Positions 1 to 64,000 of a stretch of 64,000 nt of DNA are shown one piece after another (position 1 is the stretch's first letter; every line of letters starts with the position of its first letter). The notes under the pieces are model-generated. The model had not been told where the DNA came from, made no database searches, and saw only the letters and a list, made by a program, of their open reading frames with translations. Source of the stretch: Thauera chlorobenzoica (lineage in GTDB: Bacteria; Pseudomonadota; Gammaproteobacteria; Burkholderiales; Rhodocyclaceae); contig NZ_CP018839.1 in NCBI RefSeq assembly GCF_001922305.1, positions 2,046,001 through 2,110,000 on the forward strand. Direction: 5' to 3'. Both the position numbers and the translations under genes were made by a program.

Positions 1-606
1 CTCGATGAGGTCGGGCAGCTGCTGCGCGCGGGGCGCAGCGCCATGCTGCGCCACGGCGAGGACGACGTGTTCGTGCGCAGCCACGTGTCGCAGCCACGGC
101 TGGTGATCGTCGGTGCGGTGCACATCGCCCAGGCGCTGGCGCCGATGGCCGCGACCGCCGGCTTCGAGGTCGTGGTGGTGGATCCGCGGCGGGCGTTCGC
201 CACCGAAAAGCGCGTGCCCGGGGTGCGCATGGTTCACGACTGGCCGGACGAGGCGCTGCGCGCCCTCGGCCTCGATGCCCGGACCGCGGTCGTGACCCTG
301 TCGCACGACGCCAAGCTCGACGATCCGGCGCTGATCGCCGCGCTCGCCAGCGACGCCTTCTACCTCGGCGCGCTGGGCAGCACCCGCACCCACGCCAAGC
401 GCGTCGAGCGCCTCACCGCGGCCGGCCTCGGCGACCGCCTGGGACGCATCCACGCCCCGATCGGTCTCGATCTGGGCGGGCGGGCGCCGGCGGAGATCGC
501 CGTCTCCATCCTCGCCCAGATCCTGCTGTGCCGCTATCGCGGCGAGGCTGCGAGCGATCCGACCCGGCCACCGCGGCAGGCGGCGCAGAAGGCATCGGCG
601 CCATGA
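1..606 (+). CDS. xdhC: XdhC/CoxI-family molybdenum hydroxylase maturation factor (5' partial)
   Basis: The reading frame is open from base 1, so the N-terminus lies outside the window. The visible 201 residues hold the XdhC Rossmann domain: a dinucleotide-binding segment (LVIVGAVHIAQALAPMA) followed by a VVVVDPR strand end, then a conserved LGSTRTHAKR motif. XdhC proteins bind and sulfurate molybdenum cofactor and hand it to xanthine-oxidase-type enzymes; the Mo hydroxylase at 6201-9934 is a plausible client. The stop codon overlaps the next start as ATGA, so translation is probably coupled to the following Mo-cofactor gene. Confidence 0.85.
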   Translation, partial: LDEVGQLLRAGRSAMLRHGEDDVFVRSHVSQPRLVIVGAVHIAQALAPMAATAGFEVVVVDPRRAFATEKRVPGVRMVHDWPDEALRALGLDARTAVVTLSHDAKLDDPALIAALASDAFYLGALGSTRTHAKRVERLTAAGLGDRLGRIHAPIGLDLGGRAPAEIAVSILAQILLCRYRGEAASDPTRPPRQAAQKASAP

Positions 607-2330
607 TCTTCGACGAATTCCCCCTCGCCGAGGCCGAGGGCGTGCTGCTCGCCCACTCGCTGAGAACGCCGGCAACGCGTTTCAAGAAGGGGCGCCGGCT
701 CGATGCCGCGGATCTCGCCGTCCTTGCCGCCGCGGGCGTGGCGAAGGTCAGCGGTGCCCGCCTCGACGCGGACGAGGTCGATGAGGTCCGCGCCGCGGCC
801 GAGATCGCCGCCCTGTTCGCCGCCGCCGATCCCTTGCTCGAGGCCCGCTCGACGCCGACCGGACGCTGCAACCTGCATGCTTCGGGGCGCGGCCTGGTGG
901 TGGTCGAGCCGGCCCTCGTGGACCGCCTCAACAGCGTCGACGAAGGCATCACCGTGGCCACCTTGCCGCAGCACACGGCGGTGCGCCCCGGGCAGGTGGT
1001 GGCGACGGTCAAGATCATTCCCTTCGGCGTGCAGCGCGCGTCGATCGAGGCCTGCCGGCAGATCGCCGCCGCGGCGGGCCCGCTGGGTGCGGCTGCAGCG
1101 AGTCCGCTGAGCGCGGCAGCAGCGATTCCGCTGAAGCTCGCGCCCTTCCGCTCCTGCCGGGCGGCGCTGATCATGAGCGCGCACCCGGGCATGAGCGACA
1201 ACATCCTGGAGACCACGCTTGCCGCCACCCGCCACCGGCTCGCGGTGATCGGCGCCCGGCTGGCGCTGGTGCTGCGCTGCGCGCACGAACACGGCGCGAT
1301 CGAGGCGATGCTGCGCCAGGCGCGTGCCGCGGGATGCGACCTGGTGCTGGTGTCGGGGGCGACGATCGCCAAGGACCGGCGCGACATCGCGCCCGCGGCG
1401 CTGGTCGCGGCCGGCGGCACGGTCGAGCATTTCGGCATGCCGACCGAGCCGGGCAACATGCTCGTGCTCGGTCGCATCGAAGACGTGCCGGTGATCCTGC
1501 TCCCGGGCTGCGGGCGCTCCCGGCGCCTGAACGGCCTCGACTGGGTGTTGCAGCGCCTGCTCGCCGGGCTGCCGGTGGGGCGCGAGCAGATCGTGCGGAT
1601 GGGGGTCGGCGGCTTGATCCGTAATCCGATCCTGGCCGCCGGGGCGCCGCTGGATGAAACCGATGCCGCTGCGGCCGGTGACGAGCACGACGCCGATGAG
1701 CCGGCGGGCGCTCCGGCGGCGGAGCGTTCCGCCGCGGAAGGCCCCCGGGTGGCGGCGCTGGTGCTCGCCGCCGGGCGGTCGACGCGGATGGGGGCGGAGA
1801 ACAAGCTGCTGCTGGCGGTCGATGGTGTGCCGATGGCGCTGCGCGCGGTGATGGCGGCGCGCGCTTCGCGGGCCACTTCGGTCACCGTGGTGCTCGGCCA
1901 CGAGGCCGGGGCGGTCGAAGCGGCGCTTGCCGGCAGTGGCGCCGGGTTCGCCCGCAACCCCGATCCCGCGCAGGGCATGTCGAGCTCGCTACGGGTCGGC
2001 ATCACGGCCCTCGCCGACGACATCGACGCCGTGGTCGTGCTCCTCGGCGACATGCCGCGGATCAGCGCCGCGCACGTCGATCGCCTGATCGAGGCGTTCG
2101 ATCCGGCGCAGCCGGCCATCATCGTTCCCGAACACCAGGGCCGGCGCGGCAACCCGGTGCTGTGGCCGCGCGCCTTCTTCGCCGAGATGTGCGCGCTGGC
2201 GGGCGACCAGGGCGCGCGCGGGCTGATCGAACGCTACCCGGAGCGGGTCGTCCGCATCGACGTCGACGACGAGGCGATCTTCATCGACGTCGACCGTCCG
2301 GCCGACCTGGCGGCGGTGCAGGGCGTCTAG
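603..2330 (+). CDS. Molybdopterin-binding domain / MocA-MobA-like nucleotidyltransferase fusion
   Basis: A 575-residue two-domain protein. Residues about 1-350 resemble the MoeA/MoaB-type molybdopterin-binding fold, with an SGATIAKDRRD segment and a PGCGRSRR segment near its end. A low-complexity Ala/Asp/Glu linker follows, then a nucleotidyltransferase domain from about residue 380 with the signature LVLAAGRSTRMGAENKLL and a later LLGDMPRIS motif. Such transferases attach CMP or GMP to molybdopterin for Mo hydroxylases. The ATG at 603 overlaps the xdhC stop by 4 bases, which decides the start over an upstream in-frame ATG inside xdhC. Its stop overlaps the nnrS stop on the other strand at CTAG. 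Confidence 0.82.
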   Translation: MIFDEFPLAEAEGVLLAHSLRTPATRFKKGRRLDAADLAVLAAAGVAKVSGARLDADEVDEVRAAAEIAALFAAADPLLEARSTPTGRCNLHASGRGLVVVEPALVDRLNSVDEGITVATLPQHTAVRPGQVVATVKIIPFGVQRASIEACRQIAAAAGPLGAAAASPLSAAAAIPLKLAPFRSCRAALIMSAHPGMSDNILETTLAATRHRLAVIGARLALVLRCAHEHGAIEAMLRQARAAGCDLVLVSGATIAKDRRDIAPAALVAAGGTVEHFGMPTEPGNMLVLGRIEDVPVILLPGCGRSRRLNGLDWVLQRLLAGLPVGREQIVRMGVGGLIRNPILAAGAPLDETDAAAAGDEHDADEPAGAPAAERSAAEGPRVAALVLAAGRSTRMGAENKLLLAVDGVPMALRAVMAARASRATSVTVVLGHEAGAVEAALAGSGAGFARNPDPAQGMSSSLRVGITALADDIDAVVVLLGDMPRISAAHVDRLIEAFDPAQPAIIVPEHQGRRGNPVLWPRAFFAEMCALAGDQGARGLIERYPERVVRIDVDDEAIFIDVDRPADLAAVQGV

Positions 2331-3553
2331 CCTCCGGAGGGCGGGCGCGCCGCCGTCGCGTCGGCGCGCGCTGCCGCCCGCGGCAGGCTGGGGCGCAGCA
2401 ACAGCGGCCCGAAACGGCACAAGGGCACGAGGATGGCGGCCCCCCACAGCACTGCGGCGAGGGTGAGCGGGCGCAGACCGAGGCCGGCCACCTCGACCGC
2501 CTGGCGCAGCAGCGCGGCCGCCAGCATCAGCAGCGCGGCGGCCCGCAGGCTGGCGGGCAGGGCCAGCGGACGGCCGGTGTGGCGCAGCCCGACGCGGGTC
2601 ATCAGGCTCAGCATCATCATCCCCAGCGCGCCGACGGTAAATGCATGGATCCAGGTGTTGGCGGGGACGAGCCCGCCGAGATCGGCCGCCGCCTTCAGCG
2701 CGAAGGCGAGGATCAGCCACAGGAAGCCGAACTGCATCAGCAGCACCAGCGGCTCGTCGATCACCCGCCAGCCTTGCCAGCGCGCCGTGCGCCAGGCGTG
2801 GACGAGGGCGCAGAAGAGCGCCAGTCCGCCGCTGAGCGCGCGCGGGGCACCGCCGAGGTCGGCGATCGCGAGGGCGACGACGGCAGCGGTGGCGACCGTT
2901 TCCAGCCCGCGCCGGAAGCTTGCCTGGGTGCCGCGGCCGCGGGCGCGCAGCGCGTTGCCGGTGAACACCTGGGTCAGGACCCCGCCCTTGAGGACGAAGA
3001 GCACGATGATCGCGTAGAGCGCGGCGTGCAGCGCGCTCGCCGCGCGCGCGGGGTCGGCGCCGGAGTGGGCGGCGTAGAAGGCGATGTTGGCCGCGCCCAG
3101 CGCTGCGAGGATGGGCAGCAGGAGCAGGTACAGAGGCTTCGCCGCGCGCAGCAGCTGGGGGGCGAGGAAGGCGATCAGCACCGGCAGCAGCAGGTTGTCG
3201 ATGACCGCCGGGAGGTGTGCCGGGAGGTGCGGGGCAAGGTGGAAGGCGGCGCGCCCGGCGAGCCAGAGGACGACCAGTACGGCCAGCCGGCGGCCGTGGA
3301 TCTCGGGCGTTCCGGCCCAGCCCGGCAGGGCGGTGAGGGCGATGCCGACGATCACCGCCATCGCGAAGCCGAAGATCATCTCGTGGCCGTGCCACAGCCC
3401 GGCCGGCAGCGCGGTGGGCGGCCACAGGCCGTGCAGGGTGGCGAGCCACGCGGCGATCAGCAGCGGGCCGTAGGCGAGGGCGAGGAGGAAGAAGGGGCGG
3501 AAGGGGCTCGCCCACAGGGCGGCGGCGAAAAAGGGAGTCTGGTGTCGTGGCAT
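2327..3553 (-). CDS. nnrS: NnrS family membrane protein
   Basis: A 408-residue, strongly hydrophobic protein with about twelve membrane segments. The start at 3553 gives the family N-terminus (a short polar stretch, then SPFRPFFLLA), and the conserved LWHGHEMIFGFAMAVIVG segment is visible near residue 65. NnrS proteins occur in denitrifiers, belong to nitric-oxide-responsive regulons and help cells tolerate NO. An upstream ATG at 3724 only adds a Pro/Arg-rich extension unlike the family, so I rejected it. It stands alone, convergent with the Mo-cofactor genes, with the two stops sharing CTAG. Confidence 0.9.
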   Translation of the reverse strand: MPRHQTPFFAAALWASPFRPFFLLALAYGPLLIAAWLATLHGLWPPTALPAGLWHGHEMIFGFAMAVIVGIALTALPGWAGTPEIHGRRLAVLVVLWLAGRAAFHLAPHLPAHLPAVIDNLLLPVLIAFLAPQLLRAAKPLYLLLLPILAALGAANIAFYAAHSGADPARAASALHAALYAIIVLFVLKGGVLTQVFTGNALRARGRGTQASFRRGLETVATAAVVALAIADLGGAPRALSGGLALFCALVHAWRTARWQGWRVIDEPLVLLMQFGFLWLILAFALKAAADLGGLVPANTWIHAFTVGALGMMMLSLMTRVGLRHTGRPLALPASLRAAALLMLAAALLRQAVEVAGLGLRPLTLAAVLWGAAILVPLCRFGPLLLRPSLPRAAARADATAARPPSGG

Positions 3554-3757
3554 CGTCGAGGGGCACGGTCGATCGAGGCAGGGCGGCAGGCGCTGCCGGG
3601 GGCGGGCGGCGTCGGGCGGACCGGCGCGGGCGTCAATGTACCGTGAATCGGAGCGATGTGCGGCGAGTCGAGTGACGTGCGGAGCGGCGTGCGGGGGAGG
3701 GCCTGCTGCGCTCGTGGCCCGCAATCGGGCAAGCGGGAGGGGCGGTCGCCGGATGTG

Positions 3758-3790
3758 GCGACCGGATGCGCGGATCGGGCATCCGGTCGC
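3758..3790 (-). terminator. Strong stem-loop after the catabolic operon
   Basis: A perfect inverted repeat with 12-base arms (GCGACCGGATGC / GCATCCGGTCGC) around a 9-base loop, beginning 6 bases past the stop of the binding-protein gene. It lies where the 3' end of the long minus-strand operon should be. No T-run follows it, so it may act as a Rho-assisted stop or a 3' stabilising hairpin and not as a classical intrinsic terminator. Confidence 0.5.
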
Positions 3791-3796
3791 GGTGGC

Positions 3797-4948
3797 TTAG
3801 TCGCGCACGAGGACGAAGCGCTTGTCGCGCACCGTCATCAGCACCTGGCCGCGGTCGTCGAAGCCGGAGTGGTCGGCCGCGTTCATGTCGATCACCCCTT
3901 GCGAGGCGCGCAGCCCCGAGGTGCGTTCGAGGGCGTCGCGCAGCGCGCTGCGGAACTCCCGGGTGCCCGGCTGCGCGCGTTCGAGCGCCTGCGGCAGGGC
4001 GTTCGCCAGCAGCAGGCCCGCATCATAGACGCCGGCGCCGAAGATCGGCGGGCGCTGCTGATGCATCTTCTCGTAGCGGCTGACGTACTCGTGGGCGAGC
4101 GCGCGCGTCGGCACATCGTCGGCGATCTCGTCGATGACGAGCAGCATCGGGCCGACGATCAGCGCGCCTTCGACCGCCTTGCCGCCGATCTGGATGAAGG
4201 CGCCCGAAGCCGAGCCGTGGGTGTGGTAGATGTCGCCCTTGAAGCCGGCCTCGACCAACTGAAGGTGGGGCAGCGCCGCCGCGGCGGCGATCCCGGCCAC
4301 GAGCACGACTTCGGGGCGGGCGGCCACGAGCTTGGCAACCTGGCCGGTGACGCTGGTGTCCTGGCGGCCGTAGCGCTCGTTGGCGACGATGCGGATGCCG
4401 GCCGCCTGCGCCTGTTCGGCGAAGGTCTGGTACCAGTTCTCGCCGTAGGGGTCGTTGAGGCCGATGAAGCCCACCGTGCCGACCTTGCGCGCCTGCATCG
4501 CGCTGATCAGCTGGCGTGCGATCACACCGTCGTTGGGGTGGGTCTTGAACACCCAGCGCTTCTTGTCGTCCATCGGCAGCACCACTGCGGCGGTGCCCAC
4601 CGGGGCCAGCATCGGCGTTTCCGCTTCGGCCATGAACGACAGCACGCCCATCGCATTGGGCGAACCGGAAGGCCCGATCAGGGCGTCGATGCGTTTCTCG
4701 CTGATCAGCTGCTGGGCGGCCTTGACGCTGGCGGTCGGGTCGCTGCCGTCGTCGAGGAAGATGTATTCGATGCGGGTGTCGCCGACCTTGTCGGGGAGCA
4801 GCGGGATGGTGTTGCGCTGTGGAATGCCGACGAAGGCGGTCGGGCCGGTCGCAGAACCGACCACGCCGATCTTCACCTGCGCCTGCACCGGGATTGCGGC
4901 GAACAGCGCCGCCCCCGCGAGCGCGAGCAGAAACTTGCCTGTTTTCAT
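3797..4948 (-). CDS. Branched-chain-amino-acid-type ABC transporter substrate-binding protein
   Basis: 383 residues with a clear signal peptide (Lys-rich start, hydrophobic core, cleavage near AIPVQAQ) followed by a Leu/Ile/Val-binding fold (KIGVVGSATGPTA, later an LIGPSG segment). It is periplasmic and should bind a carboxylate or aromatic acid. It is the last gene of the putative indoleacetate operon, 65 bases after the CoA transferase, with a good ribosome-binding site (AAAGGAGG). No permease or ATPase genes for it are present, so it must share a transporter encoded elsewhere. Binding of indoleacetate is inferred from context only. Confidence 0.85.
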   Translation of the reverse strand: MKTGKFLLALAGAALFAAIPVQAQVKIGVVGSATGPTAFVGIPQRNTIPLLPDKVGDTRIEYIFLDDGSDPTASVKAAQQLISEKRIDALIGPSGSPNAMGVLSFMAEAETPMLAPVGTAAVVLPMDDKKRWVFKTHPNDGVIARQLISAMQARKVGTVGFIGLNDPYGENWYQTFAEQAQAAGIRIVANERYGRQDTSVTGQVAKLVAARPEVVLVAGIAAAAALPHLQLVEAGFKGDIYHTHGSASGAFIQIGGKAVEGALIVGPMLLVIDEIADDVPTRALAHEYVSRYEKMHQQRPPIFGAGVYDAGLLLANALPQALERAQPGTREFRSALRDALERTSGLRASQGVIDMNAADHSGFDDRGQVLMTVRDKRFVLVRD

Positions 4949-5013
4949 CGTTGTGCTCCTCCTTTGGTCGGAATGCTGATGGTGCTGCTGTGGTGCTCGG
5001 TGGCCGCGCCGGC

Positions 5014-6204
5014 TCAGGCGATCACGCCCTGGGCGCGCAAGGTTTCGAACGCCGCCTGATCCACCCCGGCCTCGCGCAGCACGCGCAGCGTGTCCTGGCC
5101 GTAGCGCGGCGGCAGCCCCAGCGCGGTGTGCGCCTCGGGCAGGTCCACCGCCATCGGCTGCATGTGGATCGTCCGCCCGTCGGGCATCGCGGTGGTGGTC
5201 AGGCGGCGGTGCACCGCTTCCATGTCGCGTACCGCCGGGATGTCGTGGATCGGGGCGTGGGGGATGGTGGCGGTGCGGAAGTCGGCGGTCAGTTCGGTGG
5301 TGGGGTAGCGCTGGGTCACCGCCGCGAGGTCGCGGTGGATGGCCTCACGCTCGCGGTGGCGGCCTTCGTTGGTGGCGCGCGTCGGGTTGGCGATCGAGGC
5401 GAAGCGGGATAGTTCGGTGAGCCGCTTCCACTGCACGTCGCTGCCGATCGCGACGTAGATGAAGCCGTCGGCGGTGGGATAGACGTTGGTCGGAATGAAC
5501 TTGCGGTGCTCGTTGCCGCAGCGGGTGATTTCCCCCGGGTCGCAGTCGAAGTCGAGCAGGGGCAGGGTGGTGATCAGCCAGGACGTCGCGGCCTGCAGCA
5601 TCGACACGTCGATGCGCCGGCCCTGTCCGCTCTCGGCACGCTCGAGCAGCGCCAGCAGGACGTTGGCGTAGACCTCGTCGCCCGCCTTGAGGTCGATCAG
5701 CGGCACGCCGGCCAGCGTCGGCGGCCCGGCGGCGTCACCGGTCAGTTCCATGTAGCCGGCCATCGCCTGCAGCACCGGGTCGTAGCCGGGGGCGTCCGGG
5801 TAGTCCGGCCCCAGCGCCGAGATCCCGGCCCAGATCAGATCGGGCTTGGCCGCGCGCAGGGTGTCGTAGTCGATGCCCAGCTGGGCGTAGCGCCGCGGCA
5901 CGGTGTTGCAGCAGAACACGTCCACGTCGAGGGCCTGGATGATCCGGCGCAGCAGGGCCTGGCCCTGCGGGTCCTTGAGGTTGAGGGCGATCGCTTCCTT
6001 GCCGACGTTGGGTGCGAAGAAATAGCTGCGGCGGTCGTCGTCGAGCACCCTGGCGCCGATGTAGCGGTTCGGGTCGCCCGGCAGGCCGTCGCCGGCCGGG
6101 GTCGATTCGATGCGGATCACCCGCCAGCCGAGCTGGGCGAAGCGCAGCGTGGCGTAGGGCATCGACAGCGCCTGCTCCATGGAGAGGATGGTGCGTTTCT
6201 TCAT
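5014..6204 (-). CDS. iaaL: Class III (CaiB/BaiF-type) CoA transferase, probable arylsuccinyl-CoA transferase
   Basis: 396 residues. The N-terminus [20 protein letters not shown] matches the CaiB fold, whose usual form is D-L-x-x-x-L-A-G-P-Y-A-T, and the segment [14 protein letters not shown] carries the candidate catalytic Asp that forms the acyl anhydride. In the auxin pathway described for Azoarcus evansii and Aromatoleum a CoA transferase of this class (IaaL) activates (2-aminophenyl)succinate with succinyl-CoA. The start at 6204 overlaps the preceding stop by 4 bases. The family is certain; the substrate and symbol follow from the operon. Confidence 0.8.
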
Positions 6205-8585
6205 TCCGGCTTCCACGGTTTCCAGTACGGTTTCTCGGTGCGGCCGTGGAGCGCGGCATACACCGCCTCGGGCGTGAACGGCAGGGCGAAGAGGCGGGTG
6301 CCGGTGGCGTTGTAGATCGCGTTGGCGGCGGCCGCGGCGATGCAGATCGAGGGCGCCTCGCCGACCCCCTTCGCACCCTGCGGGCCTTCGCCGTCCATCG
6401 ACTCGATGAAGGAAATGTCCATCTCGGGAATTTCCGGCGCGGTCACCAGCTTGTAGTCGCGGAAGTTCGGGTTGCGCATGACGCCGTTTTCGATCATCAG
6501 GTTCTCGGTGAGCGCGTAGCCCTGGCCCATCACCACGCCGCCCTCGATCTGGCCCTCGATGCCGAGCCGGTTCAGCACCCGGCCGACGTCGTGCGCGCCG
6601 GTGACCTTGGTCATCCTGACGATGCCGGTGTCGGTGTCGACCTCGACCTCGACGACCTGGGTCGCCCACGCGTAGGCGGCGGAGACATCGCCCTTGTAGC
6701 CCTTGTCCTGGTGCACGCTGGGGGGCTCGTAGTAGTGGGTGGTCATGATCAGCTCGGCGCGCTCGGAAAAGTGCAGGCCGCGGATGAAGCGGGCGAGCTC
6801 GACCACGGCCTCGCCGCTGTCGCTGCGCACGATGTGGCCGCCGTAGAGGTCGAGCTCCTCGGCCGCGCAGCCGAACTTCTGCGCCGCGGCGGCGAGGATC
6901 TTGGCCTTCGCCTTGCGGGCGGCGCCGATCGCCGAGTTGCCGGCGATGAAGGTGGTGCGGCTGGCGTGGACGCCGACGTCCCAGGGCGTGATTGCGGTGT
7001 CGTTGTTGACCACGGTGACCGCGGCGATGGGCAGGCCGAGTTCCTCGCAGACGAGCTGGGAGAGCACCGTTTCCGAGCCCTGGCCGATCTCGGAGGCGCC
7101 GGTGATGAGGGTGACGTTGGCGAAATCGTCGAGCTTGAGGATGGTGCCGCAGCCGTCCGAGGGGTAGATCTTGGCGCCGCCGCCGACGTGCAGCATCGAG
7201 GCGATGCCGATGCCGCGCTTGAGCGGGCCGGGGGCGTCGCGCGCGGCGAGGTTGTCGCGGTGCTTGTGCAGGTAGTCGCTGCGCGCGGCGGCGGTGGTGA
7301 GGCAGTCCTTGAAGCCGCAGCTCTTGAACACCATGCCCTGGCCGCTGACCTCGCCCGCCTCCTGGGCGTTCTGCAGCCGGAATGCGAGCGGGTCCATGCC
7401 GATCGCCTCGGCGAGCATGTCCATGTGCTGCTCGATGGCGAAGGTCGCCTGCAGGTTGCCGTAGCCGCGGAACGACCCGGCGTAGGGGTTGTTGGTGTAC
7501 ACCGCGGTGGTGTGGTAGTCGCAGTGCGGTACCCGGTACAGCGAGGAGAAGGTCTGCATCATGACGAACGGCGTGGTCGCCCCCCACGAGGTGTAGGCGC
7601 CGTTGTCGTGCAGGGTGTGGACCTGGCGGAAGGTCAGGGTGCCGTCCTTTTTGCAGCCCGAGCGCAGGGTGAGCAGCACCGGCTGGCGGGTGGGCGAGGC
7701 GAGAAACTCTTCCTCGCGGCTGAACACCAGCTTCACCGGGCGCCCGGCGGCGCGGGCGAGGAACACGCAGATGACTTCGAACGGATAGACGTCGAGCTTG
7801 GAGCCGAAGCCGCCGCCGATCGGCGGCTGGATGATGCGGATGCGCGCCGGGTCCATGTTGAGGTACTCGGCGAACTCGCGCTTGTGCAGGAAGGGCACCT
7901 GCGTGTTGGAGTACATCAGCAGGTTACCCGAGGCGTCGAACTCGGCGATGATCCCCGACACCCCCAGGCAGCAGTGGGTGACGTAGTGCAGGCTGAAGGT
8001 GTCCTCGAGGATCACGTCCGATTCGGCCTCGCCCTCGGCGATGTCGCCGTGGCCGTAGTCGAAGCGCATCGCGACGTTGCCCGCGCGCCCGGGCTCGAGG
8101 ACGCTGCCGTCGGCGGCGAGCCGCGGCGGGTGGATCTGCACTGCGCCGGGGGCGACCGCGGCGGCGGGGTCGGCGATCACCGGCAGGTCTTCGTATTCGA
8201 CCCGGATCAGGCGCAGCGCCTGCTCGGCGATCTCCTCGCTGTCGGCGGCGACCGCGGCGATCTCGTCGCGCTGGCTGCGCACCCGGTCGCCCTTCAGCGG
8301 CAGATGGTCGCGGGCGACGCCGATCGGGCGCTGGTCGGGAACGTCGGCGGCGGTGATCACCGCGTGCACCCCGGGCAGGGCGCGCGCCGCGGAGGTGTCG
8401 ATGCTCAGGATGCGGGCATGGACGCGGGCCGAGCGCAGGATCCTGGCGTAGAGCTGGCCGGGCAGGTTGAGGTCGTGGAGGTAGCGCGTCTTGCCGCTCG
8501 CCTTCTCGGGCGCGTCCTTCTTCTGGATGCGCTTGCCGATCAGGGTGTCGCGCTCGATCTGCTGCGGATGTGCTGCGATGTTCAT
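6201..8585 (-). CDS. Xanthine-dehydrogenase-family molybdopterin-binding (large) subunit
   Basis: 794 residues. Family marks are the N-terminal substrate-channel region ([19 protein letters not shown]), PIGGGFGSK, the [17 protein letters not shown] segment and the C-terminal KGVGEAPS, whose Glu is the catalytic base that activates the Mo-bound water. It forms a heterotrimer with the two genes upstream and hydroxylates an aromatic or N-heterocyclic carbon next to N; in this operon the expected substrate is indoleacetate, giving 2-oxindoleacetate. Start chosen at 8585 because GAGGAGG sits just before it; the upstream in-frame ATG adds nine residues. The stop overlaps the CoA transferase start. 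Confidence 0.87.
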
Positions 8586-8598
8586 CGTTCGCCCCTCC

Positions 8599-9064
<466 letters not shown>

Positions 9065-9081
<17 letters not shown>

Positions 9082-9934
9082 GGTCGAGCATCCTCTTGGT
9101 CATGTTGTGGATCAGTTCCTTGCGGTACCAGGCGCTGGCGCGGACGTCGTCGATCGGGTCGACTTCGTCGCGCGCCACGGCGGCGGCGCCCTCGATCGTC
9201 GCCGGGGTCAGGGGGCGGCCTTCGAGCACGGCCTCGGTGCGGCGGGCGCGGACCGGAGTGGGGGCGACCGCGCCGAAGGCGACGCGCACGTCGCCGAGGG
9301 CGCCATCGACGAGGGTGCCGGCGATCGCGATCGAGATCGTCGAGATGTCGAGCGCGGGGCGGGTGCCGAACTTGAAGAAGTGCGCTACCCGGCCCGGCGC
9401 GGGGAGCGGGATGCGCACCCCGGCGAGCAGTTCGTGGGGCTCGCGCCGGGTCCGGCCGGGGCCGGTGAAGTAGTTGGCGATCGGCAGCCGGCGGCGGGCG
9501 ATGTGGCCGTTGGGCTTGGCTGCGAGCTCGACTTCGGCGTCGAGGGCGAGCAGCGGCACGAGGGTGTCGCCGGCCGGCGAAGCGTTGCTGATGTTGCCGC
9601 CGATCGTGGCCGTGTTGCGGATCTGGTCGCTGGCGAAGCGGTTGCAGGCCTCGGCCAGCGCCGGCAGGCGGGTGCGCACCAGCTCGCTGGCGAGCAGCTC
9701 GGTGATGGTGGTGAGCGCGCCGATGCGGAGCGCGCCGTCCTCGAGGGTGATGCCCTGCAGTTCGGGAATGCGGCGGATGTTGAGCAGGGTGGGCTGGATG
9801 CGGATGCGTCCGGCCCGGCTCTGCGGCATCAGGTCGGTGCCGCCGGCGAGGATGGTGACGCCGTCGTGCCGGTGGAGGCAGTCGAGCGCCTCTTCCAGAC
9901 AGGTCGGCGCAAGATAGCGTTCGATGGTGTTCAT
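9065..9934 (-). CDS. FAD-binding subunit of the molybdenum hydroxylase
   Basis: 289 residues of the CoxM/medium-subunit family, with the FAD-binding motifs ILAGGTDLMPQ (residues about 28-38) and TIGGNISNASPAGD (about 110-123). It passes electrons from the Fe-S subunit to an external acceptor. 4-Hydroxybenzoyl-CoA reductase has an extra [4Fe-4S] loop in this subunit; the length and the scarcity of cysteines here show no such loop, which argues against that enzyme. Start at 9934, 9 bases after the mutase gene stop. Confidence 0.87.
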
Positions 9935-9943
9935 GCGGTTTCC

Positions 9944-11557
9944 TCAGAAGCGGATCGGTTCCTGGTAGCGGCCGAAGACCTTCACCAGCTCGCGGGTGAT
10001 CTCGCCGACGCTGGCATAGGCCTTGACCGCGTCGACGATCGCCGGCATCACGTTGGCGCCGTCGCGGGCATCGGCGCCGACGCGGGCGAGCGCGCGCGCC
10101 ACCGCGTCGGCGTCGCGCTCGGCGCGGACCTGGGCCAGGCTGGCGATCTGGGCGCGGGCGTCGTCTTCGTTGTAGGGGTGGAATTCGACCGGGTGCTCGT
10201 CCTCGTGCTCGTTGCGGTAGCAGTTGACGCCGACCTTGGGGAAGGCGCCCGACTCGATGTTCTGCTGCATCCGGTAGGCCTGGGCGGAGACCTTGGCCTG
10301 GATCGCCCCTTCCGAGATCAGCTTGACGATGCCGCCTTCGGCATCGGTCTCGGCGATGATTTCCTCCATCTTCGCGCGCATCTGGTTGGTCATCGTCTCG
10401 ACGTACCAGGAGCCGCCGAGCGGGTCGACGGTCTCGGTCAGCCCCATCTCCTCGATCAGGATCTGCATGGTGCGCAGCGAGATCCGTGCCGAATACTCGG
10501 TAGGAATGGTGTAGGCCTCGTCGTAGGAGCACAGCGCCATCGTCTGGGTGCCCGACAGGGCGCTGATCAGGGCGTAGTAGGCGCCGCGCACGATGTTCAG
10601 CTCGGGCTGCTCGAAGGTCAGCCCGCCGCCGCCGCCGGCGGCGATCATGCGCAGCCACATCGAGCCCGGGCTCTCCGCCTTGTATTCCTCCTTCATGATC
10701 TTGGCCCACAGGCTGCGCCCGGCGCGGAACTTCGCCACCTGCTCGAAGAGGTTGCCGAAGATGTTGAAGTTGTAGGACAGGCGGCCGGCGAACTCGTCGA
10801 CGTGGAGGCCGCGCCGGATCGCCTCGTCGGCGTAGGCGCGGGCGATGCAGAACGCGTAGGCCATCTCCTGCGCCGGGGTCGCCCCCGATTCGCGGATGTG
10901 ATAGCCGCAGACCGACACCGGGCTGTACTTGGGGGCGTGGCGGGCACAGTACTCGATGGTGTCGCCGACCAGCCGGATCGAGGGCTCGACCGGGAAGATC
11001 CAGGTGCCGCGGCCGATGAATTCCTTGAGGATGTCGTTCTGCGCGGTGCCGCGCAGTTTGGTGACGTCATAGCCGCGCTTTTCCGCCATCGCCAGGTACA
11101 TCGCGATCGCGATCGCCGCGGCGCCGTTGATCGTCATCGACACGGTGATCTTGTCGAGGTCGATGCCGTCGAAGGCGAGCTCGAAGTCGCGCAAGGTGTC
11201 GATCGACATGCCGACGCGGCCGATCTCGCCTTCGGCGAGCGGATCGTCCGAGTCGAGGCCGATCTGGGTGGGCAGGTCGAAGGCGACGTTGAGCCCGGTC
11301 TGGCCGTTGGCGATCAGGTACTTGAAGCGCTGGTTGGTGTCGCGCGGATTGCCGAAGCCGGCGTACTGGCGCATCGTCCATGGCTGCTTGCGGTACATCA
11401 GGCGGTGGATGCCGCGGGTGAAGGGGTATTCGCCGGGGGCGCCGATCATCGCCTCGCCGCCGCTGGCGTCGACGTCGGCCCGGGTGTACAGCGGCTTCAC
11501 TTCGAGGCCGGACTCGTTGATCACGGCTTTCGGTTCGACTGGGGCGCGGTCGTTCAT
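9944..11557 (-). CDS. Acyl-CoA mutase large subunit (methylmalonyl-CoA mutase family)
   Basis: 537 residues forming the TIM-barrel catalytic half of a coenzyme-B12 acyl-CoA mutase. Visible signatures are WTMRQYAGFGNPRDTN, GLNVAFDLPTQIGLDSDDP and ISALSGTQTMALCSYDEA. The Tyr in RQYAGF is at a position known to shape substrate choice in this family. The B12-binding domain is a separate gene directly upstream, as in isobutyryl-CoA-type mutases. In the auxin pathway a mutase converts (2-aminophenyl)succinyl-CoA to (2-aminobenzyl)malonyl-CoA; that role is inferred from the operon. Start at 11557, overlapping the small-subunit stop by 4 bases. Confidence 0.86.
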   Translation of the reverse strand: MNDRAPVEPKAVINESGLEVKPLYTRADVDASGGEAMIGAPGEYPFTRGIHRLMYRKQPWTMRQYAGFGNPRDTNQRFKYLIANGQTGLNVAFDLPTQIGLDSDDPLAEGEIGRVGMSIDTLRDFELAFDGIDLDKITVSMTINGAAAIAIAMYLAMAEKRGYDVTKLRGTAQNDILKEFIGRGTWIFPVEPSIRLVGDTIEYCARHAPKYSPVSVCGYHIRESGATPAQEMAYAFCIARAYADEAIRRGLHVDEFAGRLSYNFNIFGNLFEQVAKFRAGRSLWAKIMKEEYKAESPGSMWLRMIAAGGGGGLTFEQPELNIVRGAYYALISALSGTQTMALCSYDEAYTIPTEYSARISLRTMQILIEEMGLTETVDPLGGSWYVETMTNQMRAKMEEIIAETDAEGGIVKLISEGAIQAKVSAQAYRMQQNIESGAFPKVGVNCYRNEHEDEHPVEFHPYNEDDARAQIASLAQVRAERDADAVARALARVGADARDGANVMPAIVDAVKAYASVGEITRELVKVFGRYQEPIRF

Positions 11558-11970
11558 GGGGCGTTCTCCCGGATGTAGGACACCACCGCCTCGAGCCGCG
11601 AACCGGTGGGAAAGATGCCCGCGAAGCCCAGTTCGCGCAGGGCGCCGTGGTCCTGGGCGGGCAGGTTGCCGCCGATCATCCACAGCTTGTCGGTGAGGCC
11701 GCCGGCTTCGAGCAGGGGCTTGAGCTTGCGGCAGAAGGGCAGGTGCGAGCCGGCCATGCTCGAGAGCGCGACGACGTCGACGTCCTCGTCGAGGGCGATG
11801 CGGGCGACCGCCTCCGGGGTCTGGCGCAGGCCGGTGTAGATGACCTCGAAGCCGGCGTCCATCATCGCGCGGGCGACGATCTTGGCGCCCTGGTCGTGGC
11901 CGTCGAGGCCGGGCTTGGCGAGCAGGACGCGGATCCGGCGTGCCGGCATCGCCGGGGTCGGTGAGCTCAT
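11554..11970 (-). CDS. Cobalamin-binding small subunit of the acyl-CoA mutase
   Basis: 138 residues, essentially a stand-alone B12-binding domain. The DxHxxG cobalamin motif is present as GLDGHDQGAK at about residues 21-30, with the His that replaces dimethylbenzimidazole as lower Co ligand, and the conserved SSMAGSH and IGGNLPAQD segments follow. It pairs with the large subunit encoded downstream. Start at 11970 overlaps the preceding acyl-CoA dehydrogenase stop by 4 bases. Confidence 0.9.
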   Translation of the reverse strand: MSSPTPAMPARRIRVLLAKPGLDGHDQGAKIVARAMMDAGFEVIYTGLRQTPEAVARIALDEDVDVVALSSMAGSHLPFCRKLKPLLEAGGLTDKLWMIGGNLPAQDHGALRELGFAGIFPTGSRLEAVVSYIRENAP

Positions 11971-13100
11971 GCGCTGACCTCCTTTGCAATGATGAGCTTG
12001 AGAATTTCGCTGGTGCCGCCACCGATCAGGGTGAAGCGGATGTCGCGCAGGTAACGCTGCACCGGGTACTCCATCGCGTAGCCGTAGGAGGCGAACACGC
12101 GCGCGGCCTGGTCGCACACGGTGGCCGCGGTCTCGGTGGCGAACAGCTTCGCCATCGCCGCCTCCTTGTGGTGGGGGCGGCCGGCGCCGTGCAGCCAGGC
12201 GGCATAGTGGACGAGGTGGGTGGCGGCCTCGAGGCTGGTCGCCATCTCGGCGAGCTTGAGCTGGATCGCCTGGAAGCGGTCGATCGGCTTGCCGAACTGG
12301 ACGCGCTCGCCGGCGTAGCGCACCGCCTCGGCGAGTGCGGCGCGCGCGCCGCCGAGCGCCATCGCGCCGGTGAGGATGCGGATCTCGGCGAGAGTCTTCC
12401 TGAGGTGGGCTTCGCCGTCGCCTTCCTCCTTCGACAGGCGGTGGCTGTCGGGCACGAAGCAGTCGTCGAAGGCGAGCTCGGAAGTCGGCAGCGCCCACAC
12501 GCCCATCTTGTGGATCGCGCGCCCGATGACGAGGCCGGGGAAGTCCTTCTCGACGAGGAAGATCGTCAGCTTTTTCTCCTCGCCGGCGCGCGCGAACACG
12601 GTGAAGAAATCGGCCACCGGGGCAGCGGTGATCCAGGTCTTGCGCCCGTTGAGGACGTAGCCGCCGTCGACCTTGCGGGCCTGGGTGGCGATGCCCGCGA
12701 GGTCGGAGCCGGCGCCCGGTTCGGTCATGCAGATCGCGCCGATCTTGTCGCCGGCGAGGGCGGGCTTGAACAGGCGCTCGATGATGTCGGGGCTGCCGAG
12801 TATGTGGAGGAACTTCGTGCCCATCAGCGACTGCATCGCCGCCGCCCCGGCGAGCGACATCGAGCCGCGCGCGATCTCGGCGAGGGCGAGGCAGTACTCG
12901 GTGAGGCCGAGTCCGCTGCCGCCGGCCTCCTCCGGGTAGCGCATGCCGACAAAGCCGAGCGCGGCCAGTTCGCGCATCAGCGCGCGGGGATAGGCGCGGG
13001 CCTCGTCGAGGGCGGCGGCCTGGGGGGCGATGCGCGTGTCGCAAAAGCGCGCGAAGGTGTCGCGGATGGCCTGCTGTTCTTCGTTCAGATCGAAGTCCAT
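11967..13100 (-). CDS. iaaF: Acyl-CoA dehydrogenase, candidate benzylmalonyl-CoA-type dehydrogenase/decarboxylase
   Basis: 377 residues of the flavin acyl-CoA dehydrogenase fold: CMTEPGAGSD (FAD and substrate contact, about residue 123), RKTWITAAPVAD, and FGKPIDRFQAIQ. The usual Y-E-G-T that carries the catalytic Glu is replaced by GGGTSEI, so the base must lie elsewhere, as in isovaleryl-CoA dehydrogenase; a Glu in the LAEIRI helix is a candidate. In the auxin pathway an enzyme of this class (IaaF) oxidatively decarboxylates the benzylmalonyl-CoA intermediate to a cinnamoyl-CoA. The symbol comes from that comparison. It overlaps the small mutase gene by 4 bases. Confidence 0.8.
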   Translation of the reverse strand: MDFDLNEEQQAIRDTFARFCDTRIAPQAAALDEARAYPRALMRELAALGFVGMRYPEEAGGSGLGLTEYCLALAEIARGSMSLAGAAAMQSLMGTKFLHILGSPDIIERLFKPALAGDKIGAICMTEPGAGSDLAGIATQARKVDGGYVLNGRKTWITAAPVADFFTVFARAGEEKKLTIFLVEKDFPGLVIGRAIHKMGVWALPTSELAFDDCFVPDSHRLSKEEGDGEAHLRKTLAEIRILTGAMALGGARAALAEAVRYAGERVQFGKPIDRFQAIQLKLAEMATSLEAATHLVHYAAWLHGAGRPHHKEAAMAKLFATETAATVCDQAARVFASYGYAMEYPVQRYLRDIRFTLIGGGTSEILKLIIAKEVSA

Positions 13101-13102
13101 GG

Positions 13103-14809
13103 TCAGGCCGCCTGCTCCGGTTCATAGCCGTACAGGGTGCGCGCCGCCGCGGCCGAGATCACGCCGTTGCGGACCTCCTCGGCGAGCGCCTTGCGGCTGC
13201 GTCGCTTCGGGTCGCCGTAGCCGCCGCCGCCGCTGGCGACCTGGTGGTAGATCGTGCCCTTGGGCACGCCGGTGATCAGGTCCTTGTTCTTCGGCACCAC
13301 GACGGTGCCATCGGGGTAGTGCAGGCGGATGAAGTTGAGCCCGCCCTCACCGCCGCCGAAGAGGCCGAACGCGGGCTCGAAATCGCCGTCGCCGAAGGTC
13401 ACCAGCTGGGTGTCGTCGGAGCCGATCTCGAAGATCGTCTCCACCCCGAGCCCGCCGCGCCACTGGCCGGCGCCGGCCGAGTCGGTCAGCAGTTCGTGGC
13501 GGATCAGGCGGTGCGGGGTCTGCTGCTCGAACATCTCGTAGTCCTGGTCGAGCACCCCGCCGGAGGCGTCGATCATGCCGATGTGGTCGTAGCCGTCGGT
13601 GCCGCGCATCGCCCCCGAGCCGCCCTTCAGGCCCATGAAGCCGATGTCGACGTAGGCCTCGTTGTTCTTCGGGTCGATGCCGGTGGTGAGCGAGCACAGC
13701 AGGTTGTTCCAGCCCGCGGTGACGCGGTCGGGCATCACCGGCGCGAGTGCGCGCTGGATGGCGTCGGCGTTGGGCGGGCAGAGGTGGTTGCCGAAGGTGG
13801 TGGCTTTCGGATAGGAGGCGTTGAGCAGGGTGCCTTCGGGGATCACGATCTCGATCGGCTGGACCATGCCCTCGTTGTGCGGGATGTCGGGATTGACCAT
13901 CTGCAGCAAGGTGAGGATGGTGGCCGAGGCGCTGGAGGTGAAGGTGCCGTTGACGAAGCCGTTGGTCTGCGGGTCGGTGCGCGAATAGTCGAAGCGGATC
14001 GAGCGGTCGGCGACCTCGATGTCGACGCGGATGGTGAACTTGCTGCCTTCATGGCGGCCGTCGTAGTAGACGTAGCCCTCTCCCGAATAGCGGCCGTTGG
14101 GAATCTTGGCGATCTCCGCTTCCATCATCCGCCGGGTGGCATCGAACAGCGCGCTCTTGTGCGCTTCGTAGCTCGCCACCCCGTACTTGCCGAGCAGCTC
14201 GAGCAGGCGGCGCTCGCCGACCGTGCACGCGCCCATCTCGGCCTTCATGTCGTGCTGCACGATGTCGAGGCGGATGTTGGCGAAGATCAGGTTCCACACG
14301 TCCTTGCGCAGCTTGCCCTTCTCCACCACCTTGACCGGCGGGATGCGCAGCGCCTCCTGCCACACTTCGACCGCGTTCGGGTTGTAGCCGCCGCGCACGT
14401 TGCCGCCGATGTCGGCCTGGTGGCCCTTGACCGCGGTCCACGCGACCAGCCGGCCTTCGAAGAAGATCGGCTTGAACACCGCGACGTCGTTGTTCTGGTT
14501 GCCCAGGCTGAAGACGTCGTTGTGGAAGATGACGTCGCCCGGGTGGAGGTCGTCGCCGAAGTAGTCCTTGATGTACTTGCACACCGGCGCCAGCGAGAAC
14601 GCGAGGATGGGCAGGTTCTCGGTCTGCTCGAGCATGTTGCCGTCGCCGTCGTAGAGGCCGGTGACGTAGTCCTTGGCCTCGCACAGGATCGGCGAGCGGG
14701 TGGTCTGCTCCATCGAGATGCTCATCTCGTCGGTGATCGACTTGAAGGTCCGCGCATAGACCGAGAGCAGGATCGGATCGATTGCGGCGCGCTGTTCGGG
14801 GGTGCTCAT
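13103..14809 (-). CDS. iaaE: Hydantoinase B/oxoprolinase-family subunit (HyuB type)
   Basis: 568 residues with HyuB hallmarks: a start region of the type IDPILLSVYARTFKSITDEM, the HPGDVIFHNDVFSLGNQNND segment (residues about 95-115) likely to bind metal, KGHQADIGG, and Gly-rich C-terminal GGGGYGDP. With HyuA it forms an ATP-dependent amidase or carboxylase; here it probably opens the lactam ring of 2-oxindoleacetate, a step shown to need ATP in cell extracts. Acetophenone carboxylase shares these folds but needs more subunits. Start overlaps the HyuA stop by 4 bases. Confidence 0.82.
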   Translation of the reverse strand: MSTPEQRAAIDPILLSVYARTFKSITDEMSISMEQTTRSPILCEAKDYVTGLYDGDGNMLEQTENLPILAFSLAPVCKYIKDYFGDDLHPGDVIFHNDVFSLGNQNNDVAVFKPIFFEGRLVAWTAVKGHQADIGGNVRGGYNPNAVEVWQEALRIPPVKVVEKGKLRKDVWNLIFANIRLDIVQHDMKAEMGACTVGERRLLELLGKYGVASYEAHKSALFDATRRMMEAEIAKIPNGRYSGEGYVYYDGRHEGSKFTIRVDIEVADRSIRFDYSRTDPQTNGFVNGTFTSSASATILTLLQMVNPDIPHNEGMVQPIEIVIPEGTLLNASYPKATTFGNHLCPPNADAIQRALAPVMPDRVTAGWNNLLCSLTTGIDPKNNEAYVDIGFMGLKGGSGAMRGTDGYDHIGMIDASGGVLDQDYEMFEQQTPHRLIRHELLTDSAGAGQWRGGLGVETIFEIGSDDTQLVTFGDGDFEPAFGLFGGGEGGLNFIRLHYPDGTVVVPKNKDLITGVPKGTIYHQVASGGGGYGDPKRRSRKALAEEVRNGVISAAAARTLYGYEPEQAA

Positions 14810-16932
14810 GCCACGGCCTCCTTCTGTTCGCGGATGCAGGACTGGACGAGATCTTCGCGGCCTTTGCGGTAGAGCGAGAAGGAGCCGAGCGCGTCGATGA
14901 CGCAGTCGTAGGCGGCGCTGACGAAGATCGCCGTCGTCTCCTGCTCGATCATCGCCGGGCCGGTGATGCGGTTGCCGAAACGCAGGCGGTGGCCGTCGTA
15001 GACCGGCACAGTGTCGAAGCCGCGGCTCTCCGGGATGTACACCGGGCGTTCGCCCTTGCGCGCGTGGCCGGCGTCTTCGCCGCCCCAGGCCTTCTCGTGC
15101 GCCTGCGGCTTGTCGGTGAGGCCGATCGCCTGCACGCGCACGTTGATGATTTCCACCGGAGTGTGCTCCTGGGCGAGCTCGTAGCCGTAGAGCCGGTTGT
15201 GCTCGGCGTGGAAGGCGGCGGCGATGGCGGCGAGGTCGTGGCGCTCGAGGTGCTCGCGCGCGACCGCGAACGAGACTTCGTGGTACTGCTTGACGTAGCG
15301 GCAGTCGAACTTGATCTCGAAGCGGCGGCGCGCCGGCGGGATGCGTTCGGCGTCGAGCTGGGCGGCGCCCTCGGCGGCCATGTCGTCGATCGCGGCGTCG
15401 AGGCGGGCCCAGTCGACGGCGTCGAGGCGGGAGACGAAGGTGCGCACGAAGTCGTGCTTGAGCTCGCTCATCAGCATGCCGAAGGCGCACAGCACGGATG
15501 ACTCGCGCGGCACGATCTGGAGCGGGATCTCGAGCTCGTCGCAGATCAGGCAGGAGTGGATCGGGCCGGCGCCGCCGGCGGGAATGAGCGGGAACTCGCG
15601 CGGATCGAAGCCGCGCTTGATGGTGACCTCGCGCACCCCCTGCGCCATGCTGTTGCACGCCACCCGGTACATGCCGGCGGCGGCGTCCTCGATGGACAGT
15701 CCGAGCGGGCGGGCGATGTGCTCCTCGATCGCGCGGCGCGCGGCGTCGAGGTCGAGCTTCATCTTGCCGCCGGCGAAGAACTCGGGGTCGAGGTAGCCGA
15801 GCACGACGTTGGCGTCGGTGGTCGCGGGCAGGGTGCCGCCGCGGCCGTAGCAGGCCGGCCCCGGATCGGCGCCGGCGCTTTGCGGCCCCATGCGCAGCAG
15901 GCCGCCTTCGTCGATCCAGCCGATCGAGCCGCCGCCGGCGCCGATGGTGTGGATGTCGAGCATCGGCAGCGCGATCTTGTAGCGGGCGATCTCGCCGTCG
16001 TTCTTGAGCATCGGCGTGCCGACCGCGATCGAGGTCTCGAAGCTGGTCCCGCCCATGTCGGTGACGATGCACTTGTCCTGGCCATGGGGGCGCACGTAGA
16101 ACAGCCCGGCGCCGGGGCCGCCGGCCGGCCCGGAGAGCAGGGTGAGGGCGGCGCGCTCGCGGGCGAGCTGGGGCGAGATCACGCCGCCGTTGGACTGCAT
16201 GATCAGCAGCAGGCCGCCGAAGCCGATGCCTTTCAGGCGGCCGACGAGCTGGTCGAGGTAGTGGTTGAGCTTGGGGCCGACGTAGGCGTTGAGCGCGGTG
16301 GTGCTCAGGCGCTCGTAGAAGCGGATCGAAGGCAGCAGATCGGTCGACACCGACAGGTGGGCGCCGGGCAGGGCACGGCGCACGCGCTCGGCGGCGGCAC
16401 GTTCGTGGGCCGGATTGGCGAACGAGTTCATGAAGCAGATCGCCACCGCGTCGACCTTCTCGTCGCCCAGCAGCGCGATCGCCGCGTCCAGTTCGGCCTC
16501 GTCGAGGGGGGCGATTTCGTTGCCGTCGCGGTCGAGGCGGCCGCCGATGCCCTGGCGCAGGTAGCGCGGCACCAGCGGTTTGACGTTGGTGTAGCGGTTG
16601 TTGTACTGCTCCTCGCGGATGCCGCGGCGCATCTCGAGGGCGTCGCGCACGCCGGCGGTGGTCAGCAGGCCGCATTTCGCCCCGGTGCCGGTGAGGGTGG
16701 CGTTGGTCGTCACCGTGGTGCCGTGCACGATGGTGTCGATGCGCGCGGCCAGCGCCTCCAGCGTCAGTGGCGGGTCCATGCTCGCGGCGATTTCGGCGAG
16801 GCCGTTCACGACGGCGATCGACGGATCCGCAGGTGTCGACAAGGTCTTGAATATCGCCGGCTCGGCCGTGCCGTGGATCACGACAAAGTCCGTGAACGTG
16901 CCGCCGACGTCGATCCCGATCTTCAGCGTCAT
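14806..16932 (-). CDS. iaaC: Hydantoinase A/oxoprolinase-family ATPase subunit (HyuA type)
   Basis: 708 residues with the ASKHA-type phosphate loop IGIDVGGTFTDFVVI at the extreme N-terminus, a second VTDMGGTSFETS motif near residue 285, and the domain junction IGAGGGSIGW. It should phosphorylate the lactam oxygen so that HyuB can hydrolyse the ring. The full length matches HyuA proteins. Its start overlaps the CoA ligase stop by 4 bases and its stop overlaps the HyuB start, so the two subunits are translationally coupled. Confidence 0.84.
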   Translation of the reverse strand: MTLKIGIDVGGTFTDFVVIHGTAEPAIFKTLSTPADPSIAVVNGLAEIAASMDPPLTLEALAARIDTIVHGTTVTTNATLTGTGAKCGLLTTAGVRDALEMRRGIREEQYNNRYTNVKPLVPRYLRQGIGGRLDRDGNEIAPLDEAELDAAIALLGDEKVDAVAICFMNSFANPAHERAAAERVRRALPGAHLSVSTDLLPSIRFYERLSTTALNAYVGPKLNHYLDQLVGRLKGIGFGGLLLIMQSNGGVISPQLARERAALTLLSGPAGGPGAGLFYVRPHGQDKCIVTDMGGTSFETSIAVGTPMLKNDGEIARYKIALPMLDIHTIGAGGGSIGWIDEGGLLRMGPQSAGADPGPACYGRGGTLPATTDANVVLGYLDPEFFAGGKMKLDLDAARRAIEEHIARPLGLSIEDAAAGMYRVACNSMAQGVREVTIKRGFDPREFPLIPAGGAGPIHSCLICDELEIPLQIVPRESSVLCAFGMLMSELKHDFVRTFVSRLDAVDWARLDAAIDDMAAEGAAQLDAERIPPARRRFEIKFDCRYVKQYHEVSFAVAREHLERHDLAAIAAAFHAEHNRLYGYELAQEHTPVEIINVRVQAIGLTDKPQAHEKAWGGEDAGHARKGERPVYIPESRGFDTVPVYDGHRLRFGNRITGPAMIEQETTAIFVSAAYDCVIDALGSFSLYRKGREDLVQSCIREQKEAVA

Positions 16933-18464
16933 TGGATGTGCTCCAGGTGGGACGGCCGTGCGACCAGCCGGCGCACGTCGTCTTTGCGGATCTTGCCCAG
17001 GGCGGTGCGCGGCAGCTGGTCGGTAAACACCACCTCCTTGGGAAGCTTGTAGCGGGCGATGCGTCCTTCGAGAATCTGCAGGACCTGCGCCGCGTTCAGT
17101 TCGTGGCCTTCGGCGACGACCACGACGGCGACGACGATCTCGCCCCAGCGCGGATGGGGGCGGCCAACGACGGTGACTTCGGCGATCTGCGGGGCTTCGG
17201 CGAGCACCGCTTCGATTTCGGCGGGATAGATGTTCTCGCCGCCGGAAATGATCAGGTCCTTCTTGCGGCCGTCGATGTAGAGATAGCCTTCGTCGTCCTG
17301 GTGGCCCATGTCGCCGCTGCGGAACCAGCCGTCGACAAAGGCGGCGGCGGTGCCGTGCGGGTCGTTCCAGTAGCCGCTCATCACGTTCGGGCCCTGGACC
17401 AGGATCTCGCCGGTCACGCCCGCGGGGACGTCGTGCCCGGCGCCGTCGATGAGGCGGATGCGGGTGTAGCGCGCGGCGCGGCCGGTGGAGGCAGGCTTGC
17501 GGGCGACGTCCTCGGGGCGCAGGCAGGCGGCGATCGGACAGGTTTCGGTGGCGCCGTAGATCGACACCAGCGGGATGCCGCGCTCGAGCAGGGCGTGGAC
17601 CAGGCGCTCGGGGACGATCGTCGAGCCGGTGGAGATCATGCGCAGGCTGGAGAGGTCGGCGTCGGCCCAGCGCGGATGGGCGAGCATCATCTCGATCTGG
17701 GTGGGGACGAGCACGGTGAGGGTGATGCGCTCGCGCTCGATCGCATCGAACGTGGCATCGGCGTCGAACTTGGGCTGCAGCACCACGGTGGCGCCGACCG
17801 ACAGCGCCGGGGTGGTCTGGTTGTTGAGGCCGCCGACGTGGAACAGGGGCAGGTTGACGAGGACGCGGTCGCTGGCGGTCAGACCGTGCAGGTCGATGCT
17901 GTTGGCCGCGTTCCAGATCAGGGCGTCCTGGCTCAGCAGCACGCCGCGGGGCTTGCCCGTCGACCCCGAGGTGTAGCAGATCAGCAGCGGCGTCGCGGTG
18001 TCATCGCCGGCCGGGGGCGTGGTGCGGCCTTCGGCGCGGGCGAGGAAGGCTTCGAGCCCGATCCAGCCCGCGGGCAGCGGGCCCAGCGCCACCAGGGTGG
18101 CGTCGGGGAGCGTTCGCCGGAGGTCGTCGATCGCGTCGGCGAACGGACTTTCCGCGATCAGCACCGCCGGTGGGCAGTCCTCGAGCAGGCGGCGGTGCTC
18201 GGCGCCGGCCAGGCGCCAGTTCATCGGCATGAACAGGGCGCCCAGGCGGGCGCAGGCGAACAGCGCGACGAGCGTCTCCGGACGGTTGTGACCGAGATAG
18301 GCGACGCACTTGCCGTGCCCGCTGCCGGTGGCGTCGAGCGCCGCGGCGAAGCGCTCGATCCGTGCGGCGAACTGTGCATAGTTCAGGTCCTGCCCGCCGA
18401 AGCGGAGCGCGACCTTGCCGGGCGTCGCTGCGGCGTGACGCGCAATCCACTGCCAGAGCCCCAT
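16929..18464 (-). CDS. iaaB: AMP-forming acyl-CoA synthetase, candidate indoleacetate-CoA ligase
   Basis: 511 residues of the ANL superfamily: ATP loop YTSGSTGKPRGV (about 167-178), YGATET, GWFRSGDMG, hinge GRKKDLIISGGENIYP and the C-terminal PRTALGKIRKD with the catalytic Lys. It makes acyl-AMP and then the CoA thioester. The first catabolic gene cluster for anaerobic auxin use encodes such a ligase (IaaB). A near-perfect AAAGGAGG precedes the ATG. A 145-base gap separates it from the thiolase gene upstream, with no clear promoter in it. The substrate is inferred. Confidence 0.84.
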   Translation of the reverse strand: MGLWQWIARHAAATPGKVALRFGGQDLNYAQFAARIERFAAALDATGSGHGKCVAYLGHNRPETLVALFACARLGALFMPMNWRLAGAEHRRLLEDCPPAVLIAESPFADAIDDLRRTLPDATLVALGPLPAGWIGLEAFLARAEGRTTPPAGDDTATPLLICYTSGSTGKPRGVLLSQDALIWNAANSIDLHGLTASDRVLVNLPLFHVGGLNNQTTPALSVGATVVLQPKFDADATFDAIERERITLTVLVPTQIEMMLAHPRWADADLSSLRMISTGSTIVPERLVHALLERGIPLVSIYGATETCPIAACLRPEDVARKPASTGRAARYTRIRLIDGAGHDVPAGVTGEILVQGPNVMSGYWNDPHGTAAAFVDGWFRSGDMGHQDDEGYLYIDGRKKDLIISGGENIYPAEIEAVLAEAPQIAEVTVVGRPHPRWGEIVVAVVVVAEGHELNAAQVLQILEGRIARYKLPKEVVFTDQLPRTALGKIRKDDVRRLVARPSHLEHIQ

Positions 18465-18609
18465 GCTCCTCCTCCTTTGTCGTCAGCTGCGTCCGGCGTC
18501 TGTCGCGCCGTGTACGCTTCAAGCGGTTGTCGATCTTCGGGGCGTTCCCCCGCGGTGGGCGTTGCACACGCCTCTTCCGGCCAGCGGTCGCGGGGTGAGG
18601 GACTGCAGT

Positions 18610-19821
18610 TCAGGCGTGGGCATCTCCCACTTCGAGGACGACGGCCATCGCCGTGTCGCCGGCGGCGCAGCCGGAAAACAGGCCGAAACCGCCGCCGCGC
18701 AGCGCGAGTTCCTCGATCAGCTCGATGATCGCGCGCGTCCCCATCGGCGCCTGCGGATGGCCCCAGACCAGGGAACAGCCGTAGTTGTTCATGCGCATCA
18801 GGTCGGCGCCGGTTTCACGGGCGAACACCAGGTCGTTGACCGCGAACGGGTTGTGGGTCTTCACCGCGTCGATGTCGGCGATCCCACGGCCGGCCTGGGC
18901 GAGGGCGTTGCGGGCCGCCGGGATGGTCGCCTCGGGCATGTAGGCGAGCTCCGCCCGGGCGAGGCCGAAGCCGTGCAGGCGCACCGCGATCGCCGGGTCG
19001 CGGGACAGCTCGCGTGCGCGCTCGGGGGTCGTGACGAGGATCGCGGCGTTGCCGTCGGCCGGGTGGGTCTGGCCGCCGTAGGTGATCGTTCCGCCGGCCG
19101 CGACCGGTTTCAGCCGGGCCAGGCTTTCGGCGCTCGAGCGCACCACCCCTTCGTCGCCGTCGAGGGTGGCGACGGTCTTGCGGAAATCGGCGCTCGGTAC
19201 GTCGAACGGCAGGCTCATGAAGCGCTTCAGGAAGGCCGCGTCGTTTTCCAGCGCCTGCGCGTACTGTTGTTCGCGGCGAAGCACGATTTCGTGCTGCTGC
19301 GCGGTCGTCACGCCGTGCCGGGCGGCGACGTTTTCGGCGGTCTGCAGCATCGAATGGCCGCCGAGGGGGTCGCAGCCGAAGTTGTCCATGACCCAGTTTT
19401 CGGCGCTGCCGGTGCCGCCGGGCGCGCGCGGGTTCGGGTAGTACAGGTGGGGGCCGTTGGAGGTGCGGTCGCAGTTGATCGCGAGCGCGACGCTGGCCAG
19501 GCCGGCGTCGACTTCCTGGACCGCGGCGAGCAGGGTGCGCACCCCGGTGGCGCAGGCCTGCATCATCGTCGGCCCGCCCGCGCGGGGTGCGCCGATCAGC
19601 CCGGTGAGCCAGGGCAGGCCGTAGAAGGCGTGCTTTTGCGGCACCGAGAAACCGAGCACGCCGTAGTCCAGGATCGCCGGGTCGATGTTCCGGCGGCCGA
19701 GCTCGTGGCGCGCCACGTGGGCGGCAAACTCGATGCTGTGCAGGTTGGAAAAGCTGCCTTGCCAGCGCGCGAAGGGGGTGCTCCAGTAGGCGCCGTAGGG
19801 AATTTCTGCGCTGTACTTCAT
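18610..19821 (-). CDS. iaaA: Thiolase family protein
   Basis: 403 residues. The nucleophilic Cys sits in MMQACATGVRTLL (about residue 94), the His in WGHPQAPMG, and the second Cys in the unusual LFSGCAAGD, where most thiolases have C-x-G-G-G. The Asn-containing oxyanion segment reads KTHNPFAVND instead of N-E-A-F. These changes suggest a substrate other than acetoacetyl-CoA; cleavage of a 2-aminobenzoylacetyl-CoA to aminobenzoyl-CoA and acetyl-CoA fits the operon. The ATG overlaps the GntR stop by 4 bases, so repressor and thiolase are cotranscribed. Confidence 0.82.
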   Translation of the reverse strand: MKYSAEIPYGAYWSTPFARWQGSFSNLHSIEFAAHVARHELGRRNIDPAILDYGVLGFSVPQKHAFYGLPWLTGLIGAPRAGGPTMMQACATGVRTLLAAVQEVDAGLASVALAINCDRTSNGPHLYYPNPRAPGGTGSAENWVMDNFGCDPLGGHSMLQTAENVAARHGVTTAQQHEIVLRREQQYAQALENDAAFLKRFMSLPFDVPSADFRKTVATLDGDEGVVRSSAESLARLKPVAAGGTITYGGQTHPADGNAAILVTTPERARELSRDPAIAVRLHGFGLARAELAYMPEATIPAARNALAQAGRGIADIDAVKTHNPFAVNDLVFARETGADLMRMNNYGCSLVWGHPQAPMGTRAIIELIEELALRGGGFGLFSGCAAGDTAMAVVLEVGDAHA

Positions 19822-20546
19822 GGGGAAACTCCGGGATCCGTTCTGGTGGTGAGCACGGCGGGCCAGCTGTCGTCCAGGCCTACGGCGTGGATGAATGCGA
19901 CCCGGGCCTGGCCGAGGTGTTCGAGCATCGCCGCTGCGGCGAGCTCGCCGTCCCCGGTCCCCAGCGCGGCAGCGAGCCGCCCCAGGCCATGCAGCACGAT
20001 CTTGCGGGTGGCGTAGTCGTCGAGCGTCAGGCGGCGGATCCGCTGCATGTGATCCGCATACTGCTCGATGATGTGGACGAGGCGGGGGTTGGGCACCAGC
20101 GCCAGCCAGGCGGCGCGGAAGCGGATGTTGGCGCCGCGGAAGGCATCGGCGTCGCCCTGTTCGTGGGCGCGCGTCGCGGCCTGCAACGCCTCGTCGAGCG
20201 GGCGGCGCACTTCGGCCGAAGTGGTGAAGCGGGCGACGTGGCGGATCGCCGCAGGCTCGACCAGGGAACGGATCTCATAGATGTCGTTGACGTCGTCCAG
20301 GGTCAGCTCGGGGACGATGAAGCTGCGCCCGTCGGAAGCGAGCAGGCCTTCGCTCGACAGGCGGCGCAACGCTTCGCGTACCGGCGTGCGGGACACGCCG
20401 AGCTGCTCGGCGAGCTGCACTTCCTGCAGGGGCTGGCCGCCGGCGATCAAGCCGTCGCGGATGGAGGCGCGCAGCTTGTGATAGACCTGCTCGCCGAGGG
20501 CGAGCGGCCGTTCTATGGGCTTGAGAGGGGAGAGCGTCGAAGCCAT
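19818..20546 (-). CDS. GntR-family (FadR-type) transcriptional regulator
   Basis: 242 residues: an N-terminal winged helix (LAEQLGVSRTPVREALRRLSSEGLL at about 45-70, the typical GntR helix-turn-helix) and a helical FCD ligand domain with metal-binding type residues. It heads the 16-kb operon and is followed with 4-base overlap by the thiolase. The 18-base palindrome in its own promoter is the probable operator, so it likely represses the operon until an acid or acyl-CoA intermediate binds. Confidence 0.88.
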   Translation of the reverse strand: MASTLSPLKPIERPLALGEQVYHKLRASIRDGLIAGGQPLQEVQLAEQLGVSRTPVREALRRLSSEGLLASDGRSFIVPELTLDDVNDIYEIRSLVEPAAIRHVARFTTSAEVRRPLDEALQAATRAHEQGDADAFRGANIRFRAAWLALVPNPRLVHIIEQYADHMQRIRRLTLDDYATRKIVLHGLGRLAAALGTGDGELAAAAMLEHLGQARVAFIHAVGLDDSWPAVLTTRTDPGVSP

Positions 20547-20593
20547 CGGGGAAGCCTTGTGGAGCCGGATCAGGTGAGCGGAAATCGTTGATG

Positions 20594-20625
20594 AATACTG
20601 TATACAGTATTTTTTGCGATGTAAA
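20594..20625 (-). promoter_or_regulatory. Operon promoter with GntR operator palindrome
   Basis: AATACTGTATACAGTATT at 20594-20611 is a perfect 18-base palindrome 48 bases before the gntR start. On the minus strand TTTACA (20620-20625) and TACAGT (20597-20602) are 17 bases apart, so the palindrome covers the -10 region, as expected for a repressor site. The TGTATACA core resembles operators of FadR-subgroup GntR regulators. It is also notably AT-rich against its surroundings. Confidence 0.75.
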
Positions 20626-20735
20626 CCGTTCGATCGGCACTCCGCAGTGCGCTGGGCGGGCCGTGCACGGCCGCCGGACCTGCGCTGTGCAGGACAGGAC
20701 GCAGCGCTGGTCTCAGCGCCGGCGGAGCCTGGCGT

Positions 20736-21326
20736 TCATGTGCCTGCGCCGGGCGGGGGGGCGGGTTCTTCTTTCCAGCGCTTCATCAACGGGTGTTCGA
20801 TGTCGAACAGATCGAGCGCCTTGCCTACGCTGTGATCGACGATGTCGCCGAGGCTTTGCGGCTTGCTGTAGAACGCAGGCACCGGGGGCAGGATCACGGC
20901 CCCGTAGCGGGCCGCCCGGGCCATCATTTCGAGGTGTCCGAGGTGCAGGGGCGTCTCCCGCACCATCAGCACCAGGGGGCGGCGCTCTTTGAGGCAGACA
21001 TCGGCGGCGCGTGTCAGGAGGTTGTCGTTGTAGGAATGGACGATGCCCGACAGGGTCTTGATCGAGCACGGCGCAACCAGCATTCCCGCGGTGCGGAACG
21101 AGCCGCTGGCGATCGAGGCGCCGATGTCGCCGTGGGGGTGGAGCACATCGGCCAGGGCCTCGACCTGCGCCACCGTCCACTCGGTCTCCTCGACGACGGT
21201 CCGCTTCGCCGAAGGGGAGAAGATCAGATGGGTTTCGATGTCCGCCATCGCCTTCAAGGCCTGCAGCGCCCGGATGCCGTAGATGACGCCCGACGCGCCG
21301 GAAATGCCGATGATGATCCGCTTCAT
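20736..21326 (-). CDS. ubiX: UbiX/Pad1-family flavin prenyltransferase
   Basis: 196 residues beginning with the FMN-binding IIIGISGASGVIYG; the family marks VAPCSIKTLSGI and RETPLHLGHLE are also present. UbiX makes prenylated FMN for UbiD-type decarboxylases. No ubiD lies in the window, so its partner is elsewhere: either ubiquinone synthesis or an aromatic decarboxylase. It is transcribed away from the AOR operon and lies behind the gntR promoter region without overlap. Start at 21326 is supported by a GGAGAA site. Confidence 0.88.
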   Translation of the reverse strand: MKRIIIGISGASGVIYGIRALQALKAMADIETHLIFSPSAKRTVVEETEWTVAQVEALADVLHPHGDIGASIASGSFRTAGMLVAPCSIKTLSGIVHSYNDNLLTRAADVCLKERRPLVLMVRETPLHLGHLEMMARAARYGAVILPPVPAFYSKPQSLGDIVDHSVGKALDLFDIEHPLMKRWKEEPAPPPGAGT

Positions 21327-21400
21327 GTGTGTTCTCCGGCCATGGCCCATTCTAATATGGGCAATGCGCGTTGCGCGGTGGTGGGCGGGGCATTCCCGGG

Positions 21401-21428
21401 TTGACTGGTCATCGTCGCGGCGTATGCT
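21401..21428 (+). promoter_or_regulatory. Putative sigma-70 promoter of the AOR operon
   Basis: TTGACT (21401-21406), 16 bases, TATGCT (21423-21428), about 108 bases before the ferredoxin start. An inverted repeat GCCCAT-6-ATGGGC at 21345-21362 lies upstream between the divergent ubiX and AOR genes and could be a regulator site for either. Confidence 0.5.
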
Positions 21429-21535
21429 TTCCAGGCTGTTGATGCGGCCTGCGGGGCGGCCCAATCCTGCGTTCCGGCCTCGCGCCGCGTCGTGCCCCGC
21501 ACGTTGTCGAGCCACCAACGACCAGGAGACGATCG

Positions 21536-22015
21536 ATGTGGAAAGCGCTGCACATTGATCCCGCCAAGTGCACCGGCTGTCTGCAATGCGAGATGGCCTG
21601 TTCCTACGAGCACACCGGGGTCATCAATCCCAGCAAGTCGCGCATCAAGGTGTTCAACTTCGAGCACGAAGGCCGCAAGGTGCCGTACACCTGCACCCAA
21701 TGCACCGAGGCCTGGTGCCTGAATTCCTGTCCGGTCGATGCGATCCGGATCGACCTCGCGACCGGTGCGAAGATGGTGTTCGAGGACAGCTGCGTCGGCT
21801 GCAAGGTGTGCACGATCGCCTGTCCGTTCGGCACGATCAACTACAACCAGGACACCGGCAAGGTGCAGAAGTGCGACCTGTGCGAAGGCGATCCGGCCTG
21901 TGCGAAAGCCTGTCCGACCGCGGCGATCACCTATGTGGACGCCGACTGGACCGGTATCGAGCGCATGCGCGCCTGGGCCGCGAAGGCCAACACGCCGGCT
22001 TCGGCCGCTTCCTGA
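21536..22015 (+). CDS. aorA: Four-cluster ferredoxin-like subunit of tungsten aldehyde oxidoreductase
   Basis: 159 residues with sixteen cluster cysteines for four [4Fe-4S] centres: CTGCLQCEMAC, CTQCTEAWCLNSC, CVGCKVCTIAC and CDLCEGDPACAKAC. This polyferredoxin type (HycB/DmsB-like) links the tungsten subunit to the FAD subunit in the AorABC enzyme known from Aromatoleum aromaticum. It is first in a five-gene run; AGGAG precedes the ATG. The next gene begins 13 bases after the stop. Confidence 0.88.
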   Translation: MWKALHIDPAKCTGCLQCEMACSYEHTGVINPSKSRIKVFNFEHEGRKVPYTCTQCTEAWCLNSCPVDAIRIDLATGAKMVFEDSCVGCKVCTIACPFGTINYNQDTGKVQKCDLCEGDPACAKACPTAAITYVDADWTGIERMRAWAAKANTPASAAS

Positions 22016-22028
22016 AGGAGGACGCGTC

Positions 22029-23876
22029 ATGGGATGGAATCGCAAGATCCTGCGGGTGAACCTCACCGCCGGCAGCTGTACCGAAGAGCCGCTGAACATG
22101 CAGTGGGTGCAGGACTACCTCGGCTCGCGCGGCCTGGCCACCAAGTACCTGGTGTCCGAGATCGACCCTTGCGTCGATCCGCTGTCGCCCGCCAACAAGA
22201 TGATCATGGCCACCGGCCCGCTGACCGGCACCATGGCCTCCACCGGCGGGCGCTACACCGTCGTCACCAAGGGGCCCCTGACCGGGGCGATCGCCTGTTC
22301 GAACTCGGGCGGTTTCTTCGGTGCCGAAATGAAGTTCGCCGGTTGGGACATGGTGATCTTTGAGGGCCGCTCGCCGAAGCCGGTCTGGCTCTACATCGAG
22401 AATGACCGGGCCGAGCTGCGCGATGCCGCCGGCCTGTGGGGCAAGAGCTGCTGGGAAACCGAAGAGCAGATCCGGCACGTGCTGCAGGACCCGCTGGTGC
22501 GTGTGTCCTCGATTGGCGTCGCCGGCGAGAACCAGGTGCTGTTCGCCTGCATCGTCAATGACCTGCACCGCGCTGCCGGACGCTCGGGGGTGGGCGCGGT
22601 GATGGGCTCGAAGAACCTGAAGGCGGTGGCGATCCGCGGCACCAAGGGGGTGGCGGGCATCCGGGACTTCGGCGCCTTCCTGCAGGCCACCACGGCGGCA
22701 AAGAAGGTCCTCGCCGACAACGCGGTCACCGGCCAGGGCCTGCCCAGGTACGGCACCCAGGTGCTGATGAACGTGATCAACGAGATCGGTGCGTTGCCCA
22801 CGCGCAACCACCGTGACGTGCAGTTCGAGGACGCCTCGAAGATCTCCGCCGAGGCGATGCACGAGAAGCGCGAGTCCGACGGCAAGACCCACCTCGTCAC
22901 CAACGCCGCCTGCTTCGGCTGCACGATCGCCTGCGGCCGCATCTCCGAGATCGACAAGGGCCACTTCACGGTCAAGAACAGCCCGAAGTACTGGGGGGCG
23001 TCGGGCGGCCTCGAGTACGAGGCGGCGTGGGCGCTCGGTGCGGCCAACGGCGTTGGCGACCTCGAGGCGCTGCAGTACGCCAACCTGATCTGCAACGAGC
23101 AGGGCATGGACCCGATCTCCTTCGGCGCCACCGTCGGCGCGGCGATGGAGCTCTACGAGATGGGCGTGCTCGACGACGCCCGGATCGGCCTGCCGGCCCC
23201 CTTCGGTTCCGCCGAAGCGTTGGCGAAGCTGGTTGAGATGACCGCGCTCGGCGAGGGCTTCGGCAAGGAGCTGGGGCTGGGCAGCAAGCGCCTGTGCGAG
23301 AAGTACGGCCACCCCGAGCTGTCGATGAGCGTGAAGGGGCAGGAATTCCCCGCCTACGACGCGCGCGGCATCCAGGGCATGGGCCTCGCCTACGCCACCT
23401 CGAACCGCGGCGCCTGCCACCTGCGCGGTTATACCGTGGCCTCCGAAGTGATGGGCATTCCGCTCAAGACCGACCCCCACGTCACCGAAGGCAAGGCCGA
23501 GCTGGTGAAGGCCTTCCAGGATGCGACCGCGGTGTTCGACTCGGCCGGCATCTGCGTGTTCACCAGCTTCGCGTGGACCCTGGCCGACGTGCAGCCGCAG
23601 ATCGCGGCGGCGTGCGAGGGCGACTGGAGCATGGACAAGCTCAACGCGGTCGGCGAGCGCATCTGGAACCTGGAGCGCCAGTTCAACAACGCCGCCGGTC
23701 TCACCGCCAAGGATGACACCCTGCCGCCGCGCCTGACCCGGGAGCCGGCCAGGACCGGGCCGGCGAAGGGGATGGTGAACCAGCTCGACAAGATGCTGCC
23801 ACAGTACTACCAGGTGCGCGGGTGGACGCCGGACGGCGTGCCCACCGCGCAGACCCTGCAGCGCCTCGGCCTGTAG
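22029..23876 (+). CDS. aorB: Tungsten-containing aldehyde:ferredoxin oxidoreductase catalytic subunit
   Basis: 615 residues, the usual length. N-terminal pyranopterin-binding region includes MATGPLTGTMASTGGRYTVV; the [4Fe-4S] ligands are CFGCTIAC near residue 296 plus a Cys in DSAGICVF near residue 506. It oxidises aldehydes to acids using a W-bis-pyranopterin. The order with ferredoxin and FAD partners matches AorABC, an enzyme with a broad aldehyde range including phenylacetaldehyde. The benzoyl-CoA reductase relative BamB is less likely given this context. AGGAGG lies just before the ATG at 22029; the longer frame upstream lies inside aorA. Confidence 0.88.
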   Translation: MGWNRKILRVNLTAGSCTEEPLNMQWVQDYLGSRGLATKYLVSEIDPCVDPLSPANKMIMATGPLTGTMASTGGRYTVVTKGPLTGAIACSNSGGFFGAEMKFAGWDMVIFEGRSPKPVWLYIENDRAELRDAAGLWGKSCWETEEQIRHVLQDPLVRVSSIGVAGENQVLFACIVNDLHRAAGRSGVGAVMGSKNLKAVAIRGTKGVAGIRDFGAFLQATTAAKKVLADNAVTGQGLPRYGTQVLMNVINEIGALPTRNHRDVQFEDASKISAEAMHEKRESDGKTHLVTNAACFGCTIACGRISEIDKGHFTVKNSPKYWGASGGLEYEAAWALGAANGVGDLEALQYANLICNEQGMDPISFGATVGAAMELYEMGVLDDARIGLPAPFGSAEALAKLVEMTALGEGFGKELGLGSKRLCEKYGHPELSMSVKGQEFPAYDARGIQGMGLAYATSNRGACHLRGYTVASEVMGIPLKTDPHVTEGKAELVKAFQDATAVFDSAGICVFTSFAWTLADVQPQIAAACEGDWSMDKLNAVGERIWNLERQFNNAAGLTAKDDTLPPRLTREPARTGPAKGMVNQLDKMLPQYYQVRGWTPDGVPTAQTLQRLGL

Positions 23877-23948
23877 GCCGGCGATCAGCGGCGTGCGGCT
23901 CGCCCCCGTCCGTGCGGACGGGCGTGCGCGCCTTTCGAGGATTCGCGC

Positions 23949-25238
23949 ATGAAACACCTGATTCTGGGCAACGGCCCCGCCGGGGTGGTCGCCGCCGAGA
24001 CCCTGCGCCGCGCCGCGCCGCAAGACGACATCGTGCTCGTCGGCAAGGAGGACGCGCCGCCGTACTCGCGCATGGCGATTCCCTACCTGCTCGAAGGCAA
24101 CATCGACGAGTCGGGTACCTGGCTGCGCAAGGACGCCGGTCATTTCGAGCGCCTGCGCATCGGCGAGCTGCGCGGCCGTGCGGTGGCGCTCGACACCGAC
24201 AAGCGCCGCGTGCTGTTCGACGACGGCCGCATCGAGCCCTACGACCGTCTCCTGATCGCCACCGGCTCGTACCCGCTGCGCCCGCCGGTCCCCGGCGTGG
24301 ACCTGGCCGAGGTGCACACCTGCTGGACGCTCGCCGATGCGCGTGCGATCGCCGCGCTGGCCCGGCCCGGCGCACGTGTGCTGCAACTGGGCGCCGGCTT
24401 TATCGGCTGCATCATCATGGAGGCGCTCGCCAGGCGCGGCGTCGAGCTCACCGTGGTTGAAATGGGCGACCGCATGGTGCCGCGGATGATGACGCCCACG
24501 GCCGGGGCCATGATCAAGCGCTGGGTCGAGGACAAGGGCATCCGCGTCGTCACCTCCGCCGGCGTGCAGCGCATCGAGCGCGGCGGGGAGGCGGGCAGCG
24601 AGGCGCCGCTGGTGGTGACGCTGTCGACCGGCGAGCACCTCGACTGTGACCTCGTCATCGTCGCCGCCGGCGTGGCGCCCAACATCGGCTTTCTCGACGG
24701 CACGGCGGTGCAGGTCGCCAAGGGCGTGCTGGTGGACGCGCGCATGCAGACGAGCGTGCCCGGGATCTTCGCCGCCGGCGACGTCGCCGAGGCGCCCGAC
24801 CTCTTCACCGGCGCCTATCTGGTGGCGGCGATCCAGCCCAACGCCGCCGACCAGGCGCGCATCGCGGCGCTCAACATGGCGCGTGGCGAGGCCGGCGAGA
24901 CGCGCCTGAGCGGGGTGCTGGCGATCAACGTGCTCGACACCCTGGGCCTGATCTCCTCGTCCTTCGGCCAGTGGTGGGGGGAGAAGCCGGAAGAGGGCGG
25001 CGCGGGTGTCGAGCTGGTCGATGAGGCGCGCTACCGTTATCTGAGCCTCCAGTTCAAGGACGACGTGCTGATCGGCGCGACCTCGATCGGGCTCACCGAG
25101 CACGTCGGCGCGCTGCGCGGCCTGATCCACGGCAAGGTCCGGCTCGGTGCGTGGAAGGAGAGGCTGCTGGGCGCACCGCTGGCATTCGTCGACGCCTACG
25201 TGGCCTGCAGCCAGCAGCCGATGGCGCTGGCGCGCTGA
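23949..25238 (+). CDS. aorC: FAD/NAD-binding subunit of the AOR complex
   Basis: 429 residues of the NADH-oxidase/nitrite-reductase-like pyridine nucleotide-disulfide family. FAD loop LILGNGPAGVVAAE at the start, NAD loop VLQLGAGFIGCIIMEAL (about 147-163), and FAD-contact motif GIFAAGDVAEAP (about 276-287). It lets the AOR complex use NAD+ or exchange electrons with NADH. Start at 23949, 72 bases after aorB, with GAGG upstream. Confidence 0.86.
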   Translation: MKHLILGNGPAGVVAAETLRRAAPQDDIVLVGKEDAPPYSRMAIPYLLEGNIDESGTWLRKDAGHFERLRIGELRGRAVALDTDKRRVLFDDGRIEPYDRLLIATGSYPLRPPVPGVDLAEVHTCWTLADARAIAALARPGARVLQLGAGFIGCIIMEALARRGVELTVVEMGDRMVPRMMTPTAGAMIKRWVEDKGIRVVTSAGVQRIERGGEAGSEAPLVVTLSTGEHLDCDLVIVAAGVAPNIGFLDGTAVQVAKGVLVDARMQTSVPGIFAAGDVAEAPDLFTGAYLVAAIQPNAADQARIAALNMARGEAGETRLSGVLAINVLDTLGLISSSFGQWWGEKPEEGGAGVELVDEARYRYLSLQFKDDVLIGATSIGLTEHVGALRGLIHGKVRLGAWKERLLGAPLAFVDAYVACSQQPMALAR

Positions 25239-25326
25239 ACATGGGGACGGGCATGAAAGGTGCCAGCGCGGGCGGAACGCGGTGCGCGCGGACCGTCCGC
25301 GGCCGGCCGGTGAGCGGGAGGGCGGG

Positions 25327-25584
25327 ATGACGATCCGGGTCGCATTGAAACTGTTCGCCTCGCTCGCCGACTACCTGCCTGCCGGCCACCGCGGCAACCG
25401 CCTCGAACTCGACGTCGATCAGGGCACCACCGTGGCGGACATGCTGCAGCGCTATCGCGTGCCCGAGCGCAGCGCCCACCTGGTGCTCGTCAATGGGCTC
25501 TACGTGGCCCCTGCCGCGCGCGCCGCGCGGCGCCTGGAGGACGGCGACGAGCTGGCCGCCTGGCCGCCGATCGCGGGTGGCTGA
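25327..25584 (+). CDS. aorD: MoaD/ThiS-like sulfur carrier of the AOR operon
   Basis: 85 residues with a beta-grasp pattern ending in the Gly-Gly tail (WPPIAGG) that is adenylated and thiocarboxylated in this family. It probably supplies sulfur for the tungsten-specific pyranopterin or otherwise serves cofactor maturation for AorB. GGGAGGGCGGG precedes the ATG. The following gene starts before its stop. The letter D follows the published Aromatoleum operon as I remember it. Confidence 0.78.
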   Translation: MTIRVALKLFASLADYLPAGHRGNRLELDVDQGTTVADMLQRYRVPERSAHLVLVNGLYVAPAARAARRLEDGDELAAWPPIAGG

Positions 25585-25900
25585 GGCGGTGGTCTTTCCC
25601 GCCGGCCTGGTGCCGGAATCCTTCGAGCGCCTGGTGAGCGCCACCGCCGCCGGCTTCGAGCGCGACCTGCGCATGGCCTGGCCGGCGCTCGAGGGCGGTG
25701 CGGCGCAGGGCCGCTTCCGCCTGCGGGAGGGAGAACTGGTGCTGGAGATCGAGGTGGAGGCGGCGGGCGTGCGCCGACTGGGGCAGCTTGAGCTGCCCCA
25801 ACTGCACGTTCGCTATCACTTTGCTGCTCCGGGTGCCGAACCGGCGCGGCGTGCCCTGCTGGCCCGTCTCGATGGTGCGATGCGCAAAGGCGGTGGCTAG
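25577..25900 (+). CDS. Small conserved-looking protein of unknown function in the AOR operon
   Basis: If translated from the GTG at 25577, which overlaps the aorD stop by 8 bases, the product has 107 residues beginning VAEAVVFPAGLVPESFERL. It is alternating hydrophobic/charged with a likely beta-rich middle (GELVLEIEVEAAG) and no cysteines or membrane segments. I recognise no family. Tight coupling to the sulfur carrier suggests a maturation chaperone for the tungstoenzyme (position of AorE). An upstream ATG at 25493 would run through aorD and gives a low-quality Pro/Arg-rich start. Confidence 0.6.
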   Translation: MAEAVVFPAGLVPESFERLVSATAAGFERDLRMAWPALEGGAAQGRFRLREGELVLEIEVEAAGVRRLGQLELPQLHVRYHFAAPGAEPARRALLARLDGAMRKGGG

Positions 25901-25937
25901 CCCGCTTTGACAGAGTAGATTTCCGTGGATGGTGTAA

Positions 25938-25993
25938 TTGTTGCGTAACGCGCGCTGCATAGGATGGACGGAATTTCACTGCATGAAATTCCG
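25938..25993 (+). promoter_or_regulatory. Putative promoter and inverted repeat before the chemosensory operon
   Basis: TTGTTG (25938-25943), 16 bases and TAGGAT (25960-25965) form a plausible promoter. Directly after it, CGGAATTTCA / TGAAATTCCG (25969-25978 and 25984-25993) is a perfect 10-base inverted repeat with a 5-base loop, ending 5 bases before the ATG at 25999. It occupies the place of the ribosome-binding site, so it could be an operator or a translation-controlling hairpin. Confidence 0.4.
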
Positions 25994-25998
25994 CCCTT

Positions 25999-28842
25999 AT
26001 GCGCATCCTCGAGCCCGTCGTACAAGTCGTTGGCCGGCTGTCCTTTCGTAGCAAGCTCCGTATCACCGCGCTGATTTTCGGCCTGCCCCTGCTGGTAGCC
26101 GCCGGCGTTCTCGTGTTTGCCCTCAATGCCCGCGTCACGGCGCTCGAGGCGGAGCGCTCCGCATTGGCCATGCAGGTTCCGGTGCACCAGGTTTTTGCCC
26201 GGCTTTATCAATTGCTGGCGACGCACCAGGCGATTCAGAACGACCAGGATGGATCTCCCGCGCTGCAGGAGCAGATCGCCACGCGCCAGGCCAGTGCGCG
26301 CGAGGCACTTGGAAACCTGCAGCGGGCGTTTGCGGCGCAGGGCTTTGCCGAGCCGCTGTCCGCAACCGGCTTCGGGCCGGTTTCCTGGGCGACGATGGCC
26401 AGGAGCATCGATGCGTTCGATGCGGACGGGCTGTCCGCCACCATTGCCGGGATGCGCGCCGGGCTCGAGCAGCTGAACGATGAGGCCGGTTTGCTGATCG
26501 ATGGTGATGCGGCAAGCAGCCGCTTGCTGGGCGTGCTCACCGCTTACTACGGTTCGCTCGTCCATGCGACCGGCGTTACCGCGGAAACAGGGGCGCTGAC
26601 GCTGAGCAAGAAAAGTCTGCGCGGCAGTCGTCGCAGCGAGCTGACGATGCAGCGCGGCAACTTCAATGTGCTGGTGCAGTGGAGCATGGAGGCCTTGCAG
26701 AAGGTCGGACAGGAGCATCCCGCGCAGGCGGCGATCCTCGAAAAGGCCGGTAGCCGCCTGAATACCGCGTACCTGGCAGTCCAGGAAGCGCTGACGACGA
26801 AAATGCTCGATACGACCGATTTCGGCATGGAACCGGCCACCTTCCTGGCGCTGACCGAGGCGGCCTTCGATGAAACCCTGGGCATCGGCAGCGAGATCGT
26901 CACCGCGACCGACCGTCTGCTCGCCGATCGCCTCGCCGCCAGGCAGCTGCAGCGCAATGGCGTCATTCTCGCCATGCTCGCCATCTTCACGCTGGTCGTG
27001 GCGGGCTTTGTCGCCGCCTACATCTCGATCATGCGGGCGGTGAACGGCCTGTCCGATGCGGTCAACACCATGGCGGCCGGCGATCTCGGCGCGCGTGTCG
27101 AGGTCACGACGCGGGACGAGCTCGGCAATGTCGGCGAGCAGTTCAATGCCATGGCCAAGAGTCTCGCCGAGCGCAGCGTGCAGCTGCGCGAGAAGACCAG
27201 CGATATCCACACCATGCTGCAGAACATGCCGCAGGGCATCTTGACCGTGGTCGATGGCGGCCTGATTCACTCTGAATATTCGGTCTATCTCGAAACGATT
27301 TTCGAGACCGACGAGGTGGCGGGGCAAGCGGCGATGAGCTTCCTGTTCGGTCACGATGGCATCGGCTCCGACGCGTTGTCGCAGATCGAAGCAACGCTGG
27401 CGGCCTGCATCGGCGAAGAGCGGATGAACTTCGAGTTCAACGCTCACCTGCTCGTCGGCGAAATCACGCGGACGCTGCCGAACGGGGGGGTAAAAACGCT
27501 TGAACTGGGCTGGTCGCCTATCTGCGACGAGCAGGATGTAGTCGAGAAAGTCATGGTCTGCGTGCGTGACGTGACCGAATTGCGCCAGCTTGAAGCGGAG
27601 GCCGAGCAGCAGAAGCGCGAGCTCGAAATGATTGGCCAGATTCTCGGGGTCCAGCAGGAGAAGTTCACCGCGTTCGTCGATAGCGCGCGGAATTTCGTCG
27701 GTGAAAACGAAGCCCTGCTGCTTTCGGCCGATGACTCCCATCCGGAACTGGTGACGCAGCTCTTCCGCAACATGCATACGATCAAGGGTAACGCCCGCAC
27801 CTACGGCCTGTTGCACCTGGCCAACATCGTCCATGAGGCCGAGCAGGCCTACGACGAGTTGCGCAGGAATCCGGCCACGAGCTTCGACAAGGAGGGGTTG
27901 CTCGAGCAGTTGCAGGCGGTGATGGACAGTATCGAGCAGTACGCGTCGTTGAACGACGTCAAGCTCGGTCGTCGCGGGCCGGCACGCCAGGACAGTGAAG
28001 AGAAATGCCTGGTGGTGCCACGTGTCCAGATCGAGCGGCTCGGCGCCGGCCTGGAAGGGCTCGATCTGCCATCGCTCCCGCAGCAAACGCTGGTGGCCAT
28101 CCTGCAGGGAATCCGTCACGACTTGCGCCTGATCGGCACCGAACCGATGCGCGAGGTGCTCGCCGGGGTCTTCGCCTCGCTGCCGTCGCTGGCGGCGGAA
28201 CTCGGCAAGGAAGCGCCGACGCTGGTCTTGAACGACCACGGAATTCACATCCGCAATCAGGTCTGCGATCTGCTGCGCAACGTGTTCATGCACCTGTACC
28301 GGAATTCGCTCGATCACGGCATCGAGCCGATGGCCGAGCGCCTGGCCAATGGCAAGTCGGCCGCGGGCCGGATCGTGCTCGACATGGCGCTTGCCGGTGG
28401 TCGTCTGTCGATGCGCCTGCGCGATGACGGCAAGGGGCTGGCGCTCGCCCATATTCGCCGGAAGGGGCTGGAAAAAGGGCTGATTCCGGAGGGCGCATCG
28501 GCTTCCGACGAGGACATCGCCAGGCTCGTTTTTGCCCCCGGTTTCTCCACCGCCAGTGCCGTGACCGAGGTGTCGGGGCGCGGCGTCGGGATGGATGCGG
28601 TGCGCGATTTCGTCAAGCGCGAAGGAGGCGAGATCGAGTTGTGCTTTACCGACGGCAAGGTCGGTGCCGGCTTCCGCGCCTTCGAGACGCTCGTCACGCT
28701 GCCGGGAACATTGGCGGTGCAGGTGAGCGCTGCCCGCATCCCGGTGCAGGCCAGGCTTTCGCCTGGCAGCGAATCGACGCCGGCCCCTTGCGGAATCATG
28801 GGGACGCTGCTCAATCTCGAAGGCAAACTTTCGGCGACCTGA
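25999..28842 (+). CDS. Membrane-anchored CheA-like histidine kinase (HAMP-HPt-HATPase)
   Basis: 947 residues. An N-terminal membrane segment (about 22-42), a long periplasmic helical sensor, a second membrane segment near 320-340, a HAMP domain (about 342-396), a PAS-like region (about 400-520), an HPt domain with the phosphoacceptor in NMHTIKGNARTYG (about 592), and a CheA-type ATPase: N box RNSLDHGIE (about 768), DDGKGL, FAPGFSTA, GRGVGMD. No CheW-like SH3 regulatory domain follows the ATPase. This merges receptor and kinase in one protein. It starts a tight operon with receptor-tip, CheX-like and CheY genes. Confidence 0.8.
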   Translation: MRILEPVVQVVGRLSFRSKLRITALIFGLPLLVAAGVLVFALNARVTALEAERSALAMQVPVHQVFARLYQLLATHQAIQNDQDGSPALQEQIATRQASAREALGNLQRAFAAQGFAEPLSATGFGPVSWATMARSIDAFDADGLSATIAGMRAGLEQLNDEAGLLIDGDAASSRLLGVLTAYYGSLVHATGVTAETGALTLSKKSLRGSRRSELTMQRGNFNVLVQWSMEALQKVGQEHPAQAAILEKAGSRLNTAYLAVQEALTTKMLDTTDFGMEPATFLALTEAAFDETLGIGSEIVTATDRLLADRLAARQLQRNGVILAMLAIFTLVVAGFVAAYISIMRAVNGLSDAVNTMAAGDLGARVEVTTRDELGNVGEQFNAMAKSLAERSVQLREKTSDIHTMLQNMPQGILTVVDGGLIHSEYSVYLETIFETDEVAGQAAMSFLFGHDGIGSDALSQIEATLAACIGEERMNFEFNAHLLVGEITRTLPNGGVKTLELGWSPICDEQDVVEKVMVCVRDVTELRQLEAEAEQQKRELEMIGQILGVQQEKFTAFVDSARNFVGENEALLLSADDSHPELVTQLFRNMHTIKGNARTYGLLHLANIVHEAEQAYDELRRNPATSFDKEGLLEQLQAVMDSIEQYASLNDVKLGRRGPARQDSEEKCLVVPRVQIERLGAGLEGLDLPSLPQQTLVAILQGIRHDLRLIGTEPMREVLAGVFASLPSLAAELGKEAPTLVLNDHGIHIRNQVCDLLRNVFMHLYRNSLDHGIEPMAERLANGKSAAGRIVLDMALAGGRLSMRLRDDGKGLALAHIRRKGLEKGLIPEGASASDEDIARLVFAPGFSTASAVTEVSGRGVGMDAVRDFVKREGGEIELCFTDGKVGAGFRAFETLVTLPGTLAVQVSAARIPVQARLSPGSESTPAPCGIMGTLLNLEGKLSAT

Positions 28843-28845
28843 TCG

Positions 28846-29625
28846 ATGATGTCTATCAAATTTCTGCTGGTGGCCGGAGTGCTGTCGATGGCTGTCTGGC
28901 TGGCCGTATATTTCCGCGCGGGGCGTGTTTCGCACCGGGCCCTGGCGACAATCAAGGCTGCGCATCGGGAAGAGTTGCATCTGTTGCGCTCCGACCATCA
29001 CCTGGCGGTGGGCGAAAAGGCGGTGCTGGAAGGCTCGCTGGCCCGGCTCGCCGCTGAAAACGCCGGCCTGGAGGCGGAGCGCGAGGCCCTGGCGCAGCGC
29101 CTGGAAAGCCTCGAGCAGGAACTTCGCCAGATACGGGGCGTGGCCAGTGGTGGAGAGGACGCGTCGCGGCGGGAGAGCCGCAGCTTGAAAGCCGATTTGT
29201 CGGAGCAGGTCGAACAGCTGGCCGGTGAGGCGGCGCAGCTGCGGAAGCTGGCCGTGACCTTCGAGCACTGGCACGATCAGATGAACTCGCTGATGGCGCA
29301 GAACCGGGAGATGCACCGGCAGAACGACGAATTTTCGTCGATCGTCAGGCAGGTGGTCATCCTCTCCCTGAATGCGGCGATCGAAGCGGCGCGGGCGGGC
29401 GAATCCGGGCGCGGCTTCGCCGTCGTCGCCAACGAAGTGCGGGCGCTGGCGATACGCTCCGAGGCGCTTTCGAAGGACTACAGCCTGAGCCTGTACAAGA
29501 ATGATCTGACGACGACGGCGACCTTTCAGGAAATCCAGGCCGACGGCAAGATGATCATGTCCGCGATCAGCAGCCTGGATGCACTGATCGGCCGGCTGCA
29601 GAAGCGCCTCGGGGAGATCGCATGA
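28846..29625 (+). CDS. Chemoreceptor signalling-tip protein without a sensory domain
   Basis: 259 residues: one N-terminal membrane segment (about 5-23), a long coiled coil, then the conserved methyl-accepting-protein hairpin tip [19 protein letters not shown] followed by [12 protein letters not shown]. The tip is the part that contacts CheA and CheW in chemoreceptors. There is no periplasmic ligand domain and the returning helix is short. It begins 3 bases after the kinase stop and overlaps the next gene by 4 bases. A probable partner of the membrane CheA-like kinase. Confidence 0.78.
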
Positions 29626-30161
29626 TCAGCGAGCAGGCCCGGCAGGGGGTCGATCTGCTATTTACCCGGGCGGTGTGCGCCAATCTCGTCATGAATCCGT
29701 CCGATACGATCGATATTGCGACGCTGCCGCCCTCGCATCGATTCGATCCGCCGGAAAGCCGGATCGTCGTGTTCACCATCGCTTCCTACCTTTTTCGCCT
29801 GCTGACGATCTTTCATGTCGATGCCGGCAAGGCGAACGTGGATTACTTCGCGCGGGGCGGTTCGGGCCGCCCGTTTTTCGAGGTCTTCGGTGAAATCGGC
29901 AACATGTGCTGCGGCGCGATGAATCGCGAGCTTGGCCGGTTTTTCCCTCACATGGGCATGTCCACCCCTTCCGTCCTCGACCGGAAATGCCTGCCGTTCA
30001 TTGGGACACTCGACCCAGCCTACCTGGCGCACTATCGGATCGAAATCAACCGCACCGCCTCACTGCACGCCACGTTGTGCCTGTGCGCGTATGGCGATAT
30101 CGATTTCCGCGTCGATCCGGCGCTCGCCGAGGAAGAGAGCGGGGCGCTCGAATTGTTCTGA
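29622..30161 (+). CDS. CheX/CheC-like chemotaxis phosphatase candidate
   Basis: 179 residues. The segment [20 protein letters not shown] (about residues 86-105) carries the E-x-x-N motif with following small residues that marks CheC/CheX/FliY phosphatases acting on phospho-CheY. The rest is divergent and I cannot place a second motif copy with confidence. Its position between receptor-tip and cheY genes supports the role. Cys pairs (MCCG, LCLC) are unusual. Confidence 0.62.
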
Positions 30162-30184
30162 GCAAACTTATCAAGGACATCCAT

Positions 30185-30550
30185 ATGGCGAAAATTCTGG
30201 TGGTGGACGATTCGAGCACCGTGCGCGAGGACGTGGCGGGTTTCCTCAAAGGCAACGGGCTCGACGTGGCGACGGCGGTCGATGGCAAGGACGGGCTGGC
30301 CAGGATGAAGTCCGACCCCGGCATCCGGCTGGTCCTGAGCGACGTCAACATGCCGAACATGGACGGGCTGACAATGGTCGAAAAGATCCGCGGCGAGCTG
30401 GGCAACACGTCGGTCAACGTCATCATGCTGACGACCGAAAGCAGCCCGGGGATGAAGGAGCGCGGCAAGGCGGCCGGGATCAAGGGCTGGATCGTCAAAC
30501 CGTTCAACGGTGCGGCGGTGCTCGAAACCTTGAAGAAGCTGGTGGCTTGA
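30185..30550 (+). CDS. CheY-like single-domain response regulator
   Basis: 121 residues forming one receiver domain: acidic pair VDDSS, phosphoacceptor Asp in LVLSDVNMPNMDG (about residue 54), Thr in MLTTES and Lys in VKPFNG. No output domain. AAGGA precedes the ATG, 23 bases after the CheX-like gene. It should be phosphorylated by the CheA-like kinase three genes upstream. Confidence 0.88.
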   Translation: MAKILVVDDSSTVREDVAGFLKGNGLDVATAVDGKDGLARMKSDPGIRLVLSDVNMPNMDGLTMVEKIRGELGNTSVNVIMLTTESSPGMKERGKAAGIKGWIVKPFNGAAVLETLKKLVA

Positions 30551-30690
30551 GGCCACCCCGATAGGCACTGGCGCCGTATCCGGCGGTGCCGGCGCCCCTC
30601 GGGGGGCACCGATGCGGCGCGTCCTGCCCGGCCCGCGGGCGGTGCCGGGAGGCGTGCCCTGCCGCGCCCTTCTCGGGTATGCTCGCGGCA

Positions 30691-31395
30691 ATGTCGGCGT
30701 TCACCTCCACGTTTTCCGACGCGCTGTCGCTGCTGTCCGGCTTCGATGCCGCAGTGGCGGAGATCGTCTTGCTGTCGCTGCAGGTCAGCGGCGGCGCGGT
30801 CGCGCTCGGCACCCTGATCGGACTGCCGCTGGGCGCGTGCATCGCGGTCGGGCGCTTTCCCGGCAAGAACCTGCTGTCGGTGCTGGTCAATGCGCTGATG
30901 GGGCTGCCTTCGGTGGTGGTGGGGGTGGTCGTGTATCTGCTGCTGTCGCGCTCCGGGCCCTTCGGCAGCGCCGGCCTGCTGTACACGCCGGCGGCGATGG
31001 TCGTCGCCCAGACCCTGCTGGTGGTGCCGCTGATGGCGGCGATCACCCGCCAGGTGGTCGAGGACAGCTGGCTGCGCTATGCCGAGGAACTGGAGGTACT
31101 GGGCTTTTCATGGTGGGACAGCGTCACCACCTTGCTTCACGACTGCCGCCATTCCCTGGTGGTGGCCCTGCTCGCCGGCCTGGGGCGGGCGATGAGCGAG
31201 GTCGGGGCGGTGATGATCGTGGGCGGCAACATCGACCGCTCCACCCGGGTCATGACCACGGCGATCGCCCTCGAAACCAGCAAGGGCGACCTGCCGCTGG
31301 CGATCGCGCTTGGCATCGTGCTGATCGTGATCATCCTTCTGCTCAACGTCTTCGCCTCGGCGCTGCGCCACTGGGCGATGCGCCGTTTCGGCTAG
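30691..31395 (+). CDS. tupB: Tungstate ABC transporter permease
   Basis: 234 residues with five or six membrane segments and the permease loop GRAMSEVGAVMIVGGNI (about 165-181), followed by RSTRVMTTAIALETSKGDL, which is characteristic of TupB among oxyanion permeases. It imports tungstate, matching the tungsten AOR 5 kb upstream. The ATG at 30691 gives the family N-terminus; an in-frame ATG at 30679 is possible but neither has a good ribosome-binding site. A TATGCT at 30678-30683 lies so close that the message could be nearly leaderless. Confidence 0.87.
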   Translation: MSAFTSTFSDALSLLSGFDAAVAEIVLLSLQVSGGAVALGTLIGLPLGACIAVGRFPGKNLLSVLVNALMGLPSVVVGVVVYLLLSRSGPFGSAGLLYTPAAMVVAQTLLVVPLMAAITRQVVEDSWLRYAEELEVLGFSWWDSVTTLLHDCRHSLVVALLAGLGRAMSEVGAVMIVGGNIDRSTRVMTTAIALETSKGDLPLAIALGIVLIVIILLLNVFASALRHWAMRRFG

Positions 31396-31405
31396 CGGAG
31401 CGGCG

Positions 31406-32155
31406 ATGCCGACCACGGTGGACGACATCCTCCCGTTGCGCATCCGTGATCTGCGCTATGCGCCCAGTGGCCGTGAGGTCCTGGCCGGCGTCGATCTGGA
31501 ACTCGGCGCGGAAGGCATCACCCTGGTGCTGGGGCCGAACGGCGCCGGCAAGTCGGTGCTGCTGCGCACGATCTGCGGCCTGATCCGGCCCGGTGGTGGG
31601 CACATCGAGTGGGGTGGCACAGGACAAGGCGGGGGGGGGCTGCCCGGCCACCGGGTGAAGATGGTCTTCCAGCACCCGATGGTGCTGCGTGCCAGCGTGC
31701 TCGATAACGTCGCCCTCGGCCTGAAGCCGCTCGGGGTGGCGCGGGGCGAACGCCGGCGGCGGGCGCAGGCGGTGCTGGCGCGGGTGGGGCTGGCGCACCG
31801 CGCCGAAGACAGCGCGCGCCAGCTCTCCGGCGGCGAGCAGCAGCGCCTGGCGCTGGCGCGCGCGTGGCTGACCCGGCCCCGGCTGCTGCTGCTCGACGAA
31901 CCCACCGCCAGCCTCGACCCCTCGGCCAGCGCCGAGGTCGAGCGCATCATCCGCGAGATCCGTACCGATGGCACGCGTATCCTGATGGTCACCCACAACC
32001 TCGGCCAGGCCACCCGCCTCGGCGACGACATCGTCTTCATGGCGGCCGGCCGGGTGTGCGAGCAGACGCCGGTGCAGCGCTTTTTCGCCCGCCCGCAGTC
32101 GGAGGCGGCACGGCTTTTCATCCAGGGAGAGTTGCCATGGAAGCTGGCGTTCTGA
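31406..32155 (+). CDS. tupC: Tungstate ABC transporter ATP-binding protein
   Basis: 249 residues with Walker A GPNGAGKSVLL, signature LSGGEQQRLALARAW, Walker B LLLLDEPTASLD and H-loop MVTHNLG. It energises the TupB permease encoded 10 bases upstream. The periplasmic tungstate-binding protein TupA is missing here. The 3' end overlaps the next gene by 19 bases, tying transport to the sensory genes that follow. Confidence 0.87.
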   Translation: MPTTVDDILPLRIRDLRYAPSGREVLAGVDLELGAEGITLVLGPNGAGKSVLLRTICGLIRPGGGHIEWGGTGQGGGGLPGHRVKMVFQHPMVLRASVLDNVALGLKPLGVARGERRRRAQAVLARVGLAHRAEDSARQLSGGEQQRLALARAWLTRPRLLLLDEPTASLDPSASAEVERIIREIRTDGTRILMVTHNLGQATRLGDDIVFMAAGRVCEQTPVQRFFARPQSEAARLFIQGELPWKLAF

Positions 32156-33915
32156 TCCGGTCGGGGTGGGGGAAGGCGTGGCGCCGGGTGGCGCTGCTGG
32201 TGCTGCTGCTCCCGGCGTTGGCGGTGGCCGACCACAGCCTGCGGGTCGGGGTCTATCAGAACAGCCCGAAAGTGGGCCTGAGCGCCGGCGGCAAGGCCGA
32301 GGGCATTTTCGTCGATGTGCTCGAGGCGATCGCCCGTGCCGAGGGCTGGCGCATCGAATACGTCCCCGGTTCGTGGAACGAAGGGCTGGAGCGGCTGGCC
32401 GCGGGCGAGATCGACCTGATGCCCGACGTCGCCCGCAGTGCCGAGCGCGAACGGCTGTTCGACTTTCACCGCGAACCGGTGCTGTCGAGCTGGAGCCAGG
32501 TCTATGCGCGGCCGGACAGCGGCATCCGCACGCCGCTCGATCTCGACCGTCGGCGCGTCGCCGTGCTCGAAGGCTCGGTCCAGGAGGCCGGCTTTCGCCA
32601 GATGATGTCCGGTTTCAGCATCGAGGTCGAACTGACCCCCGCTGCCGATTTTTTCGCTGCCTTCACCGCCGTGGCCGAAGGCCGTGCCGACGCGGTGGTA
32701 AGCAATCGTTACTTCGGCCTGCGCCATGCCCCGGGGTTCGGGCTGGAGGATACGGCGGTCATGTTCAGCCCGGTGCAGCTGTATTTCGCCCTGCACAAGG
32801 GGGGCGATCCAGCCCTGCTCGCGGCCATCGACCGCCATCTGGCGGTCCTCAAGAAGGATCATGATTCGGCCTTTTTCCGCTCGCTGCGGCGCTGGTCGGT
32901 GGACGCGCCCCGTTCGGCGCTGCCGCCCTGGCTGCCCGGGGCGGCGGCACTTGCCGCCGGGCTGCTGCTCGCGGCGGCGGCATGGGTGTTGCTGCTGCGC
33001 CGCCAGGTGGCGCTGAAGACCGCGGAAATCGTCCGCCGCAGCGACGAAGCGAATGCGTTGGCAAGGCGCCACACCCAGGAACTCGAGCAGCGCGTCGCCG
33101 CGCGCACCGACGAGCTGGCCCGGGCCAACGGCGAACTGCTGGCGGCGAAGCAGGCGGCGGAGTCGGCGGACCGGCTGAAGTCGGCCTTCCTCGCCACCAT
33201 GAGCCACGAGTTGCGCACGCCGCTCAATTCCATTCTCGGGTTTACCGGCATCCTGCTGCAGGGCCTGGCCGGGACGCTGAACCCGGAGCAGGCGAAACAG
33301 CTCGGCATGGTGCGCGACAGCGCCCGCCACCTGCTTGCACTGATCAACGACGTGCTCGACATCTCGCGCATCGAGGCCGGTGAGCTGCGCATGGCCTACG
33401 ATGCGTTCGACCCGGCCGTGGCGGTAGACAAGGTGATCGGCATCGTTCGCCCGCTGGCGGACAAGAAGGCGCTGGCGCTCGAAGTGGAGGTGGCGGCCGG
33501 AATCGGGCCGATGATGGGCGACGCACGCCGGGTCGAGCAGATCCTGCTGAACCTGCTGAGCAATGCGGTCAAGTTCACCGAAACGGGCACGGTGCGCCTG
33601 CAGGTCGACTCCCTTGGCGGTGCCGCCCTGGCCGATGGCGGCACGGGGCCGCCGATGCTGCGGATGGCCGTCAGCGACACCGGGATCGGCCTCCGCCCCG
33701 AAGACATGGTGTTACTGTTTCAGCCCTTCCGCCAGGTTGATACGGCGCTATCGCGCAAGCATGATGGAACCGGCCTCGGCCTGGCGATCTGCCGCCGCCT
33801 GGCGGAAATGATGGGGGGCGACATCACGGTGAGCAGCCGCTGGCGACAGGGCAGCACGTTCACCGTCACCCTGCCGCTACGGCCGGGCGCTCCGGAAGAG
33901 GAGGCATCCGCATGA
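32137..33915 (+). CDS. Sensor histidine kinase with periplasmic SBP_bac_3 domain
   Basis: 592 residues: signal segment, a periplasmic amino-acid-binding-protein-like domain (about 33-250, with DLMPDVARSAER typical of the group), one membrane segment (about 265-287), a coiled coil, then HisKA with phospho-His in MSHELRTPLNSILG (about 355) and HATPase (LLNLLSNAVKFTE, VSDTGIGL, DGTGLGLAICRRL). The ATG at 32137 lies inside tupC and has GGGAGA upstream. It overlaps the next receiver gene by 4 bases. Confidence 0.85.
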   Translation: MEAGVLIRSGWGKAWRRVALLVLLLPALAVADHSLRVGVYQNSPKVGLSAGGKAEGIFVDVLEAIARAEGWRIEYVPGSWNEGLERLAAGEIDLMPDVARSAERERLFDFHREPVLSSWSQVYARPDSGIRTPLDLDRRRVAVLEGSVQEAGFRQMMSGFSIEVELTPAADFFAAFTAVAEGRADAVVSNRYFGLRHAPGFGLEDTAVMFSPVQLYFALHKGGDPALLAAIDRHLAVLKKDHDSAFFRSLRRWSVDAPRSALPPWLPGAAALAAGLLLAAAAWVLLLRRQVALKTAEIVRRSDEANALARRHTQELEQRVAARTDELARANGELLAAKQAAESADRLKSAFLATMSHELRTPLNSILGFTGILLQGLAGTLNPEQAKQLGMVRDSARHLLALINDVLDISRIEAGELRMAYDAFDPAVAVDKVIGIVRPLADKKALALEVEVAAGIGPMMGDARRVEQILLNLLSNAVKFTETGTVRLQVDSLGGAALADGGTGPPMLRMAVSDTGIGLRPEDMVLLFQPFRQVDTALSRKHDGTGLGLAICRRLAEMMGGDITVSSRWRQGSTFTVTLPLRPGAPEEEASA

Positions 33916-34286
33916 ATCGACGCATCCTGCTGATCGAAGACAACGAACAGAACCGCTACCTGGCTGGTTTCCTACTTCAGGCACGGGGCTGGGAAGTCCT
34001 CCATGCCGAAGACGGCCCCGCCGGTCTGATCATGGCTGCGGAGTCCGATCCGGCACTGATCCTGCTCGACATCCAGCTGCCGGGGATGGACGGCTATGCG
34101 GTGGCGCACCGCCTGCGCGCCAATCCGGCGCTGGCCGGCGTGCCGGTGGTGGCGGTGACCTCCTACGCGATGCCGGGTGACCGCGAGCAATGTCTGGCGG
34201 CGGGCTGCGACGGCTACCTCGAAAAGCCGATCGATCCGGAAAGCTTCGTGTTCGAGGTGGAGCGCTTCCTGGGGGCAGGTGCATGA
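33912..34286 (+). CDS. DivK-like single-domain response regulator
   Basis: 124 residues, one receiver domain with acidic IEDNEQN, phosphoacceptor Asp in [13 protein letters not shown] (about 53), Ser in VTSYAMPGD and Lys in YLEKPID. It overlaps the kinase upstream and the diguanylate cyclase protein downstream by 4 bases each, so all three should be made together and share a phosphorelay. Confidence 0.87.
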
Positions 34287-37042
34287 AACACATCCTGGTC
34301 GTCGATGACAGGGAAGAAAACCGCTACGTGCTGCGGGCGCTGATGCAGGGCTACGGCTTCAGCGTCGGTGAGGCCGGGAACGGCGCGGACGCGCTGGTGC
34401 AGGCCCGCGCCCGGAAGCCGGATCTGGTGCTCAGCGACTTGCTGATGCCGGTGATGGACGGCTACGCCCTGCTGCGCGAATGGAAGGCTGACCCGGTGCT
34501 GCGTGCCGTGCCCTTCATCGTGTACACCGCGACCTACACCGGACCGCAGGACGAGAAGCTGGCGCACGAGATGGGGGCCGACGGCTTCATCGTCAAGCCG
34601 GCCGAGCCCGAGGCGCTGATGCGGGAGGTGCAGTCGGTGCTGGCGGTGATCGGCAGGCAGCCGGCGCGCCAGTCGCAGACCGCGGAAACGGTGATGCTGA
34701 AGGACTACAACGCGGTGCTCGTCGCCAAGCTCGAGCAGCGCACCGCCGAGCTCGAGTCCCATGTCGCCGAGCTCGACCGCGCCCGCCACCAGATCCTGCG
34801 CCTGAACCGGCTCTATCGGGCGCTCAGCGAAACCAACCAGGCGATCATCCACACCGCCGACCCCGCTACGCTGTACGAGACGCTGTGCCGGATCGCCGTC
34901 GACCGCGGCGGGCTGGCGATGGCCTGGATCGGCCTCCTCGATGGCGACAGCGGGGCGCTGACGCCGGTGGGCCGCTACGGCGCGCTCCCGCCCTGGGTGG
35001 AGCGCCTGGCGCCGCTGTCCGGGCGCGGCGAGTTGCGCATTCCGGCGGAAATCGCGGTGGGCGAAGGGCGCGCCTACCTGTGCAACGACCTGCTCGCCGA
35101 TCCCGCCCTGGCCGCCATCCACGGCGAATTGAGGGCGAAAGGATTGGCCGCGGCAGCGGCCTTCCCGCTCGTGGTCGATGGGAGGGTGCTCGGCTGCATG
35201 GCGCTGTTTTCGGAAGAAAAGGGGTTTTTCGACCTGGAGCTGACCGAGCTCGTGCGGGAAATGGCCGATGATGTCGCCTTCGCGGTCGATCACTTCGGGC
35301 GCGAGGCGCGGCGACGGCGGGCCGAGGAGGTCTCGCGCCTGATGGGACGCGCGGTGGAGGCTTCGGTCAACGGCATCGCGCTCACCGACCCGCTGCAGCC
35401 GGGCAACCCGCTGGTCTATGTCAACCCGGCGTTCGAGCGCATCACTGGCTATGCCGCGGGCGAAGTGGTGGGACGCGATCCGTGCTTCCTGATCGGGGCC
35501 GACCACGATCAGCTCGGGGTGGGCGAGCTCGAGGCCGCGATCGCGGGGGGCACAGAGGGGTCCGCGGTGCTGCGTGCGCACCGCAAGGATGGCAGCCTGT
35601 TCTGGAGCGAACTGAGCGTCGCGCCGGTGCGTGATGCCGATGGCCGGCTGACCCATTTCGTCTGCGTCATCAACGACGTCACCGAGCGCAAGACCTATGA
35701 AGAAGCCCTCGAGCGCCAGTACAACGAGGACGCGCTGACCGGGCTCGCCAGCCGCAACCTGCTGCGCGACCGCAGCGGGCAGGCGATCGCGTTTTCGCGC
35801 CAGGGCCGGCGCATGCTGGCGCTGATGATGATCGACCTCGATCACTTCAAGCGGATCAACGACAGCCTGGGGCACGAGGCCGGTGATGTCTTGCTGCGGA
35901 CGGTGGCGCAGCGCATCGCCGCGGTGCTGCGCGAGCGCGATACGGTAGCCCGGCTGGGGGGCGACGAGTTCGTCGTGCTGCTCGTCGGTCTGCTGGGCGC
36001 CGGCGACATTTCGCTGATCGCCGACAAGATCCTGCGCGTCTTCGATGCGCCGGTGGTGGTGGGCGAGCGCGAGATCGAGGTCACTGCGAGCCTTGGGGTC
36101 AGCGTCTATCCGCAGGACGGCGAGGACTACGACACCTTGCTACGCAATGCCGAGACGGCGATGTACCGCGCCAAGCAGGCGGGGCGGAACGCCTTTCGCT
36201 TCTATACCGCGGACATGAACGCGGAAGCGCTGAAAAAGCTCGAGCTCGAAGCGCAACTGCGGCGGGCGCTGGCCCGCGGTGATCTGCTGCTGCACTACCA
36301 GCCGATCTGCGAAGCGGCCAGCGGGCGTGTGACCGGCGTCGAGGCGCTGCTGCGCTGCCGCGACGATGGCGGGCGGCTGATGCCGCCGGGCGAGTTCATC
36401 CCGCTTGCCGAGGAGACCGGGCTGATCATGGTGCTCGGCGAATGGGCGCTGCTCACCGCCTGCCGCCAGGCGCGCTGCTGGCAGCAGGCCGGGTGGACGC
36501 TGCGCGTGGCGGTGAATCTGTCTACGCGCCAGTTCCGTGATGCGCAGCTGGCCGAACGGGTGCGCGAATGCCTCACCGGCAGCGGCCTGCCGGCGGCGCT
36601 GCTGAAGCTCGAGATTACCGAGAGCGCGGTGATGGAGGACGCCGAGCGTGCGGCGCAGACCCTGGGCGAGCTGAAGGCGCTGGGGGTGGCGATCTCGGTC
36701 GATGACTTCGGTACCGGTTATTCCTCGCTCGCCTATTTGCGGCGCTTCCCGATCGATCAGCTCAAGATCGACCGTTCCTTCGTCAGCGAGGTGATCCGCC
36801 ATCCGGACAGCGCCTCCATTGTGCGCGGGATCATCGACCTTGCCCACAGCCTGCGCCTGCAGACGGTGGCCGAAGGCGTCGAAACCGAGGAGGAGCAGGC
36901 GTTCCTGCGCGAGGCCGGGTGCGACCTGGTGCAGGGCTACCTCCACGCCCGGCCGATGGAAGCCGAAGCGCTCGAGCGCTGGCTCGCCACCCGCGAGGCG
37001 GGCGGTGAGGGCGGCGCCGGCAGCCGGCGCGGCACCCTGTAG
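34283..37042 (+). CDS. REC-GAF-PAS-GGDEF-EAL cyclic-di-GMP protein
   Basis: 919 residues: receiver (about 1-120, Asp in [13 protein letters not shown]), a GAF domain (about 175-340), PAS (about 360-480, [20 protein letters not shown]), GGDEF (LGGDEFVV at about 558, active-site motif intact) and EAL (GVEALLR at about 686, with LEITESAV and [10 protein letters not shown]). Both catalytic motifs look intact, so it could make and degrade c-di-GMP. It ends the tupBC-kinase-regulator operon; the element's left end begins 70 bases further on. Confidence 0.87.
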
Positions 37043-37111
37043 GGCTTCGCGCGGGGCCCTGAGGTGTATCGGTTGGCGCCGGCCGCCGCGCCTCTATCCG
37101 CTCGGCCGGCC

Positions 37112-37213
37112 GCCTATGCTTTCCAGTGCCCGGACTTGCCCCCCAGTTTTTCCAGCAACTGGATGCCGTCCATGCGCATGCCGCGGTCCACCGCCTTGCA
37201 CATGTCGTAGATC
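37112..37213. repeat. attL: 102-base direct repeat holding the displaced moaC 3' end
   Basis: Base-for-base identical to 48288-48389. It carries, on the minus strand, the last codons of moaC through the stop. Here it has no upstream coding part and is a remnant left at the far side of the element. Outside it lies the original moaC downstream flank running to the cyclic-di-GMP gene. Confidence 0.92.
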
Positions 37214-37578
37214 CAGTCACAAACCCCAGTAATGGCGAGGGTTCTAGCTGATGATCCGTTGTTCTGTCCATCGTGAGTTGGACACAAATTGGACAGGCGT
37301 TGGACAAGATCCGAACGCCTGCACCGATCTTGAACCCCTCAAGATCGCATTCCATTGTCCGGGTCCGTAGTCCAGATGCAACTATATGACTCGCTCATAC
37401 GATAGCCAAAAGCTATACATGTGCCAGATAAGATAGTCGTACAGTATCGTTAGCTGCGTAACAATAGCGTACAGCTATGATGCGGTAGCTTATTGCGCTG
37501 CGGGAGACTATGGGTAACGCCACCACGCTTGAACGTGCCGGCCAGGTTTTCAAACTTTCGGTTTCTGGCAATGGGGGG
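37214..37578. other. Gene-free left end with integrase-type repeats
   Basis: No gene is supported in these 365 bases. Three direct TTGGACA copies at 37277-37283, 37288-37294 and 37299-37305 are spaced exactly 11 bases apart, with an inverted TGTCCAT at 37264-37270. Further on are two CGTACAG copies (37438-37444, 37468-37474) 30 bases apart and a small inverted repeat ATAGC/GCTAT near 37403. This is the expected place for arm-type integrase and excisionase sites. Confidence 0.6.
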
Positions 37579-37800
37579 TCAAACGGATTTGACCAACACC
37601 ATCACACTTGCAAGCCAGCCCCGTAAAGCCCTCACGCCTTGCGAGTTGCCGACCCACTCCCGCGAAGGGCGGGCAAGTTGGTTCGGAGGCAGGTCGGGAT
37701 ATTTCCGCAGCAGGTCGGCGCGAAGCTTGTCCGCCTCCAGCCGCTTGCGCACCTTGAACCGGCGCCGGTTCTCACTCCAGGTCCGGCAAGGCTTCGGCAT
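37579..37800 (-). CDS. Hypothetical small basic protein
   Basis: 73 residues, Arg/Lys-rich (ENRRRFKVRKRLEADKLRADL), with a hydrophobic end. I recognise no family. It starts inside the last 29 bases of the preceding gene, which suggests translational coupling in a small minus-strand operon running from the regulator at 38433. Confidence 0.45.
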   Translation of the reverse strand: MPKPCRTWSENRRRFKVRKRLEADKLRADLLRKYPDLPPNQLARPSREWVGNSQGVRALRGWLASVMVLVKSV

Positions 37801-38173
37801 CGCGTGCGTCCTCGTTCGTGCGGTGAAGCGCCATCAAGGTTGTGGTCAGCGCCTGCGAAGCGCGGATCGCCACCCCTTGCAGCTGGCGCGCCCGGTCCGT
37901 GTTGCGGGTTTCGGCCGCCTTGATGGTGTAGGCCGATACCACGCCTTCGAGCACGGCAATTTGATCGGCCAGCGCCTCCCGGATCGCCGCAGCGCTTCCG
38001 GCATCGCCGCCGGCAAGTTCTCGGTTGCGCCGGGCAAGGTGATCGAACGCTTGCCGGCCACAGACCAGCGGATCGCCGCCGGCCAGGACCGCAAGGGCGC
38101 GCGCTTTCGCTTGGCGGTGATCGATGGCGGGCGCCGCCTCAAGGTGTCCGCCAGGGTTGAGCAAGGCGCTCAT
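37772..38173 (-). CDS. Hypothetical helical protein
   Basis: 133 residues, Ala/Leu/Arg-rich and predicted mostly helical, with no cofactor or membrane motif. It overlaps the regulator stop by 4 bases (ATGA) and the next gene start by 29 bases. Function unknown; the arrangement suggests it is coexpressed with the regulator as an accessory replication or partition-type protein, which is only a guess from context. Confidence 0.55.
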   Translation of the reverse strand: MSALLNPGGHLEAAPAIDHRQAKARALAVLAGGDPLVCGRQAFDHLARRNRELAGGDAGSAAAIREALADQIAVLEGVVSAYTIKAAETRNTDRARQLQGVAIRASQALTTTLMALHRTNEDARDAEALPDLE

Positions 38174-38433
38174 GGCTGCGCCTCCCCGTCACCACCTAAC
38201 CGGTAGGCTTCGAAGGCTTCGTCGCTCAGCCCCGCCGCCGCTTGTCGGTCAGCGGCCAGGATCAGCCGTTCAAGAGTTTCGCGCCGGGTCATCCCCCGGT
38301 GCGCGGCCAGGCGGCTCAGGGCAAGGTGCGCGCCGCTTGCAAGCCAGGTGTTCAGCCGGTGCGCGCCTTCGCCCTCGGCTTTCTGGCGCGCGCGGTAGTC
38401 GCGCTGGCGTTCGGCGTTCGTTTTCGGTGCCAT
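38170..38433 (-). CDS. Small putative ribbon-helix-helix-like DNA-binding protein
   Basis: 87 residues: a charged N-terminus (TNAERQRDYRARQKAEG) followed by HRLNTWLASGAHLALSRLA, with a strand-helix-turn-helix pattern ending GMTRRETLERLI, as in plasmid regulators of the ribbon-helix-helix class. Its promoter carries two GTTAC-N3-GTAAC palindromes around the -10 box, so it is the best candidate for the repressor of the element's shared operator. First gene of a three-gene minus-strand operon. Confidence 0.6.
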   Translation of the reverse strand: MAPKTNAERQRDYRARQKAEGEGAHRLNTWLASGAHLALSRLAAHRGMTRRETLERLILAADRQAAAGLSDEAFEAYRLGGDGEAQP

Positions 38434-38445
38434 CGGTCGGAGTCC

Positions 38446-38489
38446 GTTACAAGGTAACAGGGCGATTGTAGCACGGGTTACGGCGTAAC
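38446..38489 (-). promoter_or_regulatory. Paired GTTAC-N3-GTAAC operators around a -10 box
   Basis: GTTACAAGGTAAC (38446-38458) and GTTACGGCGTAAC (38477-38489) are 13-base palindromes 31 bases apart. On the minus strand a TACAAT -10 box (38465-38470) lies between them. The site sits 13 bases before the start of the small regulator gene, the arrangement expected for autoregulation. Confidence 0.65.
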
Positions 38490-38672
38490 GGTTTCTGGTT
38501 TCCCCCGATGGCGGTGGAAGTCGAAGGCACGGCGGTTTTCATGTATCAGTGCAAGGGTTTCAGCTACGGTAGCGCCGTGATACTGGTCAACAAGTATGTC
38601 GTTCGAGATATTTCGGATGGATGTAAGATGAGTATTTTAATGAAAATGTTCTATGTACTGGTCAAGGGCTGG

Positions 38673-39074
38673 TCATTTAAAGTGATCAGTCTCGGGGCAT
38701 GGGTACGTTATGTATTTCTTGAGGATGGTCGGCCGCGGCTTCCGCTCAATCTCTTCATAAGCCACTGTCCAGATGAACGTACGGTCACCGGTGTACCCGC
38801 CGAATTTATTCTTAGCGTTAACCTGCCCAATAAACCTGTACCCCATACGACCATCACTCAAGGGCCCGTTGTCAAACGTCACACAAGTGAACACGGCGCT
38901 TCCCGGGTCGAGTAGCTGGTCAGCCACCCCCTTTCGGATTTCAAGCCAGAGCTTCTTCTCCTGCGGTGTCGGGATGGAGCTATTGAACAAGTCGGGGCGC
39001 GCTACGTATGTAGCCGCTGCGGCTACGAGTGATATGGCGGCCAGTGAGAGAGGGATGAGGATTTTCTTTTTCAT
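38673..39074 (-). CDS. Hypothetical protein with N-terminal membrane anchor
   Basis: 133 residues starting MKKKILIPLSLAAISLVAAA, a signal peptide or single membrane anchor, then a soluble domain with VFTCVTFDNGPLSDG and GYRFIGQVNAKNKFGG, which may be exported. I recognise no family. AT-rich codon use sets it apart from the chromosome. An ATG at 39083 is an alternative start. A near copy of the element's operator lies about 100 bases upstream (39174-39186). The 239 bases between it and the regulator gene hold only that gene's promoter region. Confidence 0.6.
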   Translation of the reverse strand: MKKKILIPLSLAAISLVAAAATYVARPDLFNSSIPTPQEKKLWLEIRKGVADQLLDPGSAVFTCVTFDNGPLSDGRMGYRFIGQVNAKNKFGGYTGDRTFIWTVAYEEIERKPRPTILKKYITYPCPETDHFK

Positions 39075-39134
39075 GGGGGGCATTTTGTTGCCAGATTGGC
39101 GGAGTGGGTTTAAGTGTGGGTTAATCAAGCTTGC

Positions 39135-39290
39135 CTATGCAAGCATCTTCCAAGGTGACGGATTGTAGTTGGGGTTACGCCGTAATGCAGATATGAGCCG
39201 TTGGATCATGGCCGGGCAATATGAGCGGAAGCCTTCGTTCACCCGGTATCGTTCGAAGGGGCGCAACTCACGGGACGGCCCAAAGGACAT
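39135..39290 (-). CDS. Possible small protein next to the iteron array
   Basis: A 51-residue frame beginning MSFGPSRELRPFERYRVNEG, with aromatic and basic residues. No family and no good ribosome-binding site; an operator-like sequence lies inside it. It may be chance, and I list it only because the stretch is otherwise empty of genes. Confidence 0.22.
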   Translation of the reverse strand: MSFGPSRELRPFERYRVNEGFRSYCPAMIQRLISALRRNPNYNPSPWKMLA

Positions 39291-39322
39291 GGCATCTTGC
39301 GACCGACCCTGCGCAAGGTACC

Positions 39323-39666
39323 CCTGAACATGCCGATGTTCAGGAGCATGTTCAGCCAAGTTCAGGGGCATGTTCAGGGTGGGCAAACAGGCTGAAACCC
39401 GCGCCGTTACAGGGTTTTTAATATTCCAAGTGCATAATCCTGAACATCTGAACTTAGATGCGGGGGGGAGGGGCAAAAAAAAGCATATACAAGTGCGGTG
39501 CCGTAGTGCCGTACAGCCGATATTCGTTTTCTTCAGCCATACCCCGCAAACAAGTTCAGATGTTCAGGGGTTTGGCTGAAACCCTTGCCAGCACTGGGTT
39601 TCAGCCCCTGAACATATGCCTGAACATCGTTTTTGGATGTTCAGATGTTCAGGGGGCATGTTCAGG
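39323..39666. repeat. Iteron array, putative replication origin of the element
   Basis: About 14 copies of the heptamer TGTTCAG (or GTTCAG with one change) in both orientations: 39323, 39337, 39349, 39359, 39371, 39439, 39448, 39553, 39561, 39607, 39619, 39638, 39646 and 39659. Neighbouring copies are 8 or 10-13 bases apart, close to one helix turn in the first cluster. AT-rich stretches lie between clusters. The array sits right behind the primase-helicase gene, the classic place for an iteron origin; satellite phage P4 has GGTGAACA-type iterons read by its own primase-helicase. Confidence 0.72.
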
Positions 39667-39701
39667 GTATGGCACCTTGCGGGTGCCACCCTTGCGGCCG
39701 G

Positions 39702-41021
39702 TCAGCGATGGGCCGGGACCACGGCCCATGTCGTGCCCTTGTATGAGGTGCCGACCTTGAGCAGCTTCAAGCCCTCGACCACGCGCCCAGCGTTACTGCG
39801 CAGCCAGCAGCCGAGCGCGTACCCGTCAATGTCCTCGCCCCTGCCGGCGAGCTCACCGAGCAGATGGCGCAGCGGATCGCTTGTCCCGCGCACGGTCGTC
39901 CAAATATCCTTGACCGTCACCGGCTCCAGGCCGAACTTGCCGTGCCACGCATGCAGCAATAGGCCCAGGACGATGCGCTCGTCGTCGTCCTCGACCGCCG
40001 CCGCCACCCTGCCGACCGGATCAGGCAGCCCGGCGCCGACCACGACCGAGAGCACGGCCGATGACCACGGCCCGAACGAGGCGAACGGCCCGACCTCAGC
40101 GCGCACGCCTTGCAGAGCGCAGAGCGCAACCCCGACCCATCGGCCGCGCTCGCGCCGGACACGCTCGACGGGATCGTCCTTGAAGACGCGCCGGACCGTG
40201 CCGCCCGGTGAAACCAGTTCGCAGACCAGCGAGCGCCGGATCATGTCACCTTGCGGGGCCACGTTATTGCCGTTCCCTACGACCAGAACCCGGGCCGATG
40301 CGTTTTGCATGGTCGAACTGCCGAGCACGCGACCGCTCACCTTGCCTTCGGAAATCGCAGTACAGAGCACTTCGTCATCCAGGCCGCTGCCCGTCTTCAA
40401 GTTGTCGAGGAACAACACTTGCCGACCGTCGAGCAATGCCGCGTGCAGCGTCTTCATGCGCTCTTCCCGCCTCGAAGGCCAGGGGATCGGCTCCACCTCC
40501 GGGCAAGCGAATAGAGAAACCAGTTCGCACAGATAGCCCTTGCCCGTTCCCGCCTCGTTAGCAGTAACGATGAAGGCGGGAGCCGCCTTGTAGTTCGGCC
40601 TCGACACTGCGGTGAGGATCGCGCACAACGCCACCGCCCGGTCAGCTTCGGAGTTGAACGAAAACTCCGTAAGCAGCGACCGAAGTTCGGTCATCGCTTC
40701 GGCGGGCGTACCCTCGAATGCTGGGAAGGCTACAGGAAGGAAGCTTCCTTCGTACCCTTCAGGGATGCCGATAGATCCGTCAGGCAACAACGTCGGCTGG
40801 GTCGCCACTCCAACAAGCTCGGGAACTCCGGGCCACTCGCCGAACGTCAATACCGCGTTCAGGATCTGAACATCCGGCCTCGTGTTGCCTTCGCCCGTCC
40901 TCCACCGCGCAACGCTGGAGAGCAGATAACCCAGCTTCGGCAGATCCACGGGCCAGATCCTGCCGCCTCGAAGCTCGACCAACTTGCCGCACCGCTGTTG
41001 AAGCGTCGGGATATGCGCTAG
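39702..41021 (-). pseudogene. Primase-helicase gene, 3' fragment (helicase part)
   Basis: Encodes the C-terminal 437 residues of the broken protein. It contains the ATPase core: a P-loop-like TANEAGTGKGYL, Walker B VLFLDN, and GNNVAPQGDMIRRSL, a sensor/arginine-finger segment typical of plasmid and phage primase-helicases. The first residues after the insertion read LAHIPTLQQRC and join the upstream fragment in frame. It has no start codon of its own at the junction; any expression would need a start inside or read-through from the IS. Confidence 0.85.
41014..41021. repeat. IS66 target-site duplication, left copy
   Basis: TGCGCTAG, identical to 43455-43462 on the other side of the insertion. 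Eight bases is the normal duplication length for IS66-family elements. Confidence 0.92.
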
Positions 41022-41109
41022 GTAACCGGTAACTGAGCGGCGTCCTTCTCGCGGCGTAGCGATCGTTGAATAATTCTCGCCATGTTCAACGACGACGGGA
41101 TTGGCAGTG

Positions 41110-41421
41110 ATGGCATCGACGGTGAGGAGCAAATGGCGGCGACGCGGCCACGAGGAATGGCGGGCGGTGTTCGATCGCTTTGCGGCAAGCGGTCTGAGCA
41201 TCCGGCAGTTCTGCGACAGCGAGGGCTTGAGCAAGTCGAGTTTCGAGCGCTGGCGCGGCCTGCTGGCCGGTGAGGCGTCGAGCGTCGCCGATCGCGGCGA
41301 TGCGTGCGCTCGTGCGGGCTTTGTCGATGCGGGCCTGGTCGACGTTGGCGGCGGTGCAGGCCGGCTCGAGCTCAAGCTCGATCTGGGTGGCGGTGTCGTG
41401 CTGCATCTGGTGCGCGGCTGA
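41110..41421 (+). CDS. tnpA: IS66 accessory protein TnpA
   Basis: 103 residues with the helix-turn-helix-like segment SIRQFCDSEGLSKSSFERW of IS66 TnpA. Probably helps bind the IS ends. A TTG at 41101 is an alternative start. The stop overlaps the tnpB start as TGATG. Confidence 0.8.
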   Translation: MASTVRSKWRRRGHEEWRAVFDRFAASGLSIRQFCDSEGLSKSSFERWRGLLAGEASSVADRGDACARAGFVDAGLVDVGGGAGRLELKLDLGGGVVLHLVRG

Positions 41422-41780
41422 TGTTCTTCCCCGAAGGGGCGGTGCGGGTGCATGTCTATGGCCGCCCGGTTGACATGCGCAAGTCCTTCGATGGGCTGTA
41501 CGCGCTCACCCGCCACGCACTTGGGTGCGATCCGCTGTCGGGCGAGCTGTTCGTGTTCATCAACCGGCGCGGCACGCAGATGAAGGTGCTGTACTGGGAT
41601 CGCAGCGGCTTTTGCGTGTGGGCCAAGCGCCTCGAGCAGGGACGGTTCGTGTCCGACTGGTCGCGGGTGCTCACTCGCCAGATGGACTGGACCGGGCTGA
41701 AGCTGTTGCTCGAAGGCATCGAGCCGGCGCGCTTCAAGCGCCGTTTCAAGCTCCCGGAAGTGGCCGCCAAGCCCGCATGA
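41421..41780 (+). CDS. tnpB: IS66 accessory protein TnpB
   Basis: 119 residues. The typical TnpB segments RPVDMRKSFDGLYALT, LFVFINRRGTQMKVLYWD and FCVWAKRLEQGRF are complete. Required with TnpA and TnpC for transposition in this family. Its stop overlaps the tnpC start as ATGA. Confidence 0.93.
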   Translation: MFFPEGAVRVHVYGRPVDMRKSFDGLYALTRHALGCDPLSGELFVFINRRGTQMKVLYWDRSGFCVWAKRLEQGRFVSDWSRVLTRQMDWTGLKLLLEGIEPARFKRRFKLPEVAAKPA

Positions 41781-43426
41781 ATGCTGGGTTTTACGGTAAA
41801 ATTCCGGCCATGACGACGCCCGTTTCGCTGACCGTTCCGACGCCCGCCGAGGCCGCCCGCTGGGCGCCCGAGCAAATCGTCGCACTGGCCCAGGCGAACG
41901 CGGCCGCCGCCCGCCAACTCGATGCCCTGCAGCTCGAGTTCCAGGCGATGAAGCATCAGATCGAGTGGTTCCGGCGCCAGCTCTTCGGGGCGAAGAGCGA
42001 GAAGCGCATCGTCGATGCGAGCCCGCATCAGATGAACCTGGGCGAGTTGCCGGTGCCCGAATCCTCGCCGCCGCCCCCTGCCAAGGACATCGCCGCCCAC
42101 ACCCGCCGGGCCCGCACCACCGATTACGCGGCGGGCGACGCATCGGCGCTGTTCTTCGACGAAGCCCGCGTGCCGGTCGAGACCATCGCCGTGGCGAACC
42201 CGGAAATCGACGGGCTCACCGCCGACCAGTTCGAGGTGATCGGCGAGAAGGTCAGTCACCGCCTGGCACAGCGCCCGGGCAGCTACGTGATCCTCAAGTA
42301 TGTGCGTCCGGTGATCAAGCGCCTCGACACCCAGGCGATTTCCTGCCCGGCGGCACCCGAGGGGGTGATTCGCGGCAGCCGCGCCGATGTGAGCTTCGTC
42401 GCCGGGCTCATCACCGACAAGTTCTGCTACCACCAGCCGCTGTACCGCCAGCACCAGCGGCTCGGGGACAACGGCATCAAGGTTTCGCGCCCGTGGCTCA
42501 CGCAGCTCACTCACGGGGCGCTGTCGCTGCTCGAACCCATCTTTACGGCCCAACTCGACTCGATCCGCGCGAGCCGCATCAAGGCGATGGACGAGACCCC
42601 GATCAAGGCCGGCCGGGCCGGCCCGGGCAAGATGAAGGGCGGCTACTTCTGGCCGGTCTATGGCGAGCGTGACGAAATCTGCTTCGCCTATCACGAGGGG
42701 CGCAGTGGCAAGCACATTGCGCAGACCCTGGGCACCGACCCGCCGCCCGAGGGGGCGGTGCTGCTTACCGATGGCTATGCGGCCTACGAACGCTACGCGG
42801 AAAAATGCGGGCTCACGCACGCGCAATGCTGGGCGCACTCGAGGAGGAAGTTCTTCGATGCGCAGGCGCTCGAGCCCGAGCGTGCGGGCCAGGCGCTGGA
42901 GATGATCGGAAAACTGTACGCGGTGGAGAAGCACATCCGCGAGGCCAGGCTCGTCGGTGAGGCACGCCGCGCGCATCGGCTCGCGCAGGCCAAGCCCGTG
43001 CTCCAGCAGTTCTTCGCCTGGGTCGACGCCCAGTTCGAATCCCAGGGCCTGTTGCCCAGCTCACCGCTCACCACCGCCATGGCGTACGTGCGCGAGCGCC
43101 GGGCCGCCCTCGAGGTGTACCTCTCCGATCCCGAGGTGCCGATCGACACCAACCATCTGGAGCGGGCGCTACGCGTGGTGCCGATGGGCCGTCGCAACTG
43201 GCTCTTCTGCTGGACCGAGGTCGGGGCAAAGTACGTGGGCATCGCGCAGAGTCTGATCGCCACCTGCCGCCTGCACGACATCGACCCCTATACGTACCTG
43301 GTCGATGTGCTCCAGCGCATCGGCCAGCATCCGGCCGCCAACGTGGCGCAGCTCACCCCAAGGCTGTGGAAGCAACACTTCGCGGCCAATCCGCTGCGAT
43401 CCGATCTCTTCGAAATCTCGAAGTAG
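41777..43426 (+). CDS. tnpC: IS66 transposase TnpC
   Basis: 549 residues. N-terminal coiled coil with FRRQLFGAKSEKR, a Cys-rich-type middle reduced to one CPAAP region, and the DDE catalytic residues in KAMDETPI, LLTDGYAAYERY and TNHLERALRVV. The ATG at 41777 couples it to tnpB; an ATG at 41810 is an alternative. Intact. Confidence 0.93.
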   Translation: MNAGFYGKIPAMTTPVSLTVPTPAEAARWAPEQIVALAQANAAAARQLDALQLEFQAMKHQIEWFRRQLFGAKSEKRIVDASPHQMNLGELPVPESSPPPPAKDIAAHTRRARTTDYAAGDASALFFDEARVPVETIAVANPEIDGLTADQFEVIGEKVSHRLAQRPGSYVILKYVRPVIKRLDTQAISCPAAPEGVIRGSRADVSFVAGLITDKFCYHQPLYRQHQRLGDNGIKVSRPWLTQLTHGALSLLEPIFTAQLDSIRASRIKAMDETPIKAGRAGPGKMKGGYFWPVYGERDEICFAYHEGRSGKHIAQTLGTDPPPEGAVLLTDGYAAYERYAEKCGLTHAQCWAHSRRKFFDAQALEPERAGQALEMIGKLYAVEKHIREARLVGEARRAHRLAQAKPVLQQFFAWVDAQFESQGLLPSSPLTTAMAYVRERRAALEVYLSDPEVPIDTNHLERALRVVPMGRRNWLFCWTEVGAKYVGIAQSLIATCRLHDIDPYTYLVDVLQRIGQHPAANVAQLTPRLWKQHFAANPLRSDLFEISK

Positions 43427-43454
43427 GCAAGGACGCCGGGCAGTTACCGCTTAC

Positions 43455-43462
43455 TGCGCTAG
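43455..43462. repeat. IS66 target-site duplication, right copy
   Basis: TGCGCTAG, matching 41014-41021. In the primase frame these bases encode the shared Leu-Ala and the start of the next codon, which proves the join on both sides. Confidence 0.92.
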
Positions 43463-44737
43463 AGCGCGCATCGCGGAATCCACGCTGCCGCTGAAATCAC
43501 CGGCCGACACGGAAATCACAAGCCCGGTTCCGGGATCATACAGATCAGCCTTCAGTGCCCTGACGCCCACGCCCGCAGCACGGGCGCAGCGTTTCAGGAG
43601 CGCCTCCGCCTCAGTTTTGCTCAGCGACTCATCGCGCTGGATCTGGCGCGCGATCGTTACCACGTCGCGCGGTCCTTCCACAGCGTCGAGCAGTTCCACG
43701 TAGTCCGGCGCCTCGTCGTCAGGATCGGCCTCCAGCCCTTGAAGATCCGGCTTGACGCCAGCCGGCAGGATCGAGCACAGGCCGCCGACCGAAAACGTGT
43801 AGTCCGGGTTCGACTCGCAGTAGTGGAACTTCTGAACAAGCTCGCGCTCGCGCTTCTTCGGCGAGTTGTACCGCTGGCCGTCGCTTTCGTGGCGCTCGAT
43901 CAGGCCGCGCGCCTCATGAATCAGGCGGTCATCCGACCAGCCCAGGATATGCGCGAGCAGGGCCAGTTGGATGGCGATCTGGTTCCATCCGGCATCGGGC
44001 AGGAACTCGCCTTGCAACAATGCCTGCACCGATGGCGGGGCCGCACCCTCGAACCGCCTGCGGATCTCGGCTTCGGCCGCCGAAAACGTTTTCGGCCGCT
44101 TCGCATCGACCTCCACCTTGTCCCGCGCGGCTCTGAACATCGCCGCCAGCTTCGGAGCGAGCACAGGGGTACGGAGTTCGGGCCACGCTCGGGGGGCGCT
44201 GCACAGATCCTCGAACCGTTCGGGCGTCATCGACCGCGCTTCGGCCACGGTCAGCGGCACCTTGAACAAGCCGTTCGAGCGCTGGACGTGGGGCACTCGC
44301 CACATGCGACCACGACCCGAGCTATAGACCCGCATGTCCAGCGTATCGACGTACAGACCCAGGGCCATCGCCTTATAGATTTTCGGCAACTCGATATGGT
44401 CGCAGCCGCCGAACACAGCCGCAGGCACCTCGACATGGAACCCACGGCCACCCGTTGCGAAGATGCGCACGGATTCCAGATCCACATCAGCCGCTTCCAA
44501 CTTGTCGAGGAACTCTCGGACCTTGTGACACACCTCGTCAAGGTCGCCGTCGAAGTCCGCATAGAAGGGTCCGCTATATAGATCCCCGGTTTTTCCAAGG
44601 ATCGTGCGGAAAGCCGGGGGCGCTTCGCCTTCCAGAAGTTCGGCCAGTTCTTCACGGCTTACGGACTGCCACGTCGATTCCCCGGCCGCCCACTCATAGG
44701 TTTCGGCCGTCAGTTCTAGGTGCGGATCAATTCTCAT
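43455..44737 (-). pseudogene. Primase-helicase gene, 5' fragment (AEP primase part)
   Basis: Encodes residues 1-427 of an archaeo-eukaryotic-type primase. Motifs: YADFDGD (metal-binding D-x-D), FATGGRGFHVEV (the s-x-H motif) and the Arg-rich MRVYSSGRGRMWRVP. The IS end adds one Gln and a TAA, so a 428-residue primase domain could still be made without the helicase. The start MRIDPHLELT at 44737 overlaps the HTH gene by 11 bases. Excising the IS and one duplication gives 865 codons to the stop at 39702. Confidence 0.85.
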
Positions 44738-44972
44738 GATGGGCACCTTCCAACGCATACACACCTTGCCGGTGAAGCACGCCTTCGGCGTCAGCGACGT
44801 AGCGCCAGACCGTTTTGATGGCGTAGCCCATGCGTCGAAGTTCGGCCACGCGGCCGGCGGGGTGCATGATTCCAAGGCGCTCGCGCGCCTCCGAAGTGGC
44901 GATCGGTCCTTCGCAGGCCATGGCGGTCATGATGCGTTGACGCTGCAACGCCTTCGATTCGGCGGGCCTCAT
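44727..44972 (-). CDS. Small helix-turn-helix protein
   Basis: 81 residues with a winged-helix pattern: QRQRIMTAMACEGPIATSEA then RERLGIMHPAGRVAELRRMG, as in phage and plasmid HTH proteins that read specific ends or operators. It lies directly before the primase and overlaps it by 11 bases, and overlaps the upstream gene by 4 bases. It may help load the primase at the origin or regulate the operon; neither is shown. Confidence 0.65.
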   Translation of the reverse strand: MRPAESKALQRQRIMTAMACEGPIATSEARERLGIMHPAGRVAELRRMGYAIKTVWRYVADAEGVLHRQGVYALEGAHHEN

Positions 44973-45517
44973 TTCGAACCCCGCTCGGCGAGTTCGAGGA
45001 TCGCTTGCGCCAGCCCGGCCAGGTGATCGGCCGCAAGCGCCGCGGAGACATCAACCCCTTGCCGCTCCGCGCGCAGCAACCAATGCTCAGTCAGATCCAC
45101 GAGCAGCCAAAGTTCGCGCGTCGGTTCGACCATGAACCGCTTGTGGTCGGTCAGCTTCGCCACGGCATCGAAGACGGCAGGCTCGGCTTGAACCCCGATC
45201 GAGCCTAGAGCCGCAAGGGCCAGGCGCCCGCTATCGGAGAGCGCACGCATCGGCACAGGCTGCACACCTTCAGGCGCCGCGTCGGGGTGAAGCACTGCGC
45301 CGCTCTCGTCGCGCGGCAGCTGCAACCTGCGCAGGGTCTCATCGAGGTGGCCCAGGTCGAGCAGGACTCCGTGATAATTCGGGTGCCCCTTGCCGTGCCG
45401 CAGGATGTTCAGGACCCGTTCGCTGTCGTCGTCCAAGATGCAGGCCAGCGCGCCCAGCCAGTCGGCAAGCTGTGCGTCGCTCGTTGCGGGTTTCCAGGGG
45501 TTTACTTTTGTTTTCAT
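44969..45517 (-). CDS. Hypothetical element protein
   Basis: 182 residues, no recognised family. Acidic and Leu-rich with WLGALACILDDDSERVLN and DLTEHWLLRAERQGVDVS; no membrane segment. First gene of the primase operon. The ATG at 45517 has AAGGAA upstream; a longer frame from 45568 lacks such a site. Mid-length soluble proteins of this kind are common in element replication operons. Confidence 0.6.
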   Translation of the reverse strand: MKTKVNPWKPATSDAQLADWLGALACILDDDSERVLNILRHGKGHPNYHGVLLDLGHLDETLRRLQLPRDESGAVLHPDAAPEGVQPVPMRALSDSGRLALAALGSIGVQAEPAVFDAVAKLTDHKRFMVEPTRELWLLVDLTEHWLLRAERQGVDVSAALAADHLAGLAQAILELAERGSK

Positions 45518-45585
45518 GACGGCAGTTCCTTCTTTGGGAGGGTTCGCCGTTGATCGTAAAGCCGTCATGAAAACCGATCATCCGA

Positions 45586-46470
45586 TCACCCGATGGATCG
45601 TCGGGCCGATGATTTTGTCATAGGTAACGCCGCCTCAGATCCGCCTTGAGATAGCCGCGCCACCCCCTCAATCGTGCGCCTTGCACGCGCCTCCAGGCCA
45701 GCGCGCAGGACGGTTTCGAGCGCGGCCACCTTGTCGGCACGGGCGCCGGTTTTCTTATCCGCAAATGTGATCGCCTCGTCGTGGCTGTTCTTCAGGTGCG
45801 CGGCCCATTCGTCCCGTGCTCGGTGCATGGGCAGAAGCGATGGATCGACCTTGACCGGGCCGTCTGCGGTTTGAAGTTCTTCGGCCCCCTCGAAGTCGTC
45901 ACCAACGGTTGCCGCGAGCAGCAGGGCATCGACAAGCATTTGCGCGCTGCATTCCGTGAGCGCGACCGTCTGCTTGTCGTCGCGCCATCCGAGGTCGGCG
46001 GCGTAGGGGCCGCCGCTCAGGGCCTCGAAGCCGCCCCGCAGGGTCTGCACCAGGTTCAGGCGCTTCTCCCACGCCGCGTCCTGCGTCGCGTACCGTGGAG
46101 CCGTGCCATAGCGCTTGCGTGCTGGCGTCGGCTCGGTCACAGGGTCCGCTTGATCGCCCGGAGGCGCAGCCGCCGCGCCAGACCTCACGGCATCGGCCAA
46201 CACTTGCGCGTTCGCGCGGTGTCGCGCTTCGGCCTCGATGGCTTCGGCCATCCGGCGAAACGGTGCTGGATCAACAAGGATGGCGCCTTCAGGCGCCGCA
46301 CCGCCTGAATGCCGAGCCGCACTTGCCTGTGCAGCATCAAGCATCGCTTGCCGGTCGGGTTGTGCCGCCAGGATCTCGCGCGCCACCGCTTGACGGTCGG
46401 TAGCTCCCGCTTTTTTTGTGGTGTCGGAATCGGTGCCGGCCTGCGCAGGCCGCAAAGGAAGATTTGCCAT
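45586..46470 (-). CDS. Hypothetical element protein, Ala-rich
   Basis: 294 residues. N-terminal half is Ala/Gln-rich and probably disordered; the second half contains KRLNLVQTLRGGFEALSGGP and a helical C-terminus ending in basic residues. No family recognised. Its promoter region carries a perfect GTTAC-N3-GTAAC operator at 46603-46615, so it is likely controlled with the element's regulator operon. Confidence 0.58.
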   Translation of the reverse strand: MANLPLRPAQAGTDSDTTKKAGATDRQAVAREILAAQPDRQAMLDAAQASAARHSGGAAPEGAILVDPAPFRRMAEAIEAEARHRANAQVLADAVRSGAAAAPPGDQADPVTEPTPARKRYGTAPRYATQDAAWEKRLNLVQTLRGGFEALSGGPYAADLGWRDDKQTVALTECSAQMLVDALLLAATVGDDFEGAEELQTADGPVKVDPSLLPMHRARDEWAAHLKNSHDEAITFADKKTGARADKVAALETVLRAGLEARARRTIEGVARLSQGGSEAALPMTKSSARRSIG

Positions 46471-46602
46471 GATGCCCTCGTCATCGGCGCCCCCACGGAA
46501 GGTGTGGTGTGCCGGGCAGGGCGGGGGCGCACCCTTTTCGCTCCGTCGAGCTAGCCCGGCACGTTGAGCATAAGCGTTCTTTATAGCTCAGCGCAAGAAC
46601 AA

Positions 46603-46615
46603 GTTACGCAGTAAC
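46603..46615 (-). promoter_or_regulatory. Third GTTAC-N3-GTAAC operator
   Basis: GTTACGCAGTAAC, the same symmetry and spacing as the pair at 38446-38489. It lies 133 bases before the gene starting at 46470; TTGCGC-18-TATGCT can be read as a minus-strand promoter between them. Confidence 0.55.
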
Positions 46616-46620
46616 AGCCA

Positions 46621-47103
46621 TCAAGCGGCCATGCGTGCCACCGGCCGCACCCCGGTAGCTTCACCCGAGCGCGCCAGCCCGGCCACGAGCACGAACACGT
46701 CAGCAGCCGATGCCGCGTCCTCGTGCTCAGTCTGCAATCCGGCCTGATCGAGCACGTCCTCGCGGATCTGGTTGCGCCAGGCCGCGAGCACGCACAGCGC
46801 CAGCCGGCCGACCGCTTGCAACACCTCGTCAGCGTCCAGTCCGGCCAGACTTACCCCATGACAAGCGAAACGCGAGTCCAGCCCGGTGATGCGCTCGAAC
46901 TCGTCATCGTCCAAGGACTCGCCGCGCCCCTCATCGATTACCCACGCCTGCATCGCAGCCAGCGGGTTCGCCTGCGATCCGGCCAGCCAGGAACCGGCCA
47001 CGGCAGGCCGCCAGGCTTCCAGGCGCGCGGCTGTTTCGTCGTCGAACGTGCGGCCGTTCGCGTTCAGGTCCAGGGCGGAAACGAGGGCGTCAAAGTTTTT
47101 CAT
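46621..47103 (-). CDS. Hypothetical element protein
   Basis: 160 acidic residues (SLDDDEFERITGLDSRFACHG and EHEDAASAADV). No family recognised and no membrane segment. It follows the integrase on the same strand after a stem-loop, with a TGGAGA ribosome-binding site. It could be a small integrase-linked modulator, but nothing in the sequence shows that. Confidence 0.58.
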   Translation of the reverse strand: MKNFDALVSALDLNANGRTFDDETAARLEAWRPAVAGSWLAGSQANPLAAMQAWVIDEGRGESLDDDEFERITGLDSRFACHGVSLAGLDADEVLQAVGRLALCVLAAWRNQIREDVLDQAGLQTEHEDAASAADVFVLVAGLARSGEATGVRPVARMAA

Positions 47104-47124
47104 TTTGCATAATCTCCAGAAAAG

Positions 47125-47144
47125 AGCCGGGCCGGTGCCCGGCT
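47125..47144 (-). terminator. Stem-loop after the integrase gene
   Basis: AGCCGGG/CCCGGCT, 7-base arms and a 6-base loop, followed on the minus strand by CTTTTC. A short intrinsic terminator or attenuator between the integrase and the next gene. Confidence 0.5.
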
Positions 47145-47159
47145 GAAAGAAAACGGGGT

Positions 47160-48155
47160 TCAGGCGACAGCAGCGGCCAGACGGTCGGCCAGCCTTTCGG
47201 CGTTCGGGTGGTAATACCGCTTGAGCATTTGAAGGGACTTGTGCCCGGTCACGGCTGACAGTTCGGCCAAGTTGGGCAGCTTCTCAGACAATCGCGTTGT
47301 GGCGGTATGTCGCAGGTCGTGGAGTCGCAGCTCGTCGATTCCTGCCCGCTTGCACGCAAGCTTGAACCGCAAATGCAGGGCTGGCGCAGAGATCGGAAAC
47401 ACGCTTCCGTCAATTGATCGCGGCAGATGGCGCAAGGTGTCGATTGCACGTGGCGACAGCGGCACAAGGCGCCGTGTGCCGTTCTTGGTGTCGGGTAGTA
47501 GGGCCGTGCGCTTGTCGAGACTGACATGCTCCCACCGCAGCGCAAGCAGTTCGCCGCGCCGCATGGCGGTTTCCAGTGCAAGGATGATGATCGGTTGCAG
47601 CCAGGGACTACGGCGTCCGACAGGGGCCGATGCGGTCAACAGCCGCGCTTCCTCGTCATCGGATAGCACGCGCTCGCGCCCTTGAGGCTGCCGCGGCTTG
47701 CGGATCGACTGGACGGCGTTTTCAACCGGAAAGCCCCACTCCCGGCGTGCGTGGTTCAGAACCGACGAGAGCAGCGCCAGATCCCGCAGCACGGTTGCCG
47801 CCGATACAGCCCGCAAGCGTTCGTCGCGGAACTTCGCCACTGCGGCAGCACTGAGGTTCGCTAGTGCGTATTTCCCCAGCTTGTTGGCGCGAAGGGCGTT
47901 TAGCCGGATGGCTTCGTCCTTAGCCCCCTTCTTGCCGGGGCTTACCTCTTCGGCATATCTCGCCAGGATGTCGGCCAGGCTTGTCCGCTCGACTGATGCA
48001 CGGTTCTGATGCGTGCCGCGGTCCATCGCCACTTCGATGGACCGCGCCCATGTTTCCGCTTCCGCCTTCGTTGCGAAGGACTTGGTTTCTGGCGGGAAAC
48101 CGTGCCGTGTTACACGGCACTGCCACCGATCCCCACGCCGCCGAATTGATGCCAT
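47160..48155 (-). CDS. int: Tyrosine recombinase (integrase) of the element
   Basis: 331 residues. An N-terminal arm-binding type region (MASIRRRGDRWQCRVTRHG), a SAM-like core-binding domain, and the catalytic domain with Arg in ETAMRRGELLALRW, HDLRHTATTRL (H-x-x-R), TGHKSLQMLKRYYH (second His and the nucleophilic Tyr). The start at 48155 is preferred over 48242 because the longer frame runs through the TTGGACA sites. It lies 133 bases inside the right repeat, the normal place for an integrase beside its att site. Confidence 0.92.
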   Translation of the reverse strand: MASIRRRGDRWQCRVTRHGFPPETKSFATKAEAETWARSIEVAMDRGTHQNRASVERTSLADILARYAEEVSPGKKGAKDEAIRLNALRANKLGKYALANLSAAAVAKFRDERLRAVSAATVLRDLALLSSVLNHARREWGFPVENAVQSIRKPRQPQGRERVLSDDEEARLLTASAPVGRRSPWLQPIIILALETAMRRGELLALRWEHVSLDKRTALLPDTKNGTRRLVPLSPRAIDTLRHLPRSIDGSVFPISAPALHLRFKLACKRAGIDELRLHDLRHTATTRLSEKLPNLAELSAVTGHKSLQMLKRYYHPNAERLADRLAAAVA

Positions 48156-48167
48156 CGTAGCCCCCAG

Positions 48168-48185
48168 TTGGACATACGATGGACA
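48168..48185. repeat. Arm-type integrase sites, right end
   Basis: TTGGACA (48168-48174) and ATGGACA (48179-48185), 11 bases apart, the same word and spacing as the three copies at the left end. They lie in the integrase promoter region, so integrase may also regulate itself. A 7-base-arm stem-loop (48215-48234) sits between these sites and the right repeat. Confidence 0.6.
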
Positions 48186-48287
48186 GAACCAACACTTGGG
48201 CCTATCAGAGCCGTGAAGGGGTTCTAGCCCCTTCGTGGGCAAAGTCTAGAAGCGAGAACCCGACCCTGTTTAAACTCAATGGGTTAG

Positions 48288-48389
48288 GCCTATGCTTTCC
48301 AGTGCCCGGACTTGCCCCCCAGTTTTTCCAGCAACTGGATGCCGTCCATGCGCATGCCGCGGTCCACCGCCTTGCACATGTCGTAGATC
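48288..48389. repeat. attR: 102-base direct repeat forming the moaC 3' end
   Basis: Identical to 37112-37213. Its minus strand supplies the last 33 codons and stop of the present moaC, so the element restores the gene it entered. The identity stops sharply at both edges. Confidence 0.92.
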
Positions 48390-48778
48390 GTGAGCAGGCC
48401 GACGTTGACCGCGGTGAGCGCTTCCATTTCCACCCCGGTGCGGCCGACGGTCTCGGCAGTGACGGTGCAGCGCACGGCGGATTCGGCTTCGTCGAGGGCG
48501 AACTCGACCGCGACCCGGGTGAGCGGGATCGGATGGCATAGCGGGATCAGTTCGCTGGTGCGCTTGGAGGCCTGGATCGCGGCGATGCGGGCGATGCCGA
48601 TGACGTCGCCTTTCTTCGCCGTGCCGGACTCGATCATCGCGAAGGTGTCGGGGCGCATCAGGATGCGGCCGCTGGCGACGGCGACGCGGCGGGTCTCGGC
48701 CTTGGCGCCGACGTCGACCATGTGGGCCTGGCCGTCGGCATCGAAATGGGTCAGCGGGTTCGGAGTGCTTGCGGTCAT
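48290..48778 (-). CDS. moaC: Cyclic pyranopterin monophosphate synthase
   Basis: 162 residues, full length. Marks: [12 protein letters not shown] (substrate pocket), [21 protein letters not shown], and [14 protein letters not shown] at the end. It makes cyclic pyranopterin in the first steps of molybdenum and tungsten cofactor synthesis. Its 3' 100 bases come from the integrated element's att copy and appear intact. Divergent from the M48 protease gene. It serves the Mo and W enzymes encoded in this window. Confidence 0.94.
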
Positions 48779-48896
48779 GTTGGGCTGGGGTGAAGAGCGT
48801 GGGCGTGGGTTGCATCCGGTGCCGGTGCGGCGGCCGGCTACAGATGGATACAGGCGCATGGGAACGTGCGCAGGCGGGCGGGTATCATAGCACTCC

Positions 48897-50327
48897 ATGA
48901 TGCGCCGACCTCTTGCCCTGCTGCTCAGCCTCGTGCTGGCCTTCCCCGTCCACGCCCTCGATCTGCCCGATCTTGGCGACGTTGCTGCCTCCGAGCTGTC
49001 GCCCGCTGCCGAGCGCAGCATCGGCGAGCAGATCATCCGCGAGATCCGGCGGGACGCGGCCTATCTGGACGATCCCGAGATCGAGGAGTATGTCGGTCGG
49101 CTCGGCCACCGCCTGGCGGCGGCCAGCGGCAGTCCGGCGCAGGGTGTCGACTTCTTCGTCGTGCGTGACGCCACGCTCAACGCCTTCGCCCTGCCCGGGG
49201 GTTACATCGGCATCCATACCGGCCTGCTGCTGGCGGCGCAGAGCGAATCGGAGCTGGCCTCGGTGCTTGGCCACGAGATCGCCCACGTCACCCAGCGCCA
49301 CATCGCCCAGATCGTCGGCAAGCAGAGCCAGTCGGCGATGCTGATGGTGGCTTCGCTGCTGGTGGCGGTGCTCGCCGCGCGCAGCAACTCCCAGGTCAGC
49401 GAGGCGGCGATCGCCGCCGGCCAGGCCGGGGCGATCCAGTCCCAGCTCGGCTACACCCGCGCCTTCGAGCGCGAAGCCGACCGCGTCGGTCTGGAAACGC
49501 TGGAGGCCGCCGGTTTCGACGTGCGTGGCATGCCGGGCTTTTTCGAGCGCCTGCAGCGGGCGATCCGGGTGTACGAGAACAACGCGCCGGCCTATCTGCG
49601 TACCCACCCGCTCACCACCGAGCGCATCGCCGACATGGAGAACCGCGTCGCCTCGATGCGTTACCGGCAGGTGCCCGACTCGCCCGGCTTCGCCTACGCG
49701 CGCGCCAAGCTGCGCGCCGGCAACGGCTCCGCCACGGATGCGGTGCGCGAACTCGAAGACCAGGTCGCGCGCCATGCGCAGGACCCCGCGCTCACCTACG
49801 GACTGGCGCGCGCGCTGTTGCGCGCGGGGCGGGCGGAAGAGGCGGCGCAGCGCCTGGAGGCGGCGCGCACCCTCGCTGAGCCCTCGCCCTGGCTGGAAAC
49901 GCTCGCGGGCGAAATCCGCCTCGCGCGTGGGGAGGGCGCCGCCGCGATCCGCGGGTTGGAGGCCGCGCGCGAGCGCTTTCCCGATAGCCGCAGCCTGATC
50001 TATGCGCTCGCCGAAGCGCGTATCGTGGGGGGCGAGCCGGCGCAGGCCGAGCGCGAACTGCGTCAAACGGTGGCCCGCCGCAGCGACGATGCGCGGCTGT
50101 GGCGCTTGCTGTCGCGTGCCAATGCGGCGCTGGGTCAGCGCACCGCGCAGCATCGGGCGCAGGCCGAGCTGTATCTGCTGCAAGGCAGCCTGCCGGCGGC
50201 GATCGAGCAGCTCGAGATCGCCCGCCGCGCCGGCGACGGCGATTTTTACGCGCAGTCGGCGGTCGATGCGCGCCTGCGCGAACTGCAGCAGCGCCTGCGC
50301 GAGGAGCGCCGCGAGCGCCTGCACTGA
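48897..50327 (+). CDS. M48 family periplasmic metalloprotease with TPR repeats (BepA-like)
   Basis: 476 residues: signal peptide (about 1-20), zinc motif HEIAH at 126-130 with the third ligand Glu in the FEREADRVG segment, then tetratricopeptide-like helices to the C-terminus. Such proteins (BepA/YfgC) watch over outer-membrane protein and LPS assembly. ATG at 48897 (a second ATG follows at 48900). Divergent from moaC. Confidence 0.88.
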
Positions 50328-50405
50328 GCCGGCGCGCGGCTTTCGGTCGCGGTCGGCATCCATTAGAATTCCGCCCTCGAAGACTGTGCCGAGCAAGGAC
50401 CAAGG

Positions 50406-50636
50406 ATGAATTTCGACAAGGATGTGGACGCCCGCGGCCTGAACTGTCCGTTGCCGATCCTGCGTGCAAAGAAGGCGCTGGCCGAGCTCAAGGCCGGGCA
50501 GATCCTGCGCGTGGTGGCGACCGATCCCGGTTCGGTGAAGGATTTCCAGGCCTTTGCCCGGCAGACCGGCAACGAGCTGGTCGGGCAGGGCGAGACCGAG
50601 GACGCTGCGTTCGAGTTCTTCCTCAAGCGCAAGTAA
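50406..50636 (+). CDS. tusA: TusA/SirA-like sulfurtransferase
   Basis: 76 residues with the CPxP signature LNCPLPILRAKKAL; the Cys accepts persulfide sulfur. It works in tRNA thiolation or in sulfur transfer to Mo enzymes, and a role in cofactor sulfuration would fit the neighbourhood. 78 bases after the M48 gene. A weak stem-loop at 50724-50743 lies before the convergent valS. Confidence 0.88.
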   Translation: MNFDKDVDARGLNCPLPILRAKKALAELKAGQILRVVATDPGSVKDFQAFARQTGNELVGQGETEDAAFEFFLKRK

Positions 50637-50764
50637 GGCGCAAATAAGGCACCACCGTCCGGGAGGGGGCGCTTTGCCGAGGGCGCCGCGGCCCGGGTCC
50701 GGCTCGGACGCTCCCGGCGCCGACCGGCCGGAACTCTGGCCGGCCTGTTTCTTCCCTTCCGCTT

Positions 50765-53700
50765 TCAGCCGCCGAGCTTCGCCAGCTGGGGGCGTAGCTT
50801 GTCCAGCGTCGCCCTGAAGCCGGCCAGGCGCTCGCGCTCCTGCGCCACCACCGCCGCCGGGGCGCGGTCGACGAAGCTGGCGTTGGCGAGCTTGGCTTCG
50901 GCTTTGGCGGCCTCGCCCTCGAGGCGGGCGATTTCCTTCCCCAGGCGCTCGCGCTCGGCGGCGACGTCGATCTCCACCTTCAGCATCAGGCGGGTCTCGC
51001 CGGCCACCGCGACCGGGGCGATTTCTTCGCTGCCGATCTCGTCGACGATGTGCACTTCGGCGAGCTTGGCCAGGCCGGCGAGGTAGGGCGCATAGGCTTT
51101 CAGCGTGTCGGCGTCGCCGGCGGCGAGCAGCGGCAGGCGCTGGGCGGGAGAGATGTTCATCTCGCCGCGCAGGTTGCGGCAGGCGTAGATCATCGCCTTC
51201 AGTTCGGCCACTTTCGCTTCGGCGGCTTCGTCGATGCGCTTCAGGTCGGCCTGCGGGTAGCGCGCCAGCATGATGCTGGCGCCGTCCTTGCGCGCGGCGA
51301 GCGGCGCCACGGTCTGCCACAGCTCCTCGGTGATGAAGGGAATCAGCGGGTGGGCCAGGCGCAGCACGGCCTCGAGCACGCGCAGCAGGGTGCGGCGGGT
51401 GGCGCGCTGCTGCGCCGGGGTGCCGCCCTGGATTTGCACCTTGGCCAGTTCCAGATACCAGTCGCAGTACTCGTCCCAGACGAACTCGTAGACGGCGCGG
51501 GCGACGAGGTCGAAGCGGTAGGCGGCGAACTGGGTGGCGACCTCCATCTCGGTGCGCTGCAGGCGGGAAGCGATCCAGCGATCAGCGAAGGAAAAGTCGA
51601 GCGTCTCCGCCGAGCACGCCGCCGGCGCGTCCGCGCCCAGGCCGCAGTCCTGGCCTTCGCAGTTCATCAGCACGAAGCGGGTGGCGTTCCACAGCTTGTT
51701 GCAGAAGTTGCGGTAGCCCTCGCAGCGCGCGAGGTCGAACTTGATGTCGCGCCCCGGGCTGGCGAGGCTGGCGAAGGTGAAACGCAGGGCGTCGGTGCCG
51801 AAGGCGGGGATGCCCTCGGGGAATTCCTTGCGCGTCTTCTTCTCGATGCTCTGCGCCTGCTTGGGGTTCATCAGGCCGAAGGTGCGTTTCTTGACCAGCT
51901 CGTCGAGTGCGATGCCGTCGATGAGGTCGATCGGGTCGAGCACGTTGCCTTTCGACTTGCTCATCTTCTGCCCTTCGGCATCGCGGATCAGGCCGTGCAC
52001 GTACACATGCTTGAACGGGATCCTGCCGGTGATGTGTTTGGTCATCATCACCATCCGCGCGACCCAGAAGAAGATGATGTCGAAGCCGGTGACGAGCACG
52101 GTGGAAGGCAGGTAGAGGTCGAGTGCGTCGTTGCTCTTGCCCGGCCACTCGGCGGTCCAGTCCAGCGTCGAGAACGGCCATAGCGCGGAGGAGTACCAGG
52201 TGTCGAGGACGTCTTCTTCCTGGCGCAGGCGGCCTTCCTCGTAGCGGGCGTGCAGCAGCGACAGGCGCTCGGCGAGTTCGGGATAATCGACAGCGGTCTG
52301 GCCCTGGCTCTGGCGCGCGGCGACTTCGGCCTGTAGCGTGCCGATCTCGGCTTCGAGCCCGGCCTTCCAGGCACGGATCGCCTCTTCCTCGCAGCTGGCG
52401 ACGTAGATCTTGCCTTCCTCGTCGTACCACGCCGGGATGCGGTGGCCCCACCACAGCTGGCGCGAGATGCACCAGTCCTGGATGTTGTTGAGCCACTGGT
52501 TGTAGGTGTTGACCCAGTTCTCGGGGTAGAAGCGGATCTCGCCCGAAGCGACCACCTCGAGCGCCTTCTGGGTGATCGACTTGCCGTCTGAGTTCGGCCC
52601 CTGAGCCGGCCTGGACATGGCGACGAACCACTGGTCGGTGAGCATCGGTTCGATGACGACGTTGGTGCGGTCGCCGCGCGGCACCTGCAGCTTGTGGGCC
52701 TTGATCCCGACCATCAGGCCGAGCGCCTCGAGCTCGGCGACCACCTTGTCGCGCGCCGGCACGCGGTCCAGGCCGGCGATGGTCGCGGGCATCGCCACGC
52801 CTTCGAGCGCCCGGCCGTCGGTGGTGTAGCGCTCGGCCACGGGCGGCACGCGGCCGTCGAGGGTCAGCACCACGATCATGTCGAGGCGGTGGCGCTGGCC
52901 CACCGCGTAGTCGTTGAAGTCGTGCGCCGGGGTGACCTTGACGCAGCCGGTGCCGAACTCGCGGTCGACGTAGTCGTCGGCGATGATCGGGATGTGGCGG
53001 CCGGTGAGCGGCAGCTCGACGGTGTTGCCGATCAGGTGGGCGTAGCGTTCGTCTTCGGGATGCACCATCACCGCGACGTCGCCGAGCAGGGTCTCGGGGC
53101 GGGTGGTGGCTACCGTCAGGCCGCGCAGCTCGCCGATCGGGCCGTCGGAGAAGGGGTAGAGGATGTGGTAGAGCTTGCCGTCCTCTTCCTCGGACACCAC
53201 TTCGAGGTCGGACACCGCGGTGCCGAGCTTCGGGTCCCAGTTCACCAGGCGCTTGCCGCGGTAGATGAGGCCTTCGTTGTAGAGGCGGACGAAGGTCTCG
53301 GTGACCGTCTTCGACAGGCCCTCGTCCATCGTGAAGCGCTCGCGCTTCCAGTCCGGGCTGGTGCCCAGGCGGCGCATCTGGCGGGTGATGGTGCCGCCGG
53401 AGTATTCCTTCCACTCCCACACCTTTTCCAGAAACTTCTCCCGCCCGAGGTCGTGGCGGCTGATGCCCTGGGCGTCGAGCTGGCGTTCGACGACGATCTG
53501 GGTGGCGATGCCGGCGTGGTCGGTGCCCGGCTGCCACAGCGTGTTGTGGCCGCGCATGCGGTGGTAGCGGGTGAGCGCGTCCATGATCGTCTGGTTGAAG
53601 CCGTGCCCCATGTGCAGCGTGCCGGTGACGTTGGGCGGCGGCAGCAGGATGCAGAAGGCGTCGGGGTTCGACGTGTCGAGGCCGGCGTCGAAGTACGCGC

Positions 53701-53767
53701 GGGATTCCCATTCCGGGTACCAGCGACGTTCGATGTCCGCCGGTTCGAAGCTCTTGGCCAGTTCCAT
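50765..53767 (-). CDS. valS: Valine--tRNA ligase
   Basis: 1000 residues. Class I signatures [14 protein letters not shown] (HIGH type) and [12 protein letters not shown] (KMSKS type), an editing domain, and a C-terminal coiled-coil arm. A 10-residue upstream extension is possible but [17 protein letters not shown] is the family start. It follows holC and a small unknown gene on the same strand. Confidence 0.96.
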
Positions 53768-53931
53768 GGTGTTTTTAGCGTCTGCGCGTGAAGGCAAAGC
53801 GCGGATTATAGCGGATGGCCGCGCCGTGCCCGGCGCGGCGTGCCCGGCACTGCGCCGCCGCTGGAAACGTGGCTGCGATGAGCTGCAGTCGTTGGCCGGG
53901 GACGGCCGGAGAGGGAAGGGCGCGGTCGCCT

Positions 53932-54357
53932 TCAGCCGGTGTCGCCGCCGGCCCGGCGTGCGAGCCGGGCAGACAGCGCGGGCAGCAGGGTGGTGCGCAT
54001 CCGGGCGTGGGTTTCGGCACGGATGCGGGCGGCGAGGGTGTCCAGCTCGGCGGCGACGATCTGCGGCAGTTCGCGCTCGAGCCAGGCGTCGACGCTGCGG
54101 GCGAGCTCGTCGGCGAGCGCGGCGGCGGCGTCGGGTACGGGCGCGCCGCTTGCCGTGTCGGGCGGCGGCGGCGGTGCACCGGGGCGCCGGGGGATGCCGA
54201 GGCGATCGAGTTCGGCCGCTTCGAGCGCGTCGGTCAGGAGCGGGAGATCGTCCCCCGCGAGGGACAGGGACAGGGACGGAGGCTGGAGGGCACCGAGCAG
54301 CAGGGGGTCATCGCCCGCATCGGCGTCGTGGGGTCGCAAAGGCAGTCCGTTCGTCAT
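53932..54357 (-). CDS. Hypothetical protein between holC and valS
   Basis: 141 residues, Pro/Ala-rich with a central helical end domain ([20 protein letters not shown]). No family recognised. It overlaps the holC stop by 4 bases, so it is translated with the polymerase chi subunit, a linkage seen in betaproteobacteria. Confidence 0.65.
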
Positions 54358-54794
54358 AAGGCGGTCCGTGATGCGGCGTCGAAGGCCTTCAGTTCGAGTC
54401 CGCGGCGGCGGTACTCGGTCCACCGCGCACGCGCCGGCAGGGCATGCGCTTCGCCCTGGCCGACGATTTCGACCACGGTGCGGAAGCGCTCGTGGCCGGG
54501 TGGAAGATCGTCGGCGAGATTGAACAGCAGGTCGGCGTGCGGCCAGCCCGCGTCCTCGCCCGCCGCCGCCAGCACTACCGGCGTTTCGCCCGCGAGCGCG
54601 GAGGCGAGGGCGACATGGGGGACGAAGGCGAGCGGTTCGGACGTCCACAGCGCCTGATCGAAACGGCGCAGCTCTTCGGCGTCGACCAGGCGCACCGCGA
54701 CCTTGCGCCCGCTGGCGTAGGCACGTCCGACCAGCTCGAGCGCGAGGACGAGGCGGTCGGGGGCGTTGTGATAGAAACGGACGCGCGGCGGCAT
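54354..54794 (-). CDS. holC: DNA polymerase III subunit chi
   Basis: 146 residues with chi signatures: an N-terminal RVRFYHNAPDRLVLALELVG strand-helix, LWTSEPLAFVPHV and LFNLADDLPPGHERF. Links the clamp loader to single-strand binding protein. Start at 54794, 17 bases after pepA, the usual gene neighbour. Confidence 0.9.
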   Translation of the reverse strand: MPPRVRFYHNAPDRLVLALELVGRAYASGRKVAVRLVDAEELRRFDQALWTSEPLAFVPHVALASALAGETPVVLAAAGEDAGWPHADLLFNLADDLPPGHERFRTVVEIVGQGEAHALPARARWTEYRRRGLELKAFDAASRTAL

Positions 54795-54811
54795 GACGGC
54801 CCGAGCGGCGC

Positions 54812-56317
54812 TCAGACGGCCTTCGCCCGGCTGCGGCCGATCAGGAACTCGGCCAGCAGCGGTACCGGTCGCCCGGTGGCGCCCTTGGCCTCGCCCGACA
54901 CCCAGGCGGTACCGGCAATGTCCAGGTGCGCCCACTTGTAGGCCTTGGTGAAGCGCGACAGGAAGCAGGCGGCGGTGATGGTGCCGGCGTAGCGCCCGCC
55001 GATGTTGCCCATGTCGGCGAAGTTGCTCTTGAGCAGCTCCTGGTATTCGTCCCACAGCGGCAGCTGCCAGGCGCGGTCGCCGGATTCGGTGCCGCGGCGC
55101 AGCAACTCGGCGGCGAGTTCGTCGTCGTTGGCGAGCAGGCCGCTGGGGATCTTGCCCAGGGCGACGACGCAGGCGCCGGTCAGGGTGGCGATGTCGATCA
55201 CGCAGTCGGGCTTGAAGCGCTCGGCGTAGGTCAGTGCGTCGCACAGGATCAGGCGGCCCTCGGCGTCGGTGTTGAGCACCTCGATGGTCTGCCCCGACAT
55301 CGCGGTGACCACGTCGCCGGGCTTGGTGGCGCCGCCGCCGGGCATGTTCTCGGTGGCCGGCACGAGGCCGACGAGGTTGATCGGCAGCCCCATCTGTGCC
55401 ACTGCCTTGAAGGTGCCGAGCACGCTCGCCGCGCCGCACATGTCGAACTTCATCTCGTCCATCTCGGCGGCGGGCTTGAGCGAGATGCCGCCGGTGTCGA
55501 AGGTGATGCCCTTGCCGACCAGCACAATCGGCTTCGCCTTCGCCCTGGCGCCCTTGTATTCCATGACGATGAACTTGGGTGGCTGGTGCGAGCCGTGCGC
55601 CACCGACAGCAGCGCGCCCATGCCGAGCTTTTCCATGTCGGCGCGCTCGAGCACTTCGACGCCGAACTTGTACTGCTTGCCGAGCGCCGCGGCGGTGTCG
55701 GCGAGGTGGGTGGGGGTGCAGAGGTTGCCGGGCAGGTTGCCCAGATCCTTCGCCAGCGCCATGCCGGCGGCTACCGCATGCCCTTGCTGTACGGCACGGT
55801 CGAGTTCGGCGCTGACCTTGTCGCCAACGAGCAGGCACAGCTTCTTCGCGCCGCGCGCCTTCCCGCCTTTCTTGTCCTTGTCCGACTTCAGCGCGTCGAA
55901 GCGGTAGGCGCCGTCGGCGAGGATGCGGGCGGCCTGCTGCAGCCGCCAGGGGAGGGCGCGGCCGTCGAGCTCGACGTCGGCCAGGGCGACGACGGCATCC
56001 CGGCCCGGGCTGCCGGCGAGGGCCTTGGCGGCGGCGGCGAGGGCGTCGCGGTAGGCTTTGTCGGTGAACTCTTCGGCCTTCCCCAGGCCGACCAGCAGCA
56101 CGCGTTCGGCGTGGATGCCGGGCAACTCGTGCAGGAGCAGGGTGGCGCCGGCCTTGCCTTCGAGGTCGCCGTGCTTGAGCAGGCGGGTGATGCGGCCTTC
56201 GCTGGCGGCGTCGACGATCGCGCTCGGCGCCGGCAGGCGGCCGTCGGCAAAGGCGCCCAGCACCAGGGTGGCGGCCTTGAGCTTCGCCGGGTCGGCGGTC
56301 TTTATGGTAAATTCCAT
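54812..56317 (-). CDS. pepA: Leucyl aminopeptidase
   Basis: 501 residues. Metal ligand motifs VGKGITFDTGGISLKP and NTDAEGRLILCD (the family signature) are intact, binding two metal ions. Cytosolic; removes N-terminal amino acids. The start MEFTIKTADPAKL at 56317 is the family start. Confidence 0.95.
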   Translation of the reverse strand: MEFTIKTADPAKLKAATLVLGAFADGRLPAPSAIVDAASEGRITRLLKHGDLEGKAGATLLLHELPGIHAERVLLVGLGKAEEFTDKAYRDALAAAAKALAGSPGRDAVVALADVELDGRALPWRLQQAARILADGAYRFDALKSDKDKKGGKARGAKKLCLLVGDKVSAELDRAVQQGHAVAAGMALAKDLGNLPGNLCTPTHLADTAAALGKQYKFGVEVLERADMEKLGMGALLSVAHGSHQPPKFIVMEYKGARAKAKPIVLVGKGITFDTGGISLKPAAEMDEMKFDMCGAASVLGTFKAVAQMGLPINLVGLVPATENMPGGGATKPGDVVTAMSGQTIEVLNTDAEGRLILCDALTYAERFKPDCVIDIATLTGACVVALGKIPSGLLANDDELAAELLRRGTESGDRAWQLPLWDEYQELLKSNFADMGNIGGRYAGTITAACFLSRFTKAYKWAHLDIAGTAWVSGEAKGATGRPVPLLAEFLIGRSRAKAV

Positions 56318-56359
56318 CAGCTTTTTCCTTGCATCAAGCCATCGTCCGAAGTGCCGAAG

Positions 56360-56389
56360 ATTATGGCCCGTTCGCGACGAGGGCGTCAA
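56360..56389 (-). promoter_or_regulatory. Putative promoter for pepA-holC-valS
   Basis: On the minus strand TTGACG (56384-56389), 18 bases, CATAAT (56360-56365), about 43 bases before the pepA start. It lies in the 117-base gap shared with the divergent lptF. Confidence 0.5.
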
Positions 56390-56434
56390 AAACCCTTCCC
56401 TCCGACTTCTTCTCCAGGCTTTTCGATTCGCGCG

Positions 56435-57517
56435 ATGATCTTCCGGCGCGCCCTGCAACGGGAATTCGCCCAGACGGCTGCTGCGGTGTTCGTGGCGCTG
56501 TTCGCGATCCTGATCTCCTCGGTGCTGATCCGCCTCCTCGGCCAGGCGGCGGGGGGGCGCGTGCCGGCCGATGCGGTGCTCGCGCTGATCGGTTTCGGTG
56601 CGCTCGCGCAGCTGCCCACGGTGCTGACGCTGACCCTGTTCATCGCGATCCTGATGTCGCTGTCGCGCAGCTACCGGGACTCGGAAATGGTGGTGTGGTT
56701 CGCCTCCGGCGTGCCGCTGACGGCGTGGATCGCGCCGGTGCTGCTGTTTACCCTGCCGTTGGTGGTCGTGGTCGGCGCCGGTTCGTTGTTCCTGGCGCCG
56801 TGGTCGCAGCAAAAGAGCGCCGAGTACCGTGAGCTGCTCGACAGTCGCGACGACACCCAGCGGGTGGCGCCTGGGGTGTTCCGCGAGTCGGCGGGGGCGC
56901 AGCGCGTGTTCTTCGTCGAACTCGGTGCCGGCGAAGACGGGCGGGTGGGCAACGTCTTCGTCAGCGAGGACACCGCCGATGGCCAGCTCGTGGTCATCGC
57001 CTCGGCCGCAGGCTACCTGCGCAGCGACGACGAAGGGCGGCGTTTCGTGGTGCTGGAAAAGGGGCGCCGTTACGACGGCCGTGCGGGCACGCCGCAGTAC
57101 CGGGTGATGGAGTTCGAGCGCTACGAAGTCCAGATCGAGCAGAAGGCGGCGGCCAGCCCGCCTTCGCGTGCCCGCGCCCAGCCGACTGCGGTGCTGATGG
57201 CGCAGGCGGACGCGCGCAGCCTGGGCGAATTGCTCGGGCGTGTCGGCGCACCGATCACGGCGCTGCTGCTGGGGCTGATGGCGATTCCGCTGTCGTTCGT
57301 CAATCCGCGTGCGGGACGGGCGAGCAACCTGCTGGTGGCGGTGCTGGTGTATCTGCTCTACAGCAATGCGATTTCGGTCTTCCAGTCCTGGGTGTCACAG
57401 GGCAAGGTGGGTTTCGTCGCCGGCCTGCTGCTGCCGCACCTGGCGGTGCTCGGGGCGCTCGCGCTGATGTTCCACAAGCGGCTGGCGGTGTCGCCATTCT
57501 GGCGGAGGCGGGTATGA
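56435..57517 (+). CDS. lptF: LPS export permease LptF
   Basis: 360 residues with six membrane segments and a periplasmic domain between segments 3 and 4. The family motif region ALFAILISSVLIRLLGQAAG and C-terminal FHKRLAVSPFW fit LptF. Forms the inner-membrane LptB2FG extractor with lptG, whose start overlaps the stop by 4 bases. The longer frame to the left is only a pepA shadow. Confidence 0.92.
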   Translation: MIFRRALQREFAQTAAAVFVALFAILISSVLIRLLGQAAGGRVPADAVLALIGFGALAQLPTVLTLTLFIAILMSLSRSYRDSEMVVWFASGVPLTAWIAPVLLFTLPLVVVVGAGSLFLAPWSQQKSAEYRELLDSRDDTQRVAPGVFRESAGAQRVFFVELGAGEDGRVGNVFVSEDTADGQLVVIASAAGYLRSDDEGRRFVVLEKGRRYDGRAGTPQYRVMEFERYEVQIEQKAAASPPSRARAQPTAVLMAQADARSLGELLGRVGAPITALLLGLMAIPLSFVNPRAGRASNLLVAVLVYLLYSNAISVFQSWVSQGKVGFVAGLLLPHLAVLGALALMFHKRLAVSPFWRRRV

Positions 57518-58590
57518 GCGCGGTGCTGCTGCGTTACCTCGCGCGCGAGATCCTGGCGGCGACGGCGTTGGTGCTGTTCGCTGTCCTGGGACTGTTCGCG
57601 TTCTTCGATTTCATCAACGAGATCGAGGATGTGGGCAAGGGCGGGTACTCCCTCTACCAGGCATTCGTGTATGTGCTGCTGACGCTGCCGGCGCGAGTCT
57701 ATGAGCTGCTGCCGGTGGCGGTGCTGGTCGGTACGCTGTACGCCCTGGCGACGCTGGCGCGACATTCCGAAATCACCGTGATGCGGGCCGCGGGCATGTC
57801 CACGCTCGCGCTGGCGCGCTCGCTCGGGTTGATCGGGCTGGTCCTCGTCGCCGCGACCTTCGTCGTCGGGGAATACATCGCGCCGCCTGCCGAGAGTGCC
57901 GCGCAGGAATGGAAGCTGACCGCGACCAAGGCCACGGTCTCGCAGCAGCTGCGCTCCGGGTTGTGGGTCAAGGACGGCCGGCTGGTGATCAACGTGCGCA
58001 CCCTGATGCCCGACCGCACGATGCGCACGGCCCGCGTGTACGCCTTCAGCGACGATTATCAGCTGCTCTCGATCAGCGAGGCCGAGCGCGGCGTCCATGA
58101 CGGCGGGAGCGAGTGGAAGCTGCTCGACGTGGTGCGCACGAATTTCCGCGGAACGCATACCGAAGTCGAGCATCTGGCCGAGATCGGCTGGCGCTCGGAG
58201 CTGACGCCGGAGGTGCTGGGGGTGCTGATGGTGTCGCCCGAGCACATGCCTTTCGCCAAGTTGTGGACCTACATCCGCCACCTGCGCGACAACAACCAGA
58301 ACGCCGACCGCTTCGAGATCGCGCTGTGGAAAAAGCTGATCTATCCGTTCGCGGTGCTGGTGATGATCGCGCTCGCCCTGCCGTTCGGCTTCACCCACGA
58401 CCGCATGGGCGGTGCGAGTGCGCGTATCTTCATGGGCGTGATGCTGGGGGTGGGGTTTCACCTGCTCAACGGCCTGTTTTCCAACCTCGGCATGATCAAC
58501 GCCTGGCCCCCGGTCCTCGCGGCACTGACGCCGAGTCTGATCTTCCTTGCCGCCGCCGCCGCCTTGCTGCGCTACGTTGAGCGGCGCTGA
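57514..58590 (+). CDS. lptG: LPS export permease LptG
   Basis: 358 residues, the LptG partner: LRYLAREILAATALVLFAVL start, a six-segment layout, and the late segment GVGFHLLNGLFSNLGMIN. Translationally coupled to lptF. Functions in LPS transport from the inner membrane. Confidence 0.92.
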   Translation: MSAVLLRYLAREILAATALVLFAVLGLFAFFDFINEIEDVGKGGYSLYQAFVYVLLTLPARVYELLPVAVLVGTLYALATLARHSEITVMRAAGMSTLALARSLGLIGLVLVAATFVVGEYIAPPAESAAQEWKLTATKATVSQQLRSGLWVKDGRLVINVRTLMPDRTMRTARVYAFSDDYQLLSISEAERGVHDGGSEWKLLDVVRTNFRGTHTEVEHLAEIGWRSELTPEVLGVLMVSPEHMPFAKLWTYIRHLRDNNQNADRFEIALWKKLIYPFAVLVMIALALPFGFTHDRMGGASARIFMGVMLGVGFHLLNGLFSNLGMINAWPPVLAALTPSLIFLAAAAALLRYVERR

Positions 58591-58633
58591 AGGCGGGCGT
58601 ATCCCGGCGAAATGAACGGGGCGAAAAAAACAG

Positions 58634-58663
58634 GGCAAAAAAAACGGGCCCGCAGGCCCGTTT
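58634..58663 (-). terminator. Rho-independent terminator of the ribosomal operon
   Basis: AAACGGGCC / GGCCCGTTT stem of 9 bases with a 4-base loop; on the minus strand it is followed by a run of eight T. It lies 30 bases beyond the rplS stop and ends the rpsP-rimM-trmD-rplS transcript. The opposite strand has a weaker T-run and may also stop lptFG. Confidence 0.85.
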
Positions 58664-58692
58664 CAGCGTCAAGCGGGGCGCCGGAACGGCGC

Positions 58693-59103
58693 TCAGCCCT
58701 GCTGCTGTTGCTGCGCAGCGGCCTTCTTGGCGGCGGCGGCCTTGTAGTCGAGCTTTTCCTTGATGCGTGCGGACTTGCCCGAGCGCTGGCGCAGGTAGTA
58801 CAGCTTGGCGCGACGGACATCACCGCGGCGCTTGACTTCGATCCCGGCCACCAGCGGCGAGTAGGTCTGGAAAGTCCGTTCCACGCCTTCGCCCGAAGAG
58901 ATCTTGCGGACGATGAAGGACGAGTTGAGGCCGCGGTTGCGCTTGGCGATGACCACGCCTTCGTAGGCCTGCAGACGTTCGCGGTTGCCTTCCTTCACCT
59001 TGACCTGGACGATCACCGTGTCGCCCGGGGCGAACGCGGGGAGGGTCTTGCCCTGGGTGAGGCGGGCGATTTCTTCCTGTTCGAGTTGCTGAATCAGGTT
59101 CAT
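58693..59103 (-). CDS. rplS: 50S ribosomal protein L19
   Basis: 136 residues with the L19 core [20 protein letters not shown] and [18 protein letters not shown], and a C-terminal Gln-rich tail (QQQQQG) typical of Rhodocyclales. Last gene of the rpsP operon. Confidence 0.95.
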
Positions 59104-59116
59104 TGCGAATGCTCCA

Positions 59117-60040
59117 TCAATGTTGTCGGCCTTTGTCGTTCGCATCGGCCTGGCCGCAGAGCAGGTCGCCACCTGGTGCGTGCCGTTTGTAATCGGGCGT
59201 TCGGGCGCTACCGCCGCCTTCGGCCCCGGCTTGCTCCTGCCTGAATTCCTCAAGCAGTTTCAATTCGGTCTTGCTCAGCTGCCGCGCCGCCAGCAGGTCC
59301 GGCCGGCGCAGCCAGGTGCGGCCGAGGGACTGCTTCAGCCGCCAGCGGCGGATCGCCGCGTGGTTGCCCGACAGCAGCACTTCGGGCACCCGTTCATTGT
59401 CGTACAACTCCGGCCGCGTGTAGTGCGGACAATCGAGCAGGCCGTCGGCGAAGGAGTCTTCCTGCGCCGAGTCGGCGGTGTTCAGCGCCCCGGGCAGCTG
59501 GCGCACGATCGCGTCGAGCAGCACCATCGCCGGTAGTTCGCCGCCCGACAGGACGAAGTCGCCGAGCGACACTTCCTCATCCACTGCGCGCTCGATCAGG
59601 CGCTGGTCGATACCCTCGTAGCGCCCGCACAGCAGCACCAGGGCGGGCTCCGCGGCCAGCTCCAGCACCGCCGCCTGGTCCAGTCGGCGGCCCTGCGGCG
59701 ACAGGTAGATGACCTTGCCGCAGCGCCCGGTCGCTGCGTGCTGCGCGCTGCGCGCGGCCGCAATCGACTGCATCAGCGGCTCGGCCAGCATCACCATCCC
59801 CGGCCCGCCGCCGTACGGGCGGTCATCCACCGTGCGGTGCGGATCGTGAGTGAAGTCGCGCGGGTTGTGGAACTCCAGTTCGTAGAGCCCGCGTTCCTTC
59901 GCCCGCCGGGTGATGCCGCTGCCGGTGAGGGCGGCGAACATTTCCGGGAACAGGGTGATCACGTCGTAACGACGCGCTCCTCCGGCAACCGGGTGCTTGC
60001 TTCCTCCGTCTTCGTCCTGGCAGGCCGCCTGCGGCTTCAC
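59117..60040 (-). CDS. trmD: tRNA (guanine37-N1)-methyltransferase
   Basis: 307 residues. The SPOUT knot motifs [12 protein letters not shown] and [15 protein letters not shown] are complete, along with [18 protein letters not shown]. About 24 extra residues precede the usual start region ([11 protein letters not shown]); no in-frame ATG, GTG or TTG lies closer, so I keep the ATG at 60040. It sits 7 bases after rimM. Confidence 0.93.
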
Positions 60041-60047
60041 CGGTGGC

Positions 60048-60566
60048 TTACCAGTCCTTTTCCCAGCTCACCCGGATACGCCGGGCGGCGAGGTCTACGT
60101 CCAGAACATAGGCGGCGACGAAGGGAATCAGCCGTTCGATGGCGTCCTTGTCCGCGCCGTCCTGAACCTGCAATACGTCGTGGGCACCGGTCGACAGCAG
60201 CCCGCTGACCGTGCCAAGCGCTTCGCCCGCTTCGTTTTCGACCGCTAGGCCGACGAGATCGCCCCAGTAGTATTCGTTTTCGGCGGGTTGGGGCAGGGCC
60301 TCCCGCGGCGCAGCGATGTAGGCGCCGTCGAGGCCTTCGGCTGCGTTGCGATCGGCAATTTCTGCAAAGCTGGCAACCAGCCCCTTGCCATGGATGCGGC
60401 AGGCTTTGAGGGTGAACCGCTTCCACTGCTCTTCCGGGGCGTGGTCGTCGGCGCACAGCCACCAGTGCGGCATCGTGCGCCACGCCAGCGGGTCGTCGCC
60501 GAAAGGATGGATCTTCACCCAGCCCTGAACACCAAAAGGGGCGACGATGCGCCCCAGTACGATCAT
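60048..60566 (-). CDS. rimM: 16S rRNA processing protein RimM
   Basis: 172 residues: an N-terminal [18 protein letters not shown] beta barrel and a PRC-like C-terminal part ([30 protein letters not shown]). Acts in 30S maturation at the S19 site. Between rpsP and trmD as usual. Confidence 0.93.
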
Positions 60567-60597
60567 GCGCTGTTCCGCCGAAGCAGGCAGGCGCCGA

Positions 60598-60849
60598 TCA
60601 GGCAGCAGCCTTGGCGGCTTGCTTGACCAGGCGGGCGACGGTCGGCGACAGCTGAGCGCCGTTCTGTTCCCAGTAGGCGAGGCGCTCGGTGTTGACTACC
60701 AGGCTTTTTTCGGCACCGGAGGCGATCGGGTTGTAATAGCCGACGCGCTCGATGAAGCGGCCGTCGCGGCGATTGCGGGAATCGGCGGCAACGATGTTGA
60801 AGAACGGGCGCTTCTTGGCGCCACCACGGGCAAGGCGAATGACGACCAT
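60598..60849 (-). CDS. rpsP: 30S ribosomal protein S16
   Basis: 83 residues beginning [20 protein letters not shown], complete S16. First gene of the operon; the start at 60849 is preferred over an upstream in-frame ATG that gives an unrelated Arg/Pro-rich start. Confidence 0.95.
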
Positions 60850-60885
60850 GTGATTTTCCTGATCGGTGAGTGCGAAAAACGGCGG

Positions 60886-60914
60886 ATTATAAGGGAAGGC
60901 CCCGGTTAGGGCAA
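60886..60914 (-). promoter_or_regulatory. Promoter of the rpsP operon
   Basis: On the minus strand TTGCCC (60909-60914), 17 bases, TATAAT (60886-60891), 37 bases before rpsP. A near-consensus strong promoter, as expected for a ribosomal operon. A TATAAT on the plus strand at 60990-60995 probably serves the divergent flavodoxin-like gene. Confidence 0.75.
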
Positions 60915-60994
60915 GGCGAGTTTGTGCCGGCGGGGGCGTGGTGAGGTGCAGGAGCGGTCTTCGCCCCCATGGTCCGGGAGGGCGAACGCTATAA

Positions 60995-61986
<992 letters not shown>

Positions 61987-62116
61987 GTGCGTGGCGCATC
62001 CTGCGGCTGGCGCCGGGTCTCTCGGGACTCATGCCCGGAGGCGCCTGCGATGAGGCGGTGATCGTTGTGATACGGCCGCCTTGCGTTGCGCCCGGATCTG
62101 CCGCAGCCGGCGCGGC

Positions 62117-63652
62117 TCAGACCTGAGGGTTGAGCCGTTCCATGCCGGTGTGTAGCTTGTTGAGCGCGTTCAGGTAGGCCTTGGCCGAGGCGACGATGAT
62201 GTCGGTGTCGGCGCCCTGGCCGTCCATCACGCGGCTGTTGCGCGACAGGCGCACGGTGACTTCGCCTTGGGCGTCGGTACCGGTGGTGATCGCATTGACC
62301 GAGTAGAGCAGCAGTTCGCTGCCGCTGGCGGCGACCGCCTCGATGGCCTTGAACGCGGCATCGACCGGGCCCGAGCCTTCGGCCTGGGTGCGGTGCTCGA
62401 CGCCGTCGATCGCCAGGGTGATCTCGGCACGCGGCTTCTCGCCGGTTTCGGAATGGAAGCGGCTCGACACCAGCCGGTAGCGCTCGGTTTCGGGCGTGAC
62501 TTCCTCGTCGCTGATCAGGGCGTGGAGGTCCTCGTCGAAGATCTCGAGCTTCTTGTCGGCGAGTTCCTTGAAGCGGGCGAAGGCATGGTTGAGGTGCTCT
62601 TCGCTGCCGATGTCGATGCCCAGTTCCTGCAGCCGCGCGCGGAACGCGTTGCGCCCGGAGTGTTTGCCGAGGACGAGCTTGTTGGCGCCCCAGCCGACGT
62701 CCTCGGCGCGCATGATCTCGTAGGTCTCGCGGTGCTTGAGCACGCCGTCCTGGTGGATGCCGGACTCGTGGGCGAAGGCGTTGGCGCCGACGATGGCCTT
62801 GTTCGGCTGTACCGGGTAGCCGGTGATCTGCGACACCAGCTTGGAGGCCGGCACGATCTGGGTGGTGTCGATGCGGGTCTCGACCGGGAAGACGTCGGCG
62901 CGGGTGCGCACCGCCATCACGATTTCCTCGAGCGAGGCGTTGCCCGCGCGCTCGCCGAGGCCGTTGATTGTGCACTCGACCTGGCGCGCGCCGGCGCGCA
63001 CCGCGGCGAGCGAGTTGGCCACGGCGAGGCCGAGATCGTTGTGGCAGTGCACCGACCACACCACCTGGTCGGCATTGGAAACGCGCTCGATCAGGGTGCG
63101 GATGGTCGCCGCATACTGCTCGGGGACGTTGTAGCCGACGGTGTCGGGAACGTTGATCGTCTTCGCCCCGGCCCGGATCACCGCCTCGAAGATGCGTACG
63201 AGGAAATCGATTTCGGAGCGGCCGGCGTCCTCGGCCGAGAACTCGACGTCGTCGGTGTATTCGCGCGCCCAGCCGATCGCCTTCACCGCCTGCTCGACGA
63301 CCTGGTCGGGCGTCATGCGCAGCTTCTTTTCCATGTGGATCGGGCTGGTGGCGATGAAGGTGTGGATGCGGCCGCGGACGGCGGGGCGGATCGCCTCGCC
63401 CGAGCGCCGGATGTCGTTCTCGTTGGCGCGCGCGAGCGAGCACACGGTGGAGTCCTTGACCGCCTCGGCGATGGTGCGCACGGCTTCGAAGTCGCCGTTG
63501 GAAGCGGCGGCGAAGCCGGCCTCGATGACGTCGACGCGCATGCGCTCGAGCTGGCGGGCGATGCGCAGCTTCTCTTCGCGCGTCATCGATGCGCCCGGGC
63601 TTTGTTCGCCGTCGCGCAGGGTGGTGTCGAAAATGATCAGCGGGTCTTTCAT
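62117..63652 (-). CDS. leuA: 2-isopropylmalate synthase
   Basis: 511 residues. Catalytic [15 protein letters not shown] at the start, metal site [14 protein letters not shown], and a C-terminal regulatory domain typical of leucine-inhibited enzymes. First committed step of leucine synthesis. The start at 63652 overlaps the pssA stop as ATGA. Confidence 0.95.
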
Positions 63653-64000
63653 GGCTTGCTCCCGGGGTCGGATGCTGCGCCCGCGTCGGGTTCGGCGGAC
63701 GCTTCGTTGTTCTGGGGGGGAAGCGGGCTGTCGGTGAAGGCCGCGGCTTCTTGGCGGTGGAGGCGGCGCTTGCGCCAGCGCAGCGCCCACAGCACGTAGC
63801 CCGAACCGGCGTAGATCAGGAACAGCCCGAACAGCACGCCCGGCGGGTAGCTGGAGACCAGCGCGAACGCCAGCACCAGGGCAATCAGCACGATGAAGGG
63901 CACGCTCCTGCGCAGATTGATGTCCTTGCCGCTCCAGAACAGCACGTTGCTGACCATCGAGATGCCGGCGAAGATCGTCAGCGCGCAGGCGTACCAACGC
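63649..64000 (-). CDS. pssA: CDP-diacylglycerol--serine O-phosphatidyltransferase (5' partial)
   Basis: The frame is open to the right edge, so the N-terminus with the catalytic motif lies outside. The visible part has membrane segments ([17 protein letters not shown], then [17 protein letters not shown]) and a charged Pro/Ala tail, matching the end of betaproteobacterial PssA, which commonly precedes leuA. An internal ATG at 63957 is not the true start. Confidence 0.82.

What the first reader, a model, noticed from the sequence alone, without database searches (positions are those of the whole stretch)
39323..39666. Dense TGTTCAG iteron array beside the element's primase-helicase: a probable replication origin
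Fourteen copies of one heptamer, in both orientations, in 344 bases behind an archaeo-eukaryotic-type primase-helicase gene. Spacings cluster at 8 and 10-13 bases, with AT-rich spacers. This is the layout of an iteron origin. The word is close to the iteron type of satellite phage P4 (GGTGAACA), which is read by P4's own primase-helicase. An integrated element in this host with its own origin would be a plasmid-like or satellite-like replicon that I cannot match to a named family.
Basis: partly seen in the sequence, partly recalled or inferred. Interest (0 to 1): 0.85.

Follow-up and report, generated by a model that had tools for sequence, protein, structure and literature searches.

The report
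Replication origin of an integrated element
A dense cluster of short repeats next to a broken DNA-copying gene is almost certainly the start point of replication of a small mobile element sitting in a bacterial chromosome, and its layout, including one paired motif that recurs among different repeat words beside unrelated replication genes, may point to a shared but undescribed part of such start points.

Summary
The array is real and unique in its genome: 14 GTTCAG (11 full TGTTCAG) in 342 bases, 0.04 expected. It lies directly 3' of an archaeo-eukaryotic-type primase plus D5/SF3-like helicase gene, inside an 11.2-kb element integrated at the 3' end of moaC between 102-bp direct repeats. The gene is split by an IS66 insertion. 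Arrays with other words lie 3' of the gene in 7 of 50 tested helicase relatives (10 pass, three doubtful), and in five of nine loci of the primase family, window included. This is the known pri-rep-ori layout of phage-inducible chromosomal islands; P4's crr has the same place. So it is most likely an origin of a known kind, read by the C-terminal domain of its neighbour (inferred), but not a P4 member: no sequence kinship to P4 alpha was found. The unexpected part is a dyad, GAAACCC-N11-GGGTTTC, beside the origin core. It recurs with different iteron words 3' of unrelated replication genes (AEP, Toprim, DUF927, D5 types). Its arms do not covary and most dyads found elsewhere have no array, so its role is open: a site for a shared host factor, a priming site, or coincidence.

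The parts
39324..39665 (.). Iteron array: 14 GTTCAG (11 TGTTCAG, 3 AAGTTCAG), both orientations; proposed origin
   Evidence: unique in the genome
39576..39604 (-). Dyad 1: CTGAAACCC-N11-GGGTTTCAG, only site of this form (loop 5-20) in the genome
   Evidence: folds as ssDNA hairpin, z -3.8 and -4.1 on the two strands
39394..39418 (-). Dyad 2: AAAACCC-N11-GGGTTTC, one mismatch to GAAACCC-N11-GGGTTTC
   Evidence: no hairpin signal, z 0.05
39440..39567 (.). Origin core: two tandem iterons, about 100-bp spacer, two tandem iterons in inverse orientation
   Evidence: same order in L021 and L258
39702..41013 (-). C-terminal part of the primase-helicase: D5/SF3-like helicase and predicted winged-helix-like end; broken gene
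41022..43454 (+). IS66-family insertion (TnpA, TnpB, transposase) splitting the gene; 8-bp target duplication on both sides
43463..44926 (-). N-terminal part: AEP-type primase domain (open frame; start codon uncertain)
44727..44972 (-). Small winged-helix protein (HTH_39), overlapping the open frame of the primase upstream
44969..47103 (-). Three ORFs without a Pfam family (44969-45568, 45586-46470, 46621-47103)
47160..48245 (-). Tyrosine integrase
37112..37213 (.). att direct repeat, array-side end of the element (copy of the moaC 3' end)
48288..48389 (.). att direct repeat, integrase-side end, inside moaC
48290..49036 (-). moaC open frame (insertion target)
37775..39128 (-). Small cargo ORFs beyond the array, within the element (38676-39128, 38173-38433, 37775-38173)

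Best explanation
The array is the replication origin of an integrative element of the pri-rep-ori type. After excision by the tyrosine integrase, the element's primase-helicase would bind the TGTTCAG iterons through its C-terminal winged-helix-like domain, assemble as a D5/SF3-like hexamer on the core between the two inverted iteron pairs, and melt it; the AEP domain would then lay down primers. The two flanking dyads would be a second, word-independent part of the origin. Shown: the array, its place, the att repeats, the IS66 split, arrays with other words in some relatives, and the predicted helicase fold. Inferred: excision, binding by this protein, melting, priming, and any role of the dyads. 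This copy is probably no longer able to replicate alone because its gene is interrupted.
Confidence: 0.86

Rival explanations
1. The array is only a cis-acting helper region (like P4 crr) or a copy-control locus, and the true initiation site lies elsewhere in the element.
For: In P4 the region 3' of alpha is annotated crr and the origin is a separate region.
Against: Only one TGTTCAG cluster exists in the window, and close pairs occur nowhere else in the genome. It holds both iteron sets and the core in one place, as PICI origins do.
Confidence: 0.09
2. The array is a multi-site operator for transcription control or a transcription stop behind the primase gene, not an origin.
For: Iterons and dyads look like protein sites; the array is intergenic at the 3' end of a gene cluster.
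Against: No promoter-like or terminator-like site in the array by simple consensus scans; it lies downstream of the replication gene; the free plasmid pA32H2 keeps a (weak) array at that place.
Confidence: 0.04
3. For the dyad: it is a stem-loop priming site exposed as single strand (like ssiA/ssiB of RSF1010 or the pRN1 stem-loop).
For: Window dyad 1 and L165 fold strongly as ssDNA (z about -4 and -5.9); pRN1 needs a stem-loop 3' of its primase-helicase gene (passages of PMC4234260).
Against: No covariation: of 105 arm pairs in 15 sites (two of them overlapping readings of one site; all chosen at four mismatches or fewer) 1 is compensatory and 25 broken, and pairing equals shuffles (74 against 74.5); the right arm is better kept than the left (11 against 24 mismatches). 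Window dyad 2 does not fold (z 0.05).
Confidence: 0.2
4. For the dyad: it is a double-stranded site for a protein that reads both arms, probably of the host, since the same site occurs beside unrelated initiators.
For: The 11-base loop dominates: 83 of 119 sites in genome contigs and 61 of 66 in viral contigs when 10-12 were allowed. Sequence, not pairing, is kept. With arrays it lies at or within 220 bases 3' of D5-type (L224, L195), Toprim (L376, L292) and DUF927 (L372) genes as well as AEP genes.
Against: No protein is known to me for it. Most dyad loci have no array: 59 of 70, 51 of 56. P4 lacks it at two mismatches, and of 52 helicase loci including the window only window and L021 have it within 600 bases.
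Confidence: 0.4
5. For the dyad: it is a chance-prone terminator-like or att-associated palindrome that merely sits near origins.
For: Some exact dyads lie beside tmRNA or between chromosomal genes, and most have no array.
Against: 0 of 2,600 shuffled 600-bp regions hold it at one mismatch or less (3 at two), while window, L021 and L258 do. Arrays are enriched near it: 11 of 70, or 9 without two tandem runs, against 6 of 1,037 control windows; again 5 of 56 and 3 of 11 against 6 of 502.
Confidence: 0.3

Closest known systems
Phage-inducible chromosomal islands, pri-rep-ori replicon (SaPIs, EcCICFT073)
   Same: int at one end, primase-helicase, then iterons in two sets around a core directly 3' of it; best solved folds are SaPI-type primase-helicases
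   Different: AEP-type primase; no AlpA/Stl, terS or helper dependence shown; dyads present; word TGTTCAG. Whether published PICI origins hold the dyad was not tested
Satellite phage P4 crr/ori and alpha protein
   Same: iteron region directly 3' of the primase-helicase gene; words share TGTTCA
   Different: alpha has Zn ribbon + Toprim + D5_N + DUF5906 + Pox_D5 and no detectable sequence kinship; P4 has a second region, ori; no dyad at two mismatches
pRN1-type archaeal plasmid replicon
   Same: AEP primase-helicase with winged-helix end and an essential element directly 3' of the gene (passages of PMC4234260)
   Different: pRN1 needs a roughly 100-nt stem-loop; here iterons plus short dyads
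RSF1010 oriV (iterons, ssiA/ssiB; as told in PMC4234260)
   Same: iterons, melting region and paired hairpin-capable sites
   Different: three separate proteins in RSF1010; here no covariation of the arms

Membership tests
PICI-type pri-rep-ori replicon | Origin directly 3' of pri-rep, two iteron sets flanking a core | tested here: met
   definition from passages of PMC6092414
PICI-type pri-rep-ori replicon | Integrase with specific att site, flanking direct repeats | tested here: met
   102-bp repeat at moaC; same integrase type at moaC in L281 and L283
PICI | AlpA or Stl-type regulator, interference and packaging genes | tested here: inconclusive
   no such hit among the ORFs scanned; short ORFs not scanned
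PICI | Helper-phage-dependent induction and packaging | not testable with these tools
   needs experiments
P4 alpha family | Sequence kinship to alpha, or Toprim plus D5_N-DUF5906-Pox_D5 domains | tested here: not met
P4 | Two cis regions, ori and crr, with the same iteron | tested here: not met
   one cluster only; P4 layout
Archaeo-eukaryotic primase superfamily | DxD, sxH and a third acidic motif (signature recalled) | tested here: met
   invariant D124, D126, H164, D197 in 7 aligned sequences; phrog_16345 primase E 1.4e-26
Archaeo-eukaryotic primase superfamily | AEP fold | tested here: inconclusive
   model pLDDT 42; PriS profile hit only E 0.03
D5/SF3-like primase-helicases | Helicase fold | tested here: met
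P4 alpha C-terminal origin-binding domain | Winged-helix end like 1KA8 (recalled) | tested here: inconclusive
   helices and strands fit, but the residues well covered by aligned rows are 1-347 only
RSF1010 ssi-type priming site | Stem kept by base pairing | tested here: not met
   no covariation among 15 sites

The most novel reading that the evidence does not exclude
GAAACCC-N11-GGGTTTC is a general, initiator-independent cis element of iteron origins in phages and integrative elements: the iteron word and the replication protein are swapped freely (AEP, Toprim, DUF927/Cch and D5-type proteins), while the dyad stays at the 3' end of the replication gene beside the iterons, because a conserved host factor or a shared priming step reads it. 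The dyad itself occurs in contigs of several phyla; dyad plus array was seen in Betaproteobacteria and in viral contigs of unknown host.
Probability: 0.35. Interest if true: 0.82.

Novelty: new variant of a known kind. Interest (0 to 1): 0.6.

Why it matters
It turns an unnamed repeat cluster into a testable origin family: five AEP-linked origins with five words, a natural series for asking how the winged-helix end changes its word. If the dyad is a shared origin part across unrelated initiators, a host function common to many mobile replicons remains to be found.

Tried and rejected
Rejected: 'the dyad belongs to this primase family'. It looked so at first: all five array-bearing loci of the AEP family have it (two mismatches or fewer) and 0 of 9 strong arrays of other helicase relatives (Fisher 5e-4; 0 of 6 without L032-L034, 0.002). 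Later scans found dyad plus array beside D5/DUF5906 (L224, L195), Toprim (L376, L292) and DUF927/Cch-type (L372) genes, and no profile hit of this AEP in the dyad loci other than the L165 and L258 contigs (only the fetched stretches were searched).

Rejected: a fixed stem as the reason for conservation. Rejected: P4 membership. Rejected: a known RNA family; only below-threshold matches in the array, and only tmRNA and tRNA in 13 dyad loci. Weak: the register of iterons to the dyad across loci. Of 21 array loci 19 could be used (L173 dropped because its array lies over 250 bases from the dyad, L382 because its dyad has three mismatches); the best 4-bp slot (+29 to +32) held 11 loci, reached by 12 of 2,000 random placements. 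L097 and L100 are tandem runs and were left out of the lower count, 9 of 70. Strong arrays of L032-L034 are doubtful: the counted word lies in a following ORF, though another word, TTGCGGG, has five or six copies 3' of the stop. Led nowhere: genome and viral scans with the helicase part alone; A1 as scan query; array DNA against plasmids and phages; PDB by sequence (weak or none); N-part model; literature by the letters of the dyad (2,635 papers hold a term, 40 listed, none about a bacterial or phage origin by title; 137 papers, 15 listed, none of these with 'iteron'; none). That the dyad is undescribed rests on these three searches of open-access papers only.

Full report
Observation. Reading 38800-40300 and counting gives 14 GTTCAG, of which 11 are TGTTCAG, in 39324-39665, on both strands, with starts 8, 10, 12 or 13 apart inside clusters. 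The genome (one contig, 3,735,506 bases) has 392 TGTTCAG in all; 0.036 would be expected in 344 bases (p 3e-24). Same-orientation pairs 0-6 apart occur only here.

Setting. The array lies between the stop of a minus-strand gene (39702) and small cargo ORFs, inside an element bounded by an exact 102-bp direct repeat, 37112-37213 and 48288-48389. The second copy is in moaC (Pfam PF01967 E 9.6e-57, TIGR00581), so the insertion keeps the 3' end of that gene. A tyrosine integrase sits at that end. Integrases of 88% and 73-74% identity lie next to moaC in two genomes of the same genus: L281, with a moaC-end repeat and no tblastn hit to either part of the replication gene in the 19.5 kb fetched, and L283. 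The insertion site is thus shared by elements with different contents.

Relatives of the helicase part. Found in 15 of 199 genomes of the family at E 0.001, 16 of 399 of the order and 13 of 369 of the class at E 1e-20, own genome included each time; in 14 plasmid records and 40 phage records. Of 50 relatives tested for a repeated word 3' of the gene, 10 are strong (at least two above the best shuffle: L021, L032, L033, L034, L036, L045, L046, L061, L063, L071), 9 weak and 31 without (L035 not tested). On checking, the word of L032-L034 lies inside a following ORF, so 7 remain; in L046 only three copies lie 3' of the stop. Words of the seven: TGTGAGTC, GGTGACTT, GCGGGTAT, GCCGGGT, TGTCCACC, GGTGGCTT, AGTGGGTT. 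The circular plasmid pA32H2 (6,547 bp) has a weak array of three copies, AT-rich sequence and three inverted copies (one imperfect) at that place.

Primase family. Nine distinct loci among all fetched by then: window, L021 (the same match as L165, Methyloversatilis universalis EHg5), L258, L284, L285, L286, L259, L260, L261. Five have arrays with five words: TGTTCAG, TGTGAGTC, CTGTCTTG, TGTAGCCA, AGCGTTCC; four have none. Helicases differ: L258 and L285 carry D5_N/DUF5906 types.

The dyad. The same five carry GAAACCC-N11-GGGTTTC at two mismatches or fewer (window, L021 and L286 exactly, L258 at one, L285 at two); the other four do not. In shuffled 600-bp regions it appears in 0 of 2,600 at one mismatch and 3 at two. 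In the window, L021 and L258 the order is: iterons, dyad, tandem pair at +34/35 and +42/43, spacer, inverse pair at +142 to +157, second dyad; the second dyad of L021 and the first of L258 are degraded to four mismatches. Arms do not covary. Of 76 non-redundant loop-11 loci 70 were long enough to test; 11 (9 without two tandem runs) have at least six copies of one heptamer within 400 bp, against 6 of 1,037 control windows. Two later scans gave 5 of 56 and 4 of 12 new non-redundant loci (one of the four is the L258 contig again), against 6 of 502. In these loci the neighbouring replication genes are of other kinds: D5_N/DUF5906 (L224), DUF5906 (L195; its array has five copies, so it is not among the 11), Zn ribbon plus Toprim (L376), Toprim plus AAA (L292), DUF927 with Cch HTH (L372). 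The dyad lies 3' of these genes: 70, 200 and 60 bases beyond the stop in L224, L195 and L376, 218 in L372, and across the last codons in L292. So the dyad is not tied to this primase. For other dyad-plus-array loci (L103, L149, L201, L218, L239, L249, L253, L294, L322, L323, L335, L382) no such gene was identified in the stretches fetched, of which only some ORFs were scanned. Most dyads have no array, and some lie by chromosomal genes such as tmRNA.

Comparison. PICI origins lie directly 3' of pri-rep with two iteron sets around an AT-rich region, and a cloned rep-ori segment was reported to replicate (passages of PMC6092414). P4 crr ends 45 bases 3' of alpha (record NC_001609). pRN1 needs a stem-loop 3' of its AEP-helicase gene (abstract and passages of PMC4234260). 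AEP families of mobile elements with winged-helix ends are described in PMC5862659 (passages); which of these this primase belongs to was not settled. RSF1010 ssi sites are cited from PMC4234260.

Verdict. An origin of known kind (0.86) in an element now probably unable to copy itself, with an unexplained dyad that may be a wider origin part (0.35).

Noticed in passing
L033, L045, L054, L057, L061, L063, L067, L071 (0-260 bp 3' of the helicase gene): Origins of other helicase relatives share TGTCAG (often with TGACA nearby): 8 of 17 hand-chosen loci against 1.2 expected, but only 10 of 51 against 5.2 over all relatives.
   Followed up: partly
L281 (G103) 2339-12870 and L283 (G139) near 9097-10722: Integrases 88% and 73-74% identical to the window's sit at moaC in the same genus; L281 has a moaC-end repeat and other cargo.
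   Followed up: partly
L286 (G100) 8482-12007: The primase of this relative is also in two separated pieces with other ORFs between them.
   Followed up: no
L072 and L122 (Stutzerimonas, Pseudomonas): An exact dyad lies about ten bases from the end of the tmRNA gene match.
   Followed up: no
L191, L202, L204, L205 and similar viral contigs: Exact dyads with loops GCATTCCTGCT or GCATGATTACT between small genes, without a heptamer array.
   Followed up: no
L083, L117, L130, L134, L183: A 12-base-loop form, CTGAAACCC-TTGCYRYRGCAA-GGGTTTCAG, recurs; L083 is a Flavonifractor contig.
   Followed up: no
window 38173-38433 (-): Small protein with a non-significant hit (E 0.25) to a plasmid RepB copy-control family.
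   Followed up: no
L258, contig IMGVR_UViG_3300048598_000164: Integrase, AEP primase, D5-type helicase, array and terminase large subunit on one 19-kb contig: a possible small phage or satellite.
   Followed up: partly
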